From NCBI GenBank assembly GCA_011369465.1, contig DRQG01000085.1:1-52204 (forward strand): a stretch of 52,204 nt of DNA. The letters are read 5' to 3'. The notes under the pieces were generated by a model. That model was given only the letters and a program-made list of their open reading frames with translations, did no database searches and had not been told where the DNA came from. Source of the stretch: Caldithrix abyssi (GTDB taxonomy: Bacteria > Calditrichota > Calditrichia > Calditrichales > Calditrichaceae). Below are positions 1 to 52,204 of the stretch, piece by piece. Numbering within the stretch: the stretch's first letter is position 1; every line of letters begins with the position of its first letter. A program made the position numbers and the translations under genes.

Positions 1-1635
1 TCCCTAAAAAACCCAGTATTATTTGCAGGTAAACTTTCTCAATTATATAAACAATTGGCTCAAAACTATCCCCAAAATAGCAGCGTGTATTTTTTATGCA
101 ACGAAAAACGGTTCGTTTATACTCTTTACGGTGCCCATGAAATGGAAAAACAAGTCGAAGAATTTTACCTGAATTCATACCGTACCAACACAAATGATAC
201 AGTAACGGCCGTTGTCGAGCGCGTTGCATTCGGCGGACATGATTTTTTTGTACTTATACAACCTTTGCCCATCCCGGGTAAAAAGATAGCTTTGGTTCAT
301 CCGGCGGCTACGATTCTAACGGCCTTCCAAACTTTGCGTACTTCTTTCTTGATTGGAGCTTTTATTGCACTAATTTTGCTGTTCCTTGTTAACTTTTATG
401 CGAATGTCCGATTATTTAAGCCGCTTCAGCATCTGATAAAAATCGCTTGCGATGCACCTCAGGAGGATTTTAAAATACTTTCTTCAGGGAAGAAGAGAAG
501 CGAAATAAAATGTATGCTCGAAATTTTGAACAAGTCATTGACTCAATTCAAAGCCCTTAACAAAATCAATATCGATAAAATTATTTCCGAAAGAAAAAAG
601 CTCGAACATATAATCGAGCAGATGGTGGGAGGTATCTTAATTATAGACCCCGAGAACAGAATTATCATTTGTAACAACCTGTTTGCCCAATGGCATAATC
701 TGGATAAACGGAATCTTATCAATAAAAAATTAAGTGAAATTACGGGCCTGAATATGTATCAGGATATGATAAATAATCTGATCTGGGAAAAAAGCAGCGA
801 AATTAAACAGCAAAGAATCCTTTTGGATTCAGGAAAAAATGGGATAAACAGAACTTTGGAGGCTAACGCCACAAACATATTCACATCCGGAAAAACCTTT
901 ATCGCTACCAGTATTTATGTACGGGATATCACCAAAGAGCATGAAATTGATAAACTTAAATCCGAGCTAGTGTCCACTGTTGCGCATGAGTTGCGATCTC
1001 CTATCGTATCAATCATCGGTTTTAGCGAAATACTATTAGAAGATACAATCAAAGAAAACGAACATAAGGAATATTTAAGGATTATCCAGAAAGAATCTTC
1101 CCGCCTTTCGGCATTCATCGACAATTTTTTAGATTTAACACGTATTGAATCGGGTACAATGCCTTTGAATAAAAAAGAATCGGATTTCAATAAAACCGTT
1201 AAACAGGTCTTAAATTTATATAAATCTCAAGCAATGCAAAAAAGCATACGCTTTAAAACGTATTTCGAAAAACCGGTCTTCGTTCATAAATATGATACGT
1301 TTTTAATCGAGAGAGTGATCGGTAACTATCTTTCCAATGCCATTAAATACAGCCAGCCCTATACTTTCATTTCCGTTAAGACCTACAGTAAAGAGGGCCA
1401 TTTATATTTTGAGGTCATTGATAACGGTATCGGTATTTCCGAATCCGACTTGGAGAAAATATTCGATAAATTCTATCGTGTGCCTGTAAAAAACGATGAT
1501 ATGCCTAAAGGAAGCGGCTTAGGATTATCGTTTGTTAAAGAAGCGATTGCTAAACATGAAGGCGATGTTTTTGTACGAAGTAAGCTCGGCGAAGGAAGTA
1601 TTTTCGGTTTTAAATTACCTTTGGACATTGAGTAG
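1..1635 (+). CDS. Sensor histidine kinase (5' end cut off by window edge)
   Basis: The frame is open to base 1, so the N-terminus lies outside the window. Counting from the codon at base 55, the visible protein has the end of an extracytoplasmic sensor region (about residues 1-95), one membrane helix (about 96-116), a HAMP-like linker, a PAS-like domain (about 185-290), a HisKA dimerisation domain with the phospho-acceptor H311 in AHELRSP, and a C-terminal HATPase domain with N, G1 (DNGIGIS) and G2 (GSGLGLS) boxes. It should autophosphorylate on His and pass the phosphate to a receiver; the obvious candidate is the regulator starting 2 bases downstream, almost certainly co-transcribed. The receiver fused to the pilus ATPase at 4165-6468 is a second possible target (inference). 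The ligand is unknown. A bifunctional kinase/phosphatase role is possible. Confidence 0.93.
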   Translation, partial: SLKNPVLFAGKLSQLYKQLAQNYPQNSSVYFLCNEKRFVYTLYGAHEMEKQVEEFYLNSYRTNTNDTVTAVVERVAFGGHDFFVLIQPLPIPGKKIALVHPAATILTAFQTLRTSFLIGAFIALILLFLVNFYANVRLFKPLQHLIKIACDAPQEDFKILSSGKKRSEIKCMLEILNKSLTQFKALNKINIDKIISERKKLEHIIEQMVGGILIIDPENRIIICNNLFAQWHNLDKRNLINKKLSEITGLNMYQDMINNLIWEKSSEIKQQRILLDSGKNGINRTLEANATNIFTSGKTFIATSIYVRDITKEHEIDKLKSELVSTVAHELRSPIVSIIGFSEILLEDTIKENEHKEYLRIIQKESSRLSAFIDNFLDLTRIESGTMPLNKKESDFNKTVKQVLNLYKSQAMQKSIRFKTYFEKPVFVHKYDTFLIERVIGNYLSNAIKYSQPYTFISVKTYSKEGHLYFEVIDNGIGISESDLEKIFDKFYRVPVKNDDMPKGSGLGLSFVKEAIAKHEGDVFVRSKLGEGSIFGFKLPLDIE

Positions 1636-1637
1636 AT

Positions 1638-2597
1638 ATGAAAATGAATGAAACTGACACTATTCTCATTATCGAAGACGACCGGTCTATCAATAAATTA
1701 CTGGAACGTTTTTTAGCGACGGAAGGATTCCGAGTGCTTAAGTCCTTTAACGGACGCGACGGTATGGAACAATTTTACAAGCACAAGCCGGATCTGGTTA
1801 TTTCGGATATAAATATGCCGTATATGAACGGATTTGAAGTCTGTAAAGAGATTAAATCCAAAGAAGAATTTCGGTTAATACCTGTTATTTTGCTAACCAG
1901 CCGTGATGACAATCAAAGTAAAATAATTGGTATAGAAGCCGGCGCCGACGATTTTATAGTGAAACCGGTTAACCGATTCCTGCTTTCCGCCCGTATTAAA
2001 TCATTAATCAAAAGCAAAAAGCTCAATGAAAAATTAGACAATTCCTGGAGTCTTCTTTTTTCTTTGGCAAAAATTATAGAAGCAAAGGATAACTATACAG
2101 AAAAACATACGATTCGTGTAGCTCAGCTAGCTCAAGAATTAGGCCAAGAATTAGGCCTTTCTGAAGAAGAAAAGAATACGCTTATTAAAGGCGGCGTTCT
2201 TCACGACATTGGCAAGGTAGGCATTCCGGATAAAATTTTAACCAAAAAAGGAAAATTAACCGCAGCCGAATACGAAATCATGAAAAAACATACCGAAATA
2301 GGGTATGAAATATGTCAAGGCCTAAATTCTTTAAGAGAAATATCTGCCATTATATATTCCCATCACGAAAAATATGACGGAAGCGGATATCCACAAGGTT
2401 TAGAAAAAGATGAGATTCCTTTGCTCGCTCAAATAATTTCTATTACGGATGTTTATGATGCACTGCGCTCGGACCGGTCATACAGGAAAAGTTATTCTTT
2501 AGATCAGACGCTGGAAATCATTAACCGCGAGAGAGGCAAAAGTTTCAACCCTGCTTTAGTCGATCTTTTTTTGGGTAAAGTCGTAAATACGGGGTAA
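1638..2597 (+). CDS. Response regulator with HD-GYP c-di-GMP phosphodiesterase domain
   Basis: A 319-residue two-domain protein. Residues 1-130 are a CheY-like receiver with acidic pair D14-D15, phospho-acceptor D57 (ISDINMP) and the conserved Lys in VKPVN. Residues about 140-315 are an HD-GYP domain with the metal-binding HD (LHDIGKVGIP) and the diagnostic HHEKYDGSGYP signature, both intact. Family knowledge: HD-GYP enzymes hydrolyse cyclic di-GMP to GMP or pGpG, so phosphorylation probably tunes c-di-GMP breakdown. ATG at 1638 lies 2 bases after the kinase stop, indicating an operon; a second in-frame ATG at 1644 is an alternative start. The position next to a type IV pilus locus fits control of motility or attachment (inference). 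No DNA-binding domain is present. Confidence 0.95.
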   Translation: MKMNETDTILIIEDDRSINKLLERFLATEGFRVLKSFNGRDGMEQFYKHKPDLVISDINMPYMNGFEVCKEIKSKEEFRLIPVILLTSRDDNQSKIIGIEAGADDFIVKPVNRFLLSARIKSLIKSKKLNEKLDNSWSLLFSLAKIIEAKDNYTEKHTIRVAQLAQELGQELGLSEEEKNTLIKGGVLHDIGKVGIPDKILTKKGKLTAAEYEIMKKHTEIGYEICQGLNSLREISAIIYSHHEKYDGSGYPQGLEKDEIPLLAQIISITDVYDALRSDRSYRKSYSLDQTLEIINRERGKSFNPALVDLFLGKVVNTG

Positions 2598-2644
2598 TGA
2601 AACGTTCGCTATGGAAATTGATTTCTAACAAATAAACGAGCTAT

Positions 2645-2673
2645 TTTACTGTCCTGATTTTCGACAGGGTAAA
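2645..2673. terminator. Weak hairpin between convergent genes
   Basis: TTTA-CTGTC pairs with GACAG-TAAA around a 9-base loop, with a two-base GG bulge. It sits between the convergent HD-GYP regulator and the small prodomain-like gene, where a bidirectional terminator is expected. An A-run follows on the plus strand about 10 bases later, but there is no clean U-tract, so intrinsic termination is uncertain. Confidence 0.3.
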
Positions 2674-2696
2674 TTACTGACCAAATAAAAAAATAT

Positions 2697-2924
2697 TTAT
2701 TGTGCGCTAAACGGCCCGCCTTCGCGCAGTTCTATTGAAGCGCCTTCCAGCTCAGAGGGGAAACGTTTTTGCACCCGTTTATCGAGCTTGCTTACCGTAA
2801 TGATAATACCCGGTTTCCCCTCTGTAGTATGTCCGATGCCAACCGCCTGCACTTCCGGAAGTTGCATCCATTTTTTCTCATACTTGTCTTTTACCCGGCG
2901 CAACTTTTCCAGAGAAATATTCAA
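2697..2924 (-). CDS. Small protein resembling the protease's N-terminal domain
   Basis: A 75-residue protein with no signal peptide or membrane segment. It aligns by eye with residues about 20-84 of the upstream serine protease: both share P-x-V-x-A-x-GIG, a GK, a hydrophobic II-V-x-VS strand, a PS before a G, and end in G-x-F-x-AQ. I infer a free-standing copy of the protease's N-terminal (possibly propeptide or regulatory) domain, which might act as an inhibitor, chaperone or adaptor. The proposed start is TTG, with GAGGAA about 9 bases upstream lying over the protease stop codon, so the two genes are translationally linked. Not a family I can name. A degenerate duplicated gene fragment is the alternative, but the frame is intact and has a ribosome binding site. 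Confidence 0.7.
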   Translation of the reverse strand: MNISLEKLRRVKDKYEKKWMQLPEVQAVGIGHTTEGKPGIIITVSKLDKRVQKRFPSELEGASIELREGGPFSAQ

Positions 2925-2929
2925 TCGGA

Positions 2930-3958
2930 TTATTCCTCGATTATAGTAACGTTTAAAGCATCAAATACATTCTGGATACGATTTAAAATAGTATTACTGC
3001 TGCTGCCTGCAAACAAAAGGCCTACGATGTTTTTATCATTATCAAGTACTGCCGACCCGCTATCGCCGCCCGAACTCATATTGCCGGTCATAAGTTGATC
3101 CACAAAAGTCGCGGTTTTTCCTGTTCCATAGCTCACATCTACGGTTACATCAACCTGTTGAATGGTGCCTGTAGTATGGCCGGTGGTACGCCCGCTTTTT
3201 TGTACGCTCATACCCAACAAACCTTCGGCCACCCCATTGATTTTACCGATATTTAGAATCTCGTTCAGCACATCGGCTTCGTTTAGCGGCCGGGCCAGCG
3301 CACAATCCACTGTATTGGTGGCTGCCTGGGAAGAGGCTTTATAAACAGCCCGCAGGCGGGTTTTGCTGCCTACAGCCGCAGCAAAGGCATTGAGTACACC
3401 GGCCGCTGCATTGGCAAAAGGACAGGGACTGGAACCACCGCCGTCATCCTCTTTGAATTTAATCGGTATAAATTCGGATAAATCGGCAATATGATCCTGA
3501 GGCATTCCGCCGCCGTCGTAAGGGCCCGGCTGAAGGATAGGATCGCCGATAGAAGCATCATTACTGTTGGCTAATACGTGGTTGTTAGAGAGGATATACT
3601 TCTTACCATTCTTTTGCACCAAACAACCCAGCGTCCCTGCGGTGATGTTGATATGCCCGATACTTACCCCGCCGGGAGCCGGTCGAAAACGGTCCTTGGG
3701 GTCTTGCTGGGCGGTGAAGATACCGCTGGGATAAACATCCGTAGGAACGCCATCTATGGCAGAGGGTATGATCTCTTCGGCACTCAACGCTTTGGCCGCC
3801 ACCTTTGTGCTTACCGAAACGATTATCGCCAATTGATCGGTCAGTTTGCCGTTTGTTACCTTATAGCCGATCCCCGTCGCAACCACGTTCGGTTTATTCA
3901 TCAAATTCATCCGCACCTGATTGAGGGCGGTTCTTATACCTTCCAATTGATGAGCCAT
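2930..3958 (-). CDS. Trypsin-like serine protease, cytoplasmic type
   Basis: A 342-residue protein. The start ATG at 3958 is chosen because AGGGAGG lies just upstream; a longer open frame to 4015 lacks this. After an N-terminal domain (about 1-84) there is a chymotrypsin-fold peptidase: H127 in LSNNHVLA, D218 in NTVDCALA and S300 in GGDSGSAV form a complete catalytic triad. There is no signal peptide or membrane helix, so it is probably cytoplasmic or exported by an unusual route. A Gly/Ser-rich, Cys-containing stretch (about residues 172-182) looks like a surface loop. The following gene is a small copy of the N-terminal domain, 5 bases away, so the pair is likely an operon. It is read divergently from the pilus operon. 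The substrate is unknown. Confidence 0.85.
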   Translation of the reverse strand: MAHQLEGIRTALNQVRMNLMNKPNVVATGIGYKVTNGKLTDQLAIIVSVSTKVAAKALSAEEIIPSAIDGVPTDVYPSGIFTAQQDPKDRFRPAPGGVSIGHINITAGTLGCLVQKNGKKYILSNNHVLANSNDASIGDPILQPGPYDGGGMPQDHIADLSEFIPIKFKEDDGGGSSPCPFANAAAGVLNAFAAAVGSKTRLRAVYKASSQAATNTVDCALARPLNEADVLNEILNIGKINGVAEGLLGMSVQKSGRTTGHTTGTIQQVDVTVDVSYGTGKTATFVDQLMTGNMSSGGDSGSAVLDNDKNIVGLLFAGSSSNTILNRIQNVFDALNVTIIEE

Positions 3959-4073
3959 GTTGCCTCCCTTTGTTAAATGAAAAATAATATATATGTGCCC
4001 GCAAATCGAAAGCAATAAAATAAATTATTAATCGAATCGTCGGTCAAAGTCTTAATTTATAACTTAAGTAGTC

Positions 4074-4102
4074 GATTATACTTAAAGAATAAAAAATATA
4101 AT
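4074..4102 (+). promoter_or_regulatory. Possible promoter of the pilus operon
   Basis: A perfect TATAAT at 4097-4102 lies about 60 bases before the ATPase start in an AT-rich divergent intergenic region. The sequence at -35 spacing is poor, so only the -10 box is supported, and in such AT-rich DNA a chance match is likely. Confidence 0.22.
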
Positions 4103-4164
4103 GCGATAATTTATTGAAACATTGAATTATTATTAATCTAAAATCTAATTCTGCAAGGCAAGAA

Positions 4165-6468
4165 ATGTCATCCATCTCTAAAAGCAGATACAAGGACGAC
4201 TGGCTCGTCCGGGCGTTACTTTATTATCAGATTATAGATGAAGAATTGTATGAAGAACTACAACAGCGTTTCGCCGACAGCGAGTTTTTTTACGACGTTT
4301 TGACCGGAAACGGCTATTTACAGCCGGAAGACATCGCTTTATTCGTTGAAAACGCTTTAAAGATACCCTCCATTAATCTGGATAAAGTTCGGCTTGACCC
4401 TAAAATAATAAAAATTATTCCGGAGGAGTTTTGCCGCAAGTATTGGCTTATGCCGTTTGAACTTCATGAAAAATACATCTCGGTGGCCTGCTTTAACCCA
4501 ACCAATCTTAACGTGGAATCGCAAATTGAACAGCTTACGGGAAAGTATGTAAAAACCTTTTTTGCTTCTAAAGATCAAATCATCAAAAAAATTAATGAAT
4601 ATTACAATCCGGATAAGCTTATCTGTTCACTGGTTAAAACCCAAAAGAGAGCGCCCCGCATTACAGTAGCCGGAGTTAAAGCGGATAAAGACGATACCCC
4701 CGTCGTAAAATTAGTAAATCAGATTATATTTGAGGCTATTGAAGAAGGAGCCAGCGACATACATATAGAACCCAAAGAAGAAATTGTTTCCGTACGCTAT
4801 AGGATAGACGGCATTCTGCGCAACGTTATGGACGTGCCGCGCTCGCTTCTTACCACGCTGATGAGCCGGATTAAAATCATTTCCAACCTAAATATTGCCG
4901 AAACGCGGAAGCCACAGGACGGCAAAGCCAAAATAAAAGTGGACGACGCGGATATCGATTTGCGTGTTTCCATACTGCCTACCAGTTACGGGGAAAAAGC
5001 CGTTATCCGCATTTTAGATAAACGGAAAGCGCTGGTATCCTTTGAAAAAATGGGAATCCGTGGCCATAACCGGGAATATCTGGAAAAATGCTTCGAGTTT
5101 AAGCAAGGCATGGTGTTGGTTACCGGACCCACCGGCTCCGGAAAAAGCACCACACTGTACGCTGCCATTAACAGAGTGCGCTCAACAGCAAACAATATCC
5201 TTACCATAGAAGACCCCATTGAGTACAGAATGGAGGGCATTAATCAGGTACAGGTCAACGAAAAAGCCGGCATTACTTTTTCCAGCGCGCTCCGTTCCTT
5301 TTTGCGGCAGGACCCGGACGTAATCCTCGTCGGTGAGATTCGCGATAAAGAAACCGCCGAAATCGCCATCCAGGCTGCACTTACAGGCCACCTGGTATTA
5401 AGTACTCTGCATACCAATGATACTTTTGCCACTATCACACGTCTACAGGATATGGGCATAGACAAGATTAAAATAACTGAGTCTTTGCAGGCTATAATCG
5501 CTCAAAGACTGATCCGACGCCTGTGTCCGGATTGCAAAAAGAGTATTAAGGTCAATGATGTGGATGATGATTTAGGAGCCCTCTTTGGCAAACTGGGCTA
5601 TAAACCGGATATTTTTGAAGCAAAAGGATGCCAGCGGTGCAACTTTAGCGGCTACAAAGGACGTATCGGTGTTTATGAAATTCTGCTTCTCGATTCCGAA
5701 ATTAAAGAAATGATAAATCGCAGCGTGGGTATCCGTGAAATCCGCAAGACCGCCCGCAAACAAGGTTTTCGGAATCTTTTTGAAGACGCTCTTTCGCTCG
5801 TAGCCGAAGGAATAACGGATTATAAAGAAGTGCTCCGCACCATCCATCCCGGTTCCACTTCGGATTTGGATATAGCCGGTACTTCCGATGCTTATCCTTC
5901 ACAAACAGCAGCATCCGGGCCCCTGTCTTCCCCACCGGTGGCCGAAGAGCAGCGGCGCCCTATCGAAGAGGGTGTGTTTAAAGACGATGAAAAGACACCC
6001 ACCATACTTATTGTGGAAGATTCACCCGTGGCGCGGAAAATGATCCGCAAAATCATAGAAAAATCGACCAACTATGTGACGATGGAAGCTGAAGACGGGG
6101 TGAAAGCTTTGGAAAAAATCGATGAGACAAAACCGGATTTAATTCTACTGGACATAATGATGCCCAATATGGACGGATATGAAGTTCTGCAGCATCTTCG
6201 AGCCGATGTGTCCACCAGTCATATTCCGGTGCTCATTCTCACCGGTCTAAAATCGCCCGAAAGTGAAATTAAAGGCTTTGAACTCGGCGCGGATGATTAT
6301 CTTACAAAACCCGTTCACAAAGATCGCTTATTGGCCAGAATAAACCGCTATTTGAAACGTCCTGAGCCCGCTAAAATTACAATTCCACCGGAAGAAAAAT
6401 TCAAACCTGCGCCAGCACCTCCGATAAGCGAAGAGTCCGACGAAGAACTTAACCTGAGATTGGTCTGA
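4165..6468 (+). CDS. pilB: Type IV pilus extension ATPase fused to a receiver domain
   Basis: A 767-residue PilB/GspE/MshE-type hexameric ATPase that powers pilus assembly. Residues about 1-150 are the N-terminal T2SSE_N/MshEN-like region. The ATPase core follows, with Walker A GPTGSGKST (K327), the Asp box and Walker B (DPDVILVGEIRD), a His box, and a four-Cys zinc site C454/C457/C489/C492. Unusually, after a Pro/Ser-rich linker (about 565-605) there is a complete CheY-like receiver (about 610-735) with acidic residues in IVEDS, phospho-acceptor D663 (LLDIMMP) and the Lys in LTKPV, then an acidic tail. Standard PilB proteins are about 560-580 residues and end after the ATPase, so the receiver is an addition. 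It is the first gene of the pilus operon and overlaps the peptidase gene by one base. Phosphorylation control of extension is inferred. Confidence 0.93.
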   Translation: MSSISKSRYKDDWLVRALLYYQIIDEELYEELQQRFADSEFFYDVLTGNGYLQPEDIALFVENALKIPSINLDKVRLDPKIIKIIPEEFCRKYWLMPFELHEKYISVACFNPTNLNVESQIEQLTGKYVKTFFASKDQIIKKINEYYNPDKLICSLVKTQKRAPRITVAGVKADKDDTPVVKLVNQIIFEAIEEGASDIHIEPKEEIVSVRYRIDGILRNVMDVPRSLLTTLMSRIKIISNLNIAETRKPQDGKAKIKVDDADIDLRVSILPTSYGEKAVIRILDKRKALVSFEKMGIRGHNREYLEKCFEFKQGMVLVTGPTGSGKSTTLYAAINRVRSTANNILTIEDPIEYRMEGINQVQVNEKAGITFSSALRSFLRQDPDVILVGEIRDKETAEIAIQAALTGHLVLSTLHTNDTFATITRLQDMGIDKIKITESLQAIIAQRLIRRLCPDCKKSIKVNDVDDDLGALFGKLGYKPDIFEAKGCQRCNFSGYKGRIGVYEILLLDSEIKEMINRSVGIREIRKTARKQGFRNLFEDALSLVAEGITDYKEVLRTIHPGSTSDLDIAGTSDAYPSQTAASGPLSSPPVAEEQRRPIEEGVFKDDEKTPTILIVEDSPVARKMIRKIIEKSTNYVTMEAEDGVKALEKIDETKPDLILLDIMMPNMDGYEVLQHLRADVSTSHIPVLILTGLKSPESEIKGFELGADDYLTKPVHKDRLLARINRYLKRPEPAKITIPPEEKFKPAPAPPISEESDEELNLRLV

Positions 6469-7238
6469 TGTTTGTCGAATCCCTTACGGCTTTTGCCATC
6501 GGTCTTTTGATAGGAAGTTTTCTCAATGTGTGCATCTATCGTATTCCGCTTAAGGAATCCGTTTTCTGGAGCCGCTCATATTGTCCGCACTGCCGGCATA
6601 CCATACCATTCTACCACAATATACCGTTGTTTTCTTACCTCATCTTAAGAGGTAAATGCGCCAACTGTAAAAAGAAAATTTCCCCTGTATATCCGGTTGT
6701 GGAACTTCTTTCCGCTGCGGCAACGGTGTTAATTTATAATCACTTCGGCGTGAGCGGAGCGGCTTTCTTCTATATTTTATTAATTTATTCGCTTATTGTA
6801 ATCACGTTTATTGACTTTCAAACCAAATTAATCCCCAACACAGTATTGCTATTTTTACTGGGCAGCGGCGTAATAATAAATCTGTTATTCAACGTAATTT
6901 CATGGACGGAAGCGTTATTGGGGTTTATCATATCCGGCAGTATAATGTACGCTTTAGCTGTTATGGGCAAATTGTTGTTTAAAAAGGAAAGTATGGGTAT
7001 GGGCGACGTGAAATTTAGTGCTGTTGCCGGATTTTTCCTGGGCTGGAAACTGACCATCGCAGCGCTGTATTTCGGATTCGTTTTTGCCCTGCTTTTTGCC
7101 GTCTTTGGTAAGCTTATAAGCAAATCGGCAATGGAAAGGGTTATCCCTATGGGGCCTTTTTTTTCTGTAAGTTTTTTCCTGTTCCTTCTTTGGGGAAATC
7201 ATTTTTTTGAAGTGTATGTTTCGATCATTAACGGATAA
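6468..7238 (+). CDS. pilD: Prepilin peptidase and N-methyltransferase
   Basis: A 256-residue inner-membrane aspartic peptidase that cleaves the leader of type IV prepilins after Gly and methylates the new N-terminus. It has the N-terminal cytoplasmic loop with zinc Cys pairs C39/C42 and C64/C67 (typical of the bifunctional form), then hydrophobic segments carrying both catalytic aspartates: D116 in FIDFQTKLIPN and D180 in GMGDVKF. Length is normal for the family. The ATG overlaps the stop of the ATPase gene (ATGA), so translation is coupled. Its substrates are evidently the prepilins encoded at 8484-10981 in the same operon. Confidence 0.96.
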   Translation: MFVESLTAFAIGLLIGSFLNVCIYRIPLKESVFWSRSYCPHCRHTIPFYHNIPLFSYLILRGKCANCKKKISPVYPVVELLSAAATVLIYNHFGVSGAAFFYILLIYSLIVITFIDFQTKLIPNTVLLFLLGSGVIINLLFNVISWTEALLGFIISGSIMYALAVMGKLLFKKESMGMGDVKFSAVAGFFLGWKLTIAALYFGFVFALLFAVFGKLISKSAMERVIPMGPFFSVSFFLFLLWGNHFFEVYVSIING

Positions 7239-7244
7239 GCAGCT

Positions 7245-8444
7245 ATGCCGAATTTCAAATATAAAGCCATTAGTACAGATGGAAAGCAGATTGAAAGCGT
7301 CCTTTTAGCGGCCGACAAAAATGATGTGATGCGCCAGTTAAAAGAACTGGGGATGACGGTGATTGCCGTTAATGAAATGAAGTCCGCAAAAAGCACCGAT
7401 CCGTTAAGAATAAGCGTCAAAGAAAATGTGGTTATACATTTTACCAAACAGCTCCACACCCTTCTGAAAGCCGGGCTTCCGATTATTACCAGTTTGCGGG
7501 CTATCCGTCAGCAAGCAACCGACGAGGGTTTCAAAGACGTAATCGAATCCGTTACCAGAGACATTGAACAAGGCAGCAAACTATCCGATGCTTTAGGCAG
7601 GTATCCCAAAATATTCCCTCAAATCTTCATCAGTTCTATTAAAATAGGAGAAGTGAGCGGCACTCTGGAAGAAACACTGCTCTATTTGTATCGGTTTTTG
7701 GAGCGGGATTCCCGTATCCGGAGAGATGTAAAAAAAGCGTTCCGTTATCCCATTTTTGTGTTCACGGGCTTGTTAGGCGCTTTTGTCGTTTTTACTACCA
7801 TGGTCATACCGAATTTTATCCCTATGTTTGAGGCCCGCGGCGTCGAGCTTCCTTTGCCCACTAAAATATTGATGGGGATGTATTATCTCATAACCGATTA
7901 CGGGATTTTATTACTGCTGTTTATCGTCGCTTTGGGAGCAGGCATCTACTTTTACGCCAGAACACCCGCAGGGCGTTATAAAATAGATTCTCTTCTTTTG
8001 CAAATACCGATTATGGGCATGTTCATCCGAAAAGTAAACCTTGCCCGTTTTTCTCAGCTCTTTTACACCATGAACCGTACCGGTATAGCCATAACACAGA
8101 CTTTCGAGATTATGCAAAGAACCATGGAAAATGAAGTGTACAATAAAGAATTGGGAATAATCGCCGACAAAATTACTAAAGGCGAAGAAATTGCCAAATC
8201 ATTGCAACAAAGTCCTGTTTTTACACCTCTTATGGTGGAGATGGTTTCCATCGGAGAAAAATCCGGCTCGCTGGACGAAATGTTGGCCAACGTAGCCGAA
8301 TATTACAATCAGGAAGTTTCGGACACGGTGGCTAATTTGACATCGTTAATAGAACCGATCATTACGGTAGGACTGGGGGGAATGATTTTATTACTGGCTT
8401 TGGCATTATTCTTACCCATGTGGGATATGATGAATATAATGTAA
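7245..8444 (+). CDS. pilC: Pilus inner-membrane platform protein
   Basis: A 399-residue PilC/GspF-family polytopic protein. It carries the usual N-terminal cytoplasmic segment starting NFKYKAI, followed by two T2SF repeats (about residues 70-195 and 270-395) with membrane helices near 168-190, 218-240 and 370-395. Conserved motifs include ELHTLL-like FTKQLHTLLKAGLP, and the family-typical GEKSG in the second repeat. It couples the ATPase to pilin insertion in the inner membrane. The start is 6 bases after the peptidase stop; length and order are canonical. Nothing unusual is seen. Confidence 0.96.
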   Translation: MPNFKYKAISTDGKQIESVLLAADKNDVMRQLKELGMTVIAVNEMKSAKSTDPLRISVKENVVIHFTKQLHTLLKAGLPIITSLRAIRQQATDEGFKDVIESVTRDIEQGSKLSDALGRYPKIFPQIFISSIKIGEVSGTLEETLLYLYRFLERDSRIRRDVKKAFRYPIFVFTGLLGAFVVFTTMVIPNFIPMFEARGVELPLPTKILMGMYYLITDYGILLLLFIVALGAGIYFYARTPAGRYKIDSLLLQIPIMGMFIRKVNLARFSQLFYTMNRTGIAITQTFEIMQRTMENEVYNKELGIIADKITKGEEIAKSLQQSPVFTPLMVEMVSIGEKSGSLDEMLANVAEYYNQEVSDTVANLTSLIEPIITVGLGGMILLLALALFLPMWDMMNIM

Positions 8445-8483
8445 CGGTAAAGTTGTCAAATCAAACAAGGAGGAGTTGTACTC

Positions 8484-8837
8484 ATGAAGTTAACCACAAA
8501 CCAAAAAGGTTTCACCTTGATGGAACTGATCGTCGTCATCATCATTATTGGTATTTTAGCGGCAATTGCAGTTCCCCGCTATCTGGACATGACCGATACG
8601 GCCGAAAAAGCCACCTGTTTGGCAAACCAAAGAGCTATTGAAGCGGCTATTCAAATGCACTATGCCAATGCGCTGGCTAATGATCCCAGCGCCAGCTTAT
8701 CAAGTTCCATTACAGCCGCCACTTCCACCGGCAGCTTATACTCGGACGGCGAAGTTCCGACTTGCCCAACAACCGGAACGCTCTCGGCGGACGCTAACGG
8801 AAACGTAACATGCAGCGTTTCTGATCATAACCTGTAA
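8484..8837 (+). CDS. pilA: Major type IV pilin (prepilin)
   Basis: A 117-residue class III prepilin. A short basic leader (MKLTTNQKG) is followed by the cleavage site G-FTLMEL with the invariant Glu at +5, then a hydrophobic helix (VVIIIIGILAAIAVPRYL). The small C-terminal globular part has three cysteines (one in the helical region, two near the end), and the last two could form the terminal disulfide loop. It has the strongest ribosome binding site of the operon, AAGGAGGAG at 8467-8475, and is followed by a 282-base gap, both consistent with high, separately tuned expression and so with the major subunit. Mature length is about 108 residues, short for a pilin but close to GspG-like or geobacterial PilA forms. 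A pseudopilin role cannot be excluded. Confidence 0.9.
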   Translation: MKLTTNQKGFTLMELIVVIIIIGILAAIAVPRYLDMTDTAEKATCLANQRAIEAAIQMHYANALANDPSASLSSSITAATSTGSLYSDGEVPTCPTTGTLSADANGNVTCSVSDHNL

Positions 8838-9119
8838 TTTGTTTTACAGCAAACGCCCGCACAAGCTGTGTTTCGTTCGTTTGCATGTACAATGAGAAAT
8901 GGGGCGATAGATTGTATCGAGTCTATAAATTCATCCAAAGGATAATATGTTAAACAATATGATTCCACTGAAGTTTCGAAAAACACAAGGTATTTTGTCC
9001 GTCTTCCATCGAAGCGGGACACCATGTTCTATGGAATAATTGCTTAAAGAATATCCCAAACATAATGATCTGATTACCCTATCATCGCCCCTTTCTTTAT
9101 TATACGCAAATAACAAGTA
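8838..9119 (+). other. Non-coding gap inside the pilus operon; possible structured RNA
   Basis: 282 bases between the major and minor pilin genes, the only large gap in the operon. A six-base stem (CTGTAA at 8832-8837 with TTACAG at 8844-8849) lies over the pilin stop codon. Further on, GAAATGGGGCGAT (8896-8908) is complementary to ATCGCCCCTTTC (9084-9095), giving 12 base pairs with one bulge around about 175 bases; shorter inner pairings such as ATTCCA with TGGAAT also exist. No credible reading frame is seen on either strand. It could be an mRNA-processing or stabilising element, a regulatory RNA, or a decayed insertion. No family is recognised. Confidence 0.4.
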
Positions 9120-9548
9120 ATGAAAAAAAACATAAAAATATTTGAATTTCCCGGAAATACCGGGGGCTTCACATTGATGGAGCTTATCGTCGTTATTGTC
9201 ATTATCGGCGTTGCTTTGCCTGCGATTATCCGGCTATACAGTCAGATGAATATTGAATCGGTTAAAAGCGGGGTGTTAGATCAAATGATCATATACGCCG
9301 AGAACAAAATGGAAGAAATCACAGGCCTTAAAGAGAAAACCTGGAACTGGTACACAAATCCTAATCAGTTTGAGGTGGATGAAGATTTGGGGGATGGATT
9401 CCAGCGTACCGTTACGGTAAGCACTGTATCCGGTTGGGGCTCAGCGAACCTTGACGCCTGGGAAATTACAGTACAGATAACGCATCCATTGTATCCTGAC
9501 GGTTATGTATTAACCACACGATTTACCAAATATTATGAAGAACGTTGA
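9120..9548 (+). CDS. Minor prepilin, PilV/GspI-like
   Basis: A 142-residue protein with a 16-residue leader ending in GG, then the prepilin site G-FTLMELIVVIVIIG with Glu at +5 and a hydrophobic helix. The globular part is small, with Trp-rich segments (TWNWY, WGSANLDAWEI), and recalls GspI/PilV/MshD subunits, which help prime pilus assembly at the tip. It ends inside the next gene (14-base overlap), so the three minor pilins are translationally coupled. Assignment to the prepilin class is firm; the exact subfamily is inferred from size and gene order. Confidence 0.85.
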   Translation: MKKNIKIFEFPGNTGGFTLMELIVVIVIIGVALPAIIRLYSQMNIESVKSGVLDQMIIYAENKMEEITGLKEKTWNWYTNPNQFEVDEDLGDGFQRTVTVSTVSGWGSANLDAWEITVQITHPLYPDGYVLTTRFTKYYEER

Positions 9549-10047
9549 TTTAACAAGACAAAAAGGATTCACAATTCTGGAATTGGTAGTTGTTATCGCC
9601 ATTTTAGGTATTTTTGCCTTAATCTCGCTTTCTATGGTTCAGATGACTTCCACAACATTCCAACAAGTGCAGGCCAATACGATTGCTTCCTGGGATGTTC
9701 GTACCGCTTTGCGGCTTTTACGCGAGGATGTAAAACAGATAAAGCCGTCATACATCGATGCCTCGGCCACTTTCGGCGCTTCCGGCAATAAACTGGTCTT
9801 CACAACCGTAAACGCACAGCAAATATCCTGGCGTAAAACAACGGGGGGACAATTGCAAAGACGCGTAAACAGCGGCAACTGGTTACCCGTTTTAACCAAT
9901 CTGCAAAGCAGTCCGTTTATCTTCCTGGATAAGAATCTGAATGTAACCGCTCAGACTAACAATCTGGTATATATCGATGTTTTACTGAATGTAACTCAGA
10001 ACGGTCAACAAATAACCGTACAGGATCGGTTCTATGTACGCAATTGA
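9535..10047 (+). CDS. Minor prepilin, PilW/GspJ-like
   Basis: A 170-residue protein with leader MKNVDLTRQKG, site G-FTILELVVVIAILG (Glu +5) and a long N-terminal helix. It then has the pattern seen in GspJ/PilW/MshO: TALRLLREDVKQI after the helix, and a beta-rich domain with TGGQLQRRVNSG. It is probably a tip subunit of the pilus. It overlaps both neighbours by 14 bases. The subfamily call rests on the R-LR-D signature and on gene order. Confidence 0.85.
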   Translation: MKNVDLTRQKGFTILELVVVIAILGIFALISLSMVQMTSTTFQQVQANTIASWDVRTALRLLREDVKQIKPSYIDASATFGASGNKLVFTTVNAQQISWRKTTGGQLQRRVNSGNWLPVLTNLQSSPFIFLDKNLNVTAQTNNLVYIDVLLNVTQNGQQITVQDRFYVRN

Positions 10048-10981
10048 TCTGATACATAATCAAAAAGGCGCCGCAATGCTGGCCACGCTTATGTTTATCA
10101 TCTTTTTCGGGCTGATAGGCATAACCATGGTCACCATGTTTGTATCGCACAGAAAGATGCAATCGCTGGATATCCATCAACAGCGCGCTTTCTACGCCGC
10201 TCAGTCCGGTATTGAGTACGGTCTTGCCTATCTACTGGACTATTGTGGAGGGACAACGAACAGTAATGTAGTCGATTTGGACAACATTACGGAAACAGGC
10301 ATCGATGCCGGAGGCAATACCACATTCGATCTTCGTATAAACACCATTGGTAATGACAGCCTCGAGATCATCGCTACCGGCCACAGCGGAAATGTAGTAA
10401 AACGGGTGCGCAAAGCGTTAAACTATATAGACGTATCCCTTTATGCCATTTATACTACCGGTACAATCAGCAAAGTCACCGTAAACGGTCCGGTTAAGCA
10501 AAACGCTGCGTATATGCCAAAATTCAATCTGGATTTAATGCGACAAACAGCAATTGCCAGCAGTCGTTATTACCCCGGCGATTTGAATATTAGCAGTGTT
10601 TGGGCGTTTGGAGGTGAAATTACATTTGCAGAGCAGAATATTAACATCGGCGCCTGGAATTTTATCAATTACGGAAATTTTGTGGCCGGTAATAATATTA
10701 CGATTACCTCCTCCGCGTTTCCTTTGGGAGCCCATTTAGGTACCATGGTTCAACCCGTATCGGGTACCCAGTTTAAATGCTTATCAGGCGGTGTTCACTG
10801 GATTTACGGGGGAATGATAATAAACGGCAACGTAACCGGAAAACAATTCGGATTTTTATGGTGGACCTATAAAAACCTTGTTGTATCCCGCCGAAGGGCA
10901 TACATGAAAAACTTGTTGAAATATACTGTTAATCAAAGTCCAATTATTCTTTACGGAAACACATGGACAATCGATAACTAA
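10034..10981 (+). CDS. Minor pilin, PilX/GspK/MshP-like
   Basis: A 315-residue protein. The N-terminus (KGAAMLATLMFIIFFGLIG) is the PilX type, lacking the canonical Glu +5, as is usual for this class. It is followed by the conserved AFYAAQSGIEYGLAYLLD helix segment. The C-terminal two thirds are beta-rich with Gly/Asn-rich turns and no recognised domain. It may cap the minor-pilin complex. The short leader (MYAIDLIHNQKG) is compatible with PilD cleavage. It overlaps the previous gene by 14 bases and is followed by a 30-base gap. Confidence 0.82.
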   Translation: MYAIDLIHNQKGAAMLATLMFIIFFGLIGITMVTMFVSHRKMQSLDIHQQRAFYAAQSGIEYGLAYLLDYCGGTTNSNVVDLDNITETGIDAGGNTTFDLRINTIGNDSLEIIATGHSGNVVKRVRKALNYIDVSLYAIYTTGTISKVTVNGPVKQNAAYMPKFNLDLMRQTAIASSRYYPGDLNISSVWAFGGEITFAEQNINIGAWNFINYGNFVAGNNITITSSAFPLGAHLGTMVQPVSGTQFKCLSGGVHWIYGGMIINGNVTGKQFGFLWWTYKNLVVSRRRAYMKNLLKYTVNQSPIILYGNTWTIDN

Positions 10982-11011
10982 AAAGCGTGCTATCCAGGAA
11001 AGAGGTAGGCA

Positions 11012-13255
11012 TTGGTTTCCAAAAACAATCCCAATAATTCGAACGATGAGCTTCAGAAGTTTGAAGACTTTCTGGCCAATACATTGGACGACATTGCAGA
11101 CAAATACTCCGGTAAGAGTGTATCGCCCGATGATCAAACCCGGGAAATTTCGAAAAAGCCGGATTCAAATGCGCAAACAGAGAATCTTTCGAAGCTTAAA
11201 AAAACGTACCATCCTGAGGTTCAGAGTAAAGAGAAAAAACCCGTAAATCCGCAAAAACGTGCACAACGGAATGCCTCGCCAAACAATATATCCGTAAAGC
11301 AAAAGGAAAAGACTTTAAATCAGCATGGGCCGCATAAAACTTCAAAACCGCAACAAACCTCTGTGCACGCAAAGGATAAGGGTCATTCCCACGGTTTATC
11401 GGCGAAAACAGACCCGGCATTAAAAACGAAAACCCGTCAGACAAAAGCAATCCCCAAAAAGGAAGCAGGGAAGGTTGTTGGCAAAACCAACCCGTCCAGG
11501 CCGCGCCCGGATGCCAGTGCACCTAAAAAGCAACCCAAAGCAAAAGCTGCAGCAAACGCGCCCGCACGCACCTATATTTTTGATCGGTTTTACAAAAAAC
11601 TATCTTTCTCTCGTCAACTGCAAGCCCGTTACAACCTCGCTTTTGATATAGATGCCGATAAAATCCGCTATGTTGTAAGCAAGGTGAGCAAAGATGATAT
11701 CCAGGTTTTGAAATGGGGGATACAACGGTTTCCAAGTGAAGAAATCAACCGGTTTAAAGCCCTGCAAATTGCCATGGAAACCATTCTTACAAAAGAATAC
11801 AAACGCGGCATGAGCATCCATGTGAGTATATTCAGTCCCGATATCTCTATCCGGCAGGTAATTCTACCTAAAATAGAGAAGGAAGCGGAGTTGCGAAGCG
11901 CTTTGACTATCAAAAACCAAAACGAGCTACCCAATTTTACGGATAAAACCGTCTGGACATACGAGATAGTGGAAGAGTTTGAAGACGACGGTATTTCGAA
12001 GCTGCGTGTTTTGGTAACCGTGGTTCCCGAGGATTTAATAGCCAATTATGTACATGTTTTCAAGGAACTTAAAATTCGGGTTAATAAACTCATATCCCGT
12101 CCTGCCGCTCTGCAATCTGCTTACAAAAAAATGGTCTTTCGGCCGGATAAAGACTTGTTGATCGATATTTCGTACGATTTTACACAAATCTGCCTGATGC
12201 GCAACGGTTTTTTGGAATACATCCGCAATGTTGGTATCGGAGCACGCAATTTGGAGACAACTATTCATGAAAAAAATAAAGACGGGAATGAAACCGATCA
12301 GGATTTAACCATACCGGCCCTGGGCGCAGACAAAAGTCAAAAAGTAAGCTCAAATCTTTTGCGCGACCGCCTGATGAAAAAAATAAAGGATCTGAAAAAG
12401 AAACAAAATCCTGTTTTGCATACCTTTTTTTCCGAGATACTGCGTTCGATGTCATTTATTCAGGGCAGAAGCACAAATTATCTTGTAGAACGCATTATGA
12501 TTACCGGGTACGGTGTTCGCAAAGAAAGTCTTATTCCCTATTTACGCAGCCGGCTGCATTTACCCATGTTTATCCTTGCCCCGCAATTTGAAAATCTGGA
12601 CAAAAAAACTCTTGACTATACGGAATATTTTTCCACCATTGGTACGGCCCTGCATCAGGAAGAATCCTGCAACATATTGCCAAAGTCATACATGACCAAC
12701 ATTCTTTTTGCCAAGCTAAACTGGATTCTGACATTGATAATGATCACTCTTATTTGCGGTTTTGCCTATTTCTCTCTTCTGCAATACCGTGAGACGGAAA
12801 GCAAGAAAAAATTAATTGCCCAATATGAAGACAACTATGAGCGGTTAAATCCGATCGAAGGGATTTACAATAAATACAAACAGGAAATTGAGCAGCTCAA
12901 TAACGAAAACCGCGAATTGCGCAGCTATATTAAAGCCGGGCCTCCCATTATTGAGGTGTTACGCTTCTTTAGCAACGAAACTCCGGATAACATTCGGCTG
13001 GAATCCATCCAGTTTGTAGATATAGCATCCGATGTAAAAAAATACAGTAAAGAAGAAAAAGTTGATAAAGATTACAAATATCGTATCGAACTCAATGCCG
13101 TTTTAATGGGCGATGCCTTAATGGGAGACGCCTTTTTAATCAACTATATTAACAAATTAAAAAGTCTGAACTATTTTAAACATATTCTGCTCTTGAATAA
13201 GAATAAAATCCCCGAAAACGACGAAGTTTTGTTTACGCTGGATTTATATTTATAA
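11012..13255 (+). CDS. PilM-PilN fusion protein of the pilus alignment complex
   Basis: A 747-residue protein starting with TTG at 11012, supported by GGAAAGAGG just upstream. Residues 1-185 are a hydrophilic, Lys/Pro/Gln-rich and probably disordered region. About 205-450 is a PilM-like actin-fold ATPase domain (YNLAFDIDADKI at the start; DLLIDISYDFT as the phosphate-2-like motif), interrupted by a charged insertion (about 425-465). One membrane helix (about 570-592, ILTLIMITLICGFAYFSLL) is followed by a PilN-like periplasmic part with a coiled coil (about 595-640). PilM and PilN are usually separate proteins that bind each other through the PilN N-terminus; here they are one chain, recalling MshI but with an added N-terminal tail. 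A 15-base microduplication encodes the repeated LMGDA near residue 697. Confidence 0.82.
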   Translation: MVSKNNPNNSNDELQKFEDFLANTLDDIADKYSGKSVSPDDQTREISKKPDSNAQTENLSKLKKTYHPEVQSKEKKPVNPQKRAQRNASPNNISVKQKEKTLNQHGPHKTSKPQQTSVHAKDKGHSHGLSAKTDPALKTKTRQTKAIPKKEAGKVVGKTNPSRPRPDASAPKKQPKAKAAANAPARTYIFDRFYKKLSFSRQLQARYNLAFDIDADKIRYVVSKVSKDDIQVLKWGIQRFPSEEINRFKALQIAMETILTKEYKRGMSIHVSIFSPDISIRQVILPKIEKEAELRSALTIKNQNELPNFTDKTVWTYEIVEEFEDDGISKLRVLVTVVPEDLIANYVHVFKELKIRVNKLISRPAALQSAYKKMVFRPDKDLLIDISYDFTQICLMRNGFLEYIRNVGIGARNLETTIHEKNKDGNETDQDLTIPALGADKSQKVSSNLLRDRLMKKIKDLKKKQNPVLHTFFSEILRSMSFIQGRSTNYLVERIMITGYGVRKESLIPYLRSRLHLPMFILAPQFENLDKKTLDYTEYFSTIGTALHQEESCNILPKSYMTNILFAKLNWILTLIMITLICGFAYFSLLQYRETESKKKLIAQYEDNYERLNPIEGIYNKYKQEIEQLNNENRELRSYIKAGPPIIEVLRFFSNETPDNIRLESIQFVDIASDVKKYSKEEKVDKDYKYRIELNAVLMGDALMGDAFLINYINKLKSLNYFKHILLLNKNKIPENDEVLFTLDLYL

Positions 13256-13266
13256 CGGACAACGCT

Positions 13267-13809
13267 ATGGAAAAGAAAATATTTACGATACTTTTAGCGG
13301 TACTGCTCATTATATCTCTTTCGTGGTATCTTTTTATTTACAGCAGACAAAAAGCGACTTTGGAAGACATCGAATCAAATTTGAGAGTAGTAGCCCATAA
13401 GCTGAAAAACGCGCAACAGGCACAGCAGAATATGAAGCTTATCGAAGAGAATCTTAAAAAGAAACAGGAAAATTTAACCAACGAACGAAACCGTTTTATC
13501 AGCGAATCGGATCTTCCGGAAGTGACTGAAAAGTTAAAATCCTTCGCGCGCGAATATAATCTGGAATTAACAGATTTTTCATCGTCATTCGAGAGTTTAT
13601 TGGAGAGTGAGAAGAAGACGAAAATTGCCCCTCTGGCGTTAAGTCTTACGGTTAAGGGGAAGTACCTGGATATCGGCCGCTTTCTGGAACACTGGCCCAC
13701 CCTGCCCTTTTACCTGATACCGGAACGTTTTAACATCAAAAGAGCAGGTGAAGATACAAACATATTGGACGCAACTATTTCGGCAACGTTATACATCTGG
13801 AATAATTAA
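13267..13809 (+). CDS. PilO-like pilus alignment protein
   Basis: A 180-residue bitopic inner-membrane protein with a short cytoplasmic N-terminus, one membrane helix (about 5-24), a coiled coil (about 28-80) rich in Lys/Glu/Gln, and a small ferredoxin-like periplasmic domain (about 85-178). The segment KGKYLDIGRFLEHW is typical of PilO/GspM proteins. It should pair with the PilN part of the preceding fusion and with the following PilP-like protein to link the inner-membrane platform to the secretin. The start is 11 bases after the previous stop. Confidence 0.82.
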   Translation: MEKKIFTILLAVLLIISLSWYLFIYSRQKATLEDIESNLRVVAHKLKNAQQAQQNMKLIEENLKKKQENLTNERNRFISESDLPEVTEKLKSFAREYNLELTDFSSSFESLLESEKKTKIAPLALSLTVKGKYLDIGRFLEHWPTLPFYLIPERFNIKRAGEDTNILDATISATLYIWNN

Positions 13810-13824
13810 TCATCGGAGCAAAGC

Positions 13825-14280
13825 GTGGCAATAAATAAAAGTCAAAAAAGACTGCTTATTCTATTGGGTGTTGTGTTGGCCTTTGCCATATTCGATTTTA
13901 TCAATAACACAGATACCTATACCAGTTTTTATTCTTCTTCGCAAAAGAAAAAGAAACAAGCCGCGGCTACGGAAAATGTGCAAAAGTCCTTTTCCAAGCC
14001 GCTTACACGGAAGTCGTATGTTAGCGAATGGGGACGCGATCCTTTCTTTAAAAAAGTAACCACGCAGGTAAAAAAGAAAAGAAAAAAAAGCCGAACTGCC
14101 GAGCAGGTACTCTTTTTACAAGCCATCAGTTACGATGGGCTCAATTCTGTAGCATTAATTAATAACAACGTTTGTAAAACGGGAGATATTATTGCAGGCT
14201 ACCGTATTGTGCATATTTCACAACAAAGCGTTACGGTATCCGACGGAAAAAAACAAACCACACTAAAGCTTGCAAGATAG
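13825..14280 (+). CDS. PilP/GspC-like pilus protein
   Basis: A 151-residue protein starting with GTG. One N-terminal membrane helix (about 11-27) is followed by a very basic linker (KKKK, KKKRKK) and a small beta domain (about 90-150). The linker ends in WGRDPFF, the motif found in PilP and GspC proteins just before their homology region. PilP contacts the secretin N-domains and completes the alignment complex. Here it is anchored by a helix rather than by a lipid, which resembles GspC/MshK more than classical lipoprotein PilP. It is followed at once by the secretin gene, as expected. Confidence 0.75.
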   Translation: MAINKSQKRLLILLGVVLAFAIFDFINNTDTYTSFYSSSQKKKKQAAATENVQKSFSKPLTRKSYVSEWGRDPFFKKVTTQVKKKRKKSRTAEQVLFLQAISYDGLNSVALINNNVCKTGDIIAGYRIVHISQQSVTVSDGKKQTTLKLAR

Positions 14281-14293
14281 CAAGGAGTTGGCC

Positions 14294-15580
14294 ATGTCGC
14301 TAAAAAGACAATGCATCATTTTTATTTTATTGTTTTATTTTCTTACTCCTCTTTGGGCTGCGGATATCCATGAACTGCTGCAAACAAAAATCAATACAAA
14401 TTTTGCAGGCACCTCGTTGGATAATGTTTTACGTATGTTGTCCAAACAATACAATGTAAACATTGTGGTTGGCGGTGAGGCCAAAGGCCCGGTAACCGCG
14501 CGGCTGTACGATGTGAGCCTGGCAGAAGCTTTGAGCACTATCCTGAAAACACACGGATATCATTACGTGGTGGGCGACAATGTTATAATGATTAAACCGC
14601 TGGCTCTGGAATCCAACCGAGATTTGCAGACCGAAGTATTCGATTTAAAATATGTGGATGCCTACCGCCTTAAAGCCACTTTGGAAACGCTGCTTTCCGA
14701 GCGGGGCAAAATGGAACCGCTGCTTTCCGAAATGGGCAAGGAAAAGAAAGATTACCGGGCTCACCTGCTATTGGTATCGGATTTGCGCGAAAACCTGGAA
14801 GCAATCAGACAATCCATCCTCTTTATGGATAAACCGGAAAAGCAGATCCAAATTGAAGTGCGTTTAGTGGAAAGAACCCTTGGTGACGAACAAAATGTAG
14901 GCTTGAACCTGCCCAAAAGTTTTACCGTTAAAACCACCGGTGCAGAAATTTCAGCGCCTATCACACAAACCGGAACAGGGCAGTCCGGCCAGCCTACGCT
15001 GCTTTCCGCCTGGTATCAACTGCCCAATGCAGCCAAAGATCTTACGTTGGGTGTACTCACATTTGATGAACTAAAAGCCGCACTTGATTTACTGGCAAAG
15101 GACCAGAGCGCCAAACTGATTTCCAACCCGAAAGTAACTACACTAAACAATAAAAAAGCCAGTGTGCGCATCGGGAGAACTGTTCCCATACCGCAAATAT
15201 CCCGCAGCGTTGCCGGCGATCTTTTTTCATATCAGGATAAAAGAGTGAATATACAGCTGGACGTTTTACCTCAGATCGGCAATGACAGCATGATTACGCT
15301 CGATGTGCATCCTTTACTGGAAGAGATTGTCGGCTATACCGGCCCGGCTGATGCACCATATCCTATTACCGCCGTACGTGAGGTGAATTCCACCGTACGT
15401 ATTAAAGACGGCGAGACGCTGGTCATCGGAGGTCTGGTAAAAGAAACTGAGACCGAACGCGAGGAGAAAGTGTGGCTGTTAGGGGATATTCCCATTTTGG
15501 GATATTTGTTTACCCATGTATCCAAAAATAAACAAAAAACGGATTTGCTGATTTTTATCACCACTAAAATTATGGAATAG
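14294..15580 (+). CDS. pilQ: Short secretin, outer-membrane pilus channel
   Basis: A 428-residue protein. The ATG at 14294 is preferred over an upstream in-frame TTG because AAGGAG lies 6 bases before it and it begins a clear signal peptide (residues 1-23, ending LWA). An STN/N0-like domain (about 25-105) is followed by one N1-like domain (about 115-195) and the C-terminal secretin barrel (about 200-428) with the signature VRIKDGETLVIGGLVKE. Classical PilQ is over 600 residues with AMIN domains, so this is a minimal secretin, closer in size to MshL/GspD-like short forms. A 30-base direct duplication at 14688-14747 produces the repeated LLSE-x-GK. It forms the gated channel through which the pilus leaves the cell. 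Confidence 0.9.
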   Translation: MSLKRQCIIFILLFYFLTPLWAADIHELLQTKINTNFAGTSLDNVLRMLSKQYNVNIVVGGEAKGPVTARLYDVSLAEALSTILKTHGYHYVVGDNVIMIKPLALESNRDLQTEVFDLKYVDAYRLKATLETLLSERGKMEPLLSEMGKEKKDYRAHLLLVSDLRENLEAIRQSILFMDKPEKQIQIEVRLVERTLGDEQNVGLNLPKSFTVKTTGAEISAPITQTGTGQSGQPTLLSAWYQLPNAAKDLTLGVLTFDELKAALDLLAKDQSAKLISNPKVTTLNNKKASVRIGRTVPIPQISRSVAGDLFSYQDKRVNIQLDVLPQIGNDSMITLDVHPLLEEIVGYTGPADAPYPITAVREVNSTVRIKDGETLVIGGLVKETETEREEKVWLLGDIPILGYLFTHVSKNKQKTDLLIFITTKIME

Positions 15581-15601
15581 ATTTTTTCAGAAAGGTTGTT
15601 T

Positions 15602-16630
15602 GTGGGATCGCTTCTCTTAAATACATTAAAATTTGCCGTTCAAAATAACGCCTCGGATGTGCATTTTTCCAGCGGCAATCCACCGGTTTTACGTATTTTG
15701 GGTGAATTAAAACGAGTGGATGTACGCAGCATCACCACGGAAGAATTGACCGATTTTGCAACCTCTTTTTTAAACAACGAACAAAAACAACTGCTCAAGC
15801 AGAAAACGGAAATCGATCTGAGCATCGACTTCCCCGAAACTGCCCGTTTCCGCGTGAACATTTACAAACATTTAAACGGGCTTAGTATGGCTTTTCGCAC
15901 AATTCCGCATAAAATTCTTTCTTTGGAAGAATTGCGCATGCCGGAAATTTTAAGCAAACTAACCAGGCGTAAAAAAGGGCTTATTTTGCTTACCGGACCT
16001 ACGGGCAGCGGTAAATCTACCACGCTGGCTGCCATGGTAAACGAAATCAATCAAACCAGGCGGGAGCATATCATCACCATAGAAGACCCGATTGAATACA
16101 TTCACCCGCAAAAGGAAAGCCTGATCCATCAAAGAGAAGTAAACCAGCATACCAAGGACTTTGCCTCGGCGCTGCGCAGCGCTCTGCGGGAAGACCCGGA
16201 TGTTATTCTTGTGGGTGAAATGCGGGATTTGGAAACCATTACCTACGCTCTGCACGCCGCCGAGACAGGACATTTGGTTTTTTCGACCATGCATACCAAC
16301 TCGGCAGCAGAAACCGTTGACCGTATTATAAATGTATTTCCCTCGGAACAGCAGCAACAAATCCGCACTATTCTGGCAGCTTCGCTTTTGGCGGTGATTG
16401 CGCAACGTTTAATACGCCAGGCTATGAAAGCCGATCGGATTGCACTGATGGAAATATTGGTCAACACCCCGGCCATCCAAAATCTGATCCGTGAAGGAAA
16501 AACACATCAAATTGATTCTTCTCTGCAAACGGGATCGGAGTACGGTATGCAAACCTTTGAACGCAGCCTAAAACAACTTAAGCAATACAATCTTGTTCCA
16601 CCGGAAATAGAACTTGAAGATATCTTTTAA
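15602..16630 (+). CDS. pilT: PilT-type retraction ATPase
   Basis: A 342-residue hexameric ATPase that drives pilus depolymerisation. The GTG start at 15602 is preferred over TTG at 15596 because AAAGG lies at proper distance from GTG. The N-terminal PAS-like domain has the typical NASDVHFSSGNPPVLRI. The core has Walker A GPTGSGKST (K138), Asp box, Walker B (DPDVILVGEMRD), and the His box (HLVFSTMHTNSA). The usual PilT end motif AIRNLIRE is present as AIQNLIREGK. There is no zinc site, which separates it from PilB. Placement inside the same operon implies a retractile pilus, possibly twitching motility or DNA uptake. It overlaps no gene; the next start is 16 bases downstream. Confidence 0.94.
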   Translation: MGSLLLNTLKFAVQNNASDVHFSSGNPPVLRILGELKRVDVRSITTEELTDFATSFLNNEQKQLLKQKTEIDLSIDFPETARFRVNIYKHLNGLSMAFRTIPHKILSLEELRMPEILSKLTRRKKGLILLTGPTGSGKSTTLAAMVNEINQTRREHIITIEDPIEYIHPQKESLIHQREVNQHTKDFASALRSALREDPDVILVGEMRDLETITYALHAAETGHLVFSTMHTNSAAETVDRIINVFPSEQQQQIRTILAASLLAVIAQRLIRQAMKADRIALMEILVNTPAIQNLIREGKTHQIDSSLQTGSEYGMQTFERSLKQLKQYNLVPPEIELEDIF

Positions 16631-16646
16631 CCTTTATGGAGGTATC

Positions 16647-18062
16647 GTGAAAACAATTCAAATATGGTTATTTATAGGCATAATCCTGGTACTCGTCTCC
16701 TGTCAGGATACAACAGAGCCGGATTCCACTCAGGTGGCCACTTTTGAAGGTACGGTGTACGCCCTGGGCGAGCTGGGGCAGCCCCTGCCTTTAAGCGATG
16801 TTCTGGTTACGGCCAAAGGTTTTTACAAACAAACGACCACCAATACCGAAGGTAAATATGAAATATCCGTAGAACCGGAAGCCGGTGAAGAAACCGTATC
16901 ACTGGAGCTGGAATTTAGCAAAGTGGGTTATCGGTTAACCTTTAAAAATGTGGAAGGTCTCAAAGGCGAACGAACCAAGGTACCCGATGTAACCATGCAA
17001 AGCACCAACGATGATTCGTCCGTGGTAACCCCGCCCGGAGGCGAAAGCGACGACGCCGCCCATATCGAAATTTACGGTTCGCACGAGTCGCATATCTATG
17101 TACGCAGTTCCGGCTTAACGGAAGCAGCTATTGTGCAATTTGTGGTTACAGACGCCCGAGGCCGGCGCGTGGATGAAAATCACAAGGTTCTGGTGCATTT
17201 TTCCATTCTGAACGGACCGAACGGCGGAGAATATCTCTTTCCCGATACCATGACTACACAGGCAGGCTTTGTCCACACAGTGCTGAATAGCGGTTATGTA
17301 TCCGGAACCGTTCAGTTAATAGCCTCATTTGAAGTAAACGGTAAGGAATACCGCACTCTGCCCGTCCGTCTGGCTATTTGGGGTGGATTGCCCGATCAGG
17401 AGCATTTTAGCGTCGCCCTGGATCGTGTAAATATCGCCGGTCATGTGCATTCCGGCATACTGGACCCGGTTACCGCCTATGTGGGCGATAAATTCGGCAA
17501 TCCTGTAGCCCCCGGAACAGCTGTGTATTTTTACAGCGATTACGGGATATTGGAAGGTTCGGCAATTACCGACGAGATGGGCCGGGCAACCGTTCGATAC
17601 ATGAGCGCTCAACCTCTGCCTCCTAATCCGGCGGAATATTCTTTGGCGGAAATTACGGCAACAACATACGGCGACACATTAAAAGTGGAACAATTAAGCA
17701 GCAGTACCAAATTATTGTTAACCGGCCCCACGGCCGCCATTCAGATATCACCCGAAACATTTACATATACCGATGTGAATCAGCCGGTCTCGTTTGATTA
17801 CACCATTTCGGACATCTGGGGCTATCCTTTGGTAAAAGATACACGCATTAAAATTACAGCAAGCGACGGAAACCTGTATGGTGATACGGACATTAAGATG
17901 CTGGACACACAGGCCAGCGGCCCGGGACGTACGGAATTTAATTTTGCCTGGGCACCCGGCGACAGCCTCGAGGCGCCGCAGGTGTACATCAGTATTCGGG
18001 TAACAACGCCGGAAGACGGCAACGGCTATCAATCCGCCAATGTGGTAGGCACAAAGCAATAA
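16647..18062 (+). CDS. Lipoprotein with Ig-like domains, last gene of pilus operon
   Basis: A 471-residue predicted lipoprotein: signal peptide with lipobox LVSC (C19). GTG at 16647 has ATGGAGG just upstream. Residues about 35-130 look like a carboxypeptidase-regulatory-like beta domain (TTTNTEGKYEISV). The remainder resembles bacterial Ig-like modules of invasin/Big_1 type, with phrases such as GTAVYFYSDYGILEG and DEMGRATVRYMS, each about 100 residues. It has no enzymatic motif. The position at the end of the pilus operon, before a strong terminator, suggests an outer-membrane accessory, pilus-associated adhesin or secretin-interacting protein (inference). It has no T9SS tail, unlike the other large surface proteins in the window. 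Confidence 0.78.
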   Translation: MKTIQIWLFIGIILVLVSCQDTTEPDSTQVATFEGTVYALGELGQPLPLSDVLVTAKGFYKQTTTNTEGKYEISVEPEAGEETVSLELEFSKVGYRLTFKNVEGLKGERTKVPDVTMQSTNDDSSVVTPPGGESDDAAHIEIYGSHESHIYVRSSGLTEAAIVQFVVTDARGRRVDENHKVLVHFSILNGPNGGEYLFPDTMTTQAGFVHTVLNSGYVSGTVQLIASFEVNGKEYRTLPVRLAIWGGLPDQEHFSVALDRVNIAGHVHSGILDPVTAYVGDKFGNPVAPGTAVYFYSDYGILEGSAITDEMGRATVRYMSAQPLPPNPAEYSLAEITATTYGDTLKVEQLSSSTKLLLTGPTAAIQISPETFTYTDVNQPVSFDYTISDIWGYPLVKDTRIKITASDGNLYGDTDIKMLDTQASGPGRTEFNFAWAPGDSLEAPQVYISIRVTTPEDGNGYQSANVVGTKQ

Positions 18063-18079
18063 CAAACAATATACGCTAT

Positions 18080-18115
18080 AAAAAAAGGCGGAAGAATTTT
18101 TCTTCCGCCTTTTTT
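18080..18115. terminator. Strong bidirectional intrinsic terminator
   Basis: A perfect stem, AAAAAAGGCGGAAGAA paired with TTCTTCCGCCTTTTTT around a TTTT loop, with A-runs and T-runs at both ends. It lies between the convergent pilus operon and glutamine synthetase and should stop transcription from both sides. Confidence 0.93.
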
Positions 18116-18135
18116 GTTTATTACTCTTCTAAATA

Positions 18136-19458
18136 CTAATAATAACTCAAATATCTTTCCAGTTCCCACTGGTGCACCTGAGAGATATAACTACTCCATT
18201 CCTGCTTTTTGGCGTTAATGAAATGAAAATAAATATGATCGCCCAAAGTTTCGCGCATCAACTTGCTCTTTTCGAACTGTTCCACAGCTTTAAGCATGTT
18301 GGAAGGAAGCGGTTCAATTTTGAGGCGTCGTTTTTCGCGTTGACTCATGGCAAAAATGTTTTTGTTTACCGGCGGCGGACTAACCAGTTTATTCTCTATG
18401 CCGTCCAAACCGGCAGCCAGCATCACGGCAAAGGCCAGATAGGGGTTACAGGACGGATCGGGCATTCGTACTTCAACACGCGTACTCTTTCCCCGTTTGG
18501 CCGGTACGCGAATCATCGGGCTGCGGTTGTGTTCGGACCAGGCCACATTGATAGGCGCTTCATAACCGGGTACCAATCTCTTGTACGAGTTAACCAGAGG
18601 ATTGGTAATCGCCACATAGGATTTGGCGTGTTTCAACAGGCCTGCGATATATTGCCGCGCCACCTCGCTTAACTGATAATCGGCATTGGGATCAAAAAAA
18701 GCATTCTCTTCGCCTTTAAAAAGCGACATGTGTGTATGCATCCCCGAACCGTTGATACCAAATATGGGCTTGGGCATAAAAGTGGCGTGCAGGCCGTAAT
18801 CGTGCGCTACCCGGCGTACCACGTATTTGAAGGTGGAAACGTTATCCGCTGTTTTCAATGCGTCGTCATATTTAAAATCAATCTCATGCTGTCCCTCGGC
18901 CACTTCGTGATGGGCCGCTTCCACTTCAAAACCCATCAACTGTAAAACATTGACCATCTCCTGGCGGGCTTCTTCGCCTAAATCGATGGGCGCTAAGTCA
19001 AAATACCCTGCCGAATCGTGCGTAACATTTGTGGCCACACCGTCTTCATTCAGAAGGAACAGGAAAAATTCCGCCTCGGGACCGGCTTGCATATTGTACC
19101 CCATTTTTGCGGCCTTATCGCACACCCGTTTTAAAGTTGTACGTACACATCCTTCAAAAGCGGAACCATCGGGATTTTTGATATCACAAATAATACGGGC
19201 TATTTTGCCTTGTGCATTCTCCCAGGGGAGCACCCGAAAGGTTTCATAATCCGGCACCAACAACTGATCCGATTCTTCAATACGTGAAAAACCTTCGATG
19301 GAAGAGCCGTCAAACATAATTTCACCGTCTAAGGCTTTTTCAAATTGCGAATAGGGAACTTCAACATTTTTGTTAATGCCAAAGATGTCGCTAAACTGCA
19401 AACGCAGAAAACGAACGTTTTCATCTTTTAAGGTCTTAAGGATTTGGTCTCGGGTCAT
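18136..19458 (-). CDS. glnA: Glutamine synthetase, type I-alpha
   Basis: A 440-residue dodecameric enzyme that makes glutamine from glutamate, ammonia and ATP. Metal and substrate motifs are intact: MFDGSSIEGF, GPEAEFFLF, the HHEVAEGQHEIDF block, NGSGMHTHMS and the KPIFGINGSG region. Length matches the Bacillus/Thermotoga-type alpha subclass (about 440-445) rather than the 470-residue beta subclass. The region where beta enzymes carry the adenylylated Tyr (NLYDLP) reads NIFAMS, so adenylylation control is not expected. R59 in EGFSRIEESD matches the feedback-inhibition Arg known from Bacillus. The start has GGAGGG upstream. No nitrogen regulator is adjacent. Confidence 0.97.
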   Translation of the reverse strand: MTRDQILKTLKDENVRFLRLQFSDIFGINKNVEVPYSQFEKALDGEIMFDGSSIEGFSRIEESDQLLVPDYETFRVLPWENAQGKIARIICDIKNPDGSAFEGCVRTTLKRVCDKAAKMGYNMQAGPEAEFFLFLLNEDGVATNVTHDSAGYFDLAPIDLGEEARQEMVNVLQLMGFEVEAAHHEVAEGQHEIDFKYDDALKTADNVSTFKYVVRRVAHDYGLHATFMPKPIFGINGSGMHTHMSLFKGEENAFFDPNADYQLSEVARQYIAGLLKHAKSYVAITNPLVNSYKRLVPGYEAPINVAWSEHNRSPMIRVPAKRGKSTRVEVRMPDPSCNPYLAFAVMLAAGLDGIENKLVSPPPVNKNIFAMSQREKRRLKIEPLPSNMLKAVEQFEKSKLMRETLGDHIYFHFINAKKQEWSSYISQVHQWELERYLSYY

Positions 19459-19783
19459 ACCGCCCTCCTACTGATAAGTTATTTTGGCGTTTTATGTTTA
19501 TTTATTGTTCAACCGCGCGTAATATAGATATTATATCAGTAAAATGAAAGTTTATTTTTGCATATTATGCGTATTTCTTATTTCATTACATTTTGATGGG
19601 ATCACAAATAGACCATACTATTATCGAAAACATCGCTTTGGGACTTTAACTTGTTTTTTATTTTTTCCAACAACCACGATGGAGCCGGTGTAAAATCTGA
19701 TGATTTTAAGCAAGTATATTTAAGATGATATGAAAAAAATGTTGATACCGCTGAATGTGGATAGACAGAATATAAAAATGGAC
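19459..19783 (-). other. Intergenic region upstream of glutamine synthetase
   Basis: 325 bases between glutamine synthetase and the upstream channel gene. The ribosome binding site of glutamine synthetase (TAGGAGGGCGG on the minus strand) is at its edge. A minus-strand TATAAT-like box (about 19532-19537) could belong to its promoter, but no convincing -35 partner is visible. No gene, terminator hairpin or RNA is recognised in the rest. Confidence 0.5.
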
Positions 19784-20470
19784 TTATTTTTCTTCCATCG
19801 ATTGAGCAATTTGGATGCCGACCAAACGGGCAATCATGATGGCAACATACATCTGGCCCAATATGGTCTGAGTGACCACCAGCGCTCTGGCCTGATAAGT
19901 AAGCGGAGTGATATCACCATAACCCAAAGTGGTGATCGTGACAAAACTGAAATAGAGCAGATCGCCCGAAGCATCCGCATTGTTTACAAGATGAAAAGAG
20001 CCCGGCGAAATCGTTTCCAGCAAAGTATATGCGGTAGCCCATAAAAAAGCCATCAACATATAAGCACTCATTGCTCCCATAATAACATTTCGGGTAACGC
20101 GTTTTTGTCGTATTATGTATGCAAGAAGAAGTGCGATCGTGTATGTAAAAAAAACAAGATTTACAACGTTATTCAAGGCCAAAATTTCCGGCAAGGGAAA
20201 AAAATAACCCAACCATGTTAAAACAATTGTAGGAACAACCACAACCAATGTTAACAAGAATATTTTTCTGCTGCGGATAACCGTAAAGATTGCAGTTATG
20301 TAAATAATTGTCAAGAAAAGGTTTGTAAGTATTTGCACCCCTACAAAACCTTTGAAAAACGGTTTAACCAATAGGGCTAACATCAGAGCGATAAACAATA
20401 CTTCAAAATGGCCAAATTCGGCAACCGATTTACGCCCGAATAAGGACTGAAATATTTTGCTTTTTGACAT
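19784..20470 (-). CDS. Potassium-channel-like membrane protein
   Basis: A 228-residue protein with about four hydrophobic segments in the first 110 residues, then a classic pore module: outer helix (about 118-145), pore loop with selectivity filter TLGYGD (T181-D186) and inner helix (about 197-220). TLGYGD matches the K+ filter consensus. There is no S4-like row of regular positive charges, no RCK/TrkA domain and no cyclic-nucleotide-binding domain, so gating is unclear. It resembles the Ion_trans_2 family found beside many unrelated genes. It probably forms a tetrameric K+ channel in the inner membrane. The 6-base run before its ATG is not a strong ribosome binding site. Confidence 0.85.
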   Translation of the reverse strand: MSKSKIFQSLFGRKSVAEFGHFEVLFIALMLALLVKPFFKGFVGVQILTNLFLTIIYITAIFTVIRSRKIFLLTLVVVVPTIVLTWLGYFFPLPEILALNNVVNLVFFTYTIALLLAYIIRQKRVTRNVIMGAMSAYMLMAFLWATAYTLLETISPGSFHLVNNADASGDLLYFSFVTITTLGYGDITPLTYQARALVVTQTILGQMYVAIMIARLVGIQIAQSMEEK

Positions 20471-20594
20471 TTACGACTCCGTTGCCGGAATATTCACCTC
20501 AGGAAAAGGCCGGCGATTAATGAGATATTTGACGTATCAATATATGAACTCTGATCCGGCTCAGATTAATATCCTGATGAAGAAAATGAATTAA

Positions 20595-23213
20595 TTACTG
20601 TAATAAAACCATCTTTTTACTATCAATATATTTCCCGTTTACAAGCAGACGATAAAAATAAATACCGGCCGCCTGCCCCCGTGCATTCCATCGCGCTTCG
20701 TGCCACCCTTGTCCTTTTTTTCCGGAAGCCAATGTGGTTATTTTTTGACCGAGCAGATCGTAAACGTTCAGTTCCACACTTGCCGTTCCGGAAAGCCGGT
20801 AGCGTACTGTTGTAGAAGGATTGAACGGATTGGGATAATTTTGCCGCAATATAAACGAACCGGCGATCGGTTTTCTATCCGGCGCCGCATCCATTGTGGT
20901 AACGTCGTACAAATCTATTTTATATATGGACCGTCCATGCGTACCCACAATCAACTCATAGGAGTCCGGATTTACTTTCATATCGTTAACCACAACAGCC
21001 GGCAATCCTTCGCCCAAAATCTGCCAGGAGGCGCCGCGGTCAAAACTTACAAAGGCGCCGATATCCGACCCTACGTATAGAATATCCGTGTTTTTAGGAT
21101 CAACAGCAAAAGCATTTACGGGCGCATCCGGCAGGTTGGCGCTGATATCCTGCCAACTTTGCCCCATATCATCGCTGCGGAACACGTGCGGCTGGGGGTC
21201 GCGCCAGCGCAAGCCGGAAAAGGTAACATATACGGTAGAATCCCTTTGGGGGTCCACTTTAATGCGCGTTACCCAGCGAAAGGGTAAATCGCCGGTAATA
21301 TCCTGCCAGCTATCGCCGTAATCGGCACTCACCCACACCTTGCCGTCATCGGTGCCGGCATAAATTACTTCGGGATTGGAAGGCGCCACAGAAATGGTGG
21401 TAATGGTTCCTAAGCGGCTATCATCCAATCCCCGCGTCAAATCAGGGCTGATGGGCTGCCAGGATTTGCCGGCGTCTTCCGTGCGCCAGAGGCGGTTGGT
21501 ACCGTAATACAAAATAGTATTATCCAGCGGATCCATTTCCACCGGCGTGGACCAATTACGGGGTTCGTTTTTCATTTCAGTGGTAATCAGAGGCGTGTAC
21601 GAGCCGAAAGCAATTTTGTAAAGCTCTCCCCATTGATATTCGGCATATACTATTTCTGGATCGGTGGGATCCACCAGCACGTAAAATCCGTCTCCCCCCA
21701 GGATCCGTTCCCATTGATCCATATCGCCATTGGGTGTACGCAGCGTACCGTTGTCTTGCGTTCCTCCGTAGAGTCTGACCGAACGGCTGGCGTCCAGCCC
21801 GATTTCATAAAATTGGGTAACGGGTAAATCGGCCACTTTCGTCCAGGTATCCCCTCCATCCTGCGAAATATTGATGCCACCGTCGTTACCTTCAATAATA
21901 TAATCCGGGTTTTGAGGATGAAACGCCATGGCATGATGATCCACATGCAAATTTTCATAGGAAAGTTGGCTGAAATTTGAGCCCCCGTCATCGCTGCGCA
22001 ACAAGCGGACGTCCATCACATACACCCGATCCGGATTGGAAGGACTGACACGCACCTGACCGAAATACCAGCTAAAGCCACCCACGTACGAGCTAAAGGT
22101 TGAGGACGCGGCCGTCTTTGTCCAGTTGTCGCCGCCGTCTGTGCTTTTATACAGGCCGTAGATGACATAACCGTTGTTCGGATCATAATTGGTGTAAAGG
22201 GCATAGAGAATATCCGGGTTTTGCGGATAGATAGCCAGCCCAATGCGGCCGATTTGTTCCGCCTGGGGATCAGGCAGGCCATTGGCCGTTCCCAATTGCT
22301 GCCAGGTTTTGCCGCCGTCGCTTGTACGCCAAATAGCGCTGGTATTACCATATAAATGTGTCTGACTGCGGCTCACTGCCGGACGGATACGTTCCCACAT
22401 GGCAGCAAACAGGATGTTATGATCATTGGGGTTCATCACCAGATCAATCGCGCCGGTGCTGTCGGAAACGTAAAGCGATTTTTGCCAACTCTGTCCGCCG
22501 TCTTCGCTTACATATACGCCGCGCTGGGGATTTTTTTCGAAATATGAACCGACGGCCGCCACCCATACCTTCTGCTCATTGTCGGGGTCTACCAGCATCC
22601 TGCCTATGGATGCCGTGCTGTCCAGACCGATGTGCGTCCATGTTTTACCGCCATCGGCCGATTTGTAGATGCCAAAACCGGGAAAATTATTATGTCCGCC
22701 ATTGGCTTCACCCGTACCCACGTAAACCATATCCGGATCCGACGGCGCCAGCGCTATATCACCCACCGTGAGTACGGCCTGTTCGTCAAAAACAGGCTGC
22801 CAGGTTTTTCCGGTATCGTAAGATTTAAACACACCACCCGTGGCTGCAGCCGCATATACAATCTTCGGATCCGACGGATTAAATTCGATGTCCACCACCC
22901 TCCCGCCGATGTTCGAGGGACCGGCAGGTTCCCATTGTGCGAATGCAGTGGATTTACGGACGGCTCTTAACTGACGAGTCTCTTTCAATGCCTGCGGAAT
23001 GGCGTTATAGTCCGCCCGGCCATACGGGAAAGAGCGTTTAAGCCAGGCCCATTCCGAGGGATAGCTGTGCGATGTCTTTTGAGTAGTGTAAATTAGAGAA
23101 GGATGTCTTTTCTCTCTTGACCGGGATTCCAACTGACCGGAAAAAAAATACAAAGTGCTTATTACGGCCAATCCGGCGATAAAAGTTAAAAAAATAGTCC
23201 GATATTTACGCAT
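20595..23213 (-). CDS. Asp-box (sortilin-like) repeat protein with T9SS sorting domain
   Basis: An 872-residue exported protein. It has an N-terminal signal/anchor segment (about 7-25). The body (about 95-770) holds many Asp-box turns of the type S-x-DGG-x-TW (for example SADGGKTW, SEDGGQSW, TSDGGKTW, STDGGDNW, SQDGGDTW, SDDMGQSW), characteristic of VPS10/sortilin-like or BNR beta-propellers, probably two propellers. The C-terminal 80 residues are a type A T9SS sorting domain starting NYPNPFNPSTT and ending in the KKMVLLQ tail, which is removed or used for anchoring after secretion. Sialidase catalytic residues are not evident, so I do not call it an enzyme; a binding or scaffolding role is likely. 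Start has AGAGGTGAT directly upstream. Confidence 0.88.
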   Translation of the reverse strand: MRKYRTIFLTFIAGLAVISTLYFFSGQLESRSREKRHPSLIYTTQKTSHSYPSEWAWLKRSFPYGRADYNAIPQALKETRQLRAVRKSTAFAQWEPAGPSNIGGRVVDIEFNPSDPKIVYAAAATGGVFKSYDTGKTWQPVFDEQAVLTVGDIALAPSDPDMVYVGTGEANGGHNNFPGFGIYKSADGGKTWTHIGLDSTASIGRMLVDPDNEQKVWVAAVGSYFEKNPQRGVYVSEDGGQSWQKSLYVSDSTGAIDLVMNPNDHNILFAAMWERIRPAVSRSQTHLYGNTSAIWRTSDGGKTWQQLGTANGLPDPQAEQIGRIGLAIYPQNPDILYALYTNYDPNNGYVIYGLYKSTDGGDNWTKTAASSTFSSYVGGFSWYFGQVRVSPSNPDRVYVMDVRLLRSDDGGSNFSQLSYENLHVDHHAMAFHPQNPDYIIEGNDGGINISQDGGDTWTKVADLPVTQFYEIGLDASRSVRLYGGTQDNGTLRTPNGDMDQWERILGGDGFYVLVDPTDPEIVYAEYQWGELYKIAFGSYTPLITTEMKNEPRNWSTPVEMDPLDNTILYYGTNRLWRTEDAGKSWQPISPDLTRGLDDSRLGTITTISVAPSNPEVIYAGTDDGKVWVSADYGDSWQDITGDLPFRWVTRIKVDPQRDSTVYVTFSGLRWRDPQPHVFRSDDMGQSWQDISANLPDAPVNAFAVDPKNTDILYVGSDIGAFVSFDRGASWQILGEGLPAVVVNDMKVNPDSYELIVGTHGRSIYKIDLYDVTTMDAAPDRKPIAGSFILRQNYPNPFNPSTTVRYRLSGTASVELNVYDLLGQKITTLASGKKGQGWHEARWNARGQAAGIYFYRLLVNGKYIDSKKMVLLQ

Positions 23214-23836
23214 ATCACCTCTTTGATTTATTTGGCCCTATTTAGATTCTTATGAATAGTTGTAAAAACGGATGTTCCTATATCTCCCTTTCAGAGAAAT
23301 CAAATAAAAACCGTTGCATTCTTGAAGTAAAGACTATTCATCCGAATGACAGTATGGTTGAACACACAAAATGACATAGAACCATTTATTTTTATAATTT
23401 AAGTTAATCTTTTATTAATTTGCAAAACAATTAAATTTCAGGGAAACTGTCAGATTCATCCGAGAGATATGATGATTAGCTTTTATAGTTTATTCAAACT
23501 GACTAATCTCCAATACAAAGATTGCTTTAAAAAAAAATTTTTTATATCTTGGTTAAAAGCGGTAACAAAGAATTACTTTAGATGAAAAGGTAAGTAAATC
23601 TTTCCCGCTAAAGCTTTATTCTTTGTCAGAACTCCACAAACTAATCGACTGGCATTGCTGTTTTAGAACAGTAAACACTTTTTACTTATTGAAATCAAGA
23701 TTAATAAAGACTGCTTGACAATGATTAGATCACTATTCCAGTCCGTCGGATATAAATTTTTAATGGCTGTTCTTTATTGCTTCTCATAAAACCAATAATC
23801 AGATATATAATATCACTTGAGGTGAACGCATTAGAT
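23214..23836. other. Divergent intergenic region between the Asp-box gene and the RND pump
   Basis: About 620 bases of AT-rich DNA between divergent genes, so it should hold two promoters. A TTGACA at 23715-23720 reads toward the pump but lacks a well-spaced -10 box. A near-palindrome, CTGTTTTAGAACAG (23658-23671), might be an operator for the pump (speculative). ATTCATCCGA occurs twice (about 23337 and 23455). No gene or RNA is recognised. The pump's GAGGTG ribosome binding site lies at about 23819. Confidence 0.45.
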
Positions 23837-24979
23837 ATGGAAAAGAGAATTTTATTTCTAATCCCGGTCTTGCTCATTATTTGGTCCTGTTCAACCAGGG
23901 ATGAACCGACACAACCGCCGCAGGTAGAGGTTTTCGTCACAAAAGCTGCGGATGTTCCTTTGTATGAGGATTTCGTCGGGACCGTAGCCGGCCGTAAAGA
24001 CATTGCCATTCGCGCCAGAGTGGCCGGATTTCTTGAAGGCATTCATTTTAACGAAGGAACGATGGTAAAGCGGGGCCAACTGCTTTATACCATCGAAAGC
24101 CAGCAGTACGAAGCCAAAGCGGCTGCCCAGCTCAGCAAACTTGCCGAAGCAAAAATTAATTTGGCCCATGCGGAAAGCGAGTTGGCGCGTATAAAACCGC
24201 TGGCAGAAACCAATGCGATAAGCCAAAGCGATCTGGACGCTGCGGAAGCAGATTATGAAGCAGCCAAAGCTGTGGTTAAAGCGGCTAAAGCAAATTTACG
24301 TGCGGCAAATATCGAATTAAGTTATACAAAGGTCAAAGCGCCCATCACCGGTATTATCGGAAAGACCAAAGCAAAAGTAGGCGACTTTGTGGGACAGACC
24401 CCCAATCCGGTTATTTTGAACGTCGTTTCACAAATAGACACTGTTTTGGTTGACTTCTATTTAACCGAAGCGGACTACCTTCGAATTTTCAGAAATTTTC
24501 TATTAAATAAAGATAAACAGCAGGAAAAGGAAAAAGATATCCTCCAATTAATTCTTTCGGACGGGACAATCCATAAAGAAAAAGGCCGTGTTCGATTTAT
24601 TGACAGAGAGATTGACGTCCAGACCGGAGCCATCCTTATTCAGGCTTCCTTTCCTAATCCGGATGGTTTGCTGCGCCCCGGTCTGTTCGGAAAAGTTCGC
24701 GTAAAATTTGCTGTTGTTAAAAACGGAATATTGATCCCTCAGCGATGTGTTTCCGAGCTGCAGGGTACATTTAGCGTTTATGTTGTTGATGAAGAAAATA
24801 AAACCGAACAACGAAAAGTTATTCTCGGTGATAAGATCGGCTCATTCTGGCTTGTAAAAGAAGGCCTGAAAGAAGGGGAAAAAGTTATTTTTGAAGGATT
24901 GCAAAAAGTTAAGACCGGAATGGTCGTTAATCCGATAGAGACGAAAACAGACCTAAACCTACAAGCGGTTGAGAATTAG
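23837..24979 (+). CDS. RND efflux periplasmic adaptor lipoprotein (AcrA family)
   Basis: A 380-residue membrane fusion protein. The start ATG at 23837 gives a proper lipoprotein signal with lipobox IWSC (C18); the longer frame adds 20 unlikely residues. It has the barrel-sandwich half-motifs (RARVAGFLEGIHFNEGTMVKRGQLLY and KVKAPITGIIGKTKAKVGDFV regions), an alpha-helical hairpin between them (about 95-160) rich in Ala/Glu/Lys, then beta-barrel and membrane-proximal domains. It joins the inner-membrane pump to the outer-membrane channel. The pump gene begins 1 base after its stop. Substrate range cannot be read from the sequence. Confidence 0.95.
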   Translation: MEKRILFLIPVLLIIWSCSTRDEPTQPPQVEVFVTKAADVPLYEDFVGTVAGRKDIAIRARVAGFLEGIHFNEGTMVKRGQLLYTIESQQYEAKAAAQLSKLAEAKINLAHAESELARIKPLAETNAISQSDLDAAEADYEAAKAVVKAAKANLRAANIELSYTKVKAPITGIIGKTKAKVGDFVGQTPNPVILNVVSQIDTVLVDFYLTEADYLRIFRNFLLNKDKQQEKEKDILQLILSDGTIHKEKGRVRFIDREIDVQTGAILIQASFPNPDGLLRPGLFGKVRVKFAVVKNGILIPQRCVSELQGTFSVYVVDEENKTEQRKVILGDKIGSFWLVKEGLKEGEKVIFEGLQKVKTGMVVNPIETKTDLNLQAVEN

Positions 24980-24980
24980 T

Positions 24981-27900
24981 ATGGGAAGTTTTTTTGTAAG
25001 AAGACCAATAGTTGCAATGGTAATCGCCATTGTGATCACGATTGTTGGTATCATCTCACTTCTCGGATTGCCCATTGAGCAATATCCGGATATCACTCCG
25101 CCAATTGTTCAGGTAAGAGCTTCTTATACGGGGGCAAATGCGGTTAGTGTTGAACAGTCGGTTGCCACGCCGTTGGAACAGCAAATTAACGGCGTTGACA
25201 ATATGATTTATATGAAATCAACCAATGCAAACGATGGAACGATGACGATTGACGTCTCTTTCGAAGTGGGCACCGATCCGGATATGAACACGGTTTTTAC
25301 CCAAAACAGGGTTTCGGCGGCAACGGCAAAATTACCCGAAGAAGTTAAGAGGCTTGGCGTAACAACCGAAAAATCGCTTCCCAATATATTAATGCTAGTT
25401 ACCCTTACTTCCGACGGAAGATTCGGACAAAATTTTCTCGGCAATTACGCTCTGATAAACATCAAAGATATTTTAGCCCGCATAAAGGGTATCGGACGGG
25501 TAAATGTCCTTGGAGCAAGCGACTATTCCATGCGCATCTGGATCCGGCCGGACCGTTTGGCGCAATTAAACATTACGGTTCCGGAAATCATTCGGGCCGT
25601 GCGCGAACAAAATGTTATCGTACCCGGAGGAAAATTCGGCGCTGAGCCGGCACCGCCGGGAACCGAATTTACCTATACGGTGCGTTTGCCCGAAAGATTG
25701 CAAACGGAAAAGGAATTCGGAGAGATTGTCGTTCGGACCAATGAAAGCGGTTCACAGGTAAAAATAAAAGATATCGCCAGAGTTGAATTAGGTGTGGAAA
25801 CCTATAATGCCTTCACCCGTCTTAACGGAAAAGAGGCTTCCGTTATCGCCATTTATCAGGCGCCCGGATCCAATGCTGTTGAGCTGGCTGAGCAAGTTAA
25901 TTCGACGATGAAAGAGCTTTCCCAATCTTTCCCGGAAGGAATTACTTACGACATCTCGCTGGACGCCACAAAACCCATCACGGCCGGTATCGCTGAAATT
26001 GTGGAAACGCTCTTCATTGCTCTGCTTCTGGTTGTGCTGGTTGTGTTTATTTTTATTCAGGACTGGCGGGCAACCTTAATACCGACCATAGCCATTCCCG
26101 TTTCTTTACTCGGCGCTTTCATTCTTTTTCCTATGCTGGGGTTTACGGTTAATGTACTCTCCCTGCTCGGGCTTGTGCTGGCCATTGGAATTGTGGTTGA
26201 TGACGCCATTGTGGTTGTTGAGGCCGTGCAGGTCAATATTTCCAAAGGAATGAACGCCCGTGAAGCCACCGTAAAAGCAATGCAAGAAGTAACGGCGCCG
26301 GTTATAGCGACTACACTGGTTTTAATTGCCGTTTTTGTACCAACGATGATGATGTCGGGAATTACCGGCAGCTTATATCAGCAATTTGCCATTACAATAA
26401 CCGTCTCAGTAATATTTTCTTCAATCAATGCGCTTTCGTTAAGTCCGGCTCTTTGCGCAACTCTGCTACGCGAGCCAAAACCATACAAAGGTTTTTTAGG
26501 GAAGTTTTTTGATTCTTTCAACAGCTTATTCGCTAAGTCAACAAATGAGTACATGAAAGTTGCCGATAAAACCGCCCGTAATATTAAACGCGGAATTGTT
26601 TTTATCGCCGTTTTGGTTATCGGTACAACTGTGGTCGGGAAATTACTCCCGGGTGGTTTTATCCCGGCGGAAGATATGGGCTATTTATTCGTTAATATCC
26701 AACTTCCGGATGCGGCTTCGTTGCAGAGAACCGACGCCGTTGCAAAAAAAGTTGAAAAAATCATATCGACGCTTCCTGAAGTTGAATATGTAACCACTGC
26801 TTCGGGGTTTAGTTTGCTCTCCGGAAGTATGTCTTCCAACGCCGGTTTTATTTTCATATCACTGAAGGATTGGTCGGAAAGAGATTTGACCGCAGAAGAA
26901 ATAGCCAGAAAATTAAATTCTCTTTTTTCTTCCGGGGTGAACGAAGCCCAGGTTTTTGCCTTTGGCCCTCCGGCCATTCCTGCGCTCGGAAACGGTTCGG
27001 GATTTACCTTTATGCTGCAGGATAAGGGCGGCAACACACCGGACTATCTATCTGAAAACGCTATCAAGTTCATCCAGGCGGCACAAAAACGTCCGGAAGT
27101 AGGCTCCATCTTTACAACCTTCCGCGCCAATGTTCCCCAACGCTATCTGGACATCAACCGGGATAAAACACTCAAAGCCGGCATTTCACTGAATGATATG
27201 TATTCAACCGTCGGCGCGTTTTTAGGCGGCGCATACATCAACGATTTCAACCGTTTTGGCCGTTTGTACAAGGCCTATATTCAGGCGGAACCGGAATACA
27301 GGGTAAACGAAAAAGGTATAAATGCATTTTTCATTAAAAACAAAGACGGAAATAGCGTTCCTCTTTCCGCTTTTATCAGCGTTAAGAACATTCAGGGGCC
27401 CGATTACACAAACCGGTTCAATCTTTACCGCGCCGTTGAGCTAACCGGCGGGCCGGCTGACGGCTATACCTCGGCACAGGTTATGAACGCTCTGGAAGAA
27501 GTCGCTTCGGAAGTTTTACCGGCAGATATGGGCTATGCCTGGAGCAACATGTCCTATCAGGAGAAAAAGGCTTCCGGTTCAGGCGCCATCGTCTTTGTGT
27601 TTTCCTTAATTTTTGTTTTTCTCATTCTGGCCGCGCAGTATGAAAGCTGGTCTATTCCAATATCCATCCTGCTCGGCACGCCGTTCGCAGTATTTGGGGC
27701 GATGGTTTTTCTATGGCTGGCACGATTTTTCAGCATCAGTTATGAAAACAATATTTTTGCCCAGATTTCTCTGGTCATGCTTATCGGTATGGCCGCAAAG
27801 AACGCCATCCTTATCGTAGAATTTGCCAATATTGAATTCCAAAAAGGACTGTCCTTATTTGACTCGGCAATAAAAGCGGCTAAACTGCGCTTCCGTCCGA

Positions 27901-28130
27901 TTCTTATGACGGCGTTTTCTTTTATTTTAGGCGTTCTTCCTCTTGTCGTGGCCTCCGGAGCCGGAGCAGAAGCGCGTAAAATTATGGGAATGGGATTACT
28001 CGGTGGTATGACCGTAGCCACTTTTCTGGGCGTTTTTCTTTACCCGATGCTCTTCATTGCCGTCGGAAAGTTTTTCAAATTTGAACAAAAACGCGCTGCG
28101 GCCGGAACCGTTGAAACGAAATCCGATTAG
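24981..28130 (+). CDS. RND multidrug efflux transporter (AcrB/HAE1 family)
   Basis: A 1049-residue proton-driven pump, the exact size of AcrB. It has twelve expected membrane helices in two halves, each followed by a large periplasmic loop. Proton-relay residues fall at the same numbers as in AcrB: D407 and D408 in GIVVDDAIVVVE and K940 in GMAAKNAILIVEF. Start ATG 24981 is chosen over TTG 24969, which would overlap the adaptor. The family exports hydrophobic drugs, bile-salt-like compounds or solvents from the periplasm and outer leaflet. It forms one operon with the adaptor and outer-membrane factor. No TetR or two-component regulator is adjacent, so control is unknown. Confidence 0.97.
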   Translation: MGSFFVRRPIVAMVIAIVITIVGIISLLGLPIEQYPDITPPIVQVRASYTGANAVSVEQSVATPLEQQINGVDNMIYMKSTNANDGTMTIDVSFEVGTDPDMNTVFTQNRVSAATAKLPEEVKRLGVTTEKSLPNILMLVTLTSDGRFGQNFLGNYALINIKDILARIKGIGRVNVLGASDYSMRIWIRPDRLAQLNITVPEIIRAVREQNVIVPGGKFGAEPAPPGTEFTYTVRLPERLQTEKEFGEIVVRTNESGSQVKIKDIARVELGVETYNAFTRLNGKEASVIAIYQAPGSNAVELAEQVNSTMKELSQSFPEGITYDISLDATKPITAGIAEIVETLFIALLLVVLVVFIFIQDWRATLIPTIAIPVSLLGAFILFPMLGFTVNVLSLLGLVLAIGIVVDDAIVVVEAVQVNISKGMNAREATVKAMQEVTAPVIATTLVLIAVFVPTMMMSGITGSLYQQFAITITVSVIFSSINALSLSPALCATLLREPKPYKGFLGKFFDSFNSLFAKSTNEYMKVADKTARNIKRGIVFIAVLVIGTTVVGKLLPGGFIPAEDMGYLFVNIQLPDAASLQRTDAVAKKVEKIISTLPEVEYVTTASGFSLLSGSMSSNAGFIFISLKDWSERDLTAEEIARKLNSLFSSGVNEAQVFAFGPPAIPALGNGSGFTFMLQDKGGNTPDYLSENAIKFIQAAQKRPEVGSIFTTFRANVPQRYLDINRDKTLKAGISLNDMYSTVGAFLGGAYINDFNRFGRLYKAYIQAEPEYRVNEKGINAFFIKNKDGNSVPLSAFISVKNIQGPDYTNRFNLYRAVELTGGPADGYTSAQVMNALEEVASEVLPADMGYAWSNMSYQEKKASGSGAIVFVFSLIFVFLILAAQYESWSIPISILLGTPFAVFGAMVFLWLARFFSISYENNIFAQISLVMLIGMAAKNAILIVEFANIEFQKGLSLFDSAIKAAKLRFRPILMTAFSFILGVLPLVVASGAGAEARKIMGMGLLGGMTVATFLGVFLYPMLFIAVGKFFKFEQKRAAAGTVETKSD

Positions 28131-28151
28131 AAACTAAAGAGCGGAAATCAA

Positions 28152-29600
28152 ATGATCATTACTTTTATTCCAAAGTTTCAGAAACTGAGTCTTTTATGTA
28201 TTGGTTTCCTTACATTTTTATTAGCAGGCTGTGCAGTAGGTCCAAATTTTAAGAATCCCCAACCGGAAATACCGGAAAAATTCCGCTTTGCAGAAGTACA
28301 AGCGGATTCAATTATAAATCTGGAATGGTGGTCGTTATTTAATGACCCGATTATCGATACGCTGGTAAACGAAGCTTTAAATAACAACAAAGATATATTA
28401 GTGGCTGTAGCCCGGATAGAGGAAGCCCGCGCGGCATTGGGATTCACCAAAGCGGATATATTTCCGAAACTTGATATTCAGGGCGGCGCATCACGCGGAA
28501 ATTCCATCGGCTCGTTTCAATTTCCCAATACGACAAACAATTTTTATATTTCGCCCGTACTCAGCTGGGAGATCGATTTTTGGGGTAAATTCCGCCGGGC
28601 CAACGAATCCGCCAGAGCGGAAATGCTTGCTTCCGAATATTCTTTACGCACCATTCAGATCGGCTTAATATCCGAAGTGATCAGCACGTATTTTCTTCTT
28701 TTGGATTATTCACACCGATTGGAGATAGCCAAACGAACCTTGCAAACCAGAATTGACGGTCTGGACATTATTCGTCAAAGATTTGAACGGGGCATCATTC
28801 CCGAGATCGATTTAAATCAGGCCCAAATTCAAAAGGAAATTGCCGAAGCCGCGGTCCCTTTCTTTGAGCGGGCAAAAACATACACGGAAAACGCGCTGCG
28901 CATTTTGCTAGGCAGAAATCCCGGGATAGTCGAAAAAAACATGGCGTTTTTCAATGAGGTTACCCCCCCGGAGATTCCAATTGGTATTCCTTCCACCATT
29001 TTGGAACGCCGGCCCGACGTGATCCGGGCAAAATATCAATTGATGGCGCAAAACGCAAAGATTGGCGTTGCCATAGCCAGGCGATTTCCTTCGATCAGCC
29101 TTACCGGTTTAGCGGGTTTTGCCAGCAGCGAGCTATCGACCCTGACTGACCAGGATCTCGGTTGGTCCCTCTCCGGCGATCTTTTCGGGCCTATTTTCAA
29201 CTTCAATAAAAACATCGCCCGCGTGGAGATTGAGGAAGCGCGGACCAAACAGGCTTTGTACAATTATGAAAAGACTGTCTTGAATTCCTTAAGAGATGTG
29301 GAAAACGCGCTGATTGAGGTGAAAACCTATAAGCAGGAACTTGAGGCCAAAGAAAGGCAGTTTAAGGCCGCAAAAAATGCCGAAACGCTTTCAAGACAGC
29401 GATACGACAAAGGAGTTACAAGCTATTTGGAAGTTTTGGAAGCCGAGCGTTCTTCATTTGACGCCGAGCTTCAGCTCACAGAGGTTCGTGATAATTATTT
29501 TAAGGCTTACGTAAAACTCTATAAAGCCCTCGGCGGCGGCTGGATTACCCAAAAAGAGAAGGCCGAAGCCGAGAGAACACAGCAGGAAAAACCGGAATAA
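28152..29600 (+). CDS. Outer-membrane efflux lipoprotein (NodT/OprM family)
   Basis: A 482-residue TolC-like channel of the lipid-anchored class: signal peptide with lipobox LAGC (C27), then the family opening AVGPNFKNPQPEIPEKFRF and WWSLFNDPIID. It has two internal repeats of long helices with the expected ARIEEARAALG and RYDKGVTSYLEVLEAERS motifs, the latter near the C-terminus. It trimerises to form the outer-membrane duct of the tripartite pump. It is 21 bases downstream of the pump gene. Completes a self-contained efflux system. Confidence 0.95.
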   Translation: MIITFIPKFQKLSLLCIGFLTFLLAGCAVGPNFKNPQPEIPEKFRFAEVQADSIINLEWWSLFNDPIIDTLVNEALNNNKDILVAVARIEEARAALGFTKADIFPKLDIQGGASRGNSIGSFQFPNTTNNFYISPVLSWEIDFWGKFRRANESARAEMLASEYSLRTIQIGLISEVISTYFLLLDYSHRLEIAKRTLQTRIDGLDIIRQRFERGIIPEIDLNQAQIQKEIAEAAVPFFERAKTYTENALRILLGRNPGIVEKNMAFFNEVTPPEIPIGIPSTILERRPDVIRAKYQLMAQNAKIGVAIARRFPSISLTGLAGFASSELSTLTDQDLGWSLSGDLFGPIFNFNKNIARVEIEEARTKQALYNYEKTVLNSLRDVENALIEVKTYKQELEAKERQFKAAKNAETLSRQRYDKGVTSYLEVLEAERSSFDAELQLTEVRDNYFKAYVKLYKALGGGWITQKEKAEAERTQQEKPE

Positions 29601-29709
29601 AATGCAGCTTACAGTTGCATTGCTGTTAAGTGATTGCGAATTACAGACTTCATATAAAAAATATGTATTATTTCCTGCCAGGATGTCTTCCGGCTTCGGA
29701 CGTGTTCCC

Positions 29710-30897
29710 TTACGGAATGCAATTCAAAGCCTGATCCAGATCCGCAATCAACTCATCTGCATCTTCGATGCCCACCGAGAGGCGTACCAGGCCGTCGGTG
29801 ATATGCGCTTTGAGGCGTTCTTCACGCGGCATAATGGCGTGGGTCATGGATGCCGGATGCTGGATCAGCGTTTCCACCCCGCCCAGACTCACCGCCAGTT
29901 GGCACAGCTTCACATTGTTCATCACCGCTTTGCCGCCTTCCACACCGCCAACCACATCAAAACTGATCATACCGCCCGGCCCGCTCATCTGTTTTTTGGC
30001 TAATTCATACTGCGGATGCGATTTTAAACCGGGAAACACCACATGTTCCACTTTGGAATGATTTTCAAGAAATTCGGCAATCTTTTGCGCGTTTTTATTA
30101 TGGATAGTCATGCGCGCCGCCAGCGTTTTAATCCCGCGGTGTACTAAAAAGGAATTCATCGGGTCCAGAACGCCGCCTAACAGATTGAGCGTTTTGCGCA
30201 GAATTTTATAATTTTCTTCATCTTTGGCCACAATCATTCCCGCCACTACATCGGCATGACCGTTGAGAAATTTGGTCATGCTATGCACAACCACATCGGC
30301 GCCAAAGTGAAACGGTTTCTGCAGAACCGGGCTGGAAAAGGTGTTATCCACAACCAGCAAGGCATCATGAGAATGCGCAATCTGTGCCGCCGCCTGAAGG
30401 TCGGAGATGACCAGCGTCGGATTCCCCGGTGTTTCGATATATATCATCTTGGTATTTTCTTTTACAGCGGCCCGAATCGCTTCCGTATTTGAGGTATCCA
30501 CAAATGAGGTCTCCACGCCATATTTACGGAATACAGTGGCCAGCAGGGTTGTAGTGGGACCGTACACCGCTTCCGAGCAGACCACATGGTCGCCCTGCTG
30601 CAAATAAGCGGTGAACACCGTATGAATGGCGGCCATTCCGCTGGCGGTAGCCAGACCTTTATGCCCCTCTTCCAACTGGGCCACAGCGTCTTCCAGAGCC
30701 GTTACGGTTGGATTGCCCATACGTGTGTAAATATAACCGTCTCCGCTTCCGGCAAACAGGCTGGCGCCATGATCGGCGTCATGGAATTTAAAGGTAGATG
30801 TTTGATAAATGGGCGGCACGACGGCCAGATGTTCGTTATCGGAAATACCGGCATGCACACTTTTGGTGTCATCCGTGTATTGTTTTGCCTTATCCAT
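29710..30897 (-). CDS. PLP-dependent Cys/Met metabolism enzyme (gamma-lyase/synthase family)
   Basis: A 395-residue fold-type I PLP enzyme. ATG at 30897 is chosen because GGAGGA precedes it; a longer frame is unlikely. Motifs: YTRMGNPT near the N-terminus, ATASGMAAIHT for phosphate binding, YIETPGNPTL, VVDNTFSSPVLQKP and the Schiff-base Lys K209 in HSMTKFLNGH, followed by GGVETL near the C-terminus. The family includes cystathionine gamma-synthase, cystathionine gamma-lyase, methionine gamma-lyase and O-acetylhomoserine sulfhydrylase. The residue after YG in the active-site loop (YGPTT) is not the Cys-containing YGCT of classical methionine gamma-lyase, so substrate is left open. It is convergent with the efflux operon, with no clear terminator between. 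Confidence 0.92.
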   Translation of the reverse strand: MDKAKQYTDDTKSVHAGISDNEHLAVVPPIYQTSTFKFHDADHGASLFAGSGDGYIYTRMGNPTVTALEDAVAQLEEGHKGLATASGMAAIHTVFTAYLQQGDHVVCSEAVYGPTTTLLATVFRKYGVETSFVDTSNTEAIRAAVKENTKMIYIETPGNPTLVISDLQAAAQIAHSHDALLVVDNTFSSPVLQKPFHFGADVVVHSMTKFLNGHADVVAGMIVAKDEENYKILRKTLNLLGGVLDPMNSFLVHRGIKTLAARMTIHNKNAQKIAEFLENHSKVEHVVFPGLKSHPQYELAKKQMSGPGGMISFDVVGGVEGGKAVMNNVKLCQLAVSLGGVETLIQHPASMTHAIMPREERLKAHITDGLVRLSVGIEDADELIADLDQALNCIP

Positions 30898-31029
30898 TTT
30901 TCCTCCGCAGCTTTGTTTTCGTTTATTTTTATCAACAAGGCAATATAAGGAAAAAAACAATTGGATTAAACAACGGAAAGCTTATTTTGGACAGTTGTAA
31001 AGAAGGATAAGAAACAAAATGATTCCGAT

Positions 31030-31344
31030 TTATATATACGGGTTATTTCGTTTCTTTGATAGATTTTGGTTATGCCGTATAAGCAGCCACAATCCCAGGC
31101 CGATAAGCAGAAACGGCAGCAAAAGAGCGGCTAAAACCACAGGAACAGCAAGTAAGCTGAGCAAACCGCCTATAACACCCAGAGGAACAAGAACAAAAAC
31201 GACCAACAAAGTGGAAAGGGTAATAGCCAACAGTTTAAAAGGAAGGGCCAGCAGCCAGATACCGGCGTGGAAAAAAACGGCGAAGAGTTTAAGAATGAGA
31301 TAGGCAATCAAAATGATCAATACAATTGAAATAATTTCCATCAT
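31030..31344 (-). CDS. Small integral membrane protein
   Basis: A 104-residue, extremely hydrophobic protein with probably three to four membrane segments (about 3-22, 25-50, 52-75, 70-92) and a short basic cytoplasmic tail rich in Asn and Lys. GAGGGA lies directly before the tandem ATG-ATG, so the second Met (31341) may be the true start. I recognise no family and no functional motif. It is upstream of and co-directional with the PLP enzyme, but the 130-base gap makes an operon uncertain. Confidence 0.65.
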   Translation of the reverse strand: MMEIISIVLIILIAYLILKLFAVFFHAGIWLLALPFKLLAITLSTLLVVFVLVPLGVIGGLLSLLAVPVVLAALLLPFLLIGLGLWLLIRHNQNLSKKRNNPYI

Positions 31345-31414
31345 TCCCTCTTAAATTTGATTCACTATATTTTTCATTACGCAAAATTTAAAAGAAGGAT
31401 TCAATTTATGCTAA

Positions 31415-34400
31415 TTATTTCAACAAAATAATTTTCCGCGCTTTGCTGTACCCATTTTCTGAGATAAAACGTACGATATACAAACCGCTGGGATAACCTG
31501 CGGCATCCCACACCGCTTTATAACTGCCGGGTTTGCTCTTACCGGCAAACAAGGTAGCTACTTTTTGCCCTAAAACATCGTAAACGCTTAGTTCTACCCG
31601 CACAGACGATTTTTGAATTGATCCGACGCTATAACGGATTGTAGTTTTGGGATTAAACGGATTGGGATAATTGGGCAATAATTCAAACACCACTGGCAGG
31701 TCATTCAGCTCAGTTTCTATGCTTAACGGCGCTTCAACGATAACCAGCAGGGAATCCGAGGCCGTGGCCATACTGTCGTCCTGCACGCCTATGTACAGCC
31801 AGCTCTGCCCGCGGAAATTCTCGTCCGCAGAGAGTATGATAGCGTATGTTGAATCTTTTAAAGTTATTAAAATGGAATCGTTGGATACGCCGTACATGTA
31901 AAACAGCTCTTTGGGCGGGGTTTCAACATCGGTTACGTAGCGCCAGGTTTCCAGCGTAATGCTGCTATCGGCCCGGAAACGCAGGGTATCGGGCAGGGTA
32001 TCCAAAATTTCCGGCGCGTCATTAACCGACCTGATGGTCACCACAAATGTATCGGCGGCGCTCAGCCCGTACGGGTCCGTGGCCGTGAGAATATATTCCG
32101 CCTGTCCGAAAAAATTGTCCTCTGCTCGTACAAACAGTGAATCACCGCTGCGACGAATTGAAATTTGCGGGTTGTTCCCCTGGTATGTATAGATCAGCGT
32201 ATCGGCGCTGTCGGGATCGGTAAACACCTCCGCGAAATACAGCAAGAAATGTTCGCCGCTGTCCTCGGCAAAAGAGGTATCGGGCAGCGGATGTATGACC
32301 CGTGGCGCGTTTTCCACCAAAATATAATCTTCACGTATTTTCTCGCTGCTGCCCAGCGGACCAAAAATGGTAAGCTGCACTGTAAATTGGCCGTCTTCAC
32401 TATAAACGTGTTCCGGATTTTGCGCGATGCTGGAATCGCCGTCGCCAAAATACCAGATGAGACTATCCACCTCGCCCACCGATTCGTTGGTAAAGCGCAC
32501 GGCAAGGGGTTTTTCTCCGATGGTTACATCGGCCGTAAAATCGGCGATCAGCTCGCTGAATTCGTAAGCGCCCATATCAACCACCGAGTTACCATCATTG
32601 TTACCGTCATACACGCGGGGTTTTCCGGCCAGGTCGGTTTGCGGCAGGGTAACCAGAGCGTTGTCCATCGTGCCGGAGTCTATGGCGGGTGAAGCGCTTT
32701 TTAAAGCATAAGGATGCTCGCCATCGCCTGCAAAGGCAGGGTTCTGCCCCAACCGGTTTCCGCCGCCGTTTACAACCTTGGGATTTAAAAAGGACTTACT
32801 GAACAGAGAATAAATCACATTTGGCGCGCTGGCGTCGCCGGATTCAAAATCAAAATCGTTGGCATTGCCGCTGAAGATACAATTGGTTACATACGGACTG
32901 GCTTCGTTGCAATAGATGCCGTCTGCGCTGTTGTTCACAATGGTATTGTTCATAATTTGCGGACTAAGATGGTCCAGCAGGACGCCCTGTTCATTATCCG
33001 CAATTAAGTTATTGGTAATTTCGATTAAACCCGTGCAATAAATGCCCACGGTATTCCTGCTGATGCGGTTATTCACAACCTGGGTCTGAGCGTAGCCGCT
33101 GGAATTGAAAATACCGTAACGGGTATTATTCTCGATAAGATTGCGTTCAATCTGACAATAGGTGATCGTTTCTACGGCAATACCGTCCCGGCCGTTTTGA
33201 TGGATATGGTTGTTTTTCACTACAGGTTGATTCTTCCCATCGGCGTTTGTGAAGAGCAAGCCATTGTTTCCATTACCGGAGATGTTGTTGGATTGTATGC
33301 GCGGCGCCGACCGGCCATCTATATGAATCCCGCTACCACCGTTTTGATTCAGGCGGGAATGTTCCAAAAGCAAACCGGCGCCTGTGACCGACACCGCTCC
33401 CTCAAAACCGAGCGAATCGAGCAGCGAATCACAATACGAAGCGTATTCAATCGCTGTATATCTTAAAATGCTGCTGTCTGTAAGGCCGCCGTTTAAGAAC
33501 AAGATTCCCCAATGGCCGCTCTCGCCGTCGCGGGTAAAATGAATGCTGTCGCTTTCCGTTCCTTCTGCCAGCAGCCGCCCGTCCACACGCAACATACCCA
33601 GATCGAAATCCGGCGATGTATAAACATGGTTGCCGCCTGTGGCAAAGCGCACCTCCACACCGGGCTCAATAACCAGTAGAGAATCCGCGGGCACCAGGGC
33701 TTCTCCGCGCACTACAAAAGGACTGTACTCTTTTGTCCATGTGCCAAAAACCCGTTTTCCGTCCGGTATGATGGTTTTATCGCTGATGATAAAAGTGGTA
33801 TCGCTTTGATCCGCTAAAGACGGATCGGCGGCATTGCTGACCCGGACGAGACACTGCTCGGACAGTTCATTAGGAATCAACCAATCATATCCGCCGCTGC
33901 CCGGCTGCCCGCCGGCAAGAGCCAGCCAGTTTTGGCCGTTGTCCACGCTGTATTCCAGATCGACCGAAGCGACATTGCTTTGCCAGCGGATCGTCTGCGT
34001 GGTACCTATTTTCCAGGATTCCCAGCCGTTGGGTACGGTAAGCCGCAAATAGCTGCCGGCAAATTCATAGGCGCCCATATCGATGCGATCGTAAAGGATT
34101 CTTTCCGTCCCCGCCGCGTCCACTGCGGGCAGCCCCAGTCCGCTGGTATCCGCCGTACCGGCATTGATGGCAAACGAATTGGAGCGCAAGCTGTAGTCAT
34201 CGGAGGCCGTATCGGCGAAGAAAGGATCAATAGCCGTTATATTCCCCCCTTCGTTGGCAACGCCTTCCGCAGGCAATGCTTCTTCAGCCAACAGGCTGAA
34301 AGATAGGGACACCGTAGAGGTCAGATTGCTTTCCAGAGAGGTTTGGTTGCCCCAAAAAACGGAATTGATGACATGAGAAACCGCGTTGTACCCGGCGTTG

Positions 34401-35044
34401 TAACCGGTACTTCTGTTGTTGGCTATGGTGCAATTGGTTACTTGCAGATCACAGTAATTGGTTGCCATAATGCCGTTATCATTATCGGTAAGCAGGCAAT
34501 TTTGCAGAAGAGGACCGGCGGAATTGGCAAACACACCGTCGTAGGCGTTATGCACTATTTTACAATTGCGCAATGTTACATAATTTTCGTTCAAAGAGAC
34601 CGCCCCGTTGTATTCTACCCAGTCGTTTATATGCAGCACCCGCGAAGCATATTCGATACGGCAGTACTCGAGAAGCGATGAGGAATCGGCCGTGGAATGA
34701 AAATAGAGGATGCCCCAGTTGCCGCTGTCCCCGTCGCGCGTAAAAACGACGGGTTGATCGGCTGTTCCGCTGGCTGTTAAACCGCCTTCCACCCGTAAAA
34801 AGCCCAGATCGAAAGCAGGGTTCAAATAATCGGCTTCCGTTCCGGTTTTGAAGCGTACCTCCACCCCGGCCTCTATTCGCAGAATGGAATCGGCCGGTAC
34901 GACCGCTTCACCCTCGATAATATACGGCGATTGAGCTGCTGACCAGATGCCGTACACCTGACTTCCGTCAGGAATATAGGTTTGGGCCTGTACGGCCGTC
35001 ATACAAAAAATAATCATCCACAGAGCGTTTCGCATCGATTTCAT
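31415..35044 (-). CDS. Large beta-helix/PKD surface protein with T9SS sorting domain
   Basis: A 1209-residue exported protein; Met at 35044 begins a signal peptide ending AVQA, followed by QTYIPDG. Two homologous blocks each start with an IPDG-x-x-V-x-G element and contain right-handed beta-helix repeats (about 25-330 and 425-830), for example LRNCKIVHNAYDGVFAN and SRNTVGIYCTG. A PKD-like domain follows (about 835-920, with WYFGDGDSS), then cadherin-like or tandem Ig modules (about 930-1115) and the T9SS tail from NYPNPFNPKTT to KIILLK. Beta-helix blocks suggest carbohydrate binding or a passive stalk; pectate-lyase-type catalytic residues are not evident. It is probably displayed on or released from the outer membrane. 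Upstream Met at 35056 is a possible start but has no ribosome binding site. Confidence 0.87.
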   Translation of the reverse strand: MKSMRNALWMIIFCMTAVQAQTYIPDGSQVYGIWSAAQSPYIIEGEAVVPADSILRIEAGVEVRFKTGTEADYLNPAFDLGFLRVEGGLTASGTADQPVVFTRDGDSGNWGILYFHSTADSSSLLEYCRIEYASRVLHINDWVEYNGAVSLNENYVTLRNCKIVHNAYDGVFANSAGPLLQNCLLTDNDNGIMATNYCDLQVTNCTIANNRSTGYNAGYNAVSHVINSVFWGNQTSLESNLTSTVSLSFSLLAEEALPAEGVANEGGNITAIDPFFADTASDDYSLRSNSFAINAGTADTSGLGLPAVDAAGTERILYDRIDMGAYEFAGSYLRLTVPNGWESWKIGTTQTIRWQSNVASVDLEYSVDNGQNWLALAGGQPGSGGYDWLIPNELSEQCLVRVSNAADPSLADQSDTTFIISDKTIIPDGKRVFGTWTKEYSPFVVRGEALVPADSLLVIEPGVEVRFATGGNHVYTSPDFDLGMLRVDGRLLAEGTESDSIHFTRDGESGHWGILFLNGGLTDSSILRYTAIEYASYCDSLLDSLGFEGAVSVTGAGLLLEHSRLNQNGGSGIHIDGRSAPRIQSNNISGNGNNGLLFTNADGKNQPVVKNNHIHQNGRDGIAVETITYCQIERNLIENNTRYGIFNSSGYAQTQVVNNRISRNTVGIYCTGLIEITNNLIADNEQGVLLDHLSPQIMNNTIVNNSADGIYCNEASPYVTNCIFSGNANDFDFESGDASAPNVIYSLFSKSFLNPKVVNGGGNRLGQNPAFAGDGEHPYALKSASPAIDSGTMDNALVTLPQTDLAGKPRVYDGNNDGNSVVDMGAYEFSELIADFTADVTIGEKPLAVRFTNESVGEVDSLIWYFGDGDSSIAQNPEHVYSEDGQFTVQLTIFGPLGSSEKIREDYILVENAPRVIHPLPDTSFAEDSGEHFLLYFAEVFTDPDSADTLIYTYQGNNPQISIRRSGDSLFVRAEDNFFGQAEYILTATDPYGLSAADTFVVTIRSVNDAPEILDTLPDTLRFRADSSITLETWRYVTDVETPPKELFYMYGVSNDSILITLKDSTYAIILSADENFRGQSWLYIGVQDDSMATASDSLLVIVEAPLSIETELNDLPVVFELLPNYPNPFNPKTTIRYSVGSIQKSSVRVELSVYDVLGQKVATLFAGKSKPGSYKAVWDAAGYPSGLYIVRFISENGYSKARKIILLK

Positions 35045-35187
35045 ATTATGTTCCATTTGTTTGTTTTATCAGAAAAAAAGGAAAGTGCTTAAATAATACG
35101 AAATATAAAAATACTATACTTTGATCTATTTGGCAACGGCAGGAATAAATATGACTATTTTTATCCAAAATAAATACGACATCCGAA

Positions 35188-35216
35188 CGCTTCCATCGTT
35201 TAAAGCGATGGAAGCG
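35188..35216. repeat. Hairpin 1: 11-base perfect inverted repeat
   Basis: CGCTTCCATCG pairs with CGATGGAAGCG around the 7-base loop TTTAAAG. GC-rich in AT-rich surroundings. Lies 48 bases before a second, unrelated hairpin. Confidence 0.8.
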
Positions 35217-35264
35217 AGTTTGTATCCTATTAAATATGCCTTCCCGTTCAGGCAGGTTTATAAA

Positions 35265-35295
35265 GACCTTCCAGGTTTATGAAACCTGGAAGGTC
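35265..35295. repeat. Hairpin 2: 14-base perfect inverted repeat, REP-like
   Basis: GACCTTCCAGGTTT pairs perfectly with AAACCTGGAAGGTC around a 3-base loop. The core resembles short palindromic repeats that I recall as dispersed in many genomes of this broad group (recollection, not checked). It may be an extragenic palindrome, an mRNA-end stabiliser or a terminator. Confidence 0.85.
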
Positions 35296-35357
35296 CGATA
35301 TTTATGTTTGACCGCTTATCCTTAATATAAAATAAGCACGCCTGTTCAAAAAGCCGC

Positions 35358-38300
35358 CTACTTGACAAGCAGCATTTTTTTACTGGATACAAAGTTCCCT
35401 GCTTTTATCCGGAGTATGTACAAACCTGTAGCAAACCGTGAGGCATCCCATTGTACCGAATACACACCGGCCGGTTGTTTACCATTCACCAAAACGGCTA
35501 CCTTTTGCCCCAATACATTAAACACTTCCAGGGTAACTTTCGATTGCCGCGGCAAGGCGTACCGGATAGTCGTTAGCGGATTAAAAGGATTGGGATAGTT
35601 CTGTTCCAGCCGGAACCGTTTCGGCAGTCCGTTATCTTTCGACGCAATCGCCGTGGGGCCGTAAACCAGCAGCGAATCGCCTGCAAAATTGGGTTTAGCC
35701 ATTACAATTCGGAAAACAGAACCTATATCCGGCAGTTCAGCGTTGTAATCGGACGGGCTGCTCGCCGTTGTCACATCACCGCCGTTCCAGTTGACCAAAA
35801 CCATACGATGCATCCCGGCCCAACCATCATACGCGCCGCTAGCCTGACCCGGCTGGTAATACCACTCTGCTTTCGGACCCGGATCATTTTCCAAAGCGGC
35901 AATCATATTGTTATATCCCTGCGAACCCGGCGTATTATCCGTGGGATGGATCCAATAGAATGGGTCTGTCCACGGATCGTTCTGGGCGCTGGACACTTCG
36001 TGATCCGCCCAACCTATCGGATCATCCGGATATACAGCATCGTACAGCAGATTGAATTCGCCGTTGGTATCATAATCATAAATGTAGGGCACCAGCTGGT
36101 AATCATCATCGGGATCATTTACATCGCCAATATCCCACAATTCAAACGGAACATCGATTACAGTTTCGGTAAACCAGTTATCGAACGCTTTACCATTACC
36201 GGTAAAACGGATTTCGAAATCATGCGGAAGAAGGTGATGAATGCCTTCGCCGTCGGCTACCCCGTATCCACCGGTGTACTGGAAAGTCCGGGCCATAAAG
36301 GCGTCAAACGAACCGCGACTGCCGTTTGGCCAGGTATGAATAAACCAGAACGAACCGTTTGCCATATTCGGCCAAATATCATAATCAGGATCCGGTATCG
36401 GGAAGCCCTGCCAACTAGCGCCTGCAGAAGCAGGAGGATCAAGCGGTCCGTCGCCATTCTTTACAACCTCGAAGGAAGTAACGGTTTCCTGCGGTTTAGA
36501 AACCTGAAAGAGTAAACCGTCCACCACAGGATGGGGATAATCCTCATCATCCGCTAGAGGCTGGTTTTGCAATTTGATCGTTCCCGAGGTCAGATCGGTT
36601 AAATTCCAGTTTAATCCCTCTTTCTGCGCGCTGTCTTTATGAAAGGTGATCGCATAGGTATGCGCAGTTAACAAAGATTGATCGGCCACATATACGCTTA
36701 CATTTTTTCCCGTGCCCACTACCGGAACCACCGTAACCGTATCCATCCAGTGATTGTTTTGACCCGCCGAATACACGGGCTGCTTTGTGGTTAACTGAAC
36801 GGTATGATAGTCAAATTGTATCGAGTAATCAATCGTTAAAGTGTCACCGGAAGACGGCCCCAATAGCACAAAATACAAAGAATCCGCGGAAATGGTGCCC
36901 CCTGCCGACAGACCCTGATTTATATTAAGGATTCTTTCCTGGCGTATGGTAAGATGATCAATATTTTGCGCCATACCCGGATAGTGAATGTCGTATTGTA
37001 AATGGACAGTTTCACTATGGTTTATTTTCCGATCCTGTTTGCCGTTTTCCCAAATGACCTGCCAGTTTTTCAATTCCGGCACAGGTCGTAAACGCAAATT
37101 TCTAACAAAATTTTCGTAGATTTCCGTATCCGAACCGAAATGAACATTCAAATCGCCGTCGAACGGGTATTTTTTATTAACCATCGTTGTGTCTGCAGCC
37201 CAGTAGCCGTCCCCTGCCTGCCGATCATTGTGCAAACCGTCGTCATAGAGCCGCAAAGTAAAGGAAGCCTCTGTACCGACCTGCGGATTAAATTGTATTT
37301 CGCAGCCGGTTACGTCTTCCATGGCTGTTAAATTTGCTTCTATAAATAGTTGAGAGGTATAAGTACTGGGCTGTTCCACACTATAAGAAATTTTAGGTAT
37401 GCGATTGAAGTTTCCGAAAGATTTGAGAATTTGCTTCATATTGGTTTTCATATCGGTGATCGCAGTTAGACGGTTTGTCCCCTGTCCCCCAACCGCGGCA
37501 ACCACAAATTCCTGAACTTCGTCCGGCGCCAGATCGAAAGGACCGCAGGCCAAAACCAGACGACGATCACCGGGTTGGTATCTAACACCATCGATATCGC
37601 CCGTTCCGGCCACGGGATCGCCGTTCAAAGGAAATTTTGTTTTTTGCCCCTCCTGCGGGCCGGTGGTATGCTCGAACCAGGTTACATCTTCCACGTCGAT
37701 CGTGGGACTGTATCCACGCAGTAAATTATACCACTGAAGCGTACCGTCATAATCGCCCAGAACCGGATCCGACCAGGTTGTTCCGGAACCAAAAAAGGAA
37801 AAAGATGTCATGGGCAGGTTTTTGTAATCGTTAATAACCTGCCCGTCAAACCAGGCCGAATCGCCTGGCGAGGGGACTATAGGGCCTTGTAGAAGGAGAT
37901 ATCCGACAGCCGGGGGGGCTAAACCGTATTCATCAAATTCCGCATCGCTGTCGTAGCCGTTATACACATAAGCGCATTCCAGCAGGGAATCACAACCGAC
38001 CAAATCATTGGAGTAATCTCCCAGATCGGGATCGCTCCATTGCGCCACAAACATGGAATCGATGACATAGGACGACTTGTTAATGATTTTATATTTTTTG
38101 AAGACCGCCTGGCTCAATACGCTTTGAGGTTGGTTGTAAGCCCAAACCGTTGTCTGAATTTCCAGCCCAAGCGGAGGCGAACCGGCCAGATCATTTACCC
38201 GGGCTTCATTATCATCATTAATCACAAACCATAAAACCTGATCGGCATTGGCGATACCCGGATAGTCGCCGCCCTCTATCAGGTTGCCTTCGCTATCGTA

Positions 38301-38933
38301 CTCGGCTGGAATGGGCATGCCCGTGCTGTCCAGCACCGGATTATACATGCCGTTATTATCCGCATCATAATAAGGCGCTCCCAAATCGACCGGCCAGTCC
38401 TTCCAATCGGTTTTATATTGCATGAGCACTTCATCCAGCATGGCATTGGTTACGGCATTCGGCGGCACATTGTTCAATTCCGCGGCGTCCTGCCGGACGT
38501 CCTCTTTTGTGAGCGACGCCCAATCTTTGCGGATACGATAGATGCGGGCACGCTCGTCATTTGGATCACCGCCGTACCAACCGGGCTGAGTGCCGTTGCG
38601 GTAAGTGTTGCCGCCCACGCGCAGCTGCGGTCTGCTCTGATATATTTCTTGCGTAATGCCGCCCCATACTATTCCTTCTCTATAAATTACGTGAGCTGTT
38701 GTACGGGGATAGGTGACGCCGGAACTTCCCGTATACGGGTTATGTCCTGAAATGCCGTCGTTCCAGAACCAAAAAGCCATATTACCGATATTGCTCAAAG
38801 ATTTTTCCGTCATACTGTTGTTTTTTTGTGGAGCCGGGTTCGGAGTTCGGCCGTTCATCTCTCTGGCGTATAGCAGGGAAACAGTAATTGAAATGAATAC
38901 AATTCCAATTAAACTGTTGACAATAGTTTTCAT
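35358..38933 (-). CDS. Very large secreted protein of unknown function with T9SS sorting domain
   Basis: A 1191-residue protein. Met at 38933 is chosen because GGAGGT precedes it at the right distance and it starts a signal peptide (1-23, ending LLYA). The N-terminal half begins AFWFWNDGISGHNP and has many acidic DxDxDG-like turns (DADNNGMYNP, PGDRRLVLAC), which may bind calcium. The middle (about 520-800) is beta-sandwich-like, and the C-terminal part (about 830-1090) has aromatic, Pro-rich segments such as WPNMANGSFWFIHTWPNGS. It ends with the T9SS domain from NYPNPFNPLTT to KKMLLVK. I recognise no enzyme motif. Similar unnamed proteins are, from memory, common in Calditrichota-like genomes. 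It is probably cell-surface or released. Confidence 0.82.
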   Translation of the reverse strand: MKTIVNSLIGIVFISITVSLLYAREMNGRTPNPAPQKNNSMTEKSLSNIGNMAFWFWNDGISGHNPYTGSSGVTYPRTTAHVIYREGIVWGGITQEIYQSRPQLRVGGNTYRNGTQPGWYGGDPNDERARIYRIRKDWASLTKEDVRQDAAELNNVPPNAVTNAMLDEVLMQYKTDWKDWPVDLGAPYYDADNNGMYNPVLDSTGMPIPAEYDSEGNLIEGGDYPGIANADQVLWFVINDDNEARVNDLAGSPPLGLEIQTTVWAYNQPQSVLSQAVFKKYKIINKSSYVIDSMFVAQWSDPDLGDYSNDLVGCDSLLECAYVYNGYDSDAEFDEYGLAPPAVGYLLLQGPIVPSPGDSAWFDGQVINDYKNLPMTSFSFFGSGTTWSDPVLGDYDGTLQWYNLLRGYSPTIDVEDVTWFEHTTGPQEGQKTKFPLNGDPVAGTGDIDGVRYQPGDRRLVLACGPFDLAPDEVQEFVVAAVGGQGTNRLTAITDMKTNMKQILKSFGNFNRIPKISYSVEQPSTYTSQLFIEANLTAMEDVTGCEIQFNPQVGTEASFTLRLYDDGLHNDRQAGDGYWAADTTMVNKKYPFDGDLNVHFGSDTEIYENFVRNLRLRPVPELKNWQVIWENGKQDRKINHSETVHLQYDIHYPGMAQNIDHLTIRQERILNINQGLSAGGTISADSLYFVLLGPSSGDTLTIDYSIQFDYHTVQLTTKQPVYSAGQNNHWMDTVTVVPVVGTGKNVSVYVADQSLLTAHTYAITFHKDSAQKEGLNWNLTDLTSGTIKLQNQPLADDEDYPHPVVDGLLFQVSKPQETVTSFEVVKNGDGPLDPPASAGASWQGFPIPDPDYDIWPNMANGSFWFIHTWPNGSRGSFDAFMARTFQYTGGYGVADGEGIHHLLPHDFEIRFTGNGKAFDNWFTETVIDVPFELWDIGDVNDPDDDYQLVPYIYDYDTNGEFNLLYDAVYPDDPIGWADHEVSSAQNDPWTDPFYWIHPTDNTPGSQGYNNMIAALENDPGPKAEWYYQPGQASGAYDGWAGMHRMVLVNWNGGDVTTASSPSDYNAELPDIGSVFRIVMAKPNFAGDSLLVYGPTAIASKDNGLPKRFRLEQNYPNPFNPLTTIRYALPRQSKVTLEVFNVLGQKVAVLVNGKQPAGVYSVQWDASRFATGLYILRIKAGNFVSSKKMLLVK

Positions 38934-39306
38934 TGGAACCTCCATATTGTATTATGTAAGGTTTAAAGACCTGCTAACCGAAATTTTGTATTTTTTATTT
39001 AACATTCAGAGGTAGGTTATATCTGTAAAAGCCGTTAGGTCCGGGTTTCACTAAGAATTAATTTACGGTACATATCATCGTATATACAAGTATTTTCGTA
39101 TTTTTAACTTTTTTCGCGGAATGCCTTGTTGCCTTTGCCAGCCCGTCAGTTTTAAAATACAACTTGTCTAATATTGGTTTGGTTAAAAAACCTTTAAACC
39201 GCCTTCCTTAATAGAATTAAATTTCACTTTTGATAATCCAAATTAATATCCTCCTTCGTTAAATTCTGTTTGGGCTTATTTACAATAAAATATCCTTAGT
39301 ATTCAC
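38934..39306. other. Intergenic region with no recognised content
   Basis: About 370 AT-rich bases upstream of the 1191-residue protein and downstream of the glycosyltransferase-like gene, both on the minus strand. The GGAGGT ribosome binding site of the former is at its left edge. No convincing promoter, terminator, RNA or small gene is seen. Confidence 0.5.
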
Positions 39307-40851
39307 TCATTTTAATTTCTTTAACTCAGATGAATAAGAAGTCGTTTTTGCTTGATCCCCCAGATATTGATTGAGTCTGGCAGTCATAATCAGGGAAGGT
39401 AAAAAATCCGGTTTTTCGACCAAAGCACGAGTAAATGCTTTTAGAGCAAATTTTTTGTTGTTAAGAGCAATGCTCATTTCCCCAATCTGGTGATATGTAT
39501 AATGATGCGGCCAGGAAGTATCATCTTTTAACGAAATAAAGGTTAAAATTAATATAACTGATAAAATTGCGACAATCTTCTTTATTGAACCCAACATCAT
39601 TGTTTTATACAGGTAATGGAATAAACAGGCAGAAAACAACACAGCAACAGGTAGTAAAGGCATACGATGATCGGATGATATAAAGAAAATAAAAAGGCTG
39701 GTCACATAAGACCAAAACCAGATTTTTACCAGGCTCAGGAATTCATCGGAACTTTTTATAAATGTAAATACCAGGGCTAACGGTATCAGGAAACCGAAAT
39801 TCAATTTCAGGATGCGAAATAGATCGGAAAAAGATGACTGAATTGCGTAATCATAATTTAACGGAAATTCCTTTCCCGAAAGTAAATGCTGAAATTTCTT
39901 AATGAACAACAACAGCCCTTCTTTTGGTTTCGAATAATAGAAATTGATCACCCGTTTTAACCAGAATACATTTTCATCCAGGGAAGATATTTCTGTTCCG
40001 GTCTGTTTCCTGATGTATTCTTTGGACGAGCGTTGAAACCCGGCGGGCGTATTGTCCAGATAGGGAATTTTTGTATATAATCCATCCGCACCCGAATGAT
40101 TTCCTATGAACAGATTCATTCCAACGCTCGATCTGATCGGCATTTCTGCAGATTTGCCCTGAATGAGCAGAAAAAGCAATACCGGCCATAATGCCAACAA
40201 GGGGAGAAACAAAGAAAAAGTTTTCCTTCTAAAAATAGTTTTGTTGTGAGAAAAAAACAGGAATCCACTAAGTACAGGAATAATGATGAGAAAATGGGGT
40301 CTTAACTCTATTAGGATACCTAAAATAATGAGAAATAGAATTAGATAGATATTCTTCCCCAAAAACAACCACTTATGTAACAGAACGAGACAAACGGTTT
40401 CAAGAAACAAAATTGGGACAATGGGCAAAGCCACTCCCTGATAGAATATAGCCGGGCCAAATAGAATCATAAAAGTTCCACTCAAAACACCCACCATCCG
40501 CGAAATTTGATTTCCCAGCCAGACGATTAAACCAACGCTAATCGAGTACAATACAGCATTGAGATAGGTAAGTATTTCCAATACTGTGCAATCCAGACCA
40601 AGAGTATATTTGAAAAAAGAGGTTACTTTGGAAATTACAAATATATATACAACATAAAATTTGGAGAGGGGAAAGCCGATCAGATCGTGAATACTATTCA
40701 AATAAACCGCTTTTGAATAATACAGCATAGCATCCGCCACCGGTATCAAACGGTGAGGCAATGAATGCGTTTCTACAAGATAATAAATGGAGATAAAAAG
40801 AGTTATACATCCCAAAAGGATCGGTTCTATCTTCTTATACTTCGGTTTCAT
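39307..40851 (-). CDS. Multi-pass glycosyltransferase-like (GT-C) membrane protein with C-terminal TPR
   Basis: A 514-residue protein with about ten to twelve membrane helices (first near 10-28). After the first helix comes a loop with DAMLYYSKAVYL, which resembles the acidic first-loop motif of GT-C enzymes such as PMT/ArnT (GT39/GT83), where lipid-linked sugar is the donor. The C-terminal 75 residues (YHQIGEMSIALNN and KAFTRALVEKPDFLPS) resemble one to two TPR units, presumably periplasmic or cytoplasmic. Function as a protein or lipid glycosyltransferase is inferred. The start is 6 bases after the preceding lipoprotein gene, so it is in the surface-protein operon and might glycosylate its products or their lipids. 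Confidence 0.7.
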   Translation of the reverse strand: MKPKYKKIEPILLGCITLFISIYYLVETHSLPHRLIPVADAMLYYSKAVYLNSIHDLIGFPLSKFYVVYIFVISKVTSFFKYTLGLDCTVLEILTYLNAVLYSISVGLIVWLGNQISRMVGVLSGTFMILFGPAIFYQGVALPIVPILFLETVCLVLLHKWLFLGKNIYLILFLIILGILIELRPHFLIIIPVLSGFLFFSHNKTIFRRKTFSLFLPLLALWPVLLFLLIQGKSAEMPIRSSVGMNLFIGNHSGADGLYTKIPYLDNTPAGFQRSSKEYIRKQTGTEISSLDENVFWLKRVINFYYSKPKEGLLLFIKKFQHLLSGKEFPLNYDYAIQSSFSDLFRILKLNFGFLIPLALVFTFIKSSDEFLSLVKIWFWSYVTSLFIFFISSDHRMPLLPVAVLFSACLFHYLYKTMMLGSIKKIVAILSVILILTFISLKDDTSWPHHYTYHQIGEMSIALNNKKFALKAFTRALVEKPDFLPSLIMTARLNQYLGDQAKTTSYSSELKKLK

Positions 40852-40857
40852 ATTACC

Positions 40858-41487
40858 TTACTTATCTAATCCTATATAATCCGAGGATGCCAATTTCAGG
40901 TTGAATTCACATTTACGTATTTCCCAGTCATTTCCATTTCCTTTTGCCTGCAGTTTGCCCACGACGCGATCCTTGCCAATTTCAATTATTTCACCTGAAG
41001 CTGAACCAAGTTTAATTTTGGAGTCATTTTGTCCATAGAACCATATCTCATTAGAACTCGATTCGATATATCCGGATACCACAGATTCTCCCAGATAACG
41101 CAAACTGAGAAAAGGCTCTGAAAAATTTTTAGAATCCAGAGCGCCCGGTTTAAACCCGTCAATACCGCTGTTTGTTTTGCTGGAAAAGCTCAGATAGATT
41201 GAATACCCCTCCGAATGTCCTTCGATATCTATATACGCATCCGTAAGCGGCGAAGCTACCGTTGCCAATCCGGTGGCAAACTGATCGGTTTCCAGTTTCC
41301 CGTTCCTATAAACTTCCGCCCGGAACCCCTCCGCGATATTTTCATTTCCTGTAATATTTTTGTCATTGTTGCAGGCGTGTATGAAAAATATTGACAAGCC
41401 GACTGAAAAAGTTATAATTACCGACAAAATCTTTTGTTTTTTAGGGGTAAAATTGAAATAGTCATAATTTTTTTTCGATTTCGTCAT
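40858..41487 (-). CDS. Putative lipoprotein of unknown function
   Basis: A 209-residue protein with a 20-residue basic N-terminus, one hydrophobic segment (about 20-37) and a following Cys (FIHAC) that may be a lipobox, although the sequence before it is unusual. The rest is a beta-rich extracellular domain with no recognised family; a conserved-looking region includes GHSEGYSIYLSFSSK and GSASGEIIEIGKDRVVGK. The ribosome binding site is strong (GAGGAGGT). It is 13 bases downstream of the kelch gene and 6 bases before the membrane glycosyltransferase-like gene, so clearly co-transcribed. Confidence 0.7.
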   Translation of the reverse strand: MTKSKKNYDYFNFTPKKQKILSVIITFSVGLSIFFIHACNNDKNITGNENIAEGFRAEVYRNGKLETDQFATGLATVASPLTDAYIDIEGHSEGYSIYLSFSSKTNSGIDGFKPGALDSKNFSEPFLSLRYLGESVVSGYIESSSNEIWFYGQNDSKIKLGSASGEIIEIGKDRVVGKLQAKGNGNDWEIRKCEFNLKLASSDYIGLDK

Positions 41488-41500
41488 AATGACCTCCTCT

Positions 41501-42781
41501 TTATTTTATAAATAACATCTTTTTTGCTGTTTTAACACCATTTGTGTTTAATTCGTATACATAAAAACCACTCGAAACATATTTCCCATAACTATCTCTT
41601 CCATCCCATTTAATTTCATAATTACCGAGCGGTTGTTTATCATTAACTAAAGTGCGAATTTCTTTACCTACCGAGTTATATATTTTTAATGTCACAAATG
41701 ATGAGTGGCTTAAACGGTATGATATTTTCGTAGTAGGATTGAATGGATTAGGATAGTTTTGTTTTAATTCTGCAGACTCAGGTAAAGATGCTTGGGAACT
41801 CTCGATCTGCGTTAAAGAAGTCAAATCTATGCTTTGAACAATACGATAATCCTGATAAACATCATCGATATTTGAATTACCAGCGAGGATGTATAATTTA
41901 TTGTCGAGAATCGCCGTGGAAGCATGGCGTCTTCCAATAAAATTAGATGTGTAAATTGTCCAACTGCTATCAGTCAAATTGTATCGCATAATGCGATTTA
42001 TATCCACGTAGTCACCGATTACATAGATGTAATTGCCATAGACTGCCAGTTTATGCGCGCTCACCGGATAAGGAGTATGCCCCTTAAACTGCCATTCATC
42101 AGCCATTATATCATATACATAAATTTCATCAAGGGGTTGACCATTATAGCCTCCAATAACATAAATATTCCCATTCAGGAAGCAGGCCTCCGTTTCAGCG
42201 GCGATGGGTAAGGAAGACACAGTTGACCAACTATTCGTTTTTGTATTATAAACATCTACTCTGTCAGAGTATGAACTCGAAGCACTGCCTCCTATAATGT
42301 AAATAAGGCTATCTATGACAACAGACCCTGCTTTTGCTCTCGGGAAAGGTATGGAAGCGCCCTGGACAACCGAATTTGAAATCGGATCATAGATTTCCAC
42401 TAAATCATATATCTCTCCGGATATACCTTGACCACCTATGATATAAATTTTTCTGTCAGAAACTTCGGCATTAATATACGATCTGCCGAGAAGCCTGATC
42501 GGCTTTACAAGCCAATAATCTTTATTTGGAACTTTATACTCTACATAGCTATCCTGATGAAATGAAAATCCGTAAGGCACCCCGTAAGCAAAAGTTCCTC
42601 CGATGTGATAGAGTGTATCTCTTATCACAACCGTTCGTTGTCCATTCGTACCGTACCAAACAGATGGTTCCCACCTTAATTGCAGGGTGTCCAGTGTTAT
42701 TTGGGCAAATGATGTGGATACCAGAGAAATAAATAACAGTAAAATAATAAAAGATAACAATTTAATTTTTTTTTCGCTCAT
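41501..42781 (-). CDS. Kelch-repeat surface protein with T9SS sorting domain
   Basis: A 426-residue protein: signal peptide (about 1-26, ending SFA), six kelch-like repeats forming a beta-propeller (for example KIYIIGGQGISG, LIYIIGGSASSS, NIYVIGGYNGQP, KLYILAGNSNID) at about 45-320, and a T9SS sorting domain from NYPNPFNPTTK to KKMLFIK. The propeller is a probable protein- or glycan-binding module; no galactose-oxidase copper site is apparent. GGAAGGAT lies 7 bases before the ATG. It is 32 bases downstream of the 99-residue gene and 13 bases before the lipoprotein gene. Confidence 0.87.
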   Translation of the reverse strand: MSEKKIKLLSFIILLLFISLVSTSFAQITLDTLQLRWEPSVWYGTNGQRTVVIRDTLYHIGGTFAYGVPYGFSFHQDSYVEYKVPNKDYWLVKPIRLLGRSYINAEVSDRKIYIIGGQGISGEIYDLVEIYDPISNSVVQGASIPFPRAKAGSVVIDSLIYIIGGSASSSYSDRVDVYNTKTNSWSTVSSLPIAAETEACFLNGNIYVIGGYNGQPLDEIYVYDIMADEWQFKGHTPYPVSAHKLAVYGNYIYVIGDYVDINRIMRYNLTDSSWTIYTSNFIGRRHASTAILDNKLYILAGNSNIDDVYQDYRIVQSIDLTSLTQIESSQASLPESAELKQNYPNPFNPTTKISYRLSHSSFVTLKIYNSVGKEIRTLVNDKQPLGNYEIKWDGRDSYGKYVSSGFYVYELNTNGVKTAKKMLFIK

Positions 42782-42813
42782 ACGTACATCCTTCCATAAA
42801 TCACAAACAAATT

Positions 42814-43098
42814 CTACTTATTTTTACTAAAATCGATCTCTTCTCCAAGCTTGATCAATCGCCCAAAATACTTCACACGACTGCTACTTCTATCAATTTT
42901 ATATACCCAAATATTACCCGTTCTTTTATCAAGGAATACCAGATTTATTCGATCATTGGAAACCGTTGAACTCATCAGTATCGGATCATTAGCCAGGGGG
43001 GAATCTGCCATTGCCGGTTTATTGAAAGACTGATACGCTATCGCGCCTAAAAAAAACATAATAAAAAACAAGACGGTTTTTAAGAAGCCATTATTCAT
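42814..43098 (-). CDS. Small exported or membrane-anchored protein
   Basis: About 94 residues. Met at 43098 is preferred (AAGGGAAAG upstream) over 43113, whose codon overlaps the stop of the preceding gene. One N-terminal helix (about 6-24, TVLFFIMFFLGAIAYQSF) serves as signal or anchor, with no lipobox. The remaining 65 residues contain a strand pattern NLVFLDKRTGNIWVYKID that reads like a single beta-propeller blade. No family recognised. It lies between the esterase and kelch genes in the same operon. Confidence 0.62.
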   Translation of the reverse strand: MNNGFLKTVLFFIMFFLGAIAYQSFNKPAMADSPLANDPILMSSTVSNDRINLVFLDKRTGNIWVYKIDRSSSRVKYFGRLIKLGEEIDFSKNK

Positions 43099-43109
43099 AA
43101 CTTTCCCTT

Positions 43110-46100
43110 TCATTTTATTAGGACCATTTTCCTCGTAATTCTTTTATTAACTTTGTTGAGTATTATAGAATAAAAATATACACCGCTGCTCAATGCGTCC
43201 GTGTTCAACCTTAACTCATGCATTCCTGCGGATTGATAACCATTCACAAGCGTACGTATTTTTTGGCCGAGTACGTTGTACAAGATGATTTGTACCCGTC
43301 CGCCTGCCGCGAGTGAATATTTAATACGAGTTGTAGCGTTAAACGGATTGGGATAATTTTGGTACAGGCGCCAGTGTTTTGGTTGATGAACCGATTTATC
43401 CCCGATTGCTGTGGGAAGGTGATAAAAAAGGGTAAATGTATCCGTGGAAGTGCTTATATTTTCTCCATCGCTACTCGTAACGTACCAGTTATAGGCGCTG
43501 TCGGGTTGAAAAAAACCATTGCCGTCAAATTGAATAGATGATTCCTCAACAGGATAAACAGTGGTATCCTTCGAGTTACTGCTCAGGTATAACGCATAGG
43601 TAACCGGCGCGCCTTCTGCATCAGATGATTCTTCCCAGGAAAAAACTACATTTCCTTCGGCCGTTATGGTGTTGTCCTCCGGTTCTGTAAGTTTTGGTTG
43701 GGTCGGCGGCAGAGATTGATATCCCGTAAAAGTCACCTTTCCTTTGGAGGCATTATCATAATAATCGAAGATACTTTCTGCTATGGCCGAAGAGTCTACC
43801 GTTGTCCAAAAATTATTTTGCGCCTCTATATCATTTGGGCTGTTATTATATACGGCAAATTTGTTATTGTCCCTGTATCCGTAAAACACATTATTCCCAC
43901 GGCTATCCCGGCTTCCTCCGCCCAAATCCGGCTTCCCATTGGTTTTGATATAAATACCGTGCGACCTGCTGTGCATTAATTGTATGTTTTGAATCAGAAT
44001 ATCTTTCTGATCGCAAACAATCGGATATCCCGCCCCCCAGCTCTCGTCGCCGGCATAGTAAAATTCACAATATTCAAGAACGCACTGCTCGGAAATGGCT
44101 GTCTTGTTAATTTGAATACCGCCCCAGTCGCCGGGCAGAGGATCGCTGGAACCGTCGTTGTTGGTATCGCCGTAATAACGGTCATCTTTGTACGAGGTAA
44201 ATACAATGGGCTGATCGGCCGTGCCCCGGGCTACAAATCCGCCGTTCACCACAAAATCGGCGTTCGGCTTCATCTTAAAAACACAGCCCGGCGCTATGGT
44301 TAAAACCGCCCCCTGCAGTATGCGGATGTTGTCCGTTACCCACATAGGCAGCCCCGGATTGTCGATACGAATGTCGCTGCTGTAATCGCCTACTACCAGA
44401 CCTACGGCGTTTATGCGGCAATTGTACACATTGGTATAGCGAATCTGAGGATTGGCCTGCAGGTTTAAACGGATGGGATATCCCGCCCCCCAGCTCTCGT
44501 CGCCGGCATAGTAAAATTCACAATATTCAAGAACGCACTGCTTGGAAATGGCTGTCTTGTTAATTTGAATACCACCCCAGTCGCCGGGCAGAGGATCGCT
44601 GGAACCGTCATTATTGGTATCGCCGTAATAACGGTCATCTTTGTACGAGGTAAATACAATGGGCTCTTCTGCCGTGCCGCGGGCTACAAATCCGCCGTTC
44701 ACCACAAAATCGGCGTCCGGTTTCATCTTAAAAACGCAGCCCGGCGCTATGGTTAAAACCGCACCCTGCAGCATACGGATGTTATCCGACACCCACATAG
44801 GCAGCCCCGGATTGTCGATACGAATGTCGCTGCTGTAATCGCCTACTACCAGACCTACGGCGTTTATGCGGCAATTGTACACATTGGTATAGCGAATCTG
44901 AGGATTGGCCTGCAGGTTTAATCGGATGGGAAAACCCGCCCCCCAACTCTCGTCGCCGGCATAGTAGAATTCACAAAATTCAAGAACGCACTGCTCGGAA
45001 ATGGCTGTTTTGTTAAATTGAACACCGCCCCAGTCGCCGGGCAAAGGATCGCTGGAACCGTCGTTGTTGGTATCGCCGTAATAACGGTCATCTTTGTACG
45101 AGGTAAACACAATGGGTTGATCGGCCGTGCCGCGGGCTATAAATCCGCCGTTCACCAAAAAATCGGCGTCCGGTTTCATCTTAAAAACACAGCCCGGCGC
45201 TATGGTTAATACCGCTCCTTGATTAACACGGATGTTATCTTTCACCCAAAAAGGCAGCCCCGGATTGTCAATGCGAATGTCGCTGCTGTAATCACCCACA
45301 ACCAGGCCTACGGCATTTATACGTGAGTTGTATATTTTTGTATTACGAATTACCGGATTGGCTTTCAGATTAAGACGGATGGGAAAACTCACCGCCCAAC
45401 TATCGTCTCCGGCGTAAGAAATCTCACAGTATTCCAATATACACTGGCCATCGATGGCGGTGGATTCAAAAGATACCCCGCCCCACGAACCGGGCAATTG
45501 TTTGCCAGACGAGGTAAAAATAATGGGATAGGATGGTTTGCCTTTCGCTATCAATCCGCCGCGGATAACGAGGTCGGTATCGTTTCGAAAGCGGATGATC
45601 ACGCCCGGTTCGATGGTTAAAACAACGCCCTGATCAACAATAACATCTTCCGTTACTTCGTAAGGACTGTTTGCCAGCGTCCATTTCGTATCCGAAGTAA
45701 TGTGCCCTTTCACTTTTGTTACCAACCCTGCTTCCCTTGAGTACACGGTTATCGTATCGCTTTTTAAGCCGGCCGAGCTCACTTCAATATCCATCTTCCC
45801 GCTCAAAGCAGTGGCCTTTAACTGGATTGATGCCTTTCCATTTTCAGCAATAACCGGATTTTGTCCTTCCAGGATGCCGTAATCCTGTCCCTGGACAATG
45901 TCGAACGAAACAGAATGCCCCTCCTCTAAAGAAATATTTCCAACAAAATCCTGCAATTCTGCGCTAATCGTCGTTTTATCTATATTATTGGCTTCGATAC
46001 CTGAGGGATTGGCATAGGCATACAATTGATACGGCGGCCCTATGAGTTCGACAGACAACGTGAGCGGATATAGCCAGGATTTTCTCTGATAAGCCGGTAT

Positions 46101-47459
46101 ATTATATGTGATTTTAATATATAGCGTATCATCAGCTAATTCTGTACTGGTTAGATAGAATTCGATTCGGTTCGATGTATTGGTTTGTTTTTTTCGAATG
46201 GTTGTTTTGTCTTCGGCGATGATTTCAAAAGAGATACTGTTTTCCGTGAAAAATCCGGGAATGTTATCCAAACGGAAGCGATACACACCGCTCTGGTTTA
46301 TGCTGAACATAAAGTAATCGGTATCCGTCTTACTTTCACCCTGATGTGTGGCAAAGACATGATAGGATTCATCAATATGAATCTGATAGGCGGTATAAAT
46401 ATGATCCGGTTCATCCAGACCTTTCATAATACTTCCATAATCCTTCGTCTCATTCCAATGTGCTCGATGGGTAAGTATTTTTTCCGCCAAACCATAGGGT
46501 ACCGGTCTTTTTTGCTCATCATACAACCATTGTCGGTCCAGATCTACAACCCAATCGCCGCCAACGGAGGTCCCTTCATCAGAGACGATCCATGTGTATT
46601 CAAGGTCTGCAGGAAGCGGCATATTGGGATTATCGAATGTAAGGTCAGATCCTGCGTTTATCCCCGTAATCCAACCGCCTACCTTTCCGTCACAATTTAC
46701 ATCCTCTTCGTGGAACAGCAATGGTACTTTATCCTCATCCCCTCCAAACAGATAAACTCCATTAGCCCAGGGGAATAAACTATAACTATAGTTCCACCGC
46801 AAATCCCTCACAGCTTCCGAAGAATTGTCAATAACAAATTCCTGGAATACGGATAAATCTGCGTTACTTCCTAAATGTGGAGTTCCGATAGTAATCAGTT
46901 TGGCAACTTTATGCCCATCCCTTTCATCCCACCATCTATGTACGCCGCCTTCCCGACGTTGCAGATATTCCCGGGCCGCCAAACCGCCCATAGAATGACC
47001 GACCAGAATTACTTTTGAACTGCCGGTTACCTGAAGCACCTTCCGGATCATTTTGGACAGCGCGTAACCTTGTTTGACGATAGCCGATTCGTTGCTTTCA
47101 GATTCTCCAAATCTCCCGTGATCCATATAGGGTATTATTTTATTCTGATTTTTATCATAAATTCCGTCGAAGTTGATGCAAAAAAGGCTGTTATCCGAAA
47201 GGTCGTCGTAATATATTACATCATCCGAATAGAGCGAGCTCCCGAAATTTGAGTTCAAAACAGCATGAAATATTCCTTTATTTGTATAAGGATCACCCCA
47301 TAAATAATTATCGGCCATAAAATATACGGTTTTCTGCCAGGTTTTATCATTACTGTTTAAACCGTGAATAAAAATGATGGGGTAAACGGGCTTTTGTGAA
47401 AAAAGCTGACCGAAAATCAAGAAGGATAACAGAAGTACAATTTTCCATCGATTACACAT
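43110..47459 (-). CDS. Exported alpha/beta-hydrolase with Ig and tandem beta-helix repeats and T9SS domain
   Basis: A 1449-residue protein. Signal peptide (about 1-21), then an alpha/beta-hydrolase (about 25-400) with oxyanion HG (residues 32-33) in IIFIHGLNSN and nucleophile S156 in VGHSMGGLAAREYL, as in lipases and PGAP1-like esterases. About 375-575 is beta-rich and ends in an Ig-like module. From about 600 to 1215, four blocks of about 150 residues form beta-helix-like repeats; three are almost identical, and their DNA shows a 453-base period. Each contains the Asp/Asn-rich, probably calcium-binding DTNNDGSSDPLPGD. A fibronectin-like domain (about 1260-1345) and the T9SS tail starting NYPNPFNATTR follow. 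It is likely a surface lipase or esterase on a repetitive stalk. Substrate unknown. Confidence 0.88.
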   Translation of the reverse strand: MCNRWKIVLLLSFLIFGQLFSQKPVYPIIFIHGLNSNDKTWQKTVYFMADNYLWGDPYTNKGIFHAVLNSNFGSSLYSDDVIYYDDLSDNSLFCINFDGIYDKNQNKIIPYMDHGRFGESESNESAIVKQGYALSKMIRKVLQVTGSSKVILVGHSMGGLAAREYLQRREGGVHRWWDERDGHKVAKLITIGTPHLGSNADLSVFQEFVIDNSSEAVRDLRWNYSYSLFPWANGVYLFGGDEDKVPLLFHEEDVNCDGKVGGWITGINAGSDLTFDNPNMPLPADLEYTWIVSDEGTSVGGDWVVDLDRQWLYDEQKRPVPYGLAEKILTHRAHWNETKDYGSIMKGLDEPDHIYTAYQIHIDESYHVFATHQGESKTDTDYFMFSINQSGVYRFRLDNIPGFFTENSISFEIIAEDKTTIRKKQTNTSNRIEFYLTSTELADDTLYIKITYNIPAYQRKSWLYPLTLSVELIGPPYQLYAYANPSGIEANNIDKTTISAELQDFVGNISLEEGHSVSFDIVQGQDYGILEGQNPVIAENGKASIQLKATALSGKMDIEVSSAGLKSDTITVYSREAGLVTKVKGHITSDTKWTLANSPYEVTEDVIVDQGVVLTIEPGVIIRFRNDTDLVIRGGLIAKGKPSYPIIFTSSGKQLPGSWGGVSFESTAIDGQCILEYCEISYAGDDSWAVSFPIRLNLKANPVIRNTKIYNSRINAVGLVVGDYSSDIRIDNPGLPFWVKDNIRVNQGAVLTIAPGCVFKMKPDADFLVNGGFIARGTADQPIVFTSYKDDRYYGDTNNDGSSDPLPGDWGGVQFNKTAISEQCVLEFCEFYYAGDESWGAGFPIRLNLQANPQIRYTNVYNCRINAVGLVVGDYSSDIRIDNPGLPMWVSDNIRMLQGAVLTIAPGCVFKMKPDADFVVNGGFVARGTAEEPIVFTSYKDDRYYGDTNNDGSSDPLPGDWGGIQINKTAISKQCVLEYCEFYYAGDESWGAGYPIRLNLQANPQIRYTNVYNCRINAVGLVVGDYSSDIRIDNPGLPMWVTDNIRILQGAVLTIAPGCVFKMKPNADFVVNGGFVARGTADQPIVFTSYKDDRYYGDTNNDGSSDPLPGDWGGIQINKTAISEQCVLEYCEFYYAGDESWGAGYPIVCDQKDILIQNIQLMHSRSHGIYIKTNGKPDLGGGSRDSRGNNVFYGYRDNNKFAVYNNSPNDIEAQNNFWTTVDSSAIAESIFDYYDNASKGKVTFTGYQSLPPTQPKLTEPEDNTITAEGNVVFSWEESSDAEGAPVTYALYLSSNSKDTTVYPVEESSIQFDGNGFFQPDSAYNWYVTSSDGENISTSTDTFTLFYHLPTAIGDKSVHQPKHWRLYQNYPNPFNATTRIKYSLAAGGRVQIILYNVLGQKIRTLVNGYQSAGMHELRLNTDALSSGVYFYSIILNKVNKRITRKMVLIK
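43885..45655 (-). repeat. Four tandem repeats with 453-base period inside the esterase gene
   Basis: The motif GCCCCCCA(G/A)CTCTCGTCG recurs at 44031, 44484 and 44937, spaced exactly 453 bases (151 codons), and a diverged version occurs at 45390. Long stretches of the two left-most copies differ by only a few bases, so duplication is recent or homogenised. The right-most (N-terminal) copy lacks the Asp/Asn-rich insert. Confidence 0.93.
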
Positions 47460-47524
47460 CGATAAAAATACCCCCTGTAAAATTCAAAAATTCGAAGACA
47501 TTTTTGTTTTACAGATATTTTAAA

Positions 47525-47564
47525 GACGGTTTGCCGGTTTCGATAATGAATTCGACAAACCGTC
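47525..47564 (-). terminator. Hairpin between lipoprotein and esterase genes
   Basis: GACGGTTTG pairs with CAAACCGTC (9 bases), with an inner TCGA/TCGA pairing. On the minus strand it follows the lipoprotein stop by about 11 bases and is followed by CTTTAAAATAT, a weak U-rich stretch. It may be a terminator or an attenuator within the cluster. Confidence 0.5.
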
Positions 47565-47574
47565 CTCAGGATAC

Positions 47575-48489
47575 TTATTTGGCAGCAGTAGGCGCAGGCG
47601 GATTTCCAACTTTCCATTTTTTCTGCATATCATCATACCACATATTTACCGATTCGAGTTTTAAGGGAAATTCAAATTTCGCTTTCTCAATAGGATTACC
47701 GGCAGCATCCGTTTTGGTTGTTATGTCATAAAATGCAAGTTTCACATTTTTCTTAGATATGATGTGCGGGAACAAAAGAATTCCCGAATAGCTGAAATCC
47801 GGCAATATTTCTTTATTGACATCATTGATCAGTTTATAGGCGTTTTTGTTTAAGGCAATCACTTGCGAAGCCAGCCCGATAGGATAGGTCATACTGAGCA
47901 GTCCCTTGGGCCGTTCTTTTTCATACTGTTCTTCAAAATAGGTGACCCAGTGGATCAAACTTTCATCACCGTCTATCGCGCTTTTGGGAAGTACCGATTC
48001 TCCTTGTTCGCCAACTCTGTATAACTGCGGATTACCCAAAAATGTAACTGCTTTTATAGGATCTTCTCCATCTACAACCAGATAGATGCGGGCGTCTTTC
48101 ATTCTTAAAATATGGGGCGTTTTATTTGTAATTTTTATCTTAAAAGCAGCCAACAAAAATCGCCCTGTGCCAAATGTCCAACACCATCTTTTTCCGTTTA
48201 AATCGGAAGGATAGTAGCTGCTTAAGTTTAATGTTTGGAGCGCTTCGGGCAAATCATCATAGTTAAAAGAAAAGAGTTCGGGATAGTCATAGATTTTGGA
48301 GGGTGAAAGCGGATCAACCTCAATAGTAACATTGCTAATAGTTTTTGAAATATTTTGCGGGTTAGTTAGTGCATACTCATCAAAACTGAAGGTGGCAATT
48401 TTTTTTGACCCTCCGCAGCTGGTTAGATAGAGCAAAACACTGAGCAACATAAATAGATACAAAAACATAAATTTGTACAATCTGGACAT
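47575..48489 (-). CDS. Putative lipoprotein of unknown function
   Basis: A 304-residue protein with a signal peptide and lipobox LTSC at residue about 25, followed by GGSKK. The +2 Gly suggests outer-membrane sorting. The body is mixed alpha/beta with no recognised family. It contains the strand pair LAAFKIKITNKTPHILRMK, typical of beta-sandwich domains with an NxTPHxL turn, and a C-terminal Pro/Ala-rich end. A very strong ribosome binding site (AGGAGGTG) precedes it. It lies 126 bases downstream of the TPR-CHAT gene and upstream of the hairpin. Confidence 0.72.
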   Translation of the reverse strand: MSRLYKFMFLYLFMLLSVLLYLTSCGGSKKIATFSFDEYALTNPQNISKTISNVTIEVDPLSPSKIYDYPELFSFNYDDLPEALQTLNLSSYYPSDLNGKRWCWTFGTGRFLLAAFKIKITNKTPHILRMKDARIYLVVDGEDPIKAVTFLGNPQLYRVGEQGESVLPKSAIDGDESLIHWVTYFEEQYEKERPKGLLSMTYPIGLASQVIALNKNAYKLINDVNKEILPDFSYSGILLFPHIISKKNVKLAFYDITTKTDAAGNPIEKAKFEFPLKLESVNMWYDDMQKKWKVGNPPAPTAAK

Positions 48490-48615
48490 AATGACACCTC
48501 CTGTATTTGATATGTGAAATGGGCCGGTTTGAGATTATAATTTTGATTGATCTACAATTTTATATATGATGAAGAGGAATGAAAATGGAAAGAGAACGAA
48601 AATTTTTTAGTAGAA

Positions 48616-51600
48616 TTATTTTCCAATCAATATAAAAGCGGCCCAATTACGAGGGAAGGCGGTGAGGGGATCTTCAATCATTTTCAGTTTAGCCTGACGT
48701 AAAGCCGAAGAGTACTCCCGACCATCGAGTACATTTCTGTAAAATAAGTTCATCAGTTCCGGGGTCATTTTGTCCGATATTTTCCATAGAGATACAATCA
48801 TATTCCTGGCTCCGGAGTAGAGAAACCCCCTTGTTAAGGCAATCAACCCTTCTCCGCTGATTAATTTACCTAAACCGCTCTCACAACTGCTCAAAACAAC
48901 CAAATCAGCATTCAAGGCAAGATTGTACGTTTCTCCTGAATATAGCACGCCGTCATTCTCGTCCGTATTCTTATCCGGTTGAGCAAATATAAGTCCGGAC
49001 AGTTTGGGATAATTATCATTCATTAAAGTATGGGTGGCGATGTGAATATATTTGTAATCAGAACAATTCTTTTTAAAATTCTCTTCCGTAGCATCATTAT
49101 AAAAATATCCTGCCGCCGGCAAATGTTTGCTATCAAAAAGATGTATAATGGAGCGAATTTCCTTTTCCGAAAATTTGAGCGAACGATATTTGCGTTGATT
49201 TATGACAAGAGACCGATTCAGACTATCTGCCAAAATACCGCCACGAAAATCATCATCTTTACTTGCCAAAATATAGCCGTTTTGCATATCATCGCTAAAC
49301 ACAGGAGCAAAACCAAGAAAGCCTTGTGCGGTTTTTTGATCTGAACGGAGTATGCCTTCCTTTAGTCTGTACATAAAACTCATGGAATAATAATATGATA
49401 TCTCAAAACTTCGAACCAGATAATCCTGTTGTGTAAAATCATCCGCTGGTCCTTTGTTCGCTATCAAAACTTCAAACGGCACATAACTGAGCACATCGTC
49501 GGGAATGATGCGTAATCTCCGATAGTTTGCTATTTCTTTTTCCAACGGGCTTATCAACAACTTATAGGCGGAAAATGCATTTTGAAGAAATGTCTCTTTA
49601 TCATACGTTTTAAGACTGCGAATAAGATTCAGAATTATTTTCTTCTCTTTTTCCGTAAACGGTGTGTTGAAAACAGTAAATTGATTTTTTGACAAGAGAA
49701 AAATATAGAGAGTGCTATCTCCCAGAAAATACTCCAGAACTGCTTCATTTTTGGATACAGTCGCTTGAAGATTGTCAAGAGAGGGTATCCTGATACCATA
49801 TTTTAACCGGTAGTATCTCGGATATTGTTTTTCCAGAAGATTAATCAAGTTATTATATTCAATTTTAGCATTTACAAAGCGGCTTTCCAGCGCAGAAACA
49901 GCCTGACTGTCCGCCGGCGGTTGTTCTGTTTTTAGTTTGAGAAGATCGTTCTCTATTCTGTTGATACTTGTTCTTAACCAGGATTCGCGTTCTCTCAGGC
50001 TATCGGGTATGTGAGCATATCTGGTGGCAAGACTATTTTGCATAATTTCGTTTAAAAGTGAAAATCGGTTTCGTTCTGCAGCTTGTAAAGCCCAATAAAG
50101 ATGCTTTTTCTCCTTCGTTTTTTTATATAATTCATAGGTGGCAGCCAGGGCCTTTTTGTATATATAATGGGTTCTTTGTGATGAACTCATTTTTGATTCA
50201 TCAAAATGATAGGATATTTTAATTCTATCCAGTACGTCTGTACAAAGTTTATAGGTCAGGACAGAAGATTTTAAATCGTGTATATGTTGCGTTTCATTCG
50301 TATATCGCGCATAAAATATATCTGCTTTACGCTCCAGAACATTTGCCAATTCCGGAAGCGAATTTTCTATGATTTCCTGCGTTGGATTTTTATAAATATC
50401 GGTATCTGTGAATTCCGGTAGCAAGTAGTGAAGAGCTTTTTGTGAATGTTGTAAAGCGGTTGTGTATTCTTCTTTTTGAAAATACACATCGGCCAAACCG
50501 TTGTAAGTATCCGCCAGATAAAGTTTATTCTTTACCGGCATTCCGTTCAATATTTTCAGCGATTTATTGTAATAAAAAACAGCATTATCATAATCTTTCA
50601 TTTTGGTATAGGTAATTGCCATATTATTGTATACAGTATTCGCGATATTAGGATGATCAGCCCCGAGCAATTCTTGTTTTATTACCAATGCTTTTTTATA
50701 GAAATCCAGAGCCTCAGTATATCTGGCCTGCATATGATAAATATTGGCCAAATTTGCCCAGTTATTGGCCATTCTTAAATTTTTGTTATTGTACATCTTT
50801 TTCTCGATGGATAAAATCTGGCGAAAAATTTTCTCCGCCTGTATGTAATTTTCCATCAGAGCATAAACATTTGCCATATTATTTAAAATGGATATTGTGA
50901 AAGGATGTTGCTTCCCGTAACTATTCTCTATATTTGGTAGGATGTAAGTTAGAATTTTTAAAGCTTCTTCATAATCTCCTGTTTTAGCATAGATTGTGGT
51001 AATGCCAAAAAGGCCTAATAGTGTTTGCGGGTTATTTTCCCCATAATTCATTTTGAGAATAGAGTGATTTCGCTGATAATATCGAAGAGCCAATTCATTC
51101 ATGCCCAGCTCTGAATAGCAATTGCCGATATTCCCATATACAAAACTCAGTTTTGGATGTAAATCTCCTAAGTTCTTTTTCCAAATATGTTCCGCTTTTC
51201 TAAAATAATTTAATGCTTTTTGATACTTACCCATTTTATAATATATGGCGCCTAATGCAAGGTATTCGTCAGCAATTCTTGGAAAATCTTTCCCCTTATG
51301 CTGGATAATAAAATTTAGCGCTTTGGTATAATAATATCTTGCCTGGTCAAAACTGTTTGTTCTGAAAAAATAATTTCCCATACCATGATATATTATTACA
51401 AAGGTAAGATCGTTTTTATCCAATAAAGAATCCGCCAAATCAAGAGCCCGGGAATAATAAAAGAAAGCCGAATCATACTGAGCTTTTTTCAGAAAAACGC
51501 TGGCAATAGCTCCTTCGGCTTTGAAATAATTAGACCAGTCCCCCACCTTATAATATAAAGGAAGGGTTTTTTTTAGATAAAAAAGAGCGCTATCGAACTT

Positions 51601-51741
51601 TGCTTCTCTCGAAAAGTCCAGGCCTTTTGTGTGATAATTCTTAGCTTCTTTATTTGCGGGATTCGGTGAGGTATCATTCCCAATACCCATAGAAGAAAAA
51701 GGGGTGCAAAGGACAAATAATAACAAAACAATTCTAAACAC
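48616..51741 (-). CDS. Exported TPR-CHAT caspase-like protein
   Basis: A 1041-residue protein starting with GTG (GAGGAAA about 8 bases upstream). A signal peptide (about 1-19, ending SSMG) points to export. Residues about 30-460 hold roughly ten TPR units (for example YYKMGKYQKALNYFRKAE, YTKMKDYDNAVFYYNKSL). A helical connector follows, and the C-terminal part (about 690-1041) is a CHAT domain, a caspase/HetF-related peptidase, with catalytic H904 in IHIATHTLM and C953 in LSSCESGLG, plus the family-typical GEGLIALTRGF and NWAAFILIGK at the end. Both catalytic residues are present, so activity is plausible. Known relatives act as proteases, including in some defence systems, but no Cas gene is here. 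Targets may be neighbours in the cluster (inference). Confidence 0.9.
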   Translation of the reverse strand: MFRIVLLLFVLCTPFSSMGIGNDTSPNPANKEAKNYHTKGLDFSREAKFDSALFYLKKTLPLYYKVGDWSNYFKAEGAIASVFLKKAQYDSAFFYYSRALDLADSLLDKNDLTFVIIYHGMGNYFFRTNSFDQARYYYTKALNFIIQHKGKDFPRIADEYLALGAIYYKMGKYQKALNYFRKAEHIWKKNLGDLHPKLSFVYGNIGNCYSELGMNELALRYYQRNHSILKMNYGENNPQTLLGLFGITTIYAKTGDYEEALKILTYILPNIENSYGKQHPFTISILNNMANVYALMENYIQAEKIFRQILSIEKKMYNNKNLRMANNWANLANIYHMQARYTEALDFYKKALVIKQELLGADHPNIANTVYNNMAITYTKMKDYDNAVFYYNKSLKILNGMPVKNKLYLADTYNGLADVYFQKEEYTTALQHSQKALHYLLPEFTDTDIYKNPTQEIIENSLPELANVLERKADIFYARYTNETQHIHDLKSSVLTYKLCTDVLDRIKISYHFDESKMSSSQRTHYIYKKALAATYELYKKTKEKKHLYWALQAAERNRFSLLNEIMQNSLATRYAHIPDSLRERESWLRTSINRIENDLLKLKTEQPPADSQAVSALESRFVNAKIEYNNLINLLEKQYPRYYRLKYGIRIPSLDNLQATVSKNEAVLEYFLGDSTLYIFLLSKNQFTVFNTPFTEKEKKIILNLIRSLKTYDKETFLQNAFSAYKLLISPLEKEIANYRRLRIIPDDVLSYVPFEVLIANKGPADDFTQQDYLVRSFEISYYYSMSFMYRLKEGILRSDQKTAQGFLGFAPVFSDDMQNGYILASKDDDFRGGILADSLNRSLVINQRKYRSLKFSEKEIRSIIHLFDSKHLPAAGYFYNDATEENFKKNCSDYKYIHIATHTLMNDNYPKLSGLIFAQPDKNTDENDGVLYSGETYNLALNADLVVLSSCESGLGKLISGEGLIALTRGFLYSGARNMIVSLWKISDKMTPELMNLFYRNVLDGREYSSALRQAKLKMIEDPLTAFPRNWAAFILIGK

Positions 51742-51795
51742 TATGTAGTTTCCTCACTATGGCGGAATCAACTTTAAAACGACACTATTTTTTGG

Positions 51796-52204
51796 TTAAT
51801 CTTGCTCCACATAAAATTTTCCCACATAGAGCAGTTCTTCCGTGTTTTCTAATTTCCAGTAGTAAACAGCTGGCGGAAGTGGAGCCATAAATATTAAAAA
51901 CATTTGATGGGTTTTAAGCGTGTATAGCGTCTTTCCTTTATTGTTAAGGATGATTACTTTAAAGCTGTCCTCCATCTCTGTTTTCCATTCAAACCGTATA
52001 GGCGGGTGTAGATGTTCATTTATCTTTGGCGCTATTATTTCTATCTCTTCAGATCTGTACACATCGTGGAGCACATTCTCCAACTCCGGATTGTTTTGAA
52101 AAGCGGGACTATCCTTTGGGCCGGAAACGTTTGAAATACCTTGCCAGTGGTACACCGATATAAAGCTAATTCCTACTACAAGAGCTGCTGCCAACGTTAA
52201 AAAA
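51796..52204 (-). CDS. Membrane-anchored protein, N-terminus outside the window
   Basis: The frame is open to the last base, so this is the C-terminal part, at least 136 residues. A hydrophobic segment at the edge (LAAALVVGISFISVYHW) is a membrane helix; about 115 residues of presumably periplasmic domain follow, with an Ig-like or beta-sandwich ending (VYYWKLENTEELLYVGKFYV). Position 54 bases upstream of TPR-CHAT and this one-helix layout fit an anti-sigma-factor-like protein, a common neighbour of TPR-CHAT genes (family knowledge recalled; not proven here). Confidence 0.6.
   Translation of the reverse strand, partial: FLTLAAALVVGISFISVYHWQGISNVSGPKDSPAFQNNPELENVLHDVYRSEEIEIIAPKINEHLHPPIRFEWKTEMEDSFKVIILNNKGKTLYTLKTHQMFLIFMAPLPPAVYYWKLENTEELLYVGKFYVEQD

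Follow-up and report, generated by a model that had tools for sequence, protein, structure and literature searches.

Sensory control of the PilB motor is unsettled in model bacteria, where PilG, FimX, PilZ and second messengers stand between kinase and motor. The 52,204-nucleotide stretch of Caldithrix abyssi DNA analysed here (the window) encodes a type IV pilus extension ATPase whose chain runs on into a response-regulator receiver, and it raises the question of whether phosphorylation could control the motor itself.

Architecture of the fused motor and its operon

The gene, referred to here as pilB-REC, is a single ATG-initiated frame of 767 codons with no internal stop, and all three Pfam domains of its product (MshEN, T2SSE and receiver) score above cut-off. 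Its parts are as follows:

4165–6468, + strand: pilB-REC, extension ATPase with C-terminal receiver, 767 aa
4360–4614, + strand: MshEN domain, residues 66–150, degenerate (Pfam E 2.1e-15)
4687–5838, + strand: T2SSE/PilB ATPase, residues 175–558 (Pfam E 9e-140)
5854–5985, + strand: linker, residues 564–607, predicted to be disordered (AlphaFold2 pLDDT <50)
6004–6345, + strand: receiver (Response_reg), residues 614–727 (Pfam E 1.6e-32)
6151–6153, + strand: codon of D663, the predicted phospho-acceptor aspartate, invariant in 55/55 distinct receivers
6376–6465, + strand: C-terminal tail, residues 738–767, ending in EELNLRLV, with a like ending in part of the phylum

The ATPase carries an Asp box (residue 197), Walker A (321), Walker B (383–394) and a His box (407), together with zinc cysteines arranged as CxxC pairs (454/457/489/492). 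With the acidic pair E618/D619, D663, T693 and K715 all intact, the claim of the initial annotation that a complete CheY-like receiver follows the normal PilB end is borne out, and this set of residues would class the protein as a response regulator. In an AlphaFold2 model built from 38 sequences (pLDDT 84), the receiver lies above 90 almost throughout, and values below 50 are confined to residues 1–6, the linker and residues 738–757 of the tail. The modelled ATPase superposes on the structures of Thermus PilF (5oiu) and Geobacter PilB (5tsg), with Z 46.4 and 45.9 respectively, and the modelled receiver on RR468 (3gl9, Z 24.1, rmsd 0.7 over 121 residues). The closest NCBIfam model is the PilB equivalog TIGR02538, whose cut-off the protein does not reach (573 versus 675.65 bits); the label “PilB-type” is therefore used on the basis of genomic context and fold, and not of membership in that equivalog. 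Both the ATPase motifs and the pilus assembly gene neighbourhood that mark a PilB are present.

A short motif occurs at the extreme C-terminus of Calditrichota fusions, for example as EELNLRLV, EIELQLM or DFKLI. A stricter version of the pattern matches 12 of the 25 Calditrichota sequences listed and none in families f3, f4 and f5; the relatives that have the motif are L002, L003, L005–L010, L017, L020 and L024. It is possibly a docking peptide.

pilB-REC is the first gene of a pil cluster:

6468–7238, + strand: pilD, prepilin peptidase (Pfam A24_N_bact, Peptidase_A24)
7245–8444, + strand: pilC, platform protein (Pfam T2SSF)
8484–8837, + strand: pilin (Pfam N_methyl)
9120–10047, + strand: two minor-pilin-like genes, 9120–9548 and 9535–10047 (N_methyl)
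11012–13255, + strand: long pilM-like gene (PilM_2 E 8e-6 and TIGR01175, both below cut-off)
13267–13809, + strand: pilO (PF04350)
13825–14280, + strand: small gene in the pilP position, placed by position, with no Pfam match
14270–15580, + strand: pilQ-type secretin (Pfam Secretin; best NCBIfam model IV_pilus_PilQ, below cut-off)
15596–16630, + strand: pilT, retraction ATPase (TIGR01420, 463 bits against a cut-off of 319)

The pilM-like gene is suggestive of PilM–PilN, its PilN part being placed on position only. A genome search detected two T2SSE proteins in this organism (G000), pilB-REC and PilT, and since the second is the retraction ATPase, pilB-REC is the sole detected extension ATPase of the genome. 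The arrangement recurs in 20 regions from relatives: pilD adjoins pilB in 19 of them, the remaining region ending at a contig end, and the order from pilB to pilT is the same in 13. Six stop before pilT because the contig or the region ends there; in one (L153, genome G004) pilD is followed by a pilQ-like gene. Elsewhere in the window, two large proteins (31415–35056 and 43110–47459, both on the − strand) have a Por_Secre_tail sorting domain at their end, a hint of type IX secretion.

Distribution, origin and c-di-GMP input of the fusion

The initial annotation proposed looking for the same architecture in related genomes, and such a search finds PilB-REC in 25 of the 40 Calditrichota genomes covered. 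By family, the fusion is present in 12/15 genomes of f1, to which the window belongs, 6/6 of f2, 3/4 of f3, 2/3 of f4, 1/7 of f5 and 1/5 of f6; the remaining 15 genomes have T2SSE proteins of other kinds or none at all.

The architecture extends to other phyla. Among Zetaproteobacteria, a T2SSE-receiver fusion was found in at least 51 of 78 genomes, counting matches that reach the receiver. At one such locus (L032, 5317–12180) the fusion gene is followed by CheW, then by a 484-aa protein that matches no Pfam family, and then by a kinase of CheA type (domains Hpt, HATPase, CheW and REC); a cluster that holds both CheW and CheA therefore names a candidate kinase. Across the 20 Zetaproteobacterial loci retrieved (L190–L209), CheW lies downstream in 18 and CheA in 17; in L192, L193 and L194 the contig ends too early for CheA to appear, and in L192 and L193 CheW was not detected despite some room for it. 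The cluster has the appearance of a set of chemosensory genes with an assembly ATPase as apparent output. The fusion-bearing genomes hold further T2SSE ATPases, and the pilus role of the fused one is a candidate role.

In Omnitrophota the fusion occurs in at least 9 of 285 genomes, a lower bound because three candidates per genome were scored; some ORFs of 703–708 aa were matched only to about position 574, and one of these is a fusion. Here the fused genes have lone receivers and kinases as neighbours: Cache/PAS HisKA kinases verified by Pfam lie nearby in five of the nine loci, blastp gives kinase-like matches in three further loci, and L230 has none. Locus L227 has two T2SSE-receiver genes in near-tandem (5520–7688 and 8416–10524), with lone receivers between and before them. 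Two of 148 Nitrospirota genomes carry the fusion, and at both loci a GAF-HisKA kinase stands next door or one gene off. The Nitrospirota fusion locus L234 (2061–4549) also contains a gene resembling pilT and another MshEN-T2SSE gene whose T2SSE score is weak (27 bits), perhaps a degenerate ATPase. A third Nitrospirota genome (G542, L236, 5626–7884) has a T2SSE gene with a separate receiver gene 171 bp further on, an unfused counterpart of the ATPase-receiver architecture. For Krumholzibacteriota, the phylum of L074, a search of 78 genomes with the strict E-value of 1e-192 gave none, a result that shows little at such a threshold.

In a tree of 83 ATPase domains, Calditrichota fusions form one clade (100/100), to which the Omnitrophota fusions are sister (99/98). 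Zetaproteobacterial fusions form another clade, set apart at a weakly supported fork, and a single clade uniting the fusions of all three groups is not rejected (p-AU 0.286). After even thinning the sample held 14 of the 24 Calditrichota sequences, 7 of the 21 from Zetaproteobacteria and 45 of the 81 other REC-less ones, and it contained no Nitrospirota sequences. The ATPase motifs are kept in all 24 Calditrichota sequences. A regular-expression count had indicated loss of Walker A in nine of ten Omnitrophota sequences; the alignment shows the P-loop lysine in all of them, with GKTS replacing GKTT in eight and GPTSSGKTS in the ninth.

The N-terminal MshEN domain raises the possibility of a second kind of input. 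According to the accessible text of the study that described it, binding of c-di-GMP by MshEN involves a tandem 24-residue RLGxx...Q motif, perfect conservation of which may not be required (PMC5013675). The N-terminal part was scanned for copies with at least three of the four key residues. None of the 24 distinct Calditrichota fusions has the motif, the window protein included, and it appears in one of the ten Omnitrophota fusions and in one of the 21 from Zetaproteobacteria, the latter match looking like chance; among 81 REC-less ATPases of the named-genome loci, 66 have it and 15 do not. The fused motors have thus probably lost c-di-GMP input, a loss that is not unique to fusions. Replacement of c-di-GMP by the receiver is not established by these counts, since all five REC-less Calditrichota T2SSE proteins are also without the motif; because of these relatives the exchange is a lead, and it may reflect a single event.

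Role of the receiver and candidate kinases

The explanation that we consider likely is that pilB-REC is both a type IV pilus assembly ATPase and a response regulator, with phosphorylation of D663 by a kinase acting in trans as the switch of the motor; we infer both the phosphorylation and its consequences for the motor from the protein and its relatives. The ATPase hexamer would drive pilus polymerisation, with a receiver flexibly tethered to each motor subunit. D663 would be phosphorylated by a histidine kinase whose gene lies elsewhere, and the phosphorylated receivers would alter either the working of the motor or the place at which it engages at the pilus base. Receivers arrayed around the ATPase ring might bind one another, the pilus base or a landmark, extension being permitted or barred as a result, and the signal would reach the motor with no separate PilG/PilH-type protein. 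Direct phosphorylation of the motor is made more likely by the occurrence of the same architecture beside CheW/CheA and HisKA kinases elsewhere, and the Zetaproteobacterial context is the best support for such a receiver serving as the output of a signalling pathway. As to a broader proposal, that T2SSE/PilB proteins with a C-terminal receiver make up a so far undescribed class of response regulators spanning several phyla, with a sensor kinase or a chemosensory CheA acting directly on a secretion or pilus motor, and that members of this class came to serve as the main extension motor in Calditrichota, where phosphorylation supplanted c-di-GMP binding as the input, we regard the chances as evenly balanced.

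Tentatively, the receiver could be mainly a localisation or recruitment module, phosphorylation sending the motor to the pole or to certain pilus bases and leaving ATP hydrolysis unchanged. This would be a sub-case of the response-regulator motor, comparable to the effect of PilG phosphorylation on PilB localisation in Pseudomonas. The linker, which is the variable part of the protein, bears on it in two ways. Its length ranges over 28–148 residues in 24 Calditrichota sequences and 17–48 in Omnitrophota, and so variable a tether speaks for recruitment, avidity or contact between receivers around the ring as opposed to rigid docking; disorder over the Calditrichota range would likewise suit a tethered binder. 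The near-constant length of 38–40 residues in 21 Zetaproteobacterial sequences, however, would fit a more defined arrangement there, and no polar landmark gene was identified at these loci.

Unphosphorylated receivers often lose active-site residues. Here positions 618 (E/D), 619, 663, 693 (T/S) and 715 are intact in every one of the 55 distinct receivers (24 from Calditrichota, 10 from Omnitrophota and 21 from Zetaproteobacteria), that is, across three phyla; within Calditrichota, D619, D663 and K715 are invariant, and the commonest residue per column has a mean fraction of 0.60. Such conservation makes it unlikely that the receiver is a protein-interaction module that stays unphosphorylated in the cell. 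The precedent for that reading is FimX (REC-PAS-GGDEF-EAL), a PilB partner that resembles pilB-REC as a REC-containing protein tied to PilB but is a separate protein, and whose REC, in the accessible text of a review, lacks the phospho-acceptor aspartate yet matters for localisation (PMC11656802).

If phosphorylation by a kinase in trans is accepted as the likelier course, the kinase has to be sought. The initial annotation pointed to a kinase gene 2.5 kb upstream of pilB-REC, in the following setting:

55–1635, + strand: HisKA histidine kinase (Pfam), frame open to the contig edge
1638–2597, + strand: REC-HD-GYP response regulator (Pfam), 2 bp after the kinase gene
2930–4015, − strand: trypsin-like peptidase (NAL1_N, Trypsin_2), separating the kinase pair from the pil operon

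The N-terminus of the kinase may be missing, as the window starts at a contig edge where the frame is open. Proximity and a shared strand would favour a kinase that phosphorylates both the HD-GYP regulator and PilB-REC, but it has a regulator of its own immediately adjacent, which is likely its partner, and the opposite-strand gene intervenes. Furthermore, orthologues of the kinase and HD-GYP pair are absent upstream of pilB in all 20 relatives' regions, and the single full-length orthologue of the kinase among 39 other genomes (G006, 51% identity) and the pilB of that genome are on separate contigs. At the four RR468 positions given in the title of 4ja2, PilB-REC has V, A, M and I and the HD-GYP regulator S, I, L and F, a by-eye comparison that weighs weakly in the same direction. 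The suggested partnership consequently lacks support, and a kinase shared between the two receivers is improbable.

A kinase or regulator conserved just upstream of pilB was not found in Calditrichota either: none of the 20 regions from relatives has a kinase adjoining pilB, and the upstream neighbours are mutL–miaA in f2 (by Pfam in L145, by blast cluster in the others), aminotransferase/PEPCK in part of f1 and an rluD-like gene in f3. Two of the 20 regions (L144 and L155) have a histidine kinase 1.5–2.8 kb upstream, 24–25% similar and not orthologous to the kinase of the window, and in f2 a hybrid HK-REC gene (Pfam-verified in L145, with blast-cluster homologues in L146–L148) lies about 5 kb upstream of pilB with several genes between. 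A Chp-type CheA as the common Calditrichota kinase is not supported, as no CheA above 50 bits was found in G000, G001 and G031, all of them at least 95% complete and with PilB-REC present; the search of G000 gave one weak match of 29 bits in an 895-aa ORF, the family cut-off being 23 bits. No common kinase for Calditrichota PilB-REC was found among these candidates, and because the upstream pair is unlinked in relatives and no CheA exceeds 50 bits in these three genomes, the kinase is taken to be encoded at a distance from pilB-REC.

An artefact, whether frameshift, misassembly or chance fusion with no function, might be suspected of a draft-genome contig and can be set aside with near certainty, as ATPase, linker and receiver share one open frame in 25/25 Calditrichota genomes carrying the gene and a sister clade exists in another phylum. 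The same common frame rules out a frameshift or assembly join at the linker. As to homologues split into two separate genes, ordinary PilBs are simply without a receiver: 81 of 83 T2SSE ORFs from 80 named-genome loci stop 2–27 residues past the ATPase, and the only receiver-bearing ones are those of L031 (Calditrichota) and L032 (a Zetaproteobacterium). The pilB-REC gene of G006 (L144, 6159–8408, reversed orientation) contains one in-frame TAA at about codon 172, in the N-terminal part and not at the linker, which marks either a pseudogene or a sequencing error.

Relation to known control of pilus motors

pilB-REC resembles structurally characterised PilB proteins (Geobacter 5tsg/5tsh/5zfr, Thermus PilF 5oiu) in its T2SSE core, Walker A/B, Asp/His boxes and zinc cysteines, and type IVa PilB in its position within a pilB-pilD-pilC-...-pilT cluster, but it differs from the latter in about 200 extra C-terminal residues that include the receiver and in having no recognisable MshEN c-di-GMP motif. 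In the Pil-Chp system of Pseudomonas (PilG/PilH-PilB), a CheY-like receiver influences the extension motor, as is proposed here, whereas in pilB-REC motor and receiver form a single polypeptide and CheA above 50 bits is absent from the same three genomes. MshE-type ATPases, which respond to c-di-GMP via MshEN, likewise combine an assembly ATPase and an input domain on one chain; in pilB-REC the input would be the receiver, and the 24-residue motif is absent. Response regulators with enzymatic output, such as PleD, REC-HD-GYP proteins and CheB, also unite receiver and enzyme on the same chain. In contrast to these, the output of pilB-REC would be a secretion/pilus ATPase, hexameric in its solved relatives, and the receiver is C-terminal.

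Both component families are known. For the fusion of the two, its spread and its role as the only extension motor of a genome, we found no description in the open-access literature. A search of open-access titles and abstracts, with subscription journals mostly outside its reach and supplementary tables not covered, returned no description of a PilB/T2SSE-receiver fusion. In the accessible part of a 2024 review on how PilB is controlled, REC comes up for FimX only (PMC11656802); that of a 2025 review describes PilG/PilH as separate proteins that act on PilB (PMC12632253). A type IV pilus cluster is reported in the Caldithrix abyssi genome paper, whose passage on it makes no mention of the fusion (PMC5317091). 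Wang 2016, as far as its available text goes, refers to a supplementary figure for the occurrence of MshEN alongside REC among other domains (PMC5013675), and may represent an earlier sighting of the architecture.

A motor that bears its own receiver would shorten the chain from kinase to motor to one step, and a single purified protein suffices for tests of it. The maintenance of the fusion across most of Calditrichota, together with its occurrence beside sensor kinases in other phyla, suggests that the pilus motor itself may be a direct target of signals.

Follow-up and report, generated by a model that had tools for sequence, protein, structure and literature searches.

A candidate envelope-sensing module pairing an exported TPR-CHAT protein with a membrane anti-sigma factor in Caldithrix abyssi

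Introduction

Most discussion of CHAT proteins treats them as enzymes of the cytoplasm that act in defence and cell death. The described systems closest to the locus examined here connect CHAT domains with sigma factors. In Myxococcus xanthus, DdvA is the cognate anti-sigma factor of the ECF sigma factor DdvS, and the signal to which it responds is unknown (PMC4374960). In the Craspase of type III-E CRISPR systems, the TPR-CHAT protease Csx29 cuts Csx30, an inhibitor of the ECF-like factor CASP-sigma (PMC10028731), and cutting the inhibitor frees the sigma factor. ECF54 sigma genes have CHAT and peptidase genes in their conserved context, and proteolytic control has been proposed for them; a review (PMC8999054, which cites Casas-Pastor 2021 and Huang 2015) describes this group as lacking an anti-sigma factor, and its model member is actinobacterial. 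Our literature search for TPR-CHAT proteins associated with anti-sigma factors returned only the Craspase work and this remark on ECF54, and a search for a paper on the DdvA structure returned none.

In the current study, we analysed a window that comprises the entire contig C85 (52,204 bp) of a 4.31 Mb genome in 161 contigs. We lean towards the view that the TPR-CHAT protein encoded there belongs to an ECF sigma/anti-sigma/TPR-CHAT signalling module, wherein the exported CHAT protein would cut the anti-sigma factor and thereby free the sigma factor.

Features of the locus

The window holds the CHAT gene of the proposed module and the last 135 codons of its anti-sigma factor gene, and these are accompanied by six downstream genes. 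The coordinates of the TPR-CHAT gene and the six that follow it on the minus strand (39307-51741) agree with those of the original prediction.

51796..52203, minus strand: predicted membrane anti-sigma factor, C-terminal 135 aa (homology to full-length zf-HC2/TM/Ig proteins adjoining ECF sigma genes; AlphaFold2)
52054..52056, minus strand: codon for R50 of the anti-sigma fragment, the juxtamembrane Arg conserved in its class and here preceding a Ser; putative point of cleavage (class alignment)
48616..51741, minus strand: exported TPR-CHAT protein, 1041 aa (Pfam CHAT, E 6e-63; alignment, AlphaFold2, Foldseek)
47575..48489, minus strand: lipoprotein, 304 aa, downstream neighbour and no conserved part of the module (clear lipobox, LTSC)
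43110..47459, minus strand: alpha/beta hydrolase that contains three long, nearly identical repeats and bears a T9SS tail, neighbour (PGAP1-like, E 1e-7)
42814..43113, minus strand: 99-aa exported protein, neighbour (no family match)
41501..42781, minus strand: kelch protein with a FlgD_ig/T9SS tail, neighbour (family match)
40858..41487, minus strand: possible lipoprotein, 209 aa, neighbour (weak lipobox, IHAC; no family match)
39307..40851, minus strand: multi-pass membrane protein, 514 aa, neighbour (no Pfam or NCBIfam match)

The TPR-CHAT protein

In a family profile search, the product of the gene at 48616-51741 matches CHAT (E 6e-63) and TPR_12 (E 1e-60). The protein begins with a hydrophobic N-terminus that resembles a signal peptide when assessed by eye and by hydropathy, and continues with a TPR superhelix (residues about 28-440), a helical linker and a C-terminal CHAT domain (725-1041). 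Both dyad positions of the CHAT domain are present (H900/H904 and C953), and among 23 aligned sequences C953 is invariant and H904 nearly so. The protein therefore has the composition of a TPR-CHAT protease, in which TPR repeats accompany a CHAT domain with a His/Cys dyad, and the original prediction was correct in describing a TPR-CHAT protein with a signal peptide and intact H904 and C953.

The AlphaFold2 model of this protein (pLDDT 84.2), when used as a Foldseek query, retrieved Craspase TPR-CHAT, separase and DdvA among its top matches. Membership of a defence system was considered and rejected, as a PADLOC analysis of the seven proteins gave no match except to a generic TPR family; Rfam gave no match in the window. 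A search for distant relatives in the genome_contigs collection recovered only five weak TPR matches.

A truncated, probable anti-sigma factor gene at the contig end

A further gene on the same strand (51796-52203, 135 codons), missed in the original prediction, is cut by the contig end and lies 54 bp before the CHAT gene. The two are separate genes with a stop codon between them. The remnant encodes a TM helix, a juxtamembrane segment and a periplasmic Ig-like domain, and the N-terminal part of the anti-sigma factor would lie beyond the contig end. Its AlphaFold2 model (pLDDT 85.6) shows a TM helix followed by a beta-sandwich; model and alignment together give the single TM helix and periplasmic sensor domain of zf-HC2-type single-pass anti-sigma factors. 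Complete homologues in relatives have a zinc-finger N-terminus, a single TM helix and, on the periplasmic side, a domain in which F, W, Y and W are invariant in the alignment. Their zf-HC2 domain scores above the cut-off in L036 and L039, is weak in L045, and is degenerate or undetected in L040, L041 and L043. An ECF sigma gene is located directly upstream in 13 of 18 homologues of the remnant. Membrane anti-sigma factors ordinarily show this combination of zinc finger, TM helix, periplasmic domain and upstream sigma gene.

All 17 sequences of the class contain an Arg in the segment that separates the TM helix from the Ig domain. Ser or Thr follows this Arg in most of them, and 14 of the 17 have a Ser inside the same six-residue stretch. 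The chance of finding the Arg in all 17 would be about 5e-10 if the sequences were independent, which they are not. This residue is equally conserved in anti-sigma factors that have no CHAT neighbour, which rules out the motif as a mark of the CHAT-linked proteins only. The idea that the CHAT-linked anti-sigma factors constitute one clade was likewise rejected, since they form no clade of their own.

The ECF sigma gene of this locus should lie just past the contig end. A search with the DNA of the window end for an overlapping contig returned none, and the sigma gene was not found. We also considered joining the window to C75, the only other contig where a sigma/anti-sigma pair is cut at the end. 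This join was rejected because each end carries its own TM segment and the sequences differ, and the gene on C75 is thus a different one.

Association of TPR-CHAT genes with sigma and anti-sigma genes

To place the locus in context, we examined 55 TPR-CHAT genes from a comparison set of 40 genomes of one phylum. A sigma gene is located within 3 kb of 23 of the 55, where about 2 would be expected from the 15-17 sigma genes in the 4.3 Mb of this genome; even if each gene is given a 10% chance of such proximity, the binomial tail is 8e-10. An Ig anti-sigma gene is present within 3 kb of nine of the 55, the window included. In a maximum-likelihood tree, seven of the eight Ig-linked CHAT proteins fall in one supported 13-row clade. 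The protein encoded in the window belongs to this clade, and L036, L039 and L045, which are closest to it, are each Ig-linked. Both an anti-sigma and an ECF sigma gene adjoin six of the 13 other CHAT genes of this clade. The original prediction had advised looking upstream for a sigma factor, and this advice is supported.

The CHAT genes of this clade and the Ig anti-sigma genes co-occur in the same six of the 40 genomes (G000, G019, G030, G031, G032 and G034), although the nominal probability of 2.6e-7 for this pattern overstates the independence of the data because four of the six belong to one family. The one exception is G020, which has a broken CHAT fragment of the clade type beside another sigma/membrane-protein pair. 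In G000, the single CHAT gene adjoins the single recognisable Ig anti-sigma gene, and the 14 other genomes of the same family have neither. The two genes are codirectional in the window, and convergent and nearly touching in L036, L039, L040, L043 and L045. This variation in orientation argues for a functional linkage over the inheritance of one frozen operon.

Nevertheless, the pairing is not obligatory, given that about half of the Ig anti-sigma genes have no adjoining CHAT gene and that no sigma or anti-sigma gene is seen near seven of the 14 clade CHAT genes, some of which reside on short contigs. Two genomes (G031 and G034) contain both unlinked anti-sigma genes and unlinked clade CHAT genes, which suggests either that one protease may serve several anti-sigma factors or that the Arg may be structural. 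The sequences show the gene partnership between CHAT and anti-sigma factor, which we consider well supported, along with the topology, the intact dyad and the conserved Arg. The recurrent partner is predicted to be a membrane anti-sigma factor with a periplasmic domain, and this agrees with the envelope-side signalling role that had been proposed for the locus.

Comparison with described systems

When a profile of the CHAT domain was compared with PDB sequences, DdvA ranked first and alone matched significantly (E 4.7e-7, with CHAT at 833-976), followed by the Craspase TPR-CHAT proteins at E about 0.04. The DdvA/DdvS system (PDB 8rot, 8rw5) resembles the window in being a membrane anti-sigma system with a CHAT domain, and the H and C motifs are found in the matched stretch. 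However, a single polypeptide contains both CHAT and the anti-sigma domain in DdvA, whereas the window encodes a separate Ig-like anti-sigma factor and a free exported TPR-CHAT protein in two genes.

Craspase shares with the proposed module a TPR-CHAT protease, a sigma inhibitor and a sigma factor. Unlike the TPR-CHAT protein of the window, which is predicted to be exported and to have a zinc-finger-type membrane anti-sigma factor as its partner, Craspase is cytoplasmic, is activated by RNA through Cas7-11, and acts on the inhibitor Csx30. Neither Cas7-11 nor Csx30 was seen alongside the TPR-CHAT gene in the PADLOC analysis of the seven proteins, and none of the genes tested encodes a recognisable Cas protein. 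The ECF54 context differs in that a CHAT gene is described there without an anti-sigma factor, whereas an anti-sigma-type gene adjoins CHAT in the window and is a recurrent partner in its class. A further parallel is the RseA/DegS/RseP pathway with RpoE, wherein a periplasmic protease cuts a single-pass anti-sigma factor to free an ECF sigma factor. DegS, though, is a membrane-anchored PDZ serine protease, and the protease proposed here would be a soluble, exported TPR-CHAT cysteine protease.

By the tests made, the window module fits between DdvA, Craspase and ECF54 and is a member of none, as its TPR-CHAT protein and anti-sigma factor are separate and both directed to the periplasm. In our reading, the locus corresponds to DdvA and its sigma factor, with DdvA divided into two genes, and is an envelope-sensing module in which the exported TPR-CHAT protein probably cuts or senses the anti-sigma factor.

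Proposed mechanism

In the model that we favour, the anti-sigma factor would use its cytoplasmic zinc-finger domain to keep an ECF sigma factor at the inner membrane, and would display its Ig-like domain to the periplasm. The TPR superhelix of the exported protein would bind an envelope signal or the Ig domain itself. The activated CHAT domain, acting as a site-1 protease, would then cut the short segment between the membrane and the Ig domain, perhaps after the conserved juxtamembrane Arg, and this cleavage would lead to release of the sigma factor. Binding, cleavage and its position, the signal and the presence of the sigma gene in this genome are inferred.

A more specific version of this model gives the exported, caspase-like CHAT protein the part of site-1 protease in an ECF sigma pathway: it would cut at the conserved juxtamembrane Arg-Ser/Thr, and in genomes with many anti-sigma factors it may serve several of them. 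We regard this version as tentative, and on balance as somewhat doubtful. Clan CD cysteine proteases, separase for example, commonly prefer to cut after an Arg. Craspase cut sites, though, are not conserved (PMC11106740), which counts against the model.

If true, the logic of Csx29, Csx30 and their sigma factor would reach beyond CRISPR into ordinary signalling at the envelope, by way of a periplasmic TPR-CHAT protein that acts together with a membrane anti-sigma factor. Such a pair would also give a context to the CHAT domain in DdvA, so far unexplained, and would make both the cleavage site and the partner directly testable.

Alternative explanations

One competing view is that the TPR-CHAT protein is an output of the sigma factor and not its regulator. 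The sigma/anti-sigma pair would then sense the envelope and induce an exported protease that acts on other targets, such as the adjoining lineage-specific surface proteins. We judge this unlikely, but it deserves attention given that the CHAT gene follows so closely behind the anti-sigma gene that the two may be co-transcribed, that sigma factors often regulate adjacent genes, and that surface genes with T9SS tails are found near several of the loci. However, no promoter-like motif common to the upstream regions of sigma and CHAT genes rose above shuffled sequence in six relatives, although this test was weak; none of the downstream families is conserved; T9SS tails near CHAT genes are weak evidence because this genome has 142 of them; and the solved relative DdvA has its CHAT domain inside the anti-sigma factor itself. 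The original prediction treated the CHAT protease and the downstream surface-protein operon as one system, with the surface proteins as possible substrates. The genes do share a strand, all encode envelope-directed proteins, and G+C content is 0.396 across 38946-52204 versus 0.449 in the remainder of the contig (0.363 in the CHAT gene). Yet across the 40 genomes no other TPR-CHAT of the clade is accompanied by any of the six downstream proteins, two of these are orphans in the phylum, and 126 bp separate the CHAT gene from the first lipoprotein gene. The original prediction had itself held that free variation of the neighbours in relatives would count against it, and such turnover is what the comparison revealed. 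On this basis the substrate-operon proposal is already largely refuted, and we consider it very improbable.

A different objection concerns catalysis. The TPR-CHAT protein could be a non-proteolytic periplasmic partner that stabilises or masks the anti-sigma factor, as RseB does for RseA, with the CHAT fold serving as a scaffold. In keeping with this, the TPR superhelix offers a binding surface, the CHAT His motif is altered in one relative (L100), and cleavage is itself a proposal. A non-proteolytic role is nonetheless hard to accept because the relatives share only 21-36% identity with the TPR-CHAT protein of the window and yet keep the dyad, C953 without exception and H904 nearly always, and we therefore rate it as improbable, less so than the substrate-operon proposal and more so than a role as sigma output.

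Downstream genes

Among the 96 neighbour genes of the 14 clade CHAT genes, recurrence is limited to sigma genes, anti-sigma genes, genes whose T9SS tails are generic, and a single, unrelated pair of housekeeping type. We read the six genes downstream of CHAT in the window as lineage-specific passengers or, at most, local targets. Neither the 304-aa lipoprotein (47575-48489) nor the 514-aa membrane protein (39307-40851) has a homologue in the 39 other genomes of the phylum.

Several of the labels given to these genes in the original prediction are upheld, including the first lipoprotein with its clear LTSC lipobox, the kelch protein with its FlgD/T9SS tail, and the repeat-bearing esterase, which is the PGAP1-like alpha/beta hydrolase. 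Other labels stand only in part. The second lipoprotein has a lipobox, but a weak one, and the ‘GT-C-like’ enzyme is a multi-pass membrane protein whose GT-C identity is unconfirmed because it has no Pfam or NCBIfam match. Short gaps had been described for the last six genes. The intervals are 126 bp from CHAT to the first lipoprotein gene, 115 bp from there to the esterase gene, and then -4, 32, 13 and 6 bp, so that the last five genes form a tight group, with the genes for CHAT and the first lipoprotein more loosely attached.

The hydrolase has one substantial relative (44% identity), encoded on a 4-kb contig with no CHAT gene in view. Its gene contains three 300-nt repeats that are 92-100% identical and spaced at 453 nt.

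The periplasmic Ig-like domain of the membrane anti-sigma factor, whose C-terminal remnant lies in the window (domain at 51796-52045, minus strand), bears a weak likeness to T9SS C-terminal sorting domains, as do its homologues. The corresponding domain at the related locus L040 gives a weak match to PF18962 (E 0.016), and Foldseek matched the anti-sigma Ig-like domain to 8glk_D, a chain of a T9SS complex (TMt 0.66). This resemblance raises the idea that T9SS traffic might be sensed by the anti-sigma domain.

Several CHAT genes of the window protein's clade are directly preceded, on the same strand, by a gene for a small exported lipoprotein (loci L037, L038, L040 and L046), and these lipoproteins are mostly unrelated in sequence. 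At another related locus with an Ig-type anti-sigma factor, the CHAT protein (L100:6436-9756) carries an altered catalytic histidine motif (HFATTAH), and it is possibly a pseudoprotease.

A second CHAT clade has a C-terminal transmembrane helix (L104, L105, L109, L114, L116, L119, L120, L121 and L124). Its loci repeat a cassette in which a sigma factor and TPR-CHAT are accompanied by a small protein (113-148 aa), by a membrane protein with a single pass, or by both, in the order sigma factor, accompanying protein or proteins, TPR-CHAT. This constitutes another, independent sigma/membrane protein/CHAT module.

CHAT genes number 8 to 19 per genome in one family of large genomes (G029, G030, G031, G032 and G034), whereas the window's family has 0 or 1. 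The abundance in the former is a lineage expansion.

Within the window, the gene for the T9SS-tailed alpha/beta hydrolase downstream of TPR-CHAT contains three direct repeats (44020-45225; 300 nt each, spaced by 453 nt, 92-100% identical), which point to recent duplication or recombination. Elsewhere in this genome, a further ECF sigma/zf-HC2 anti-sigma pair is cut by a contig end (C75:5395-6366, locus L070).
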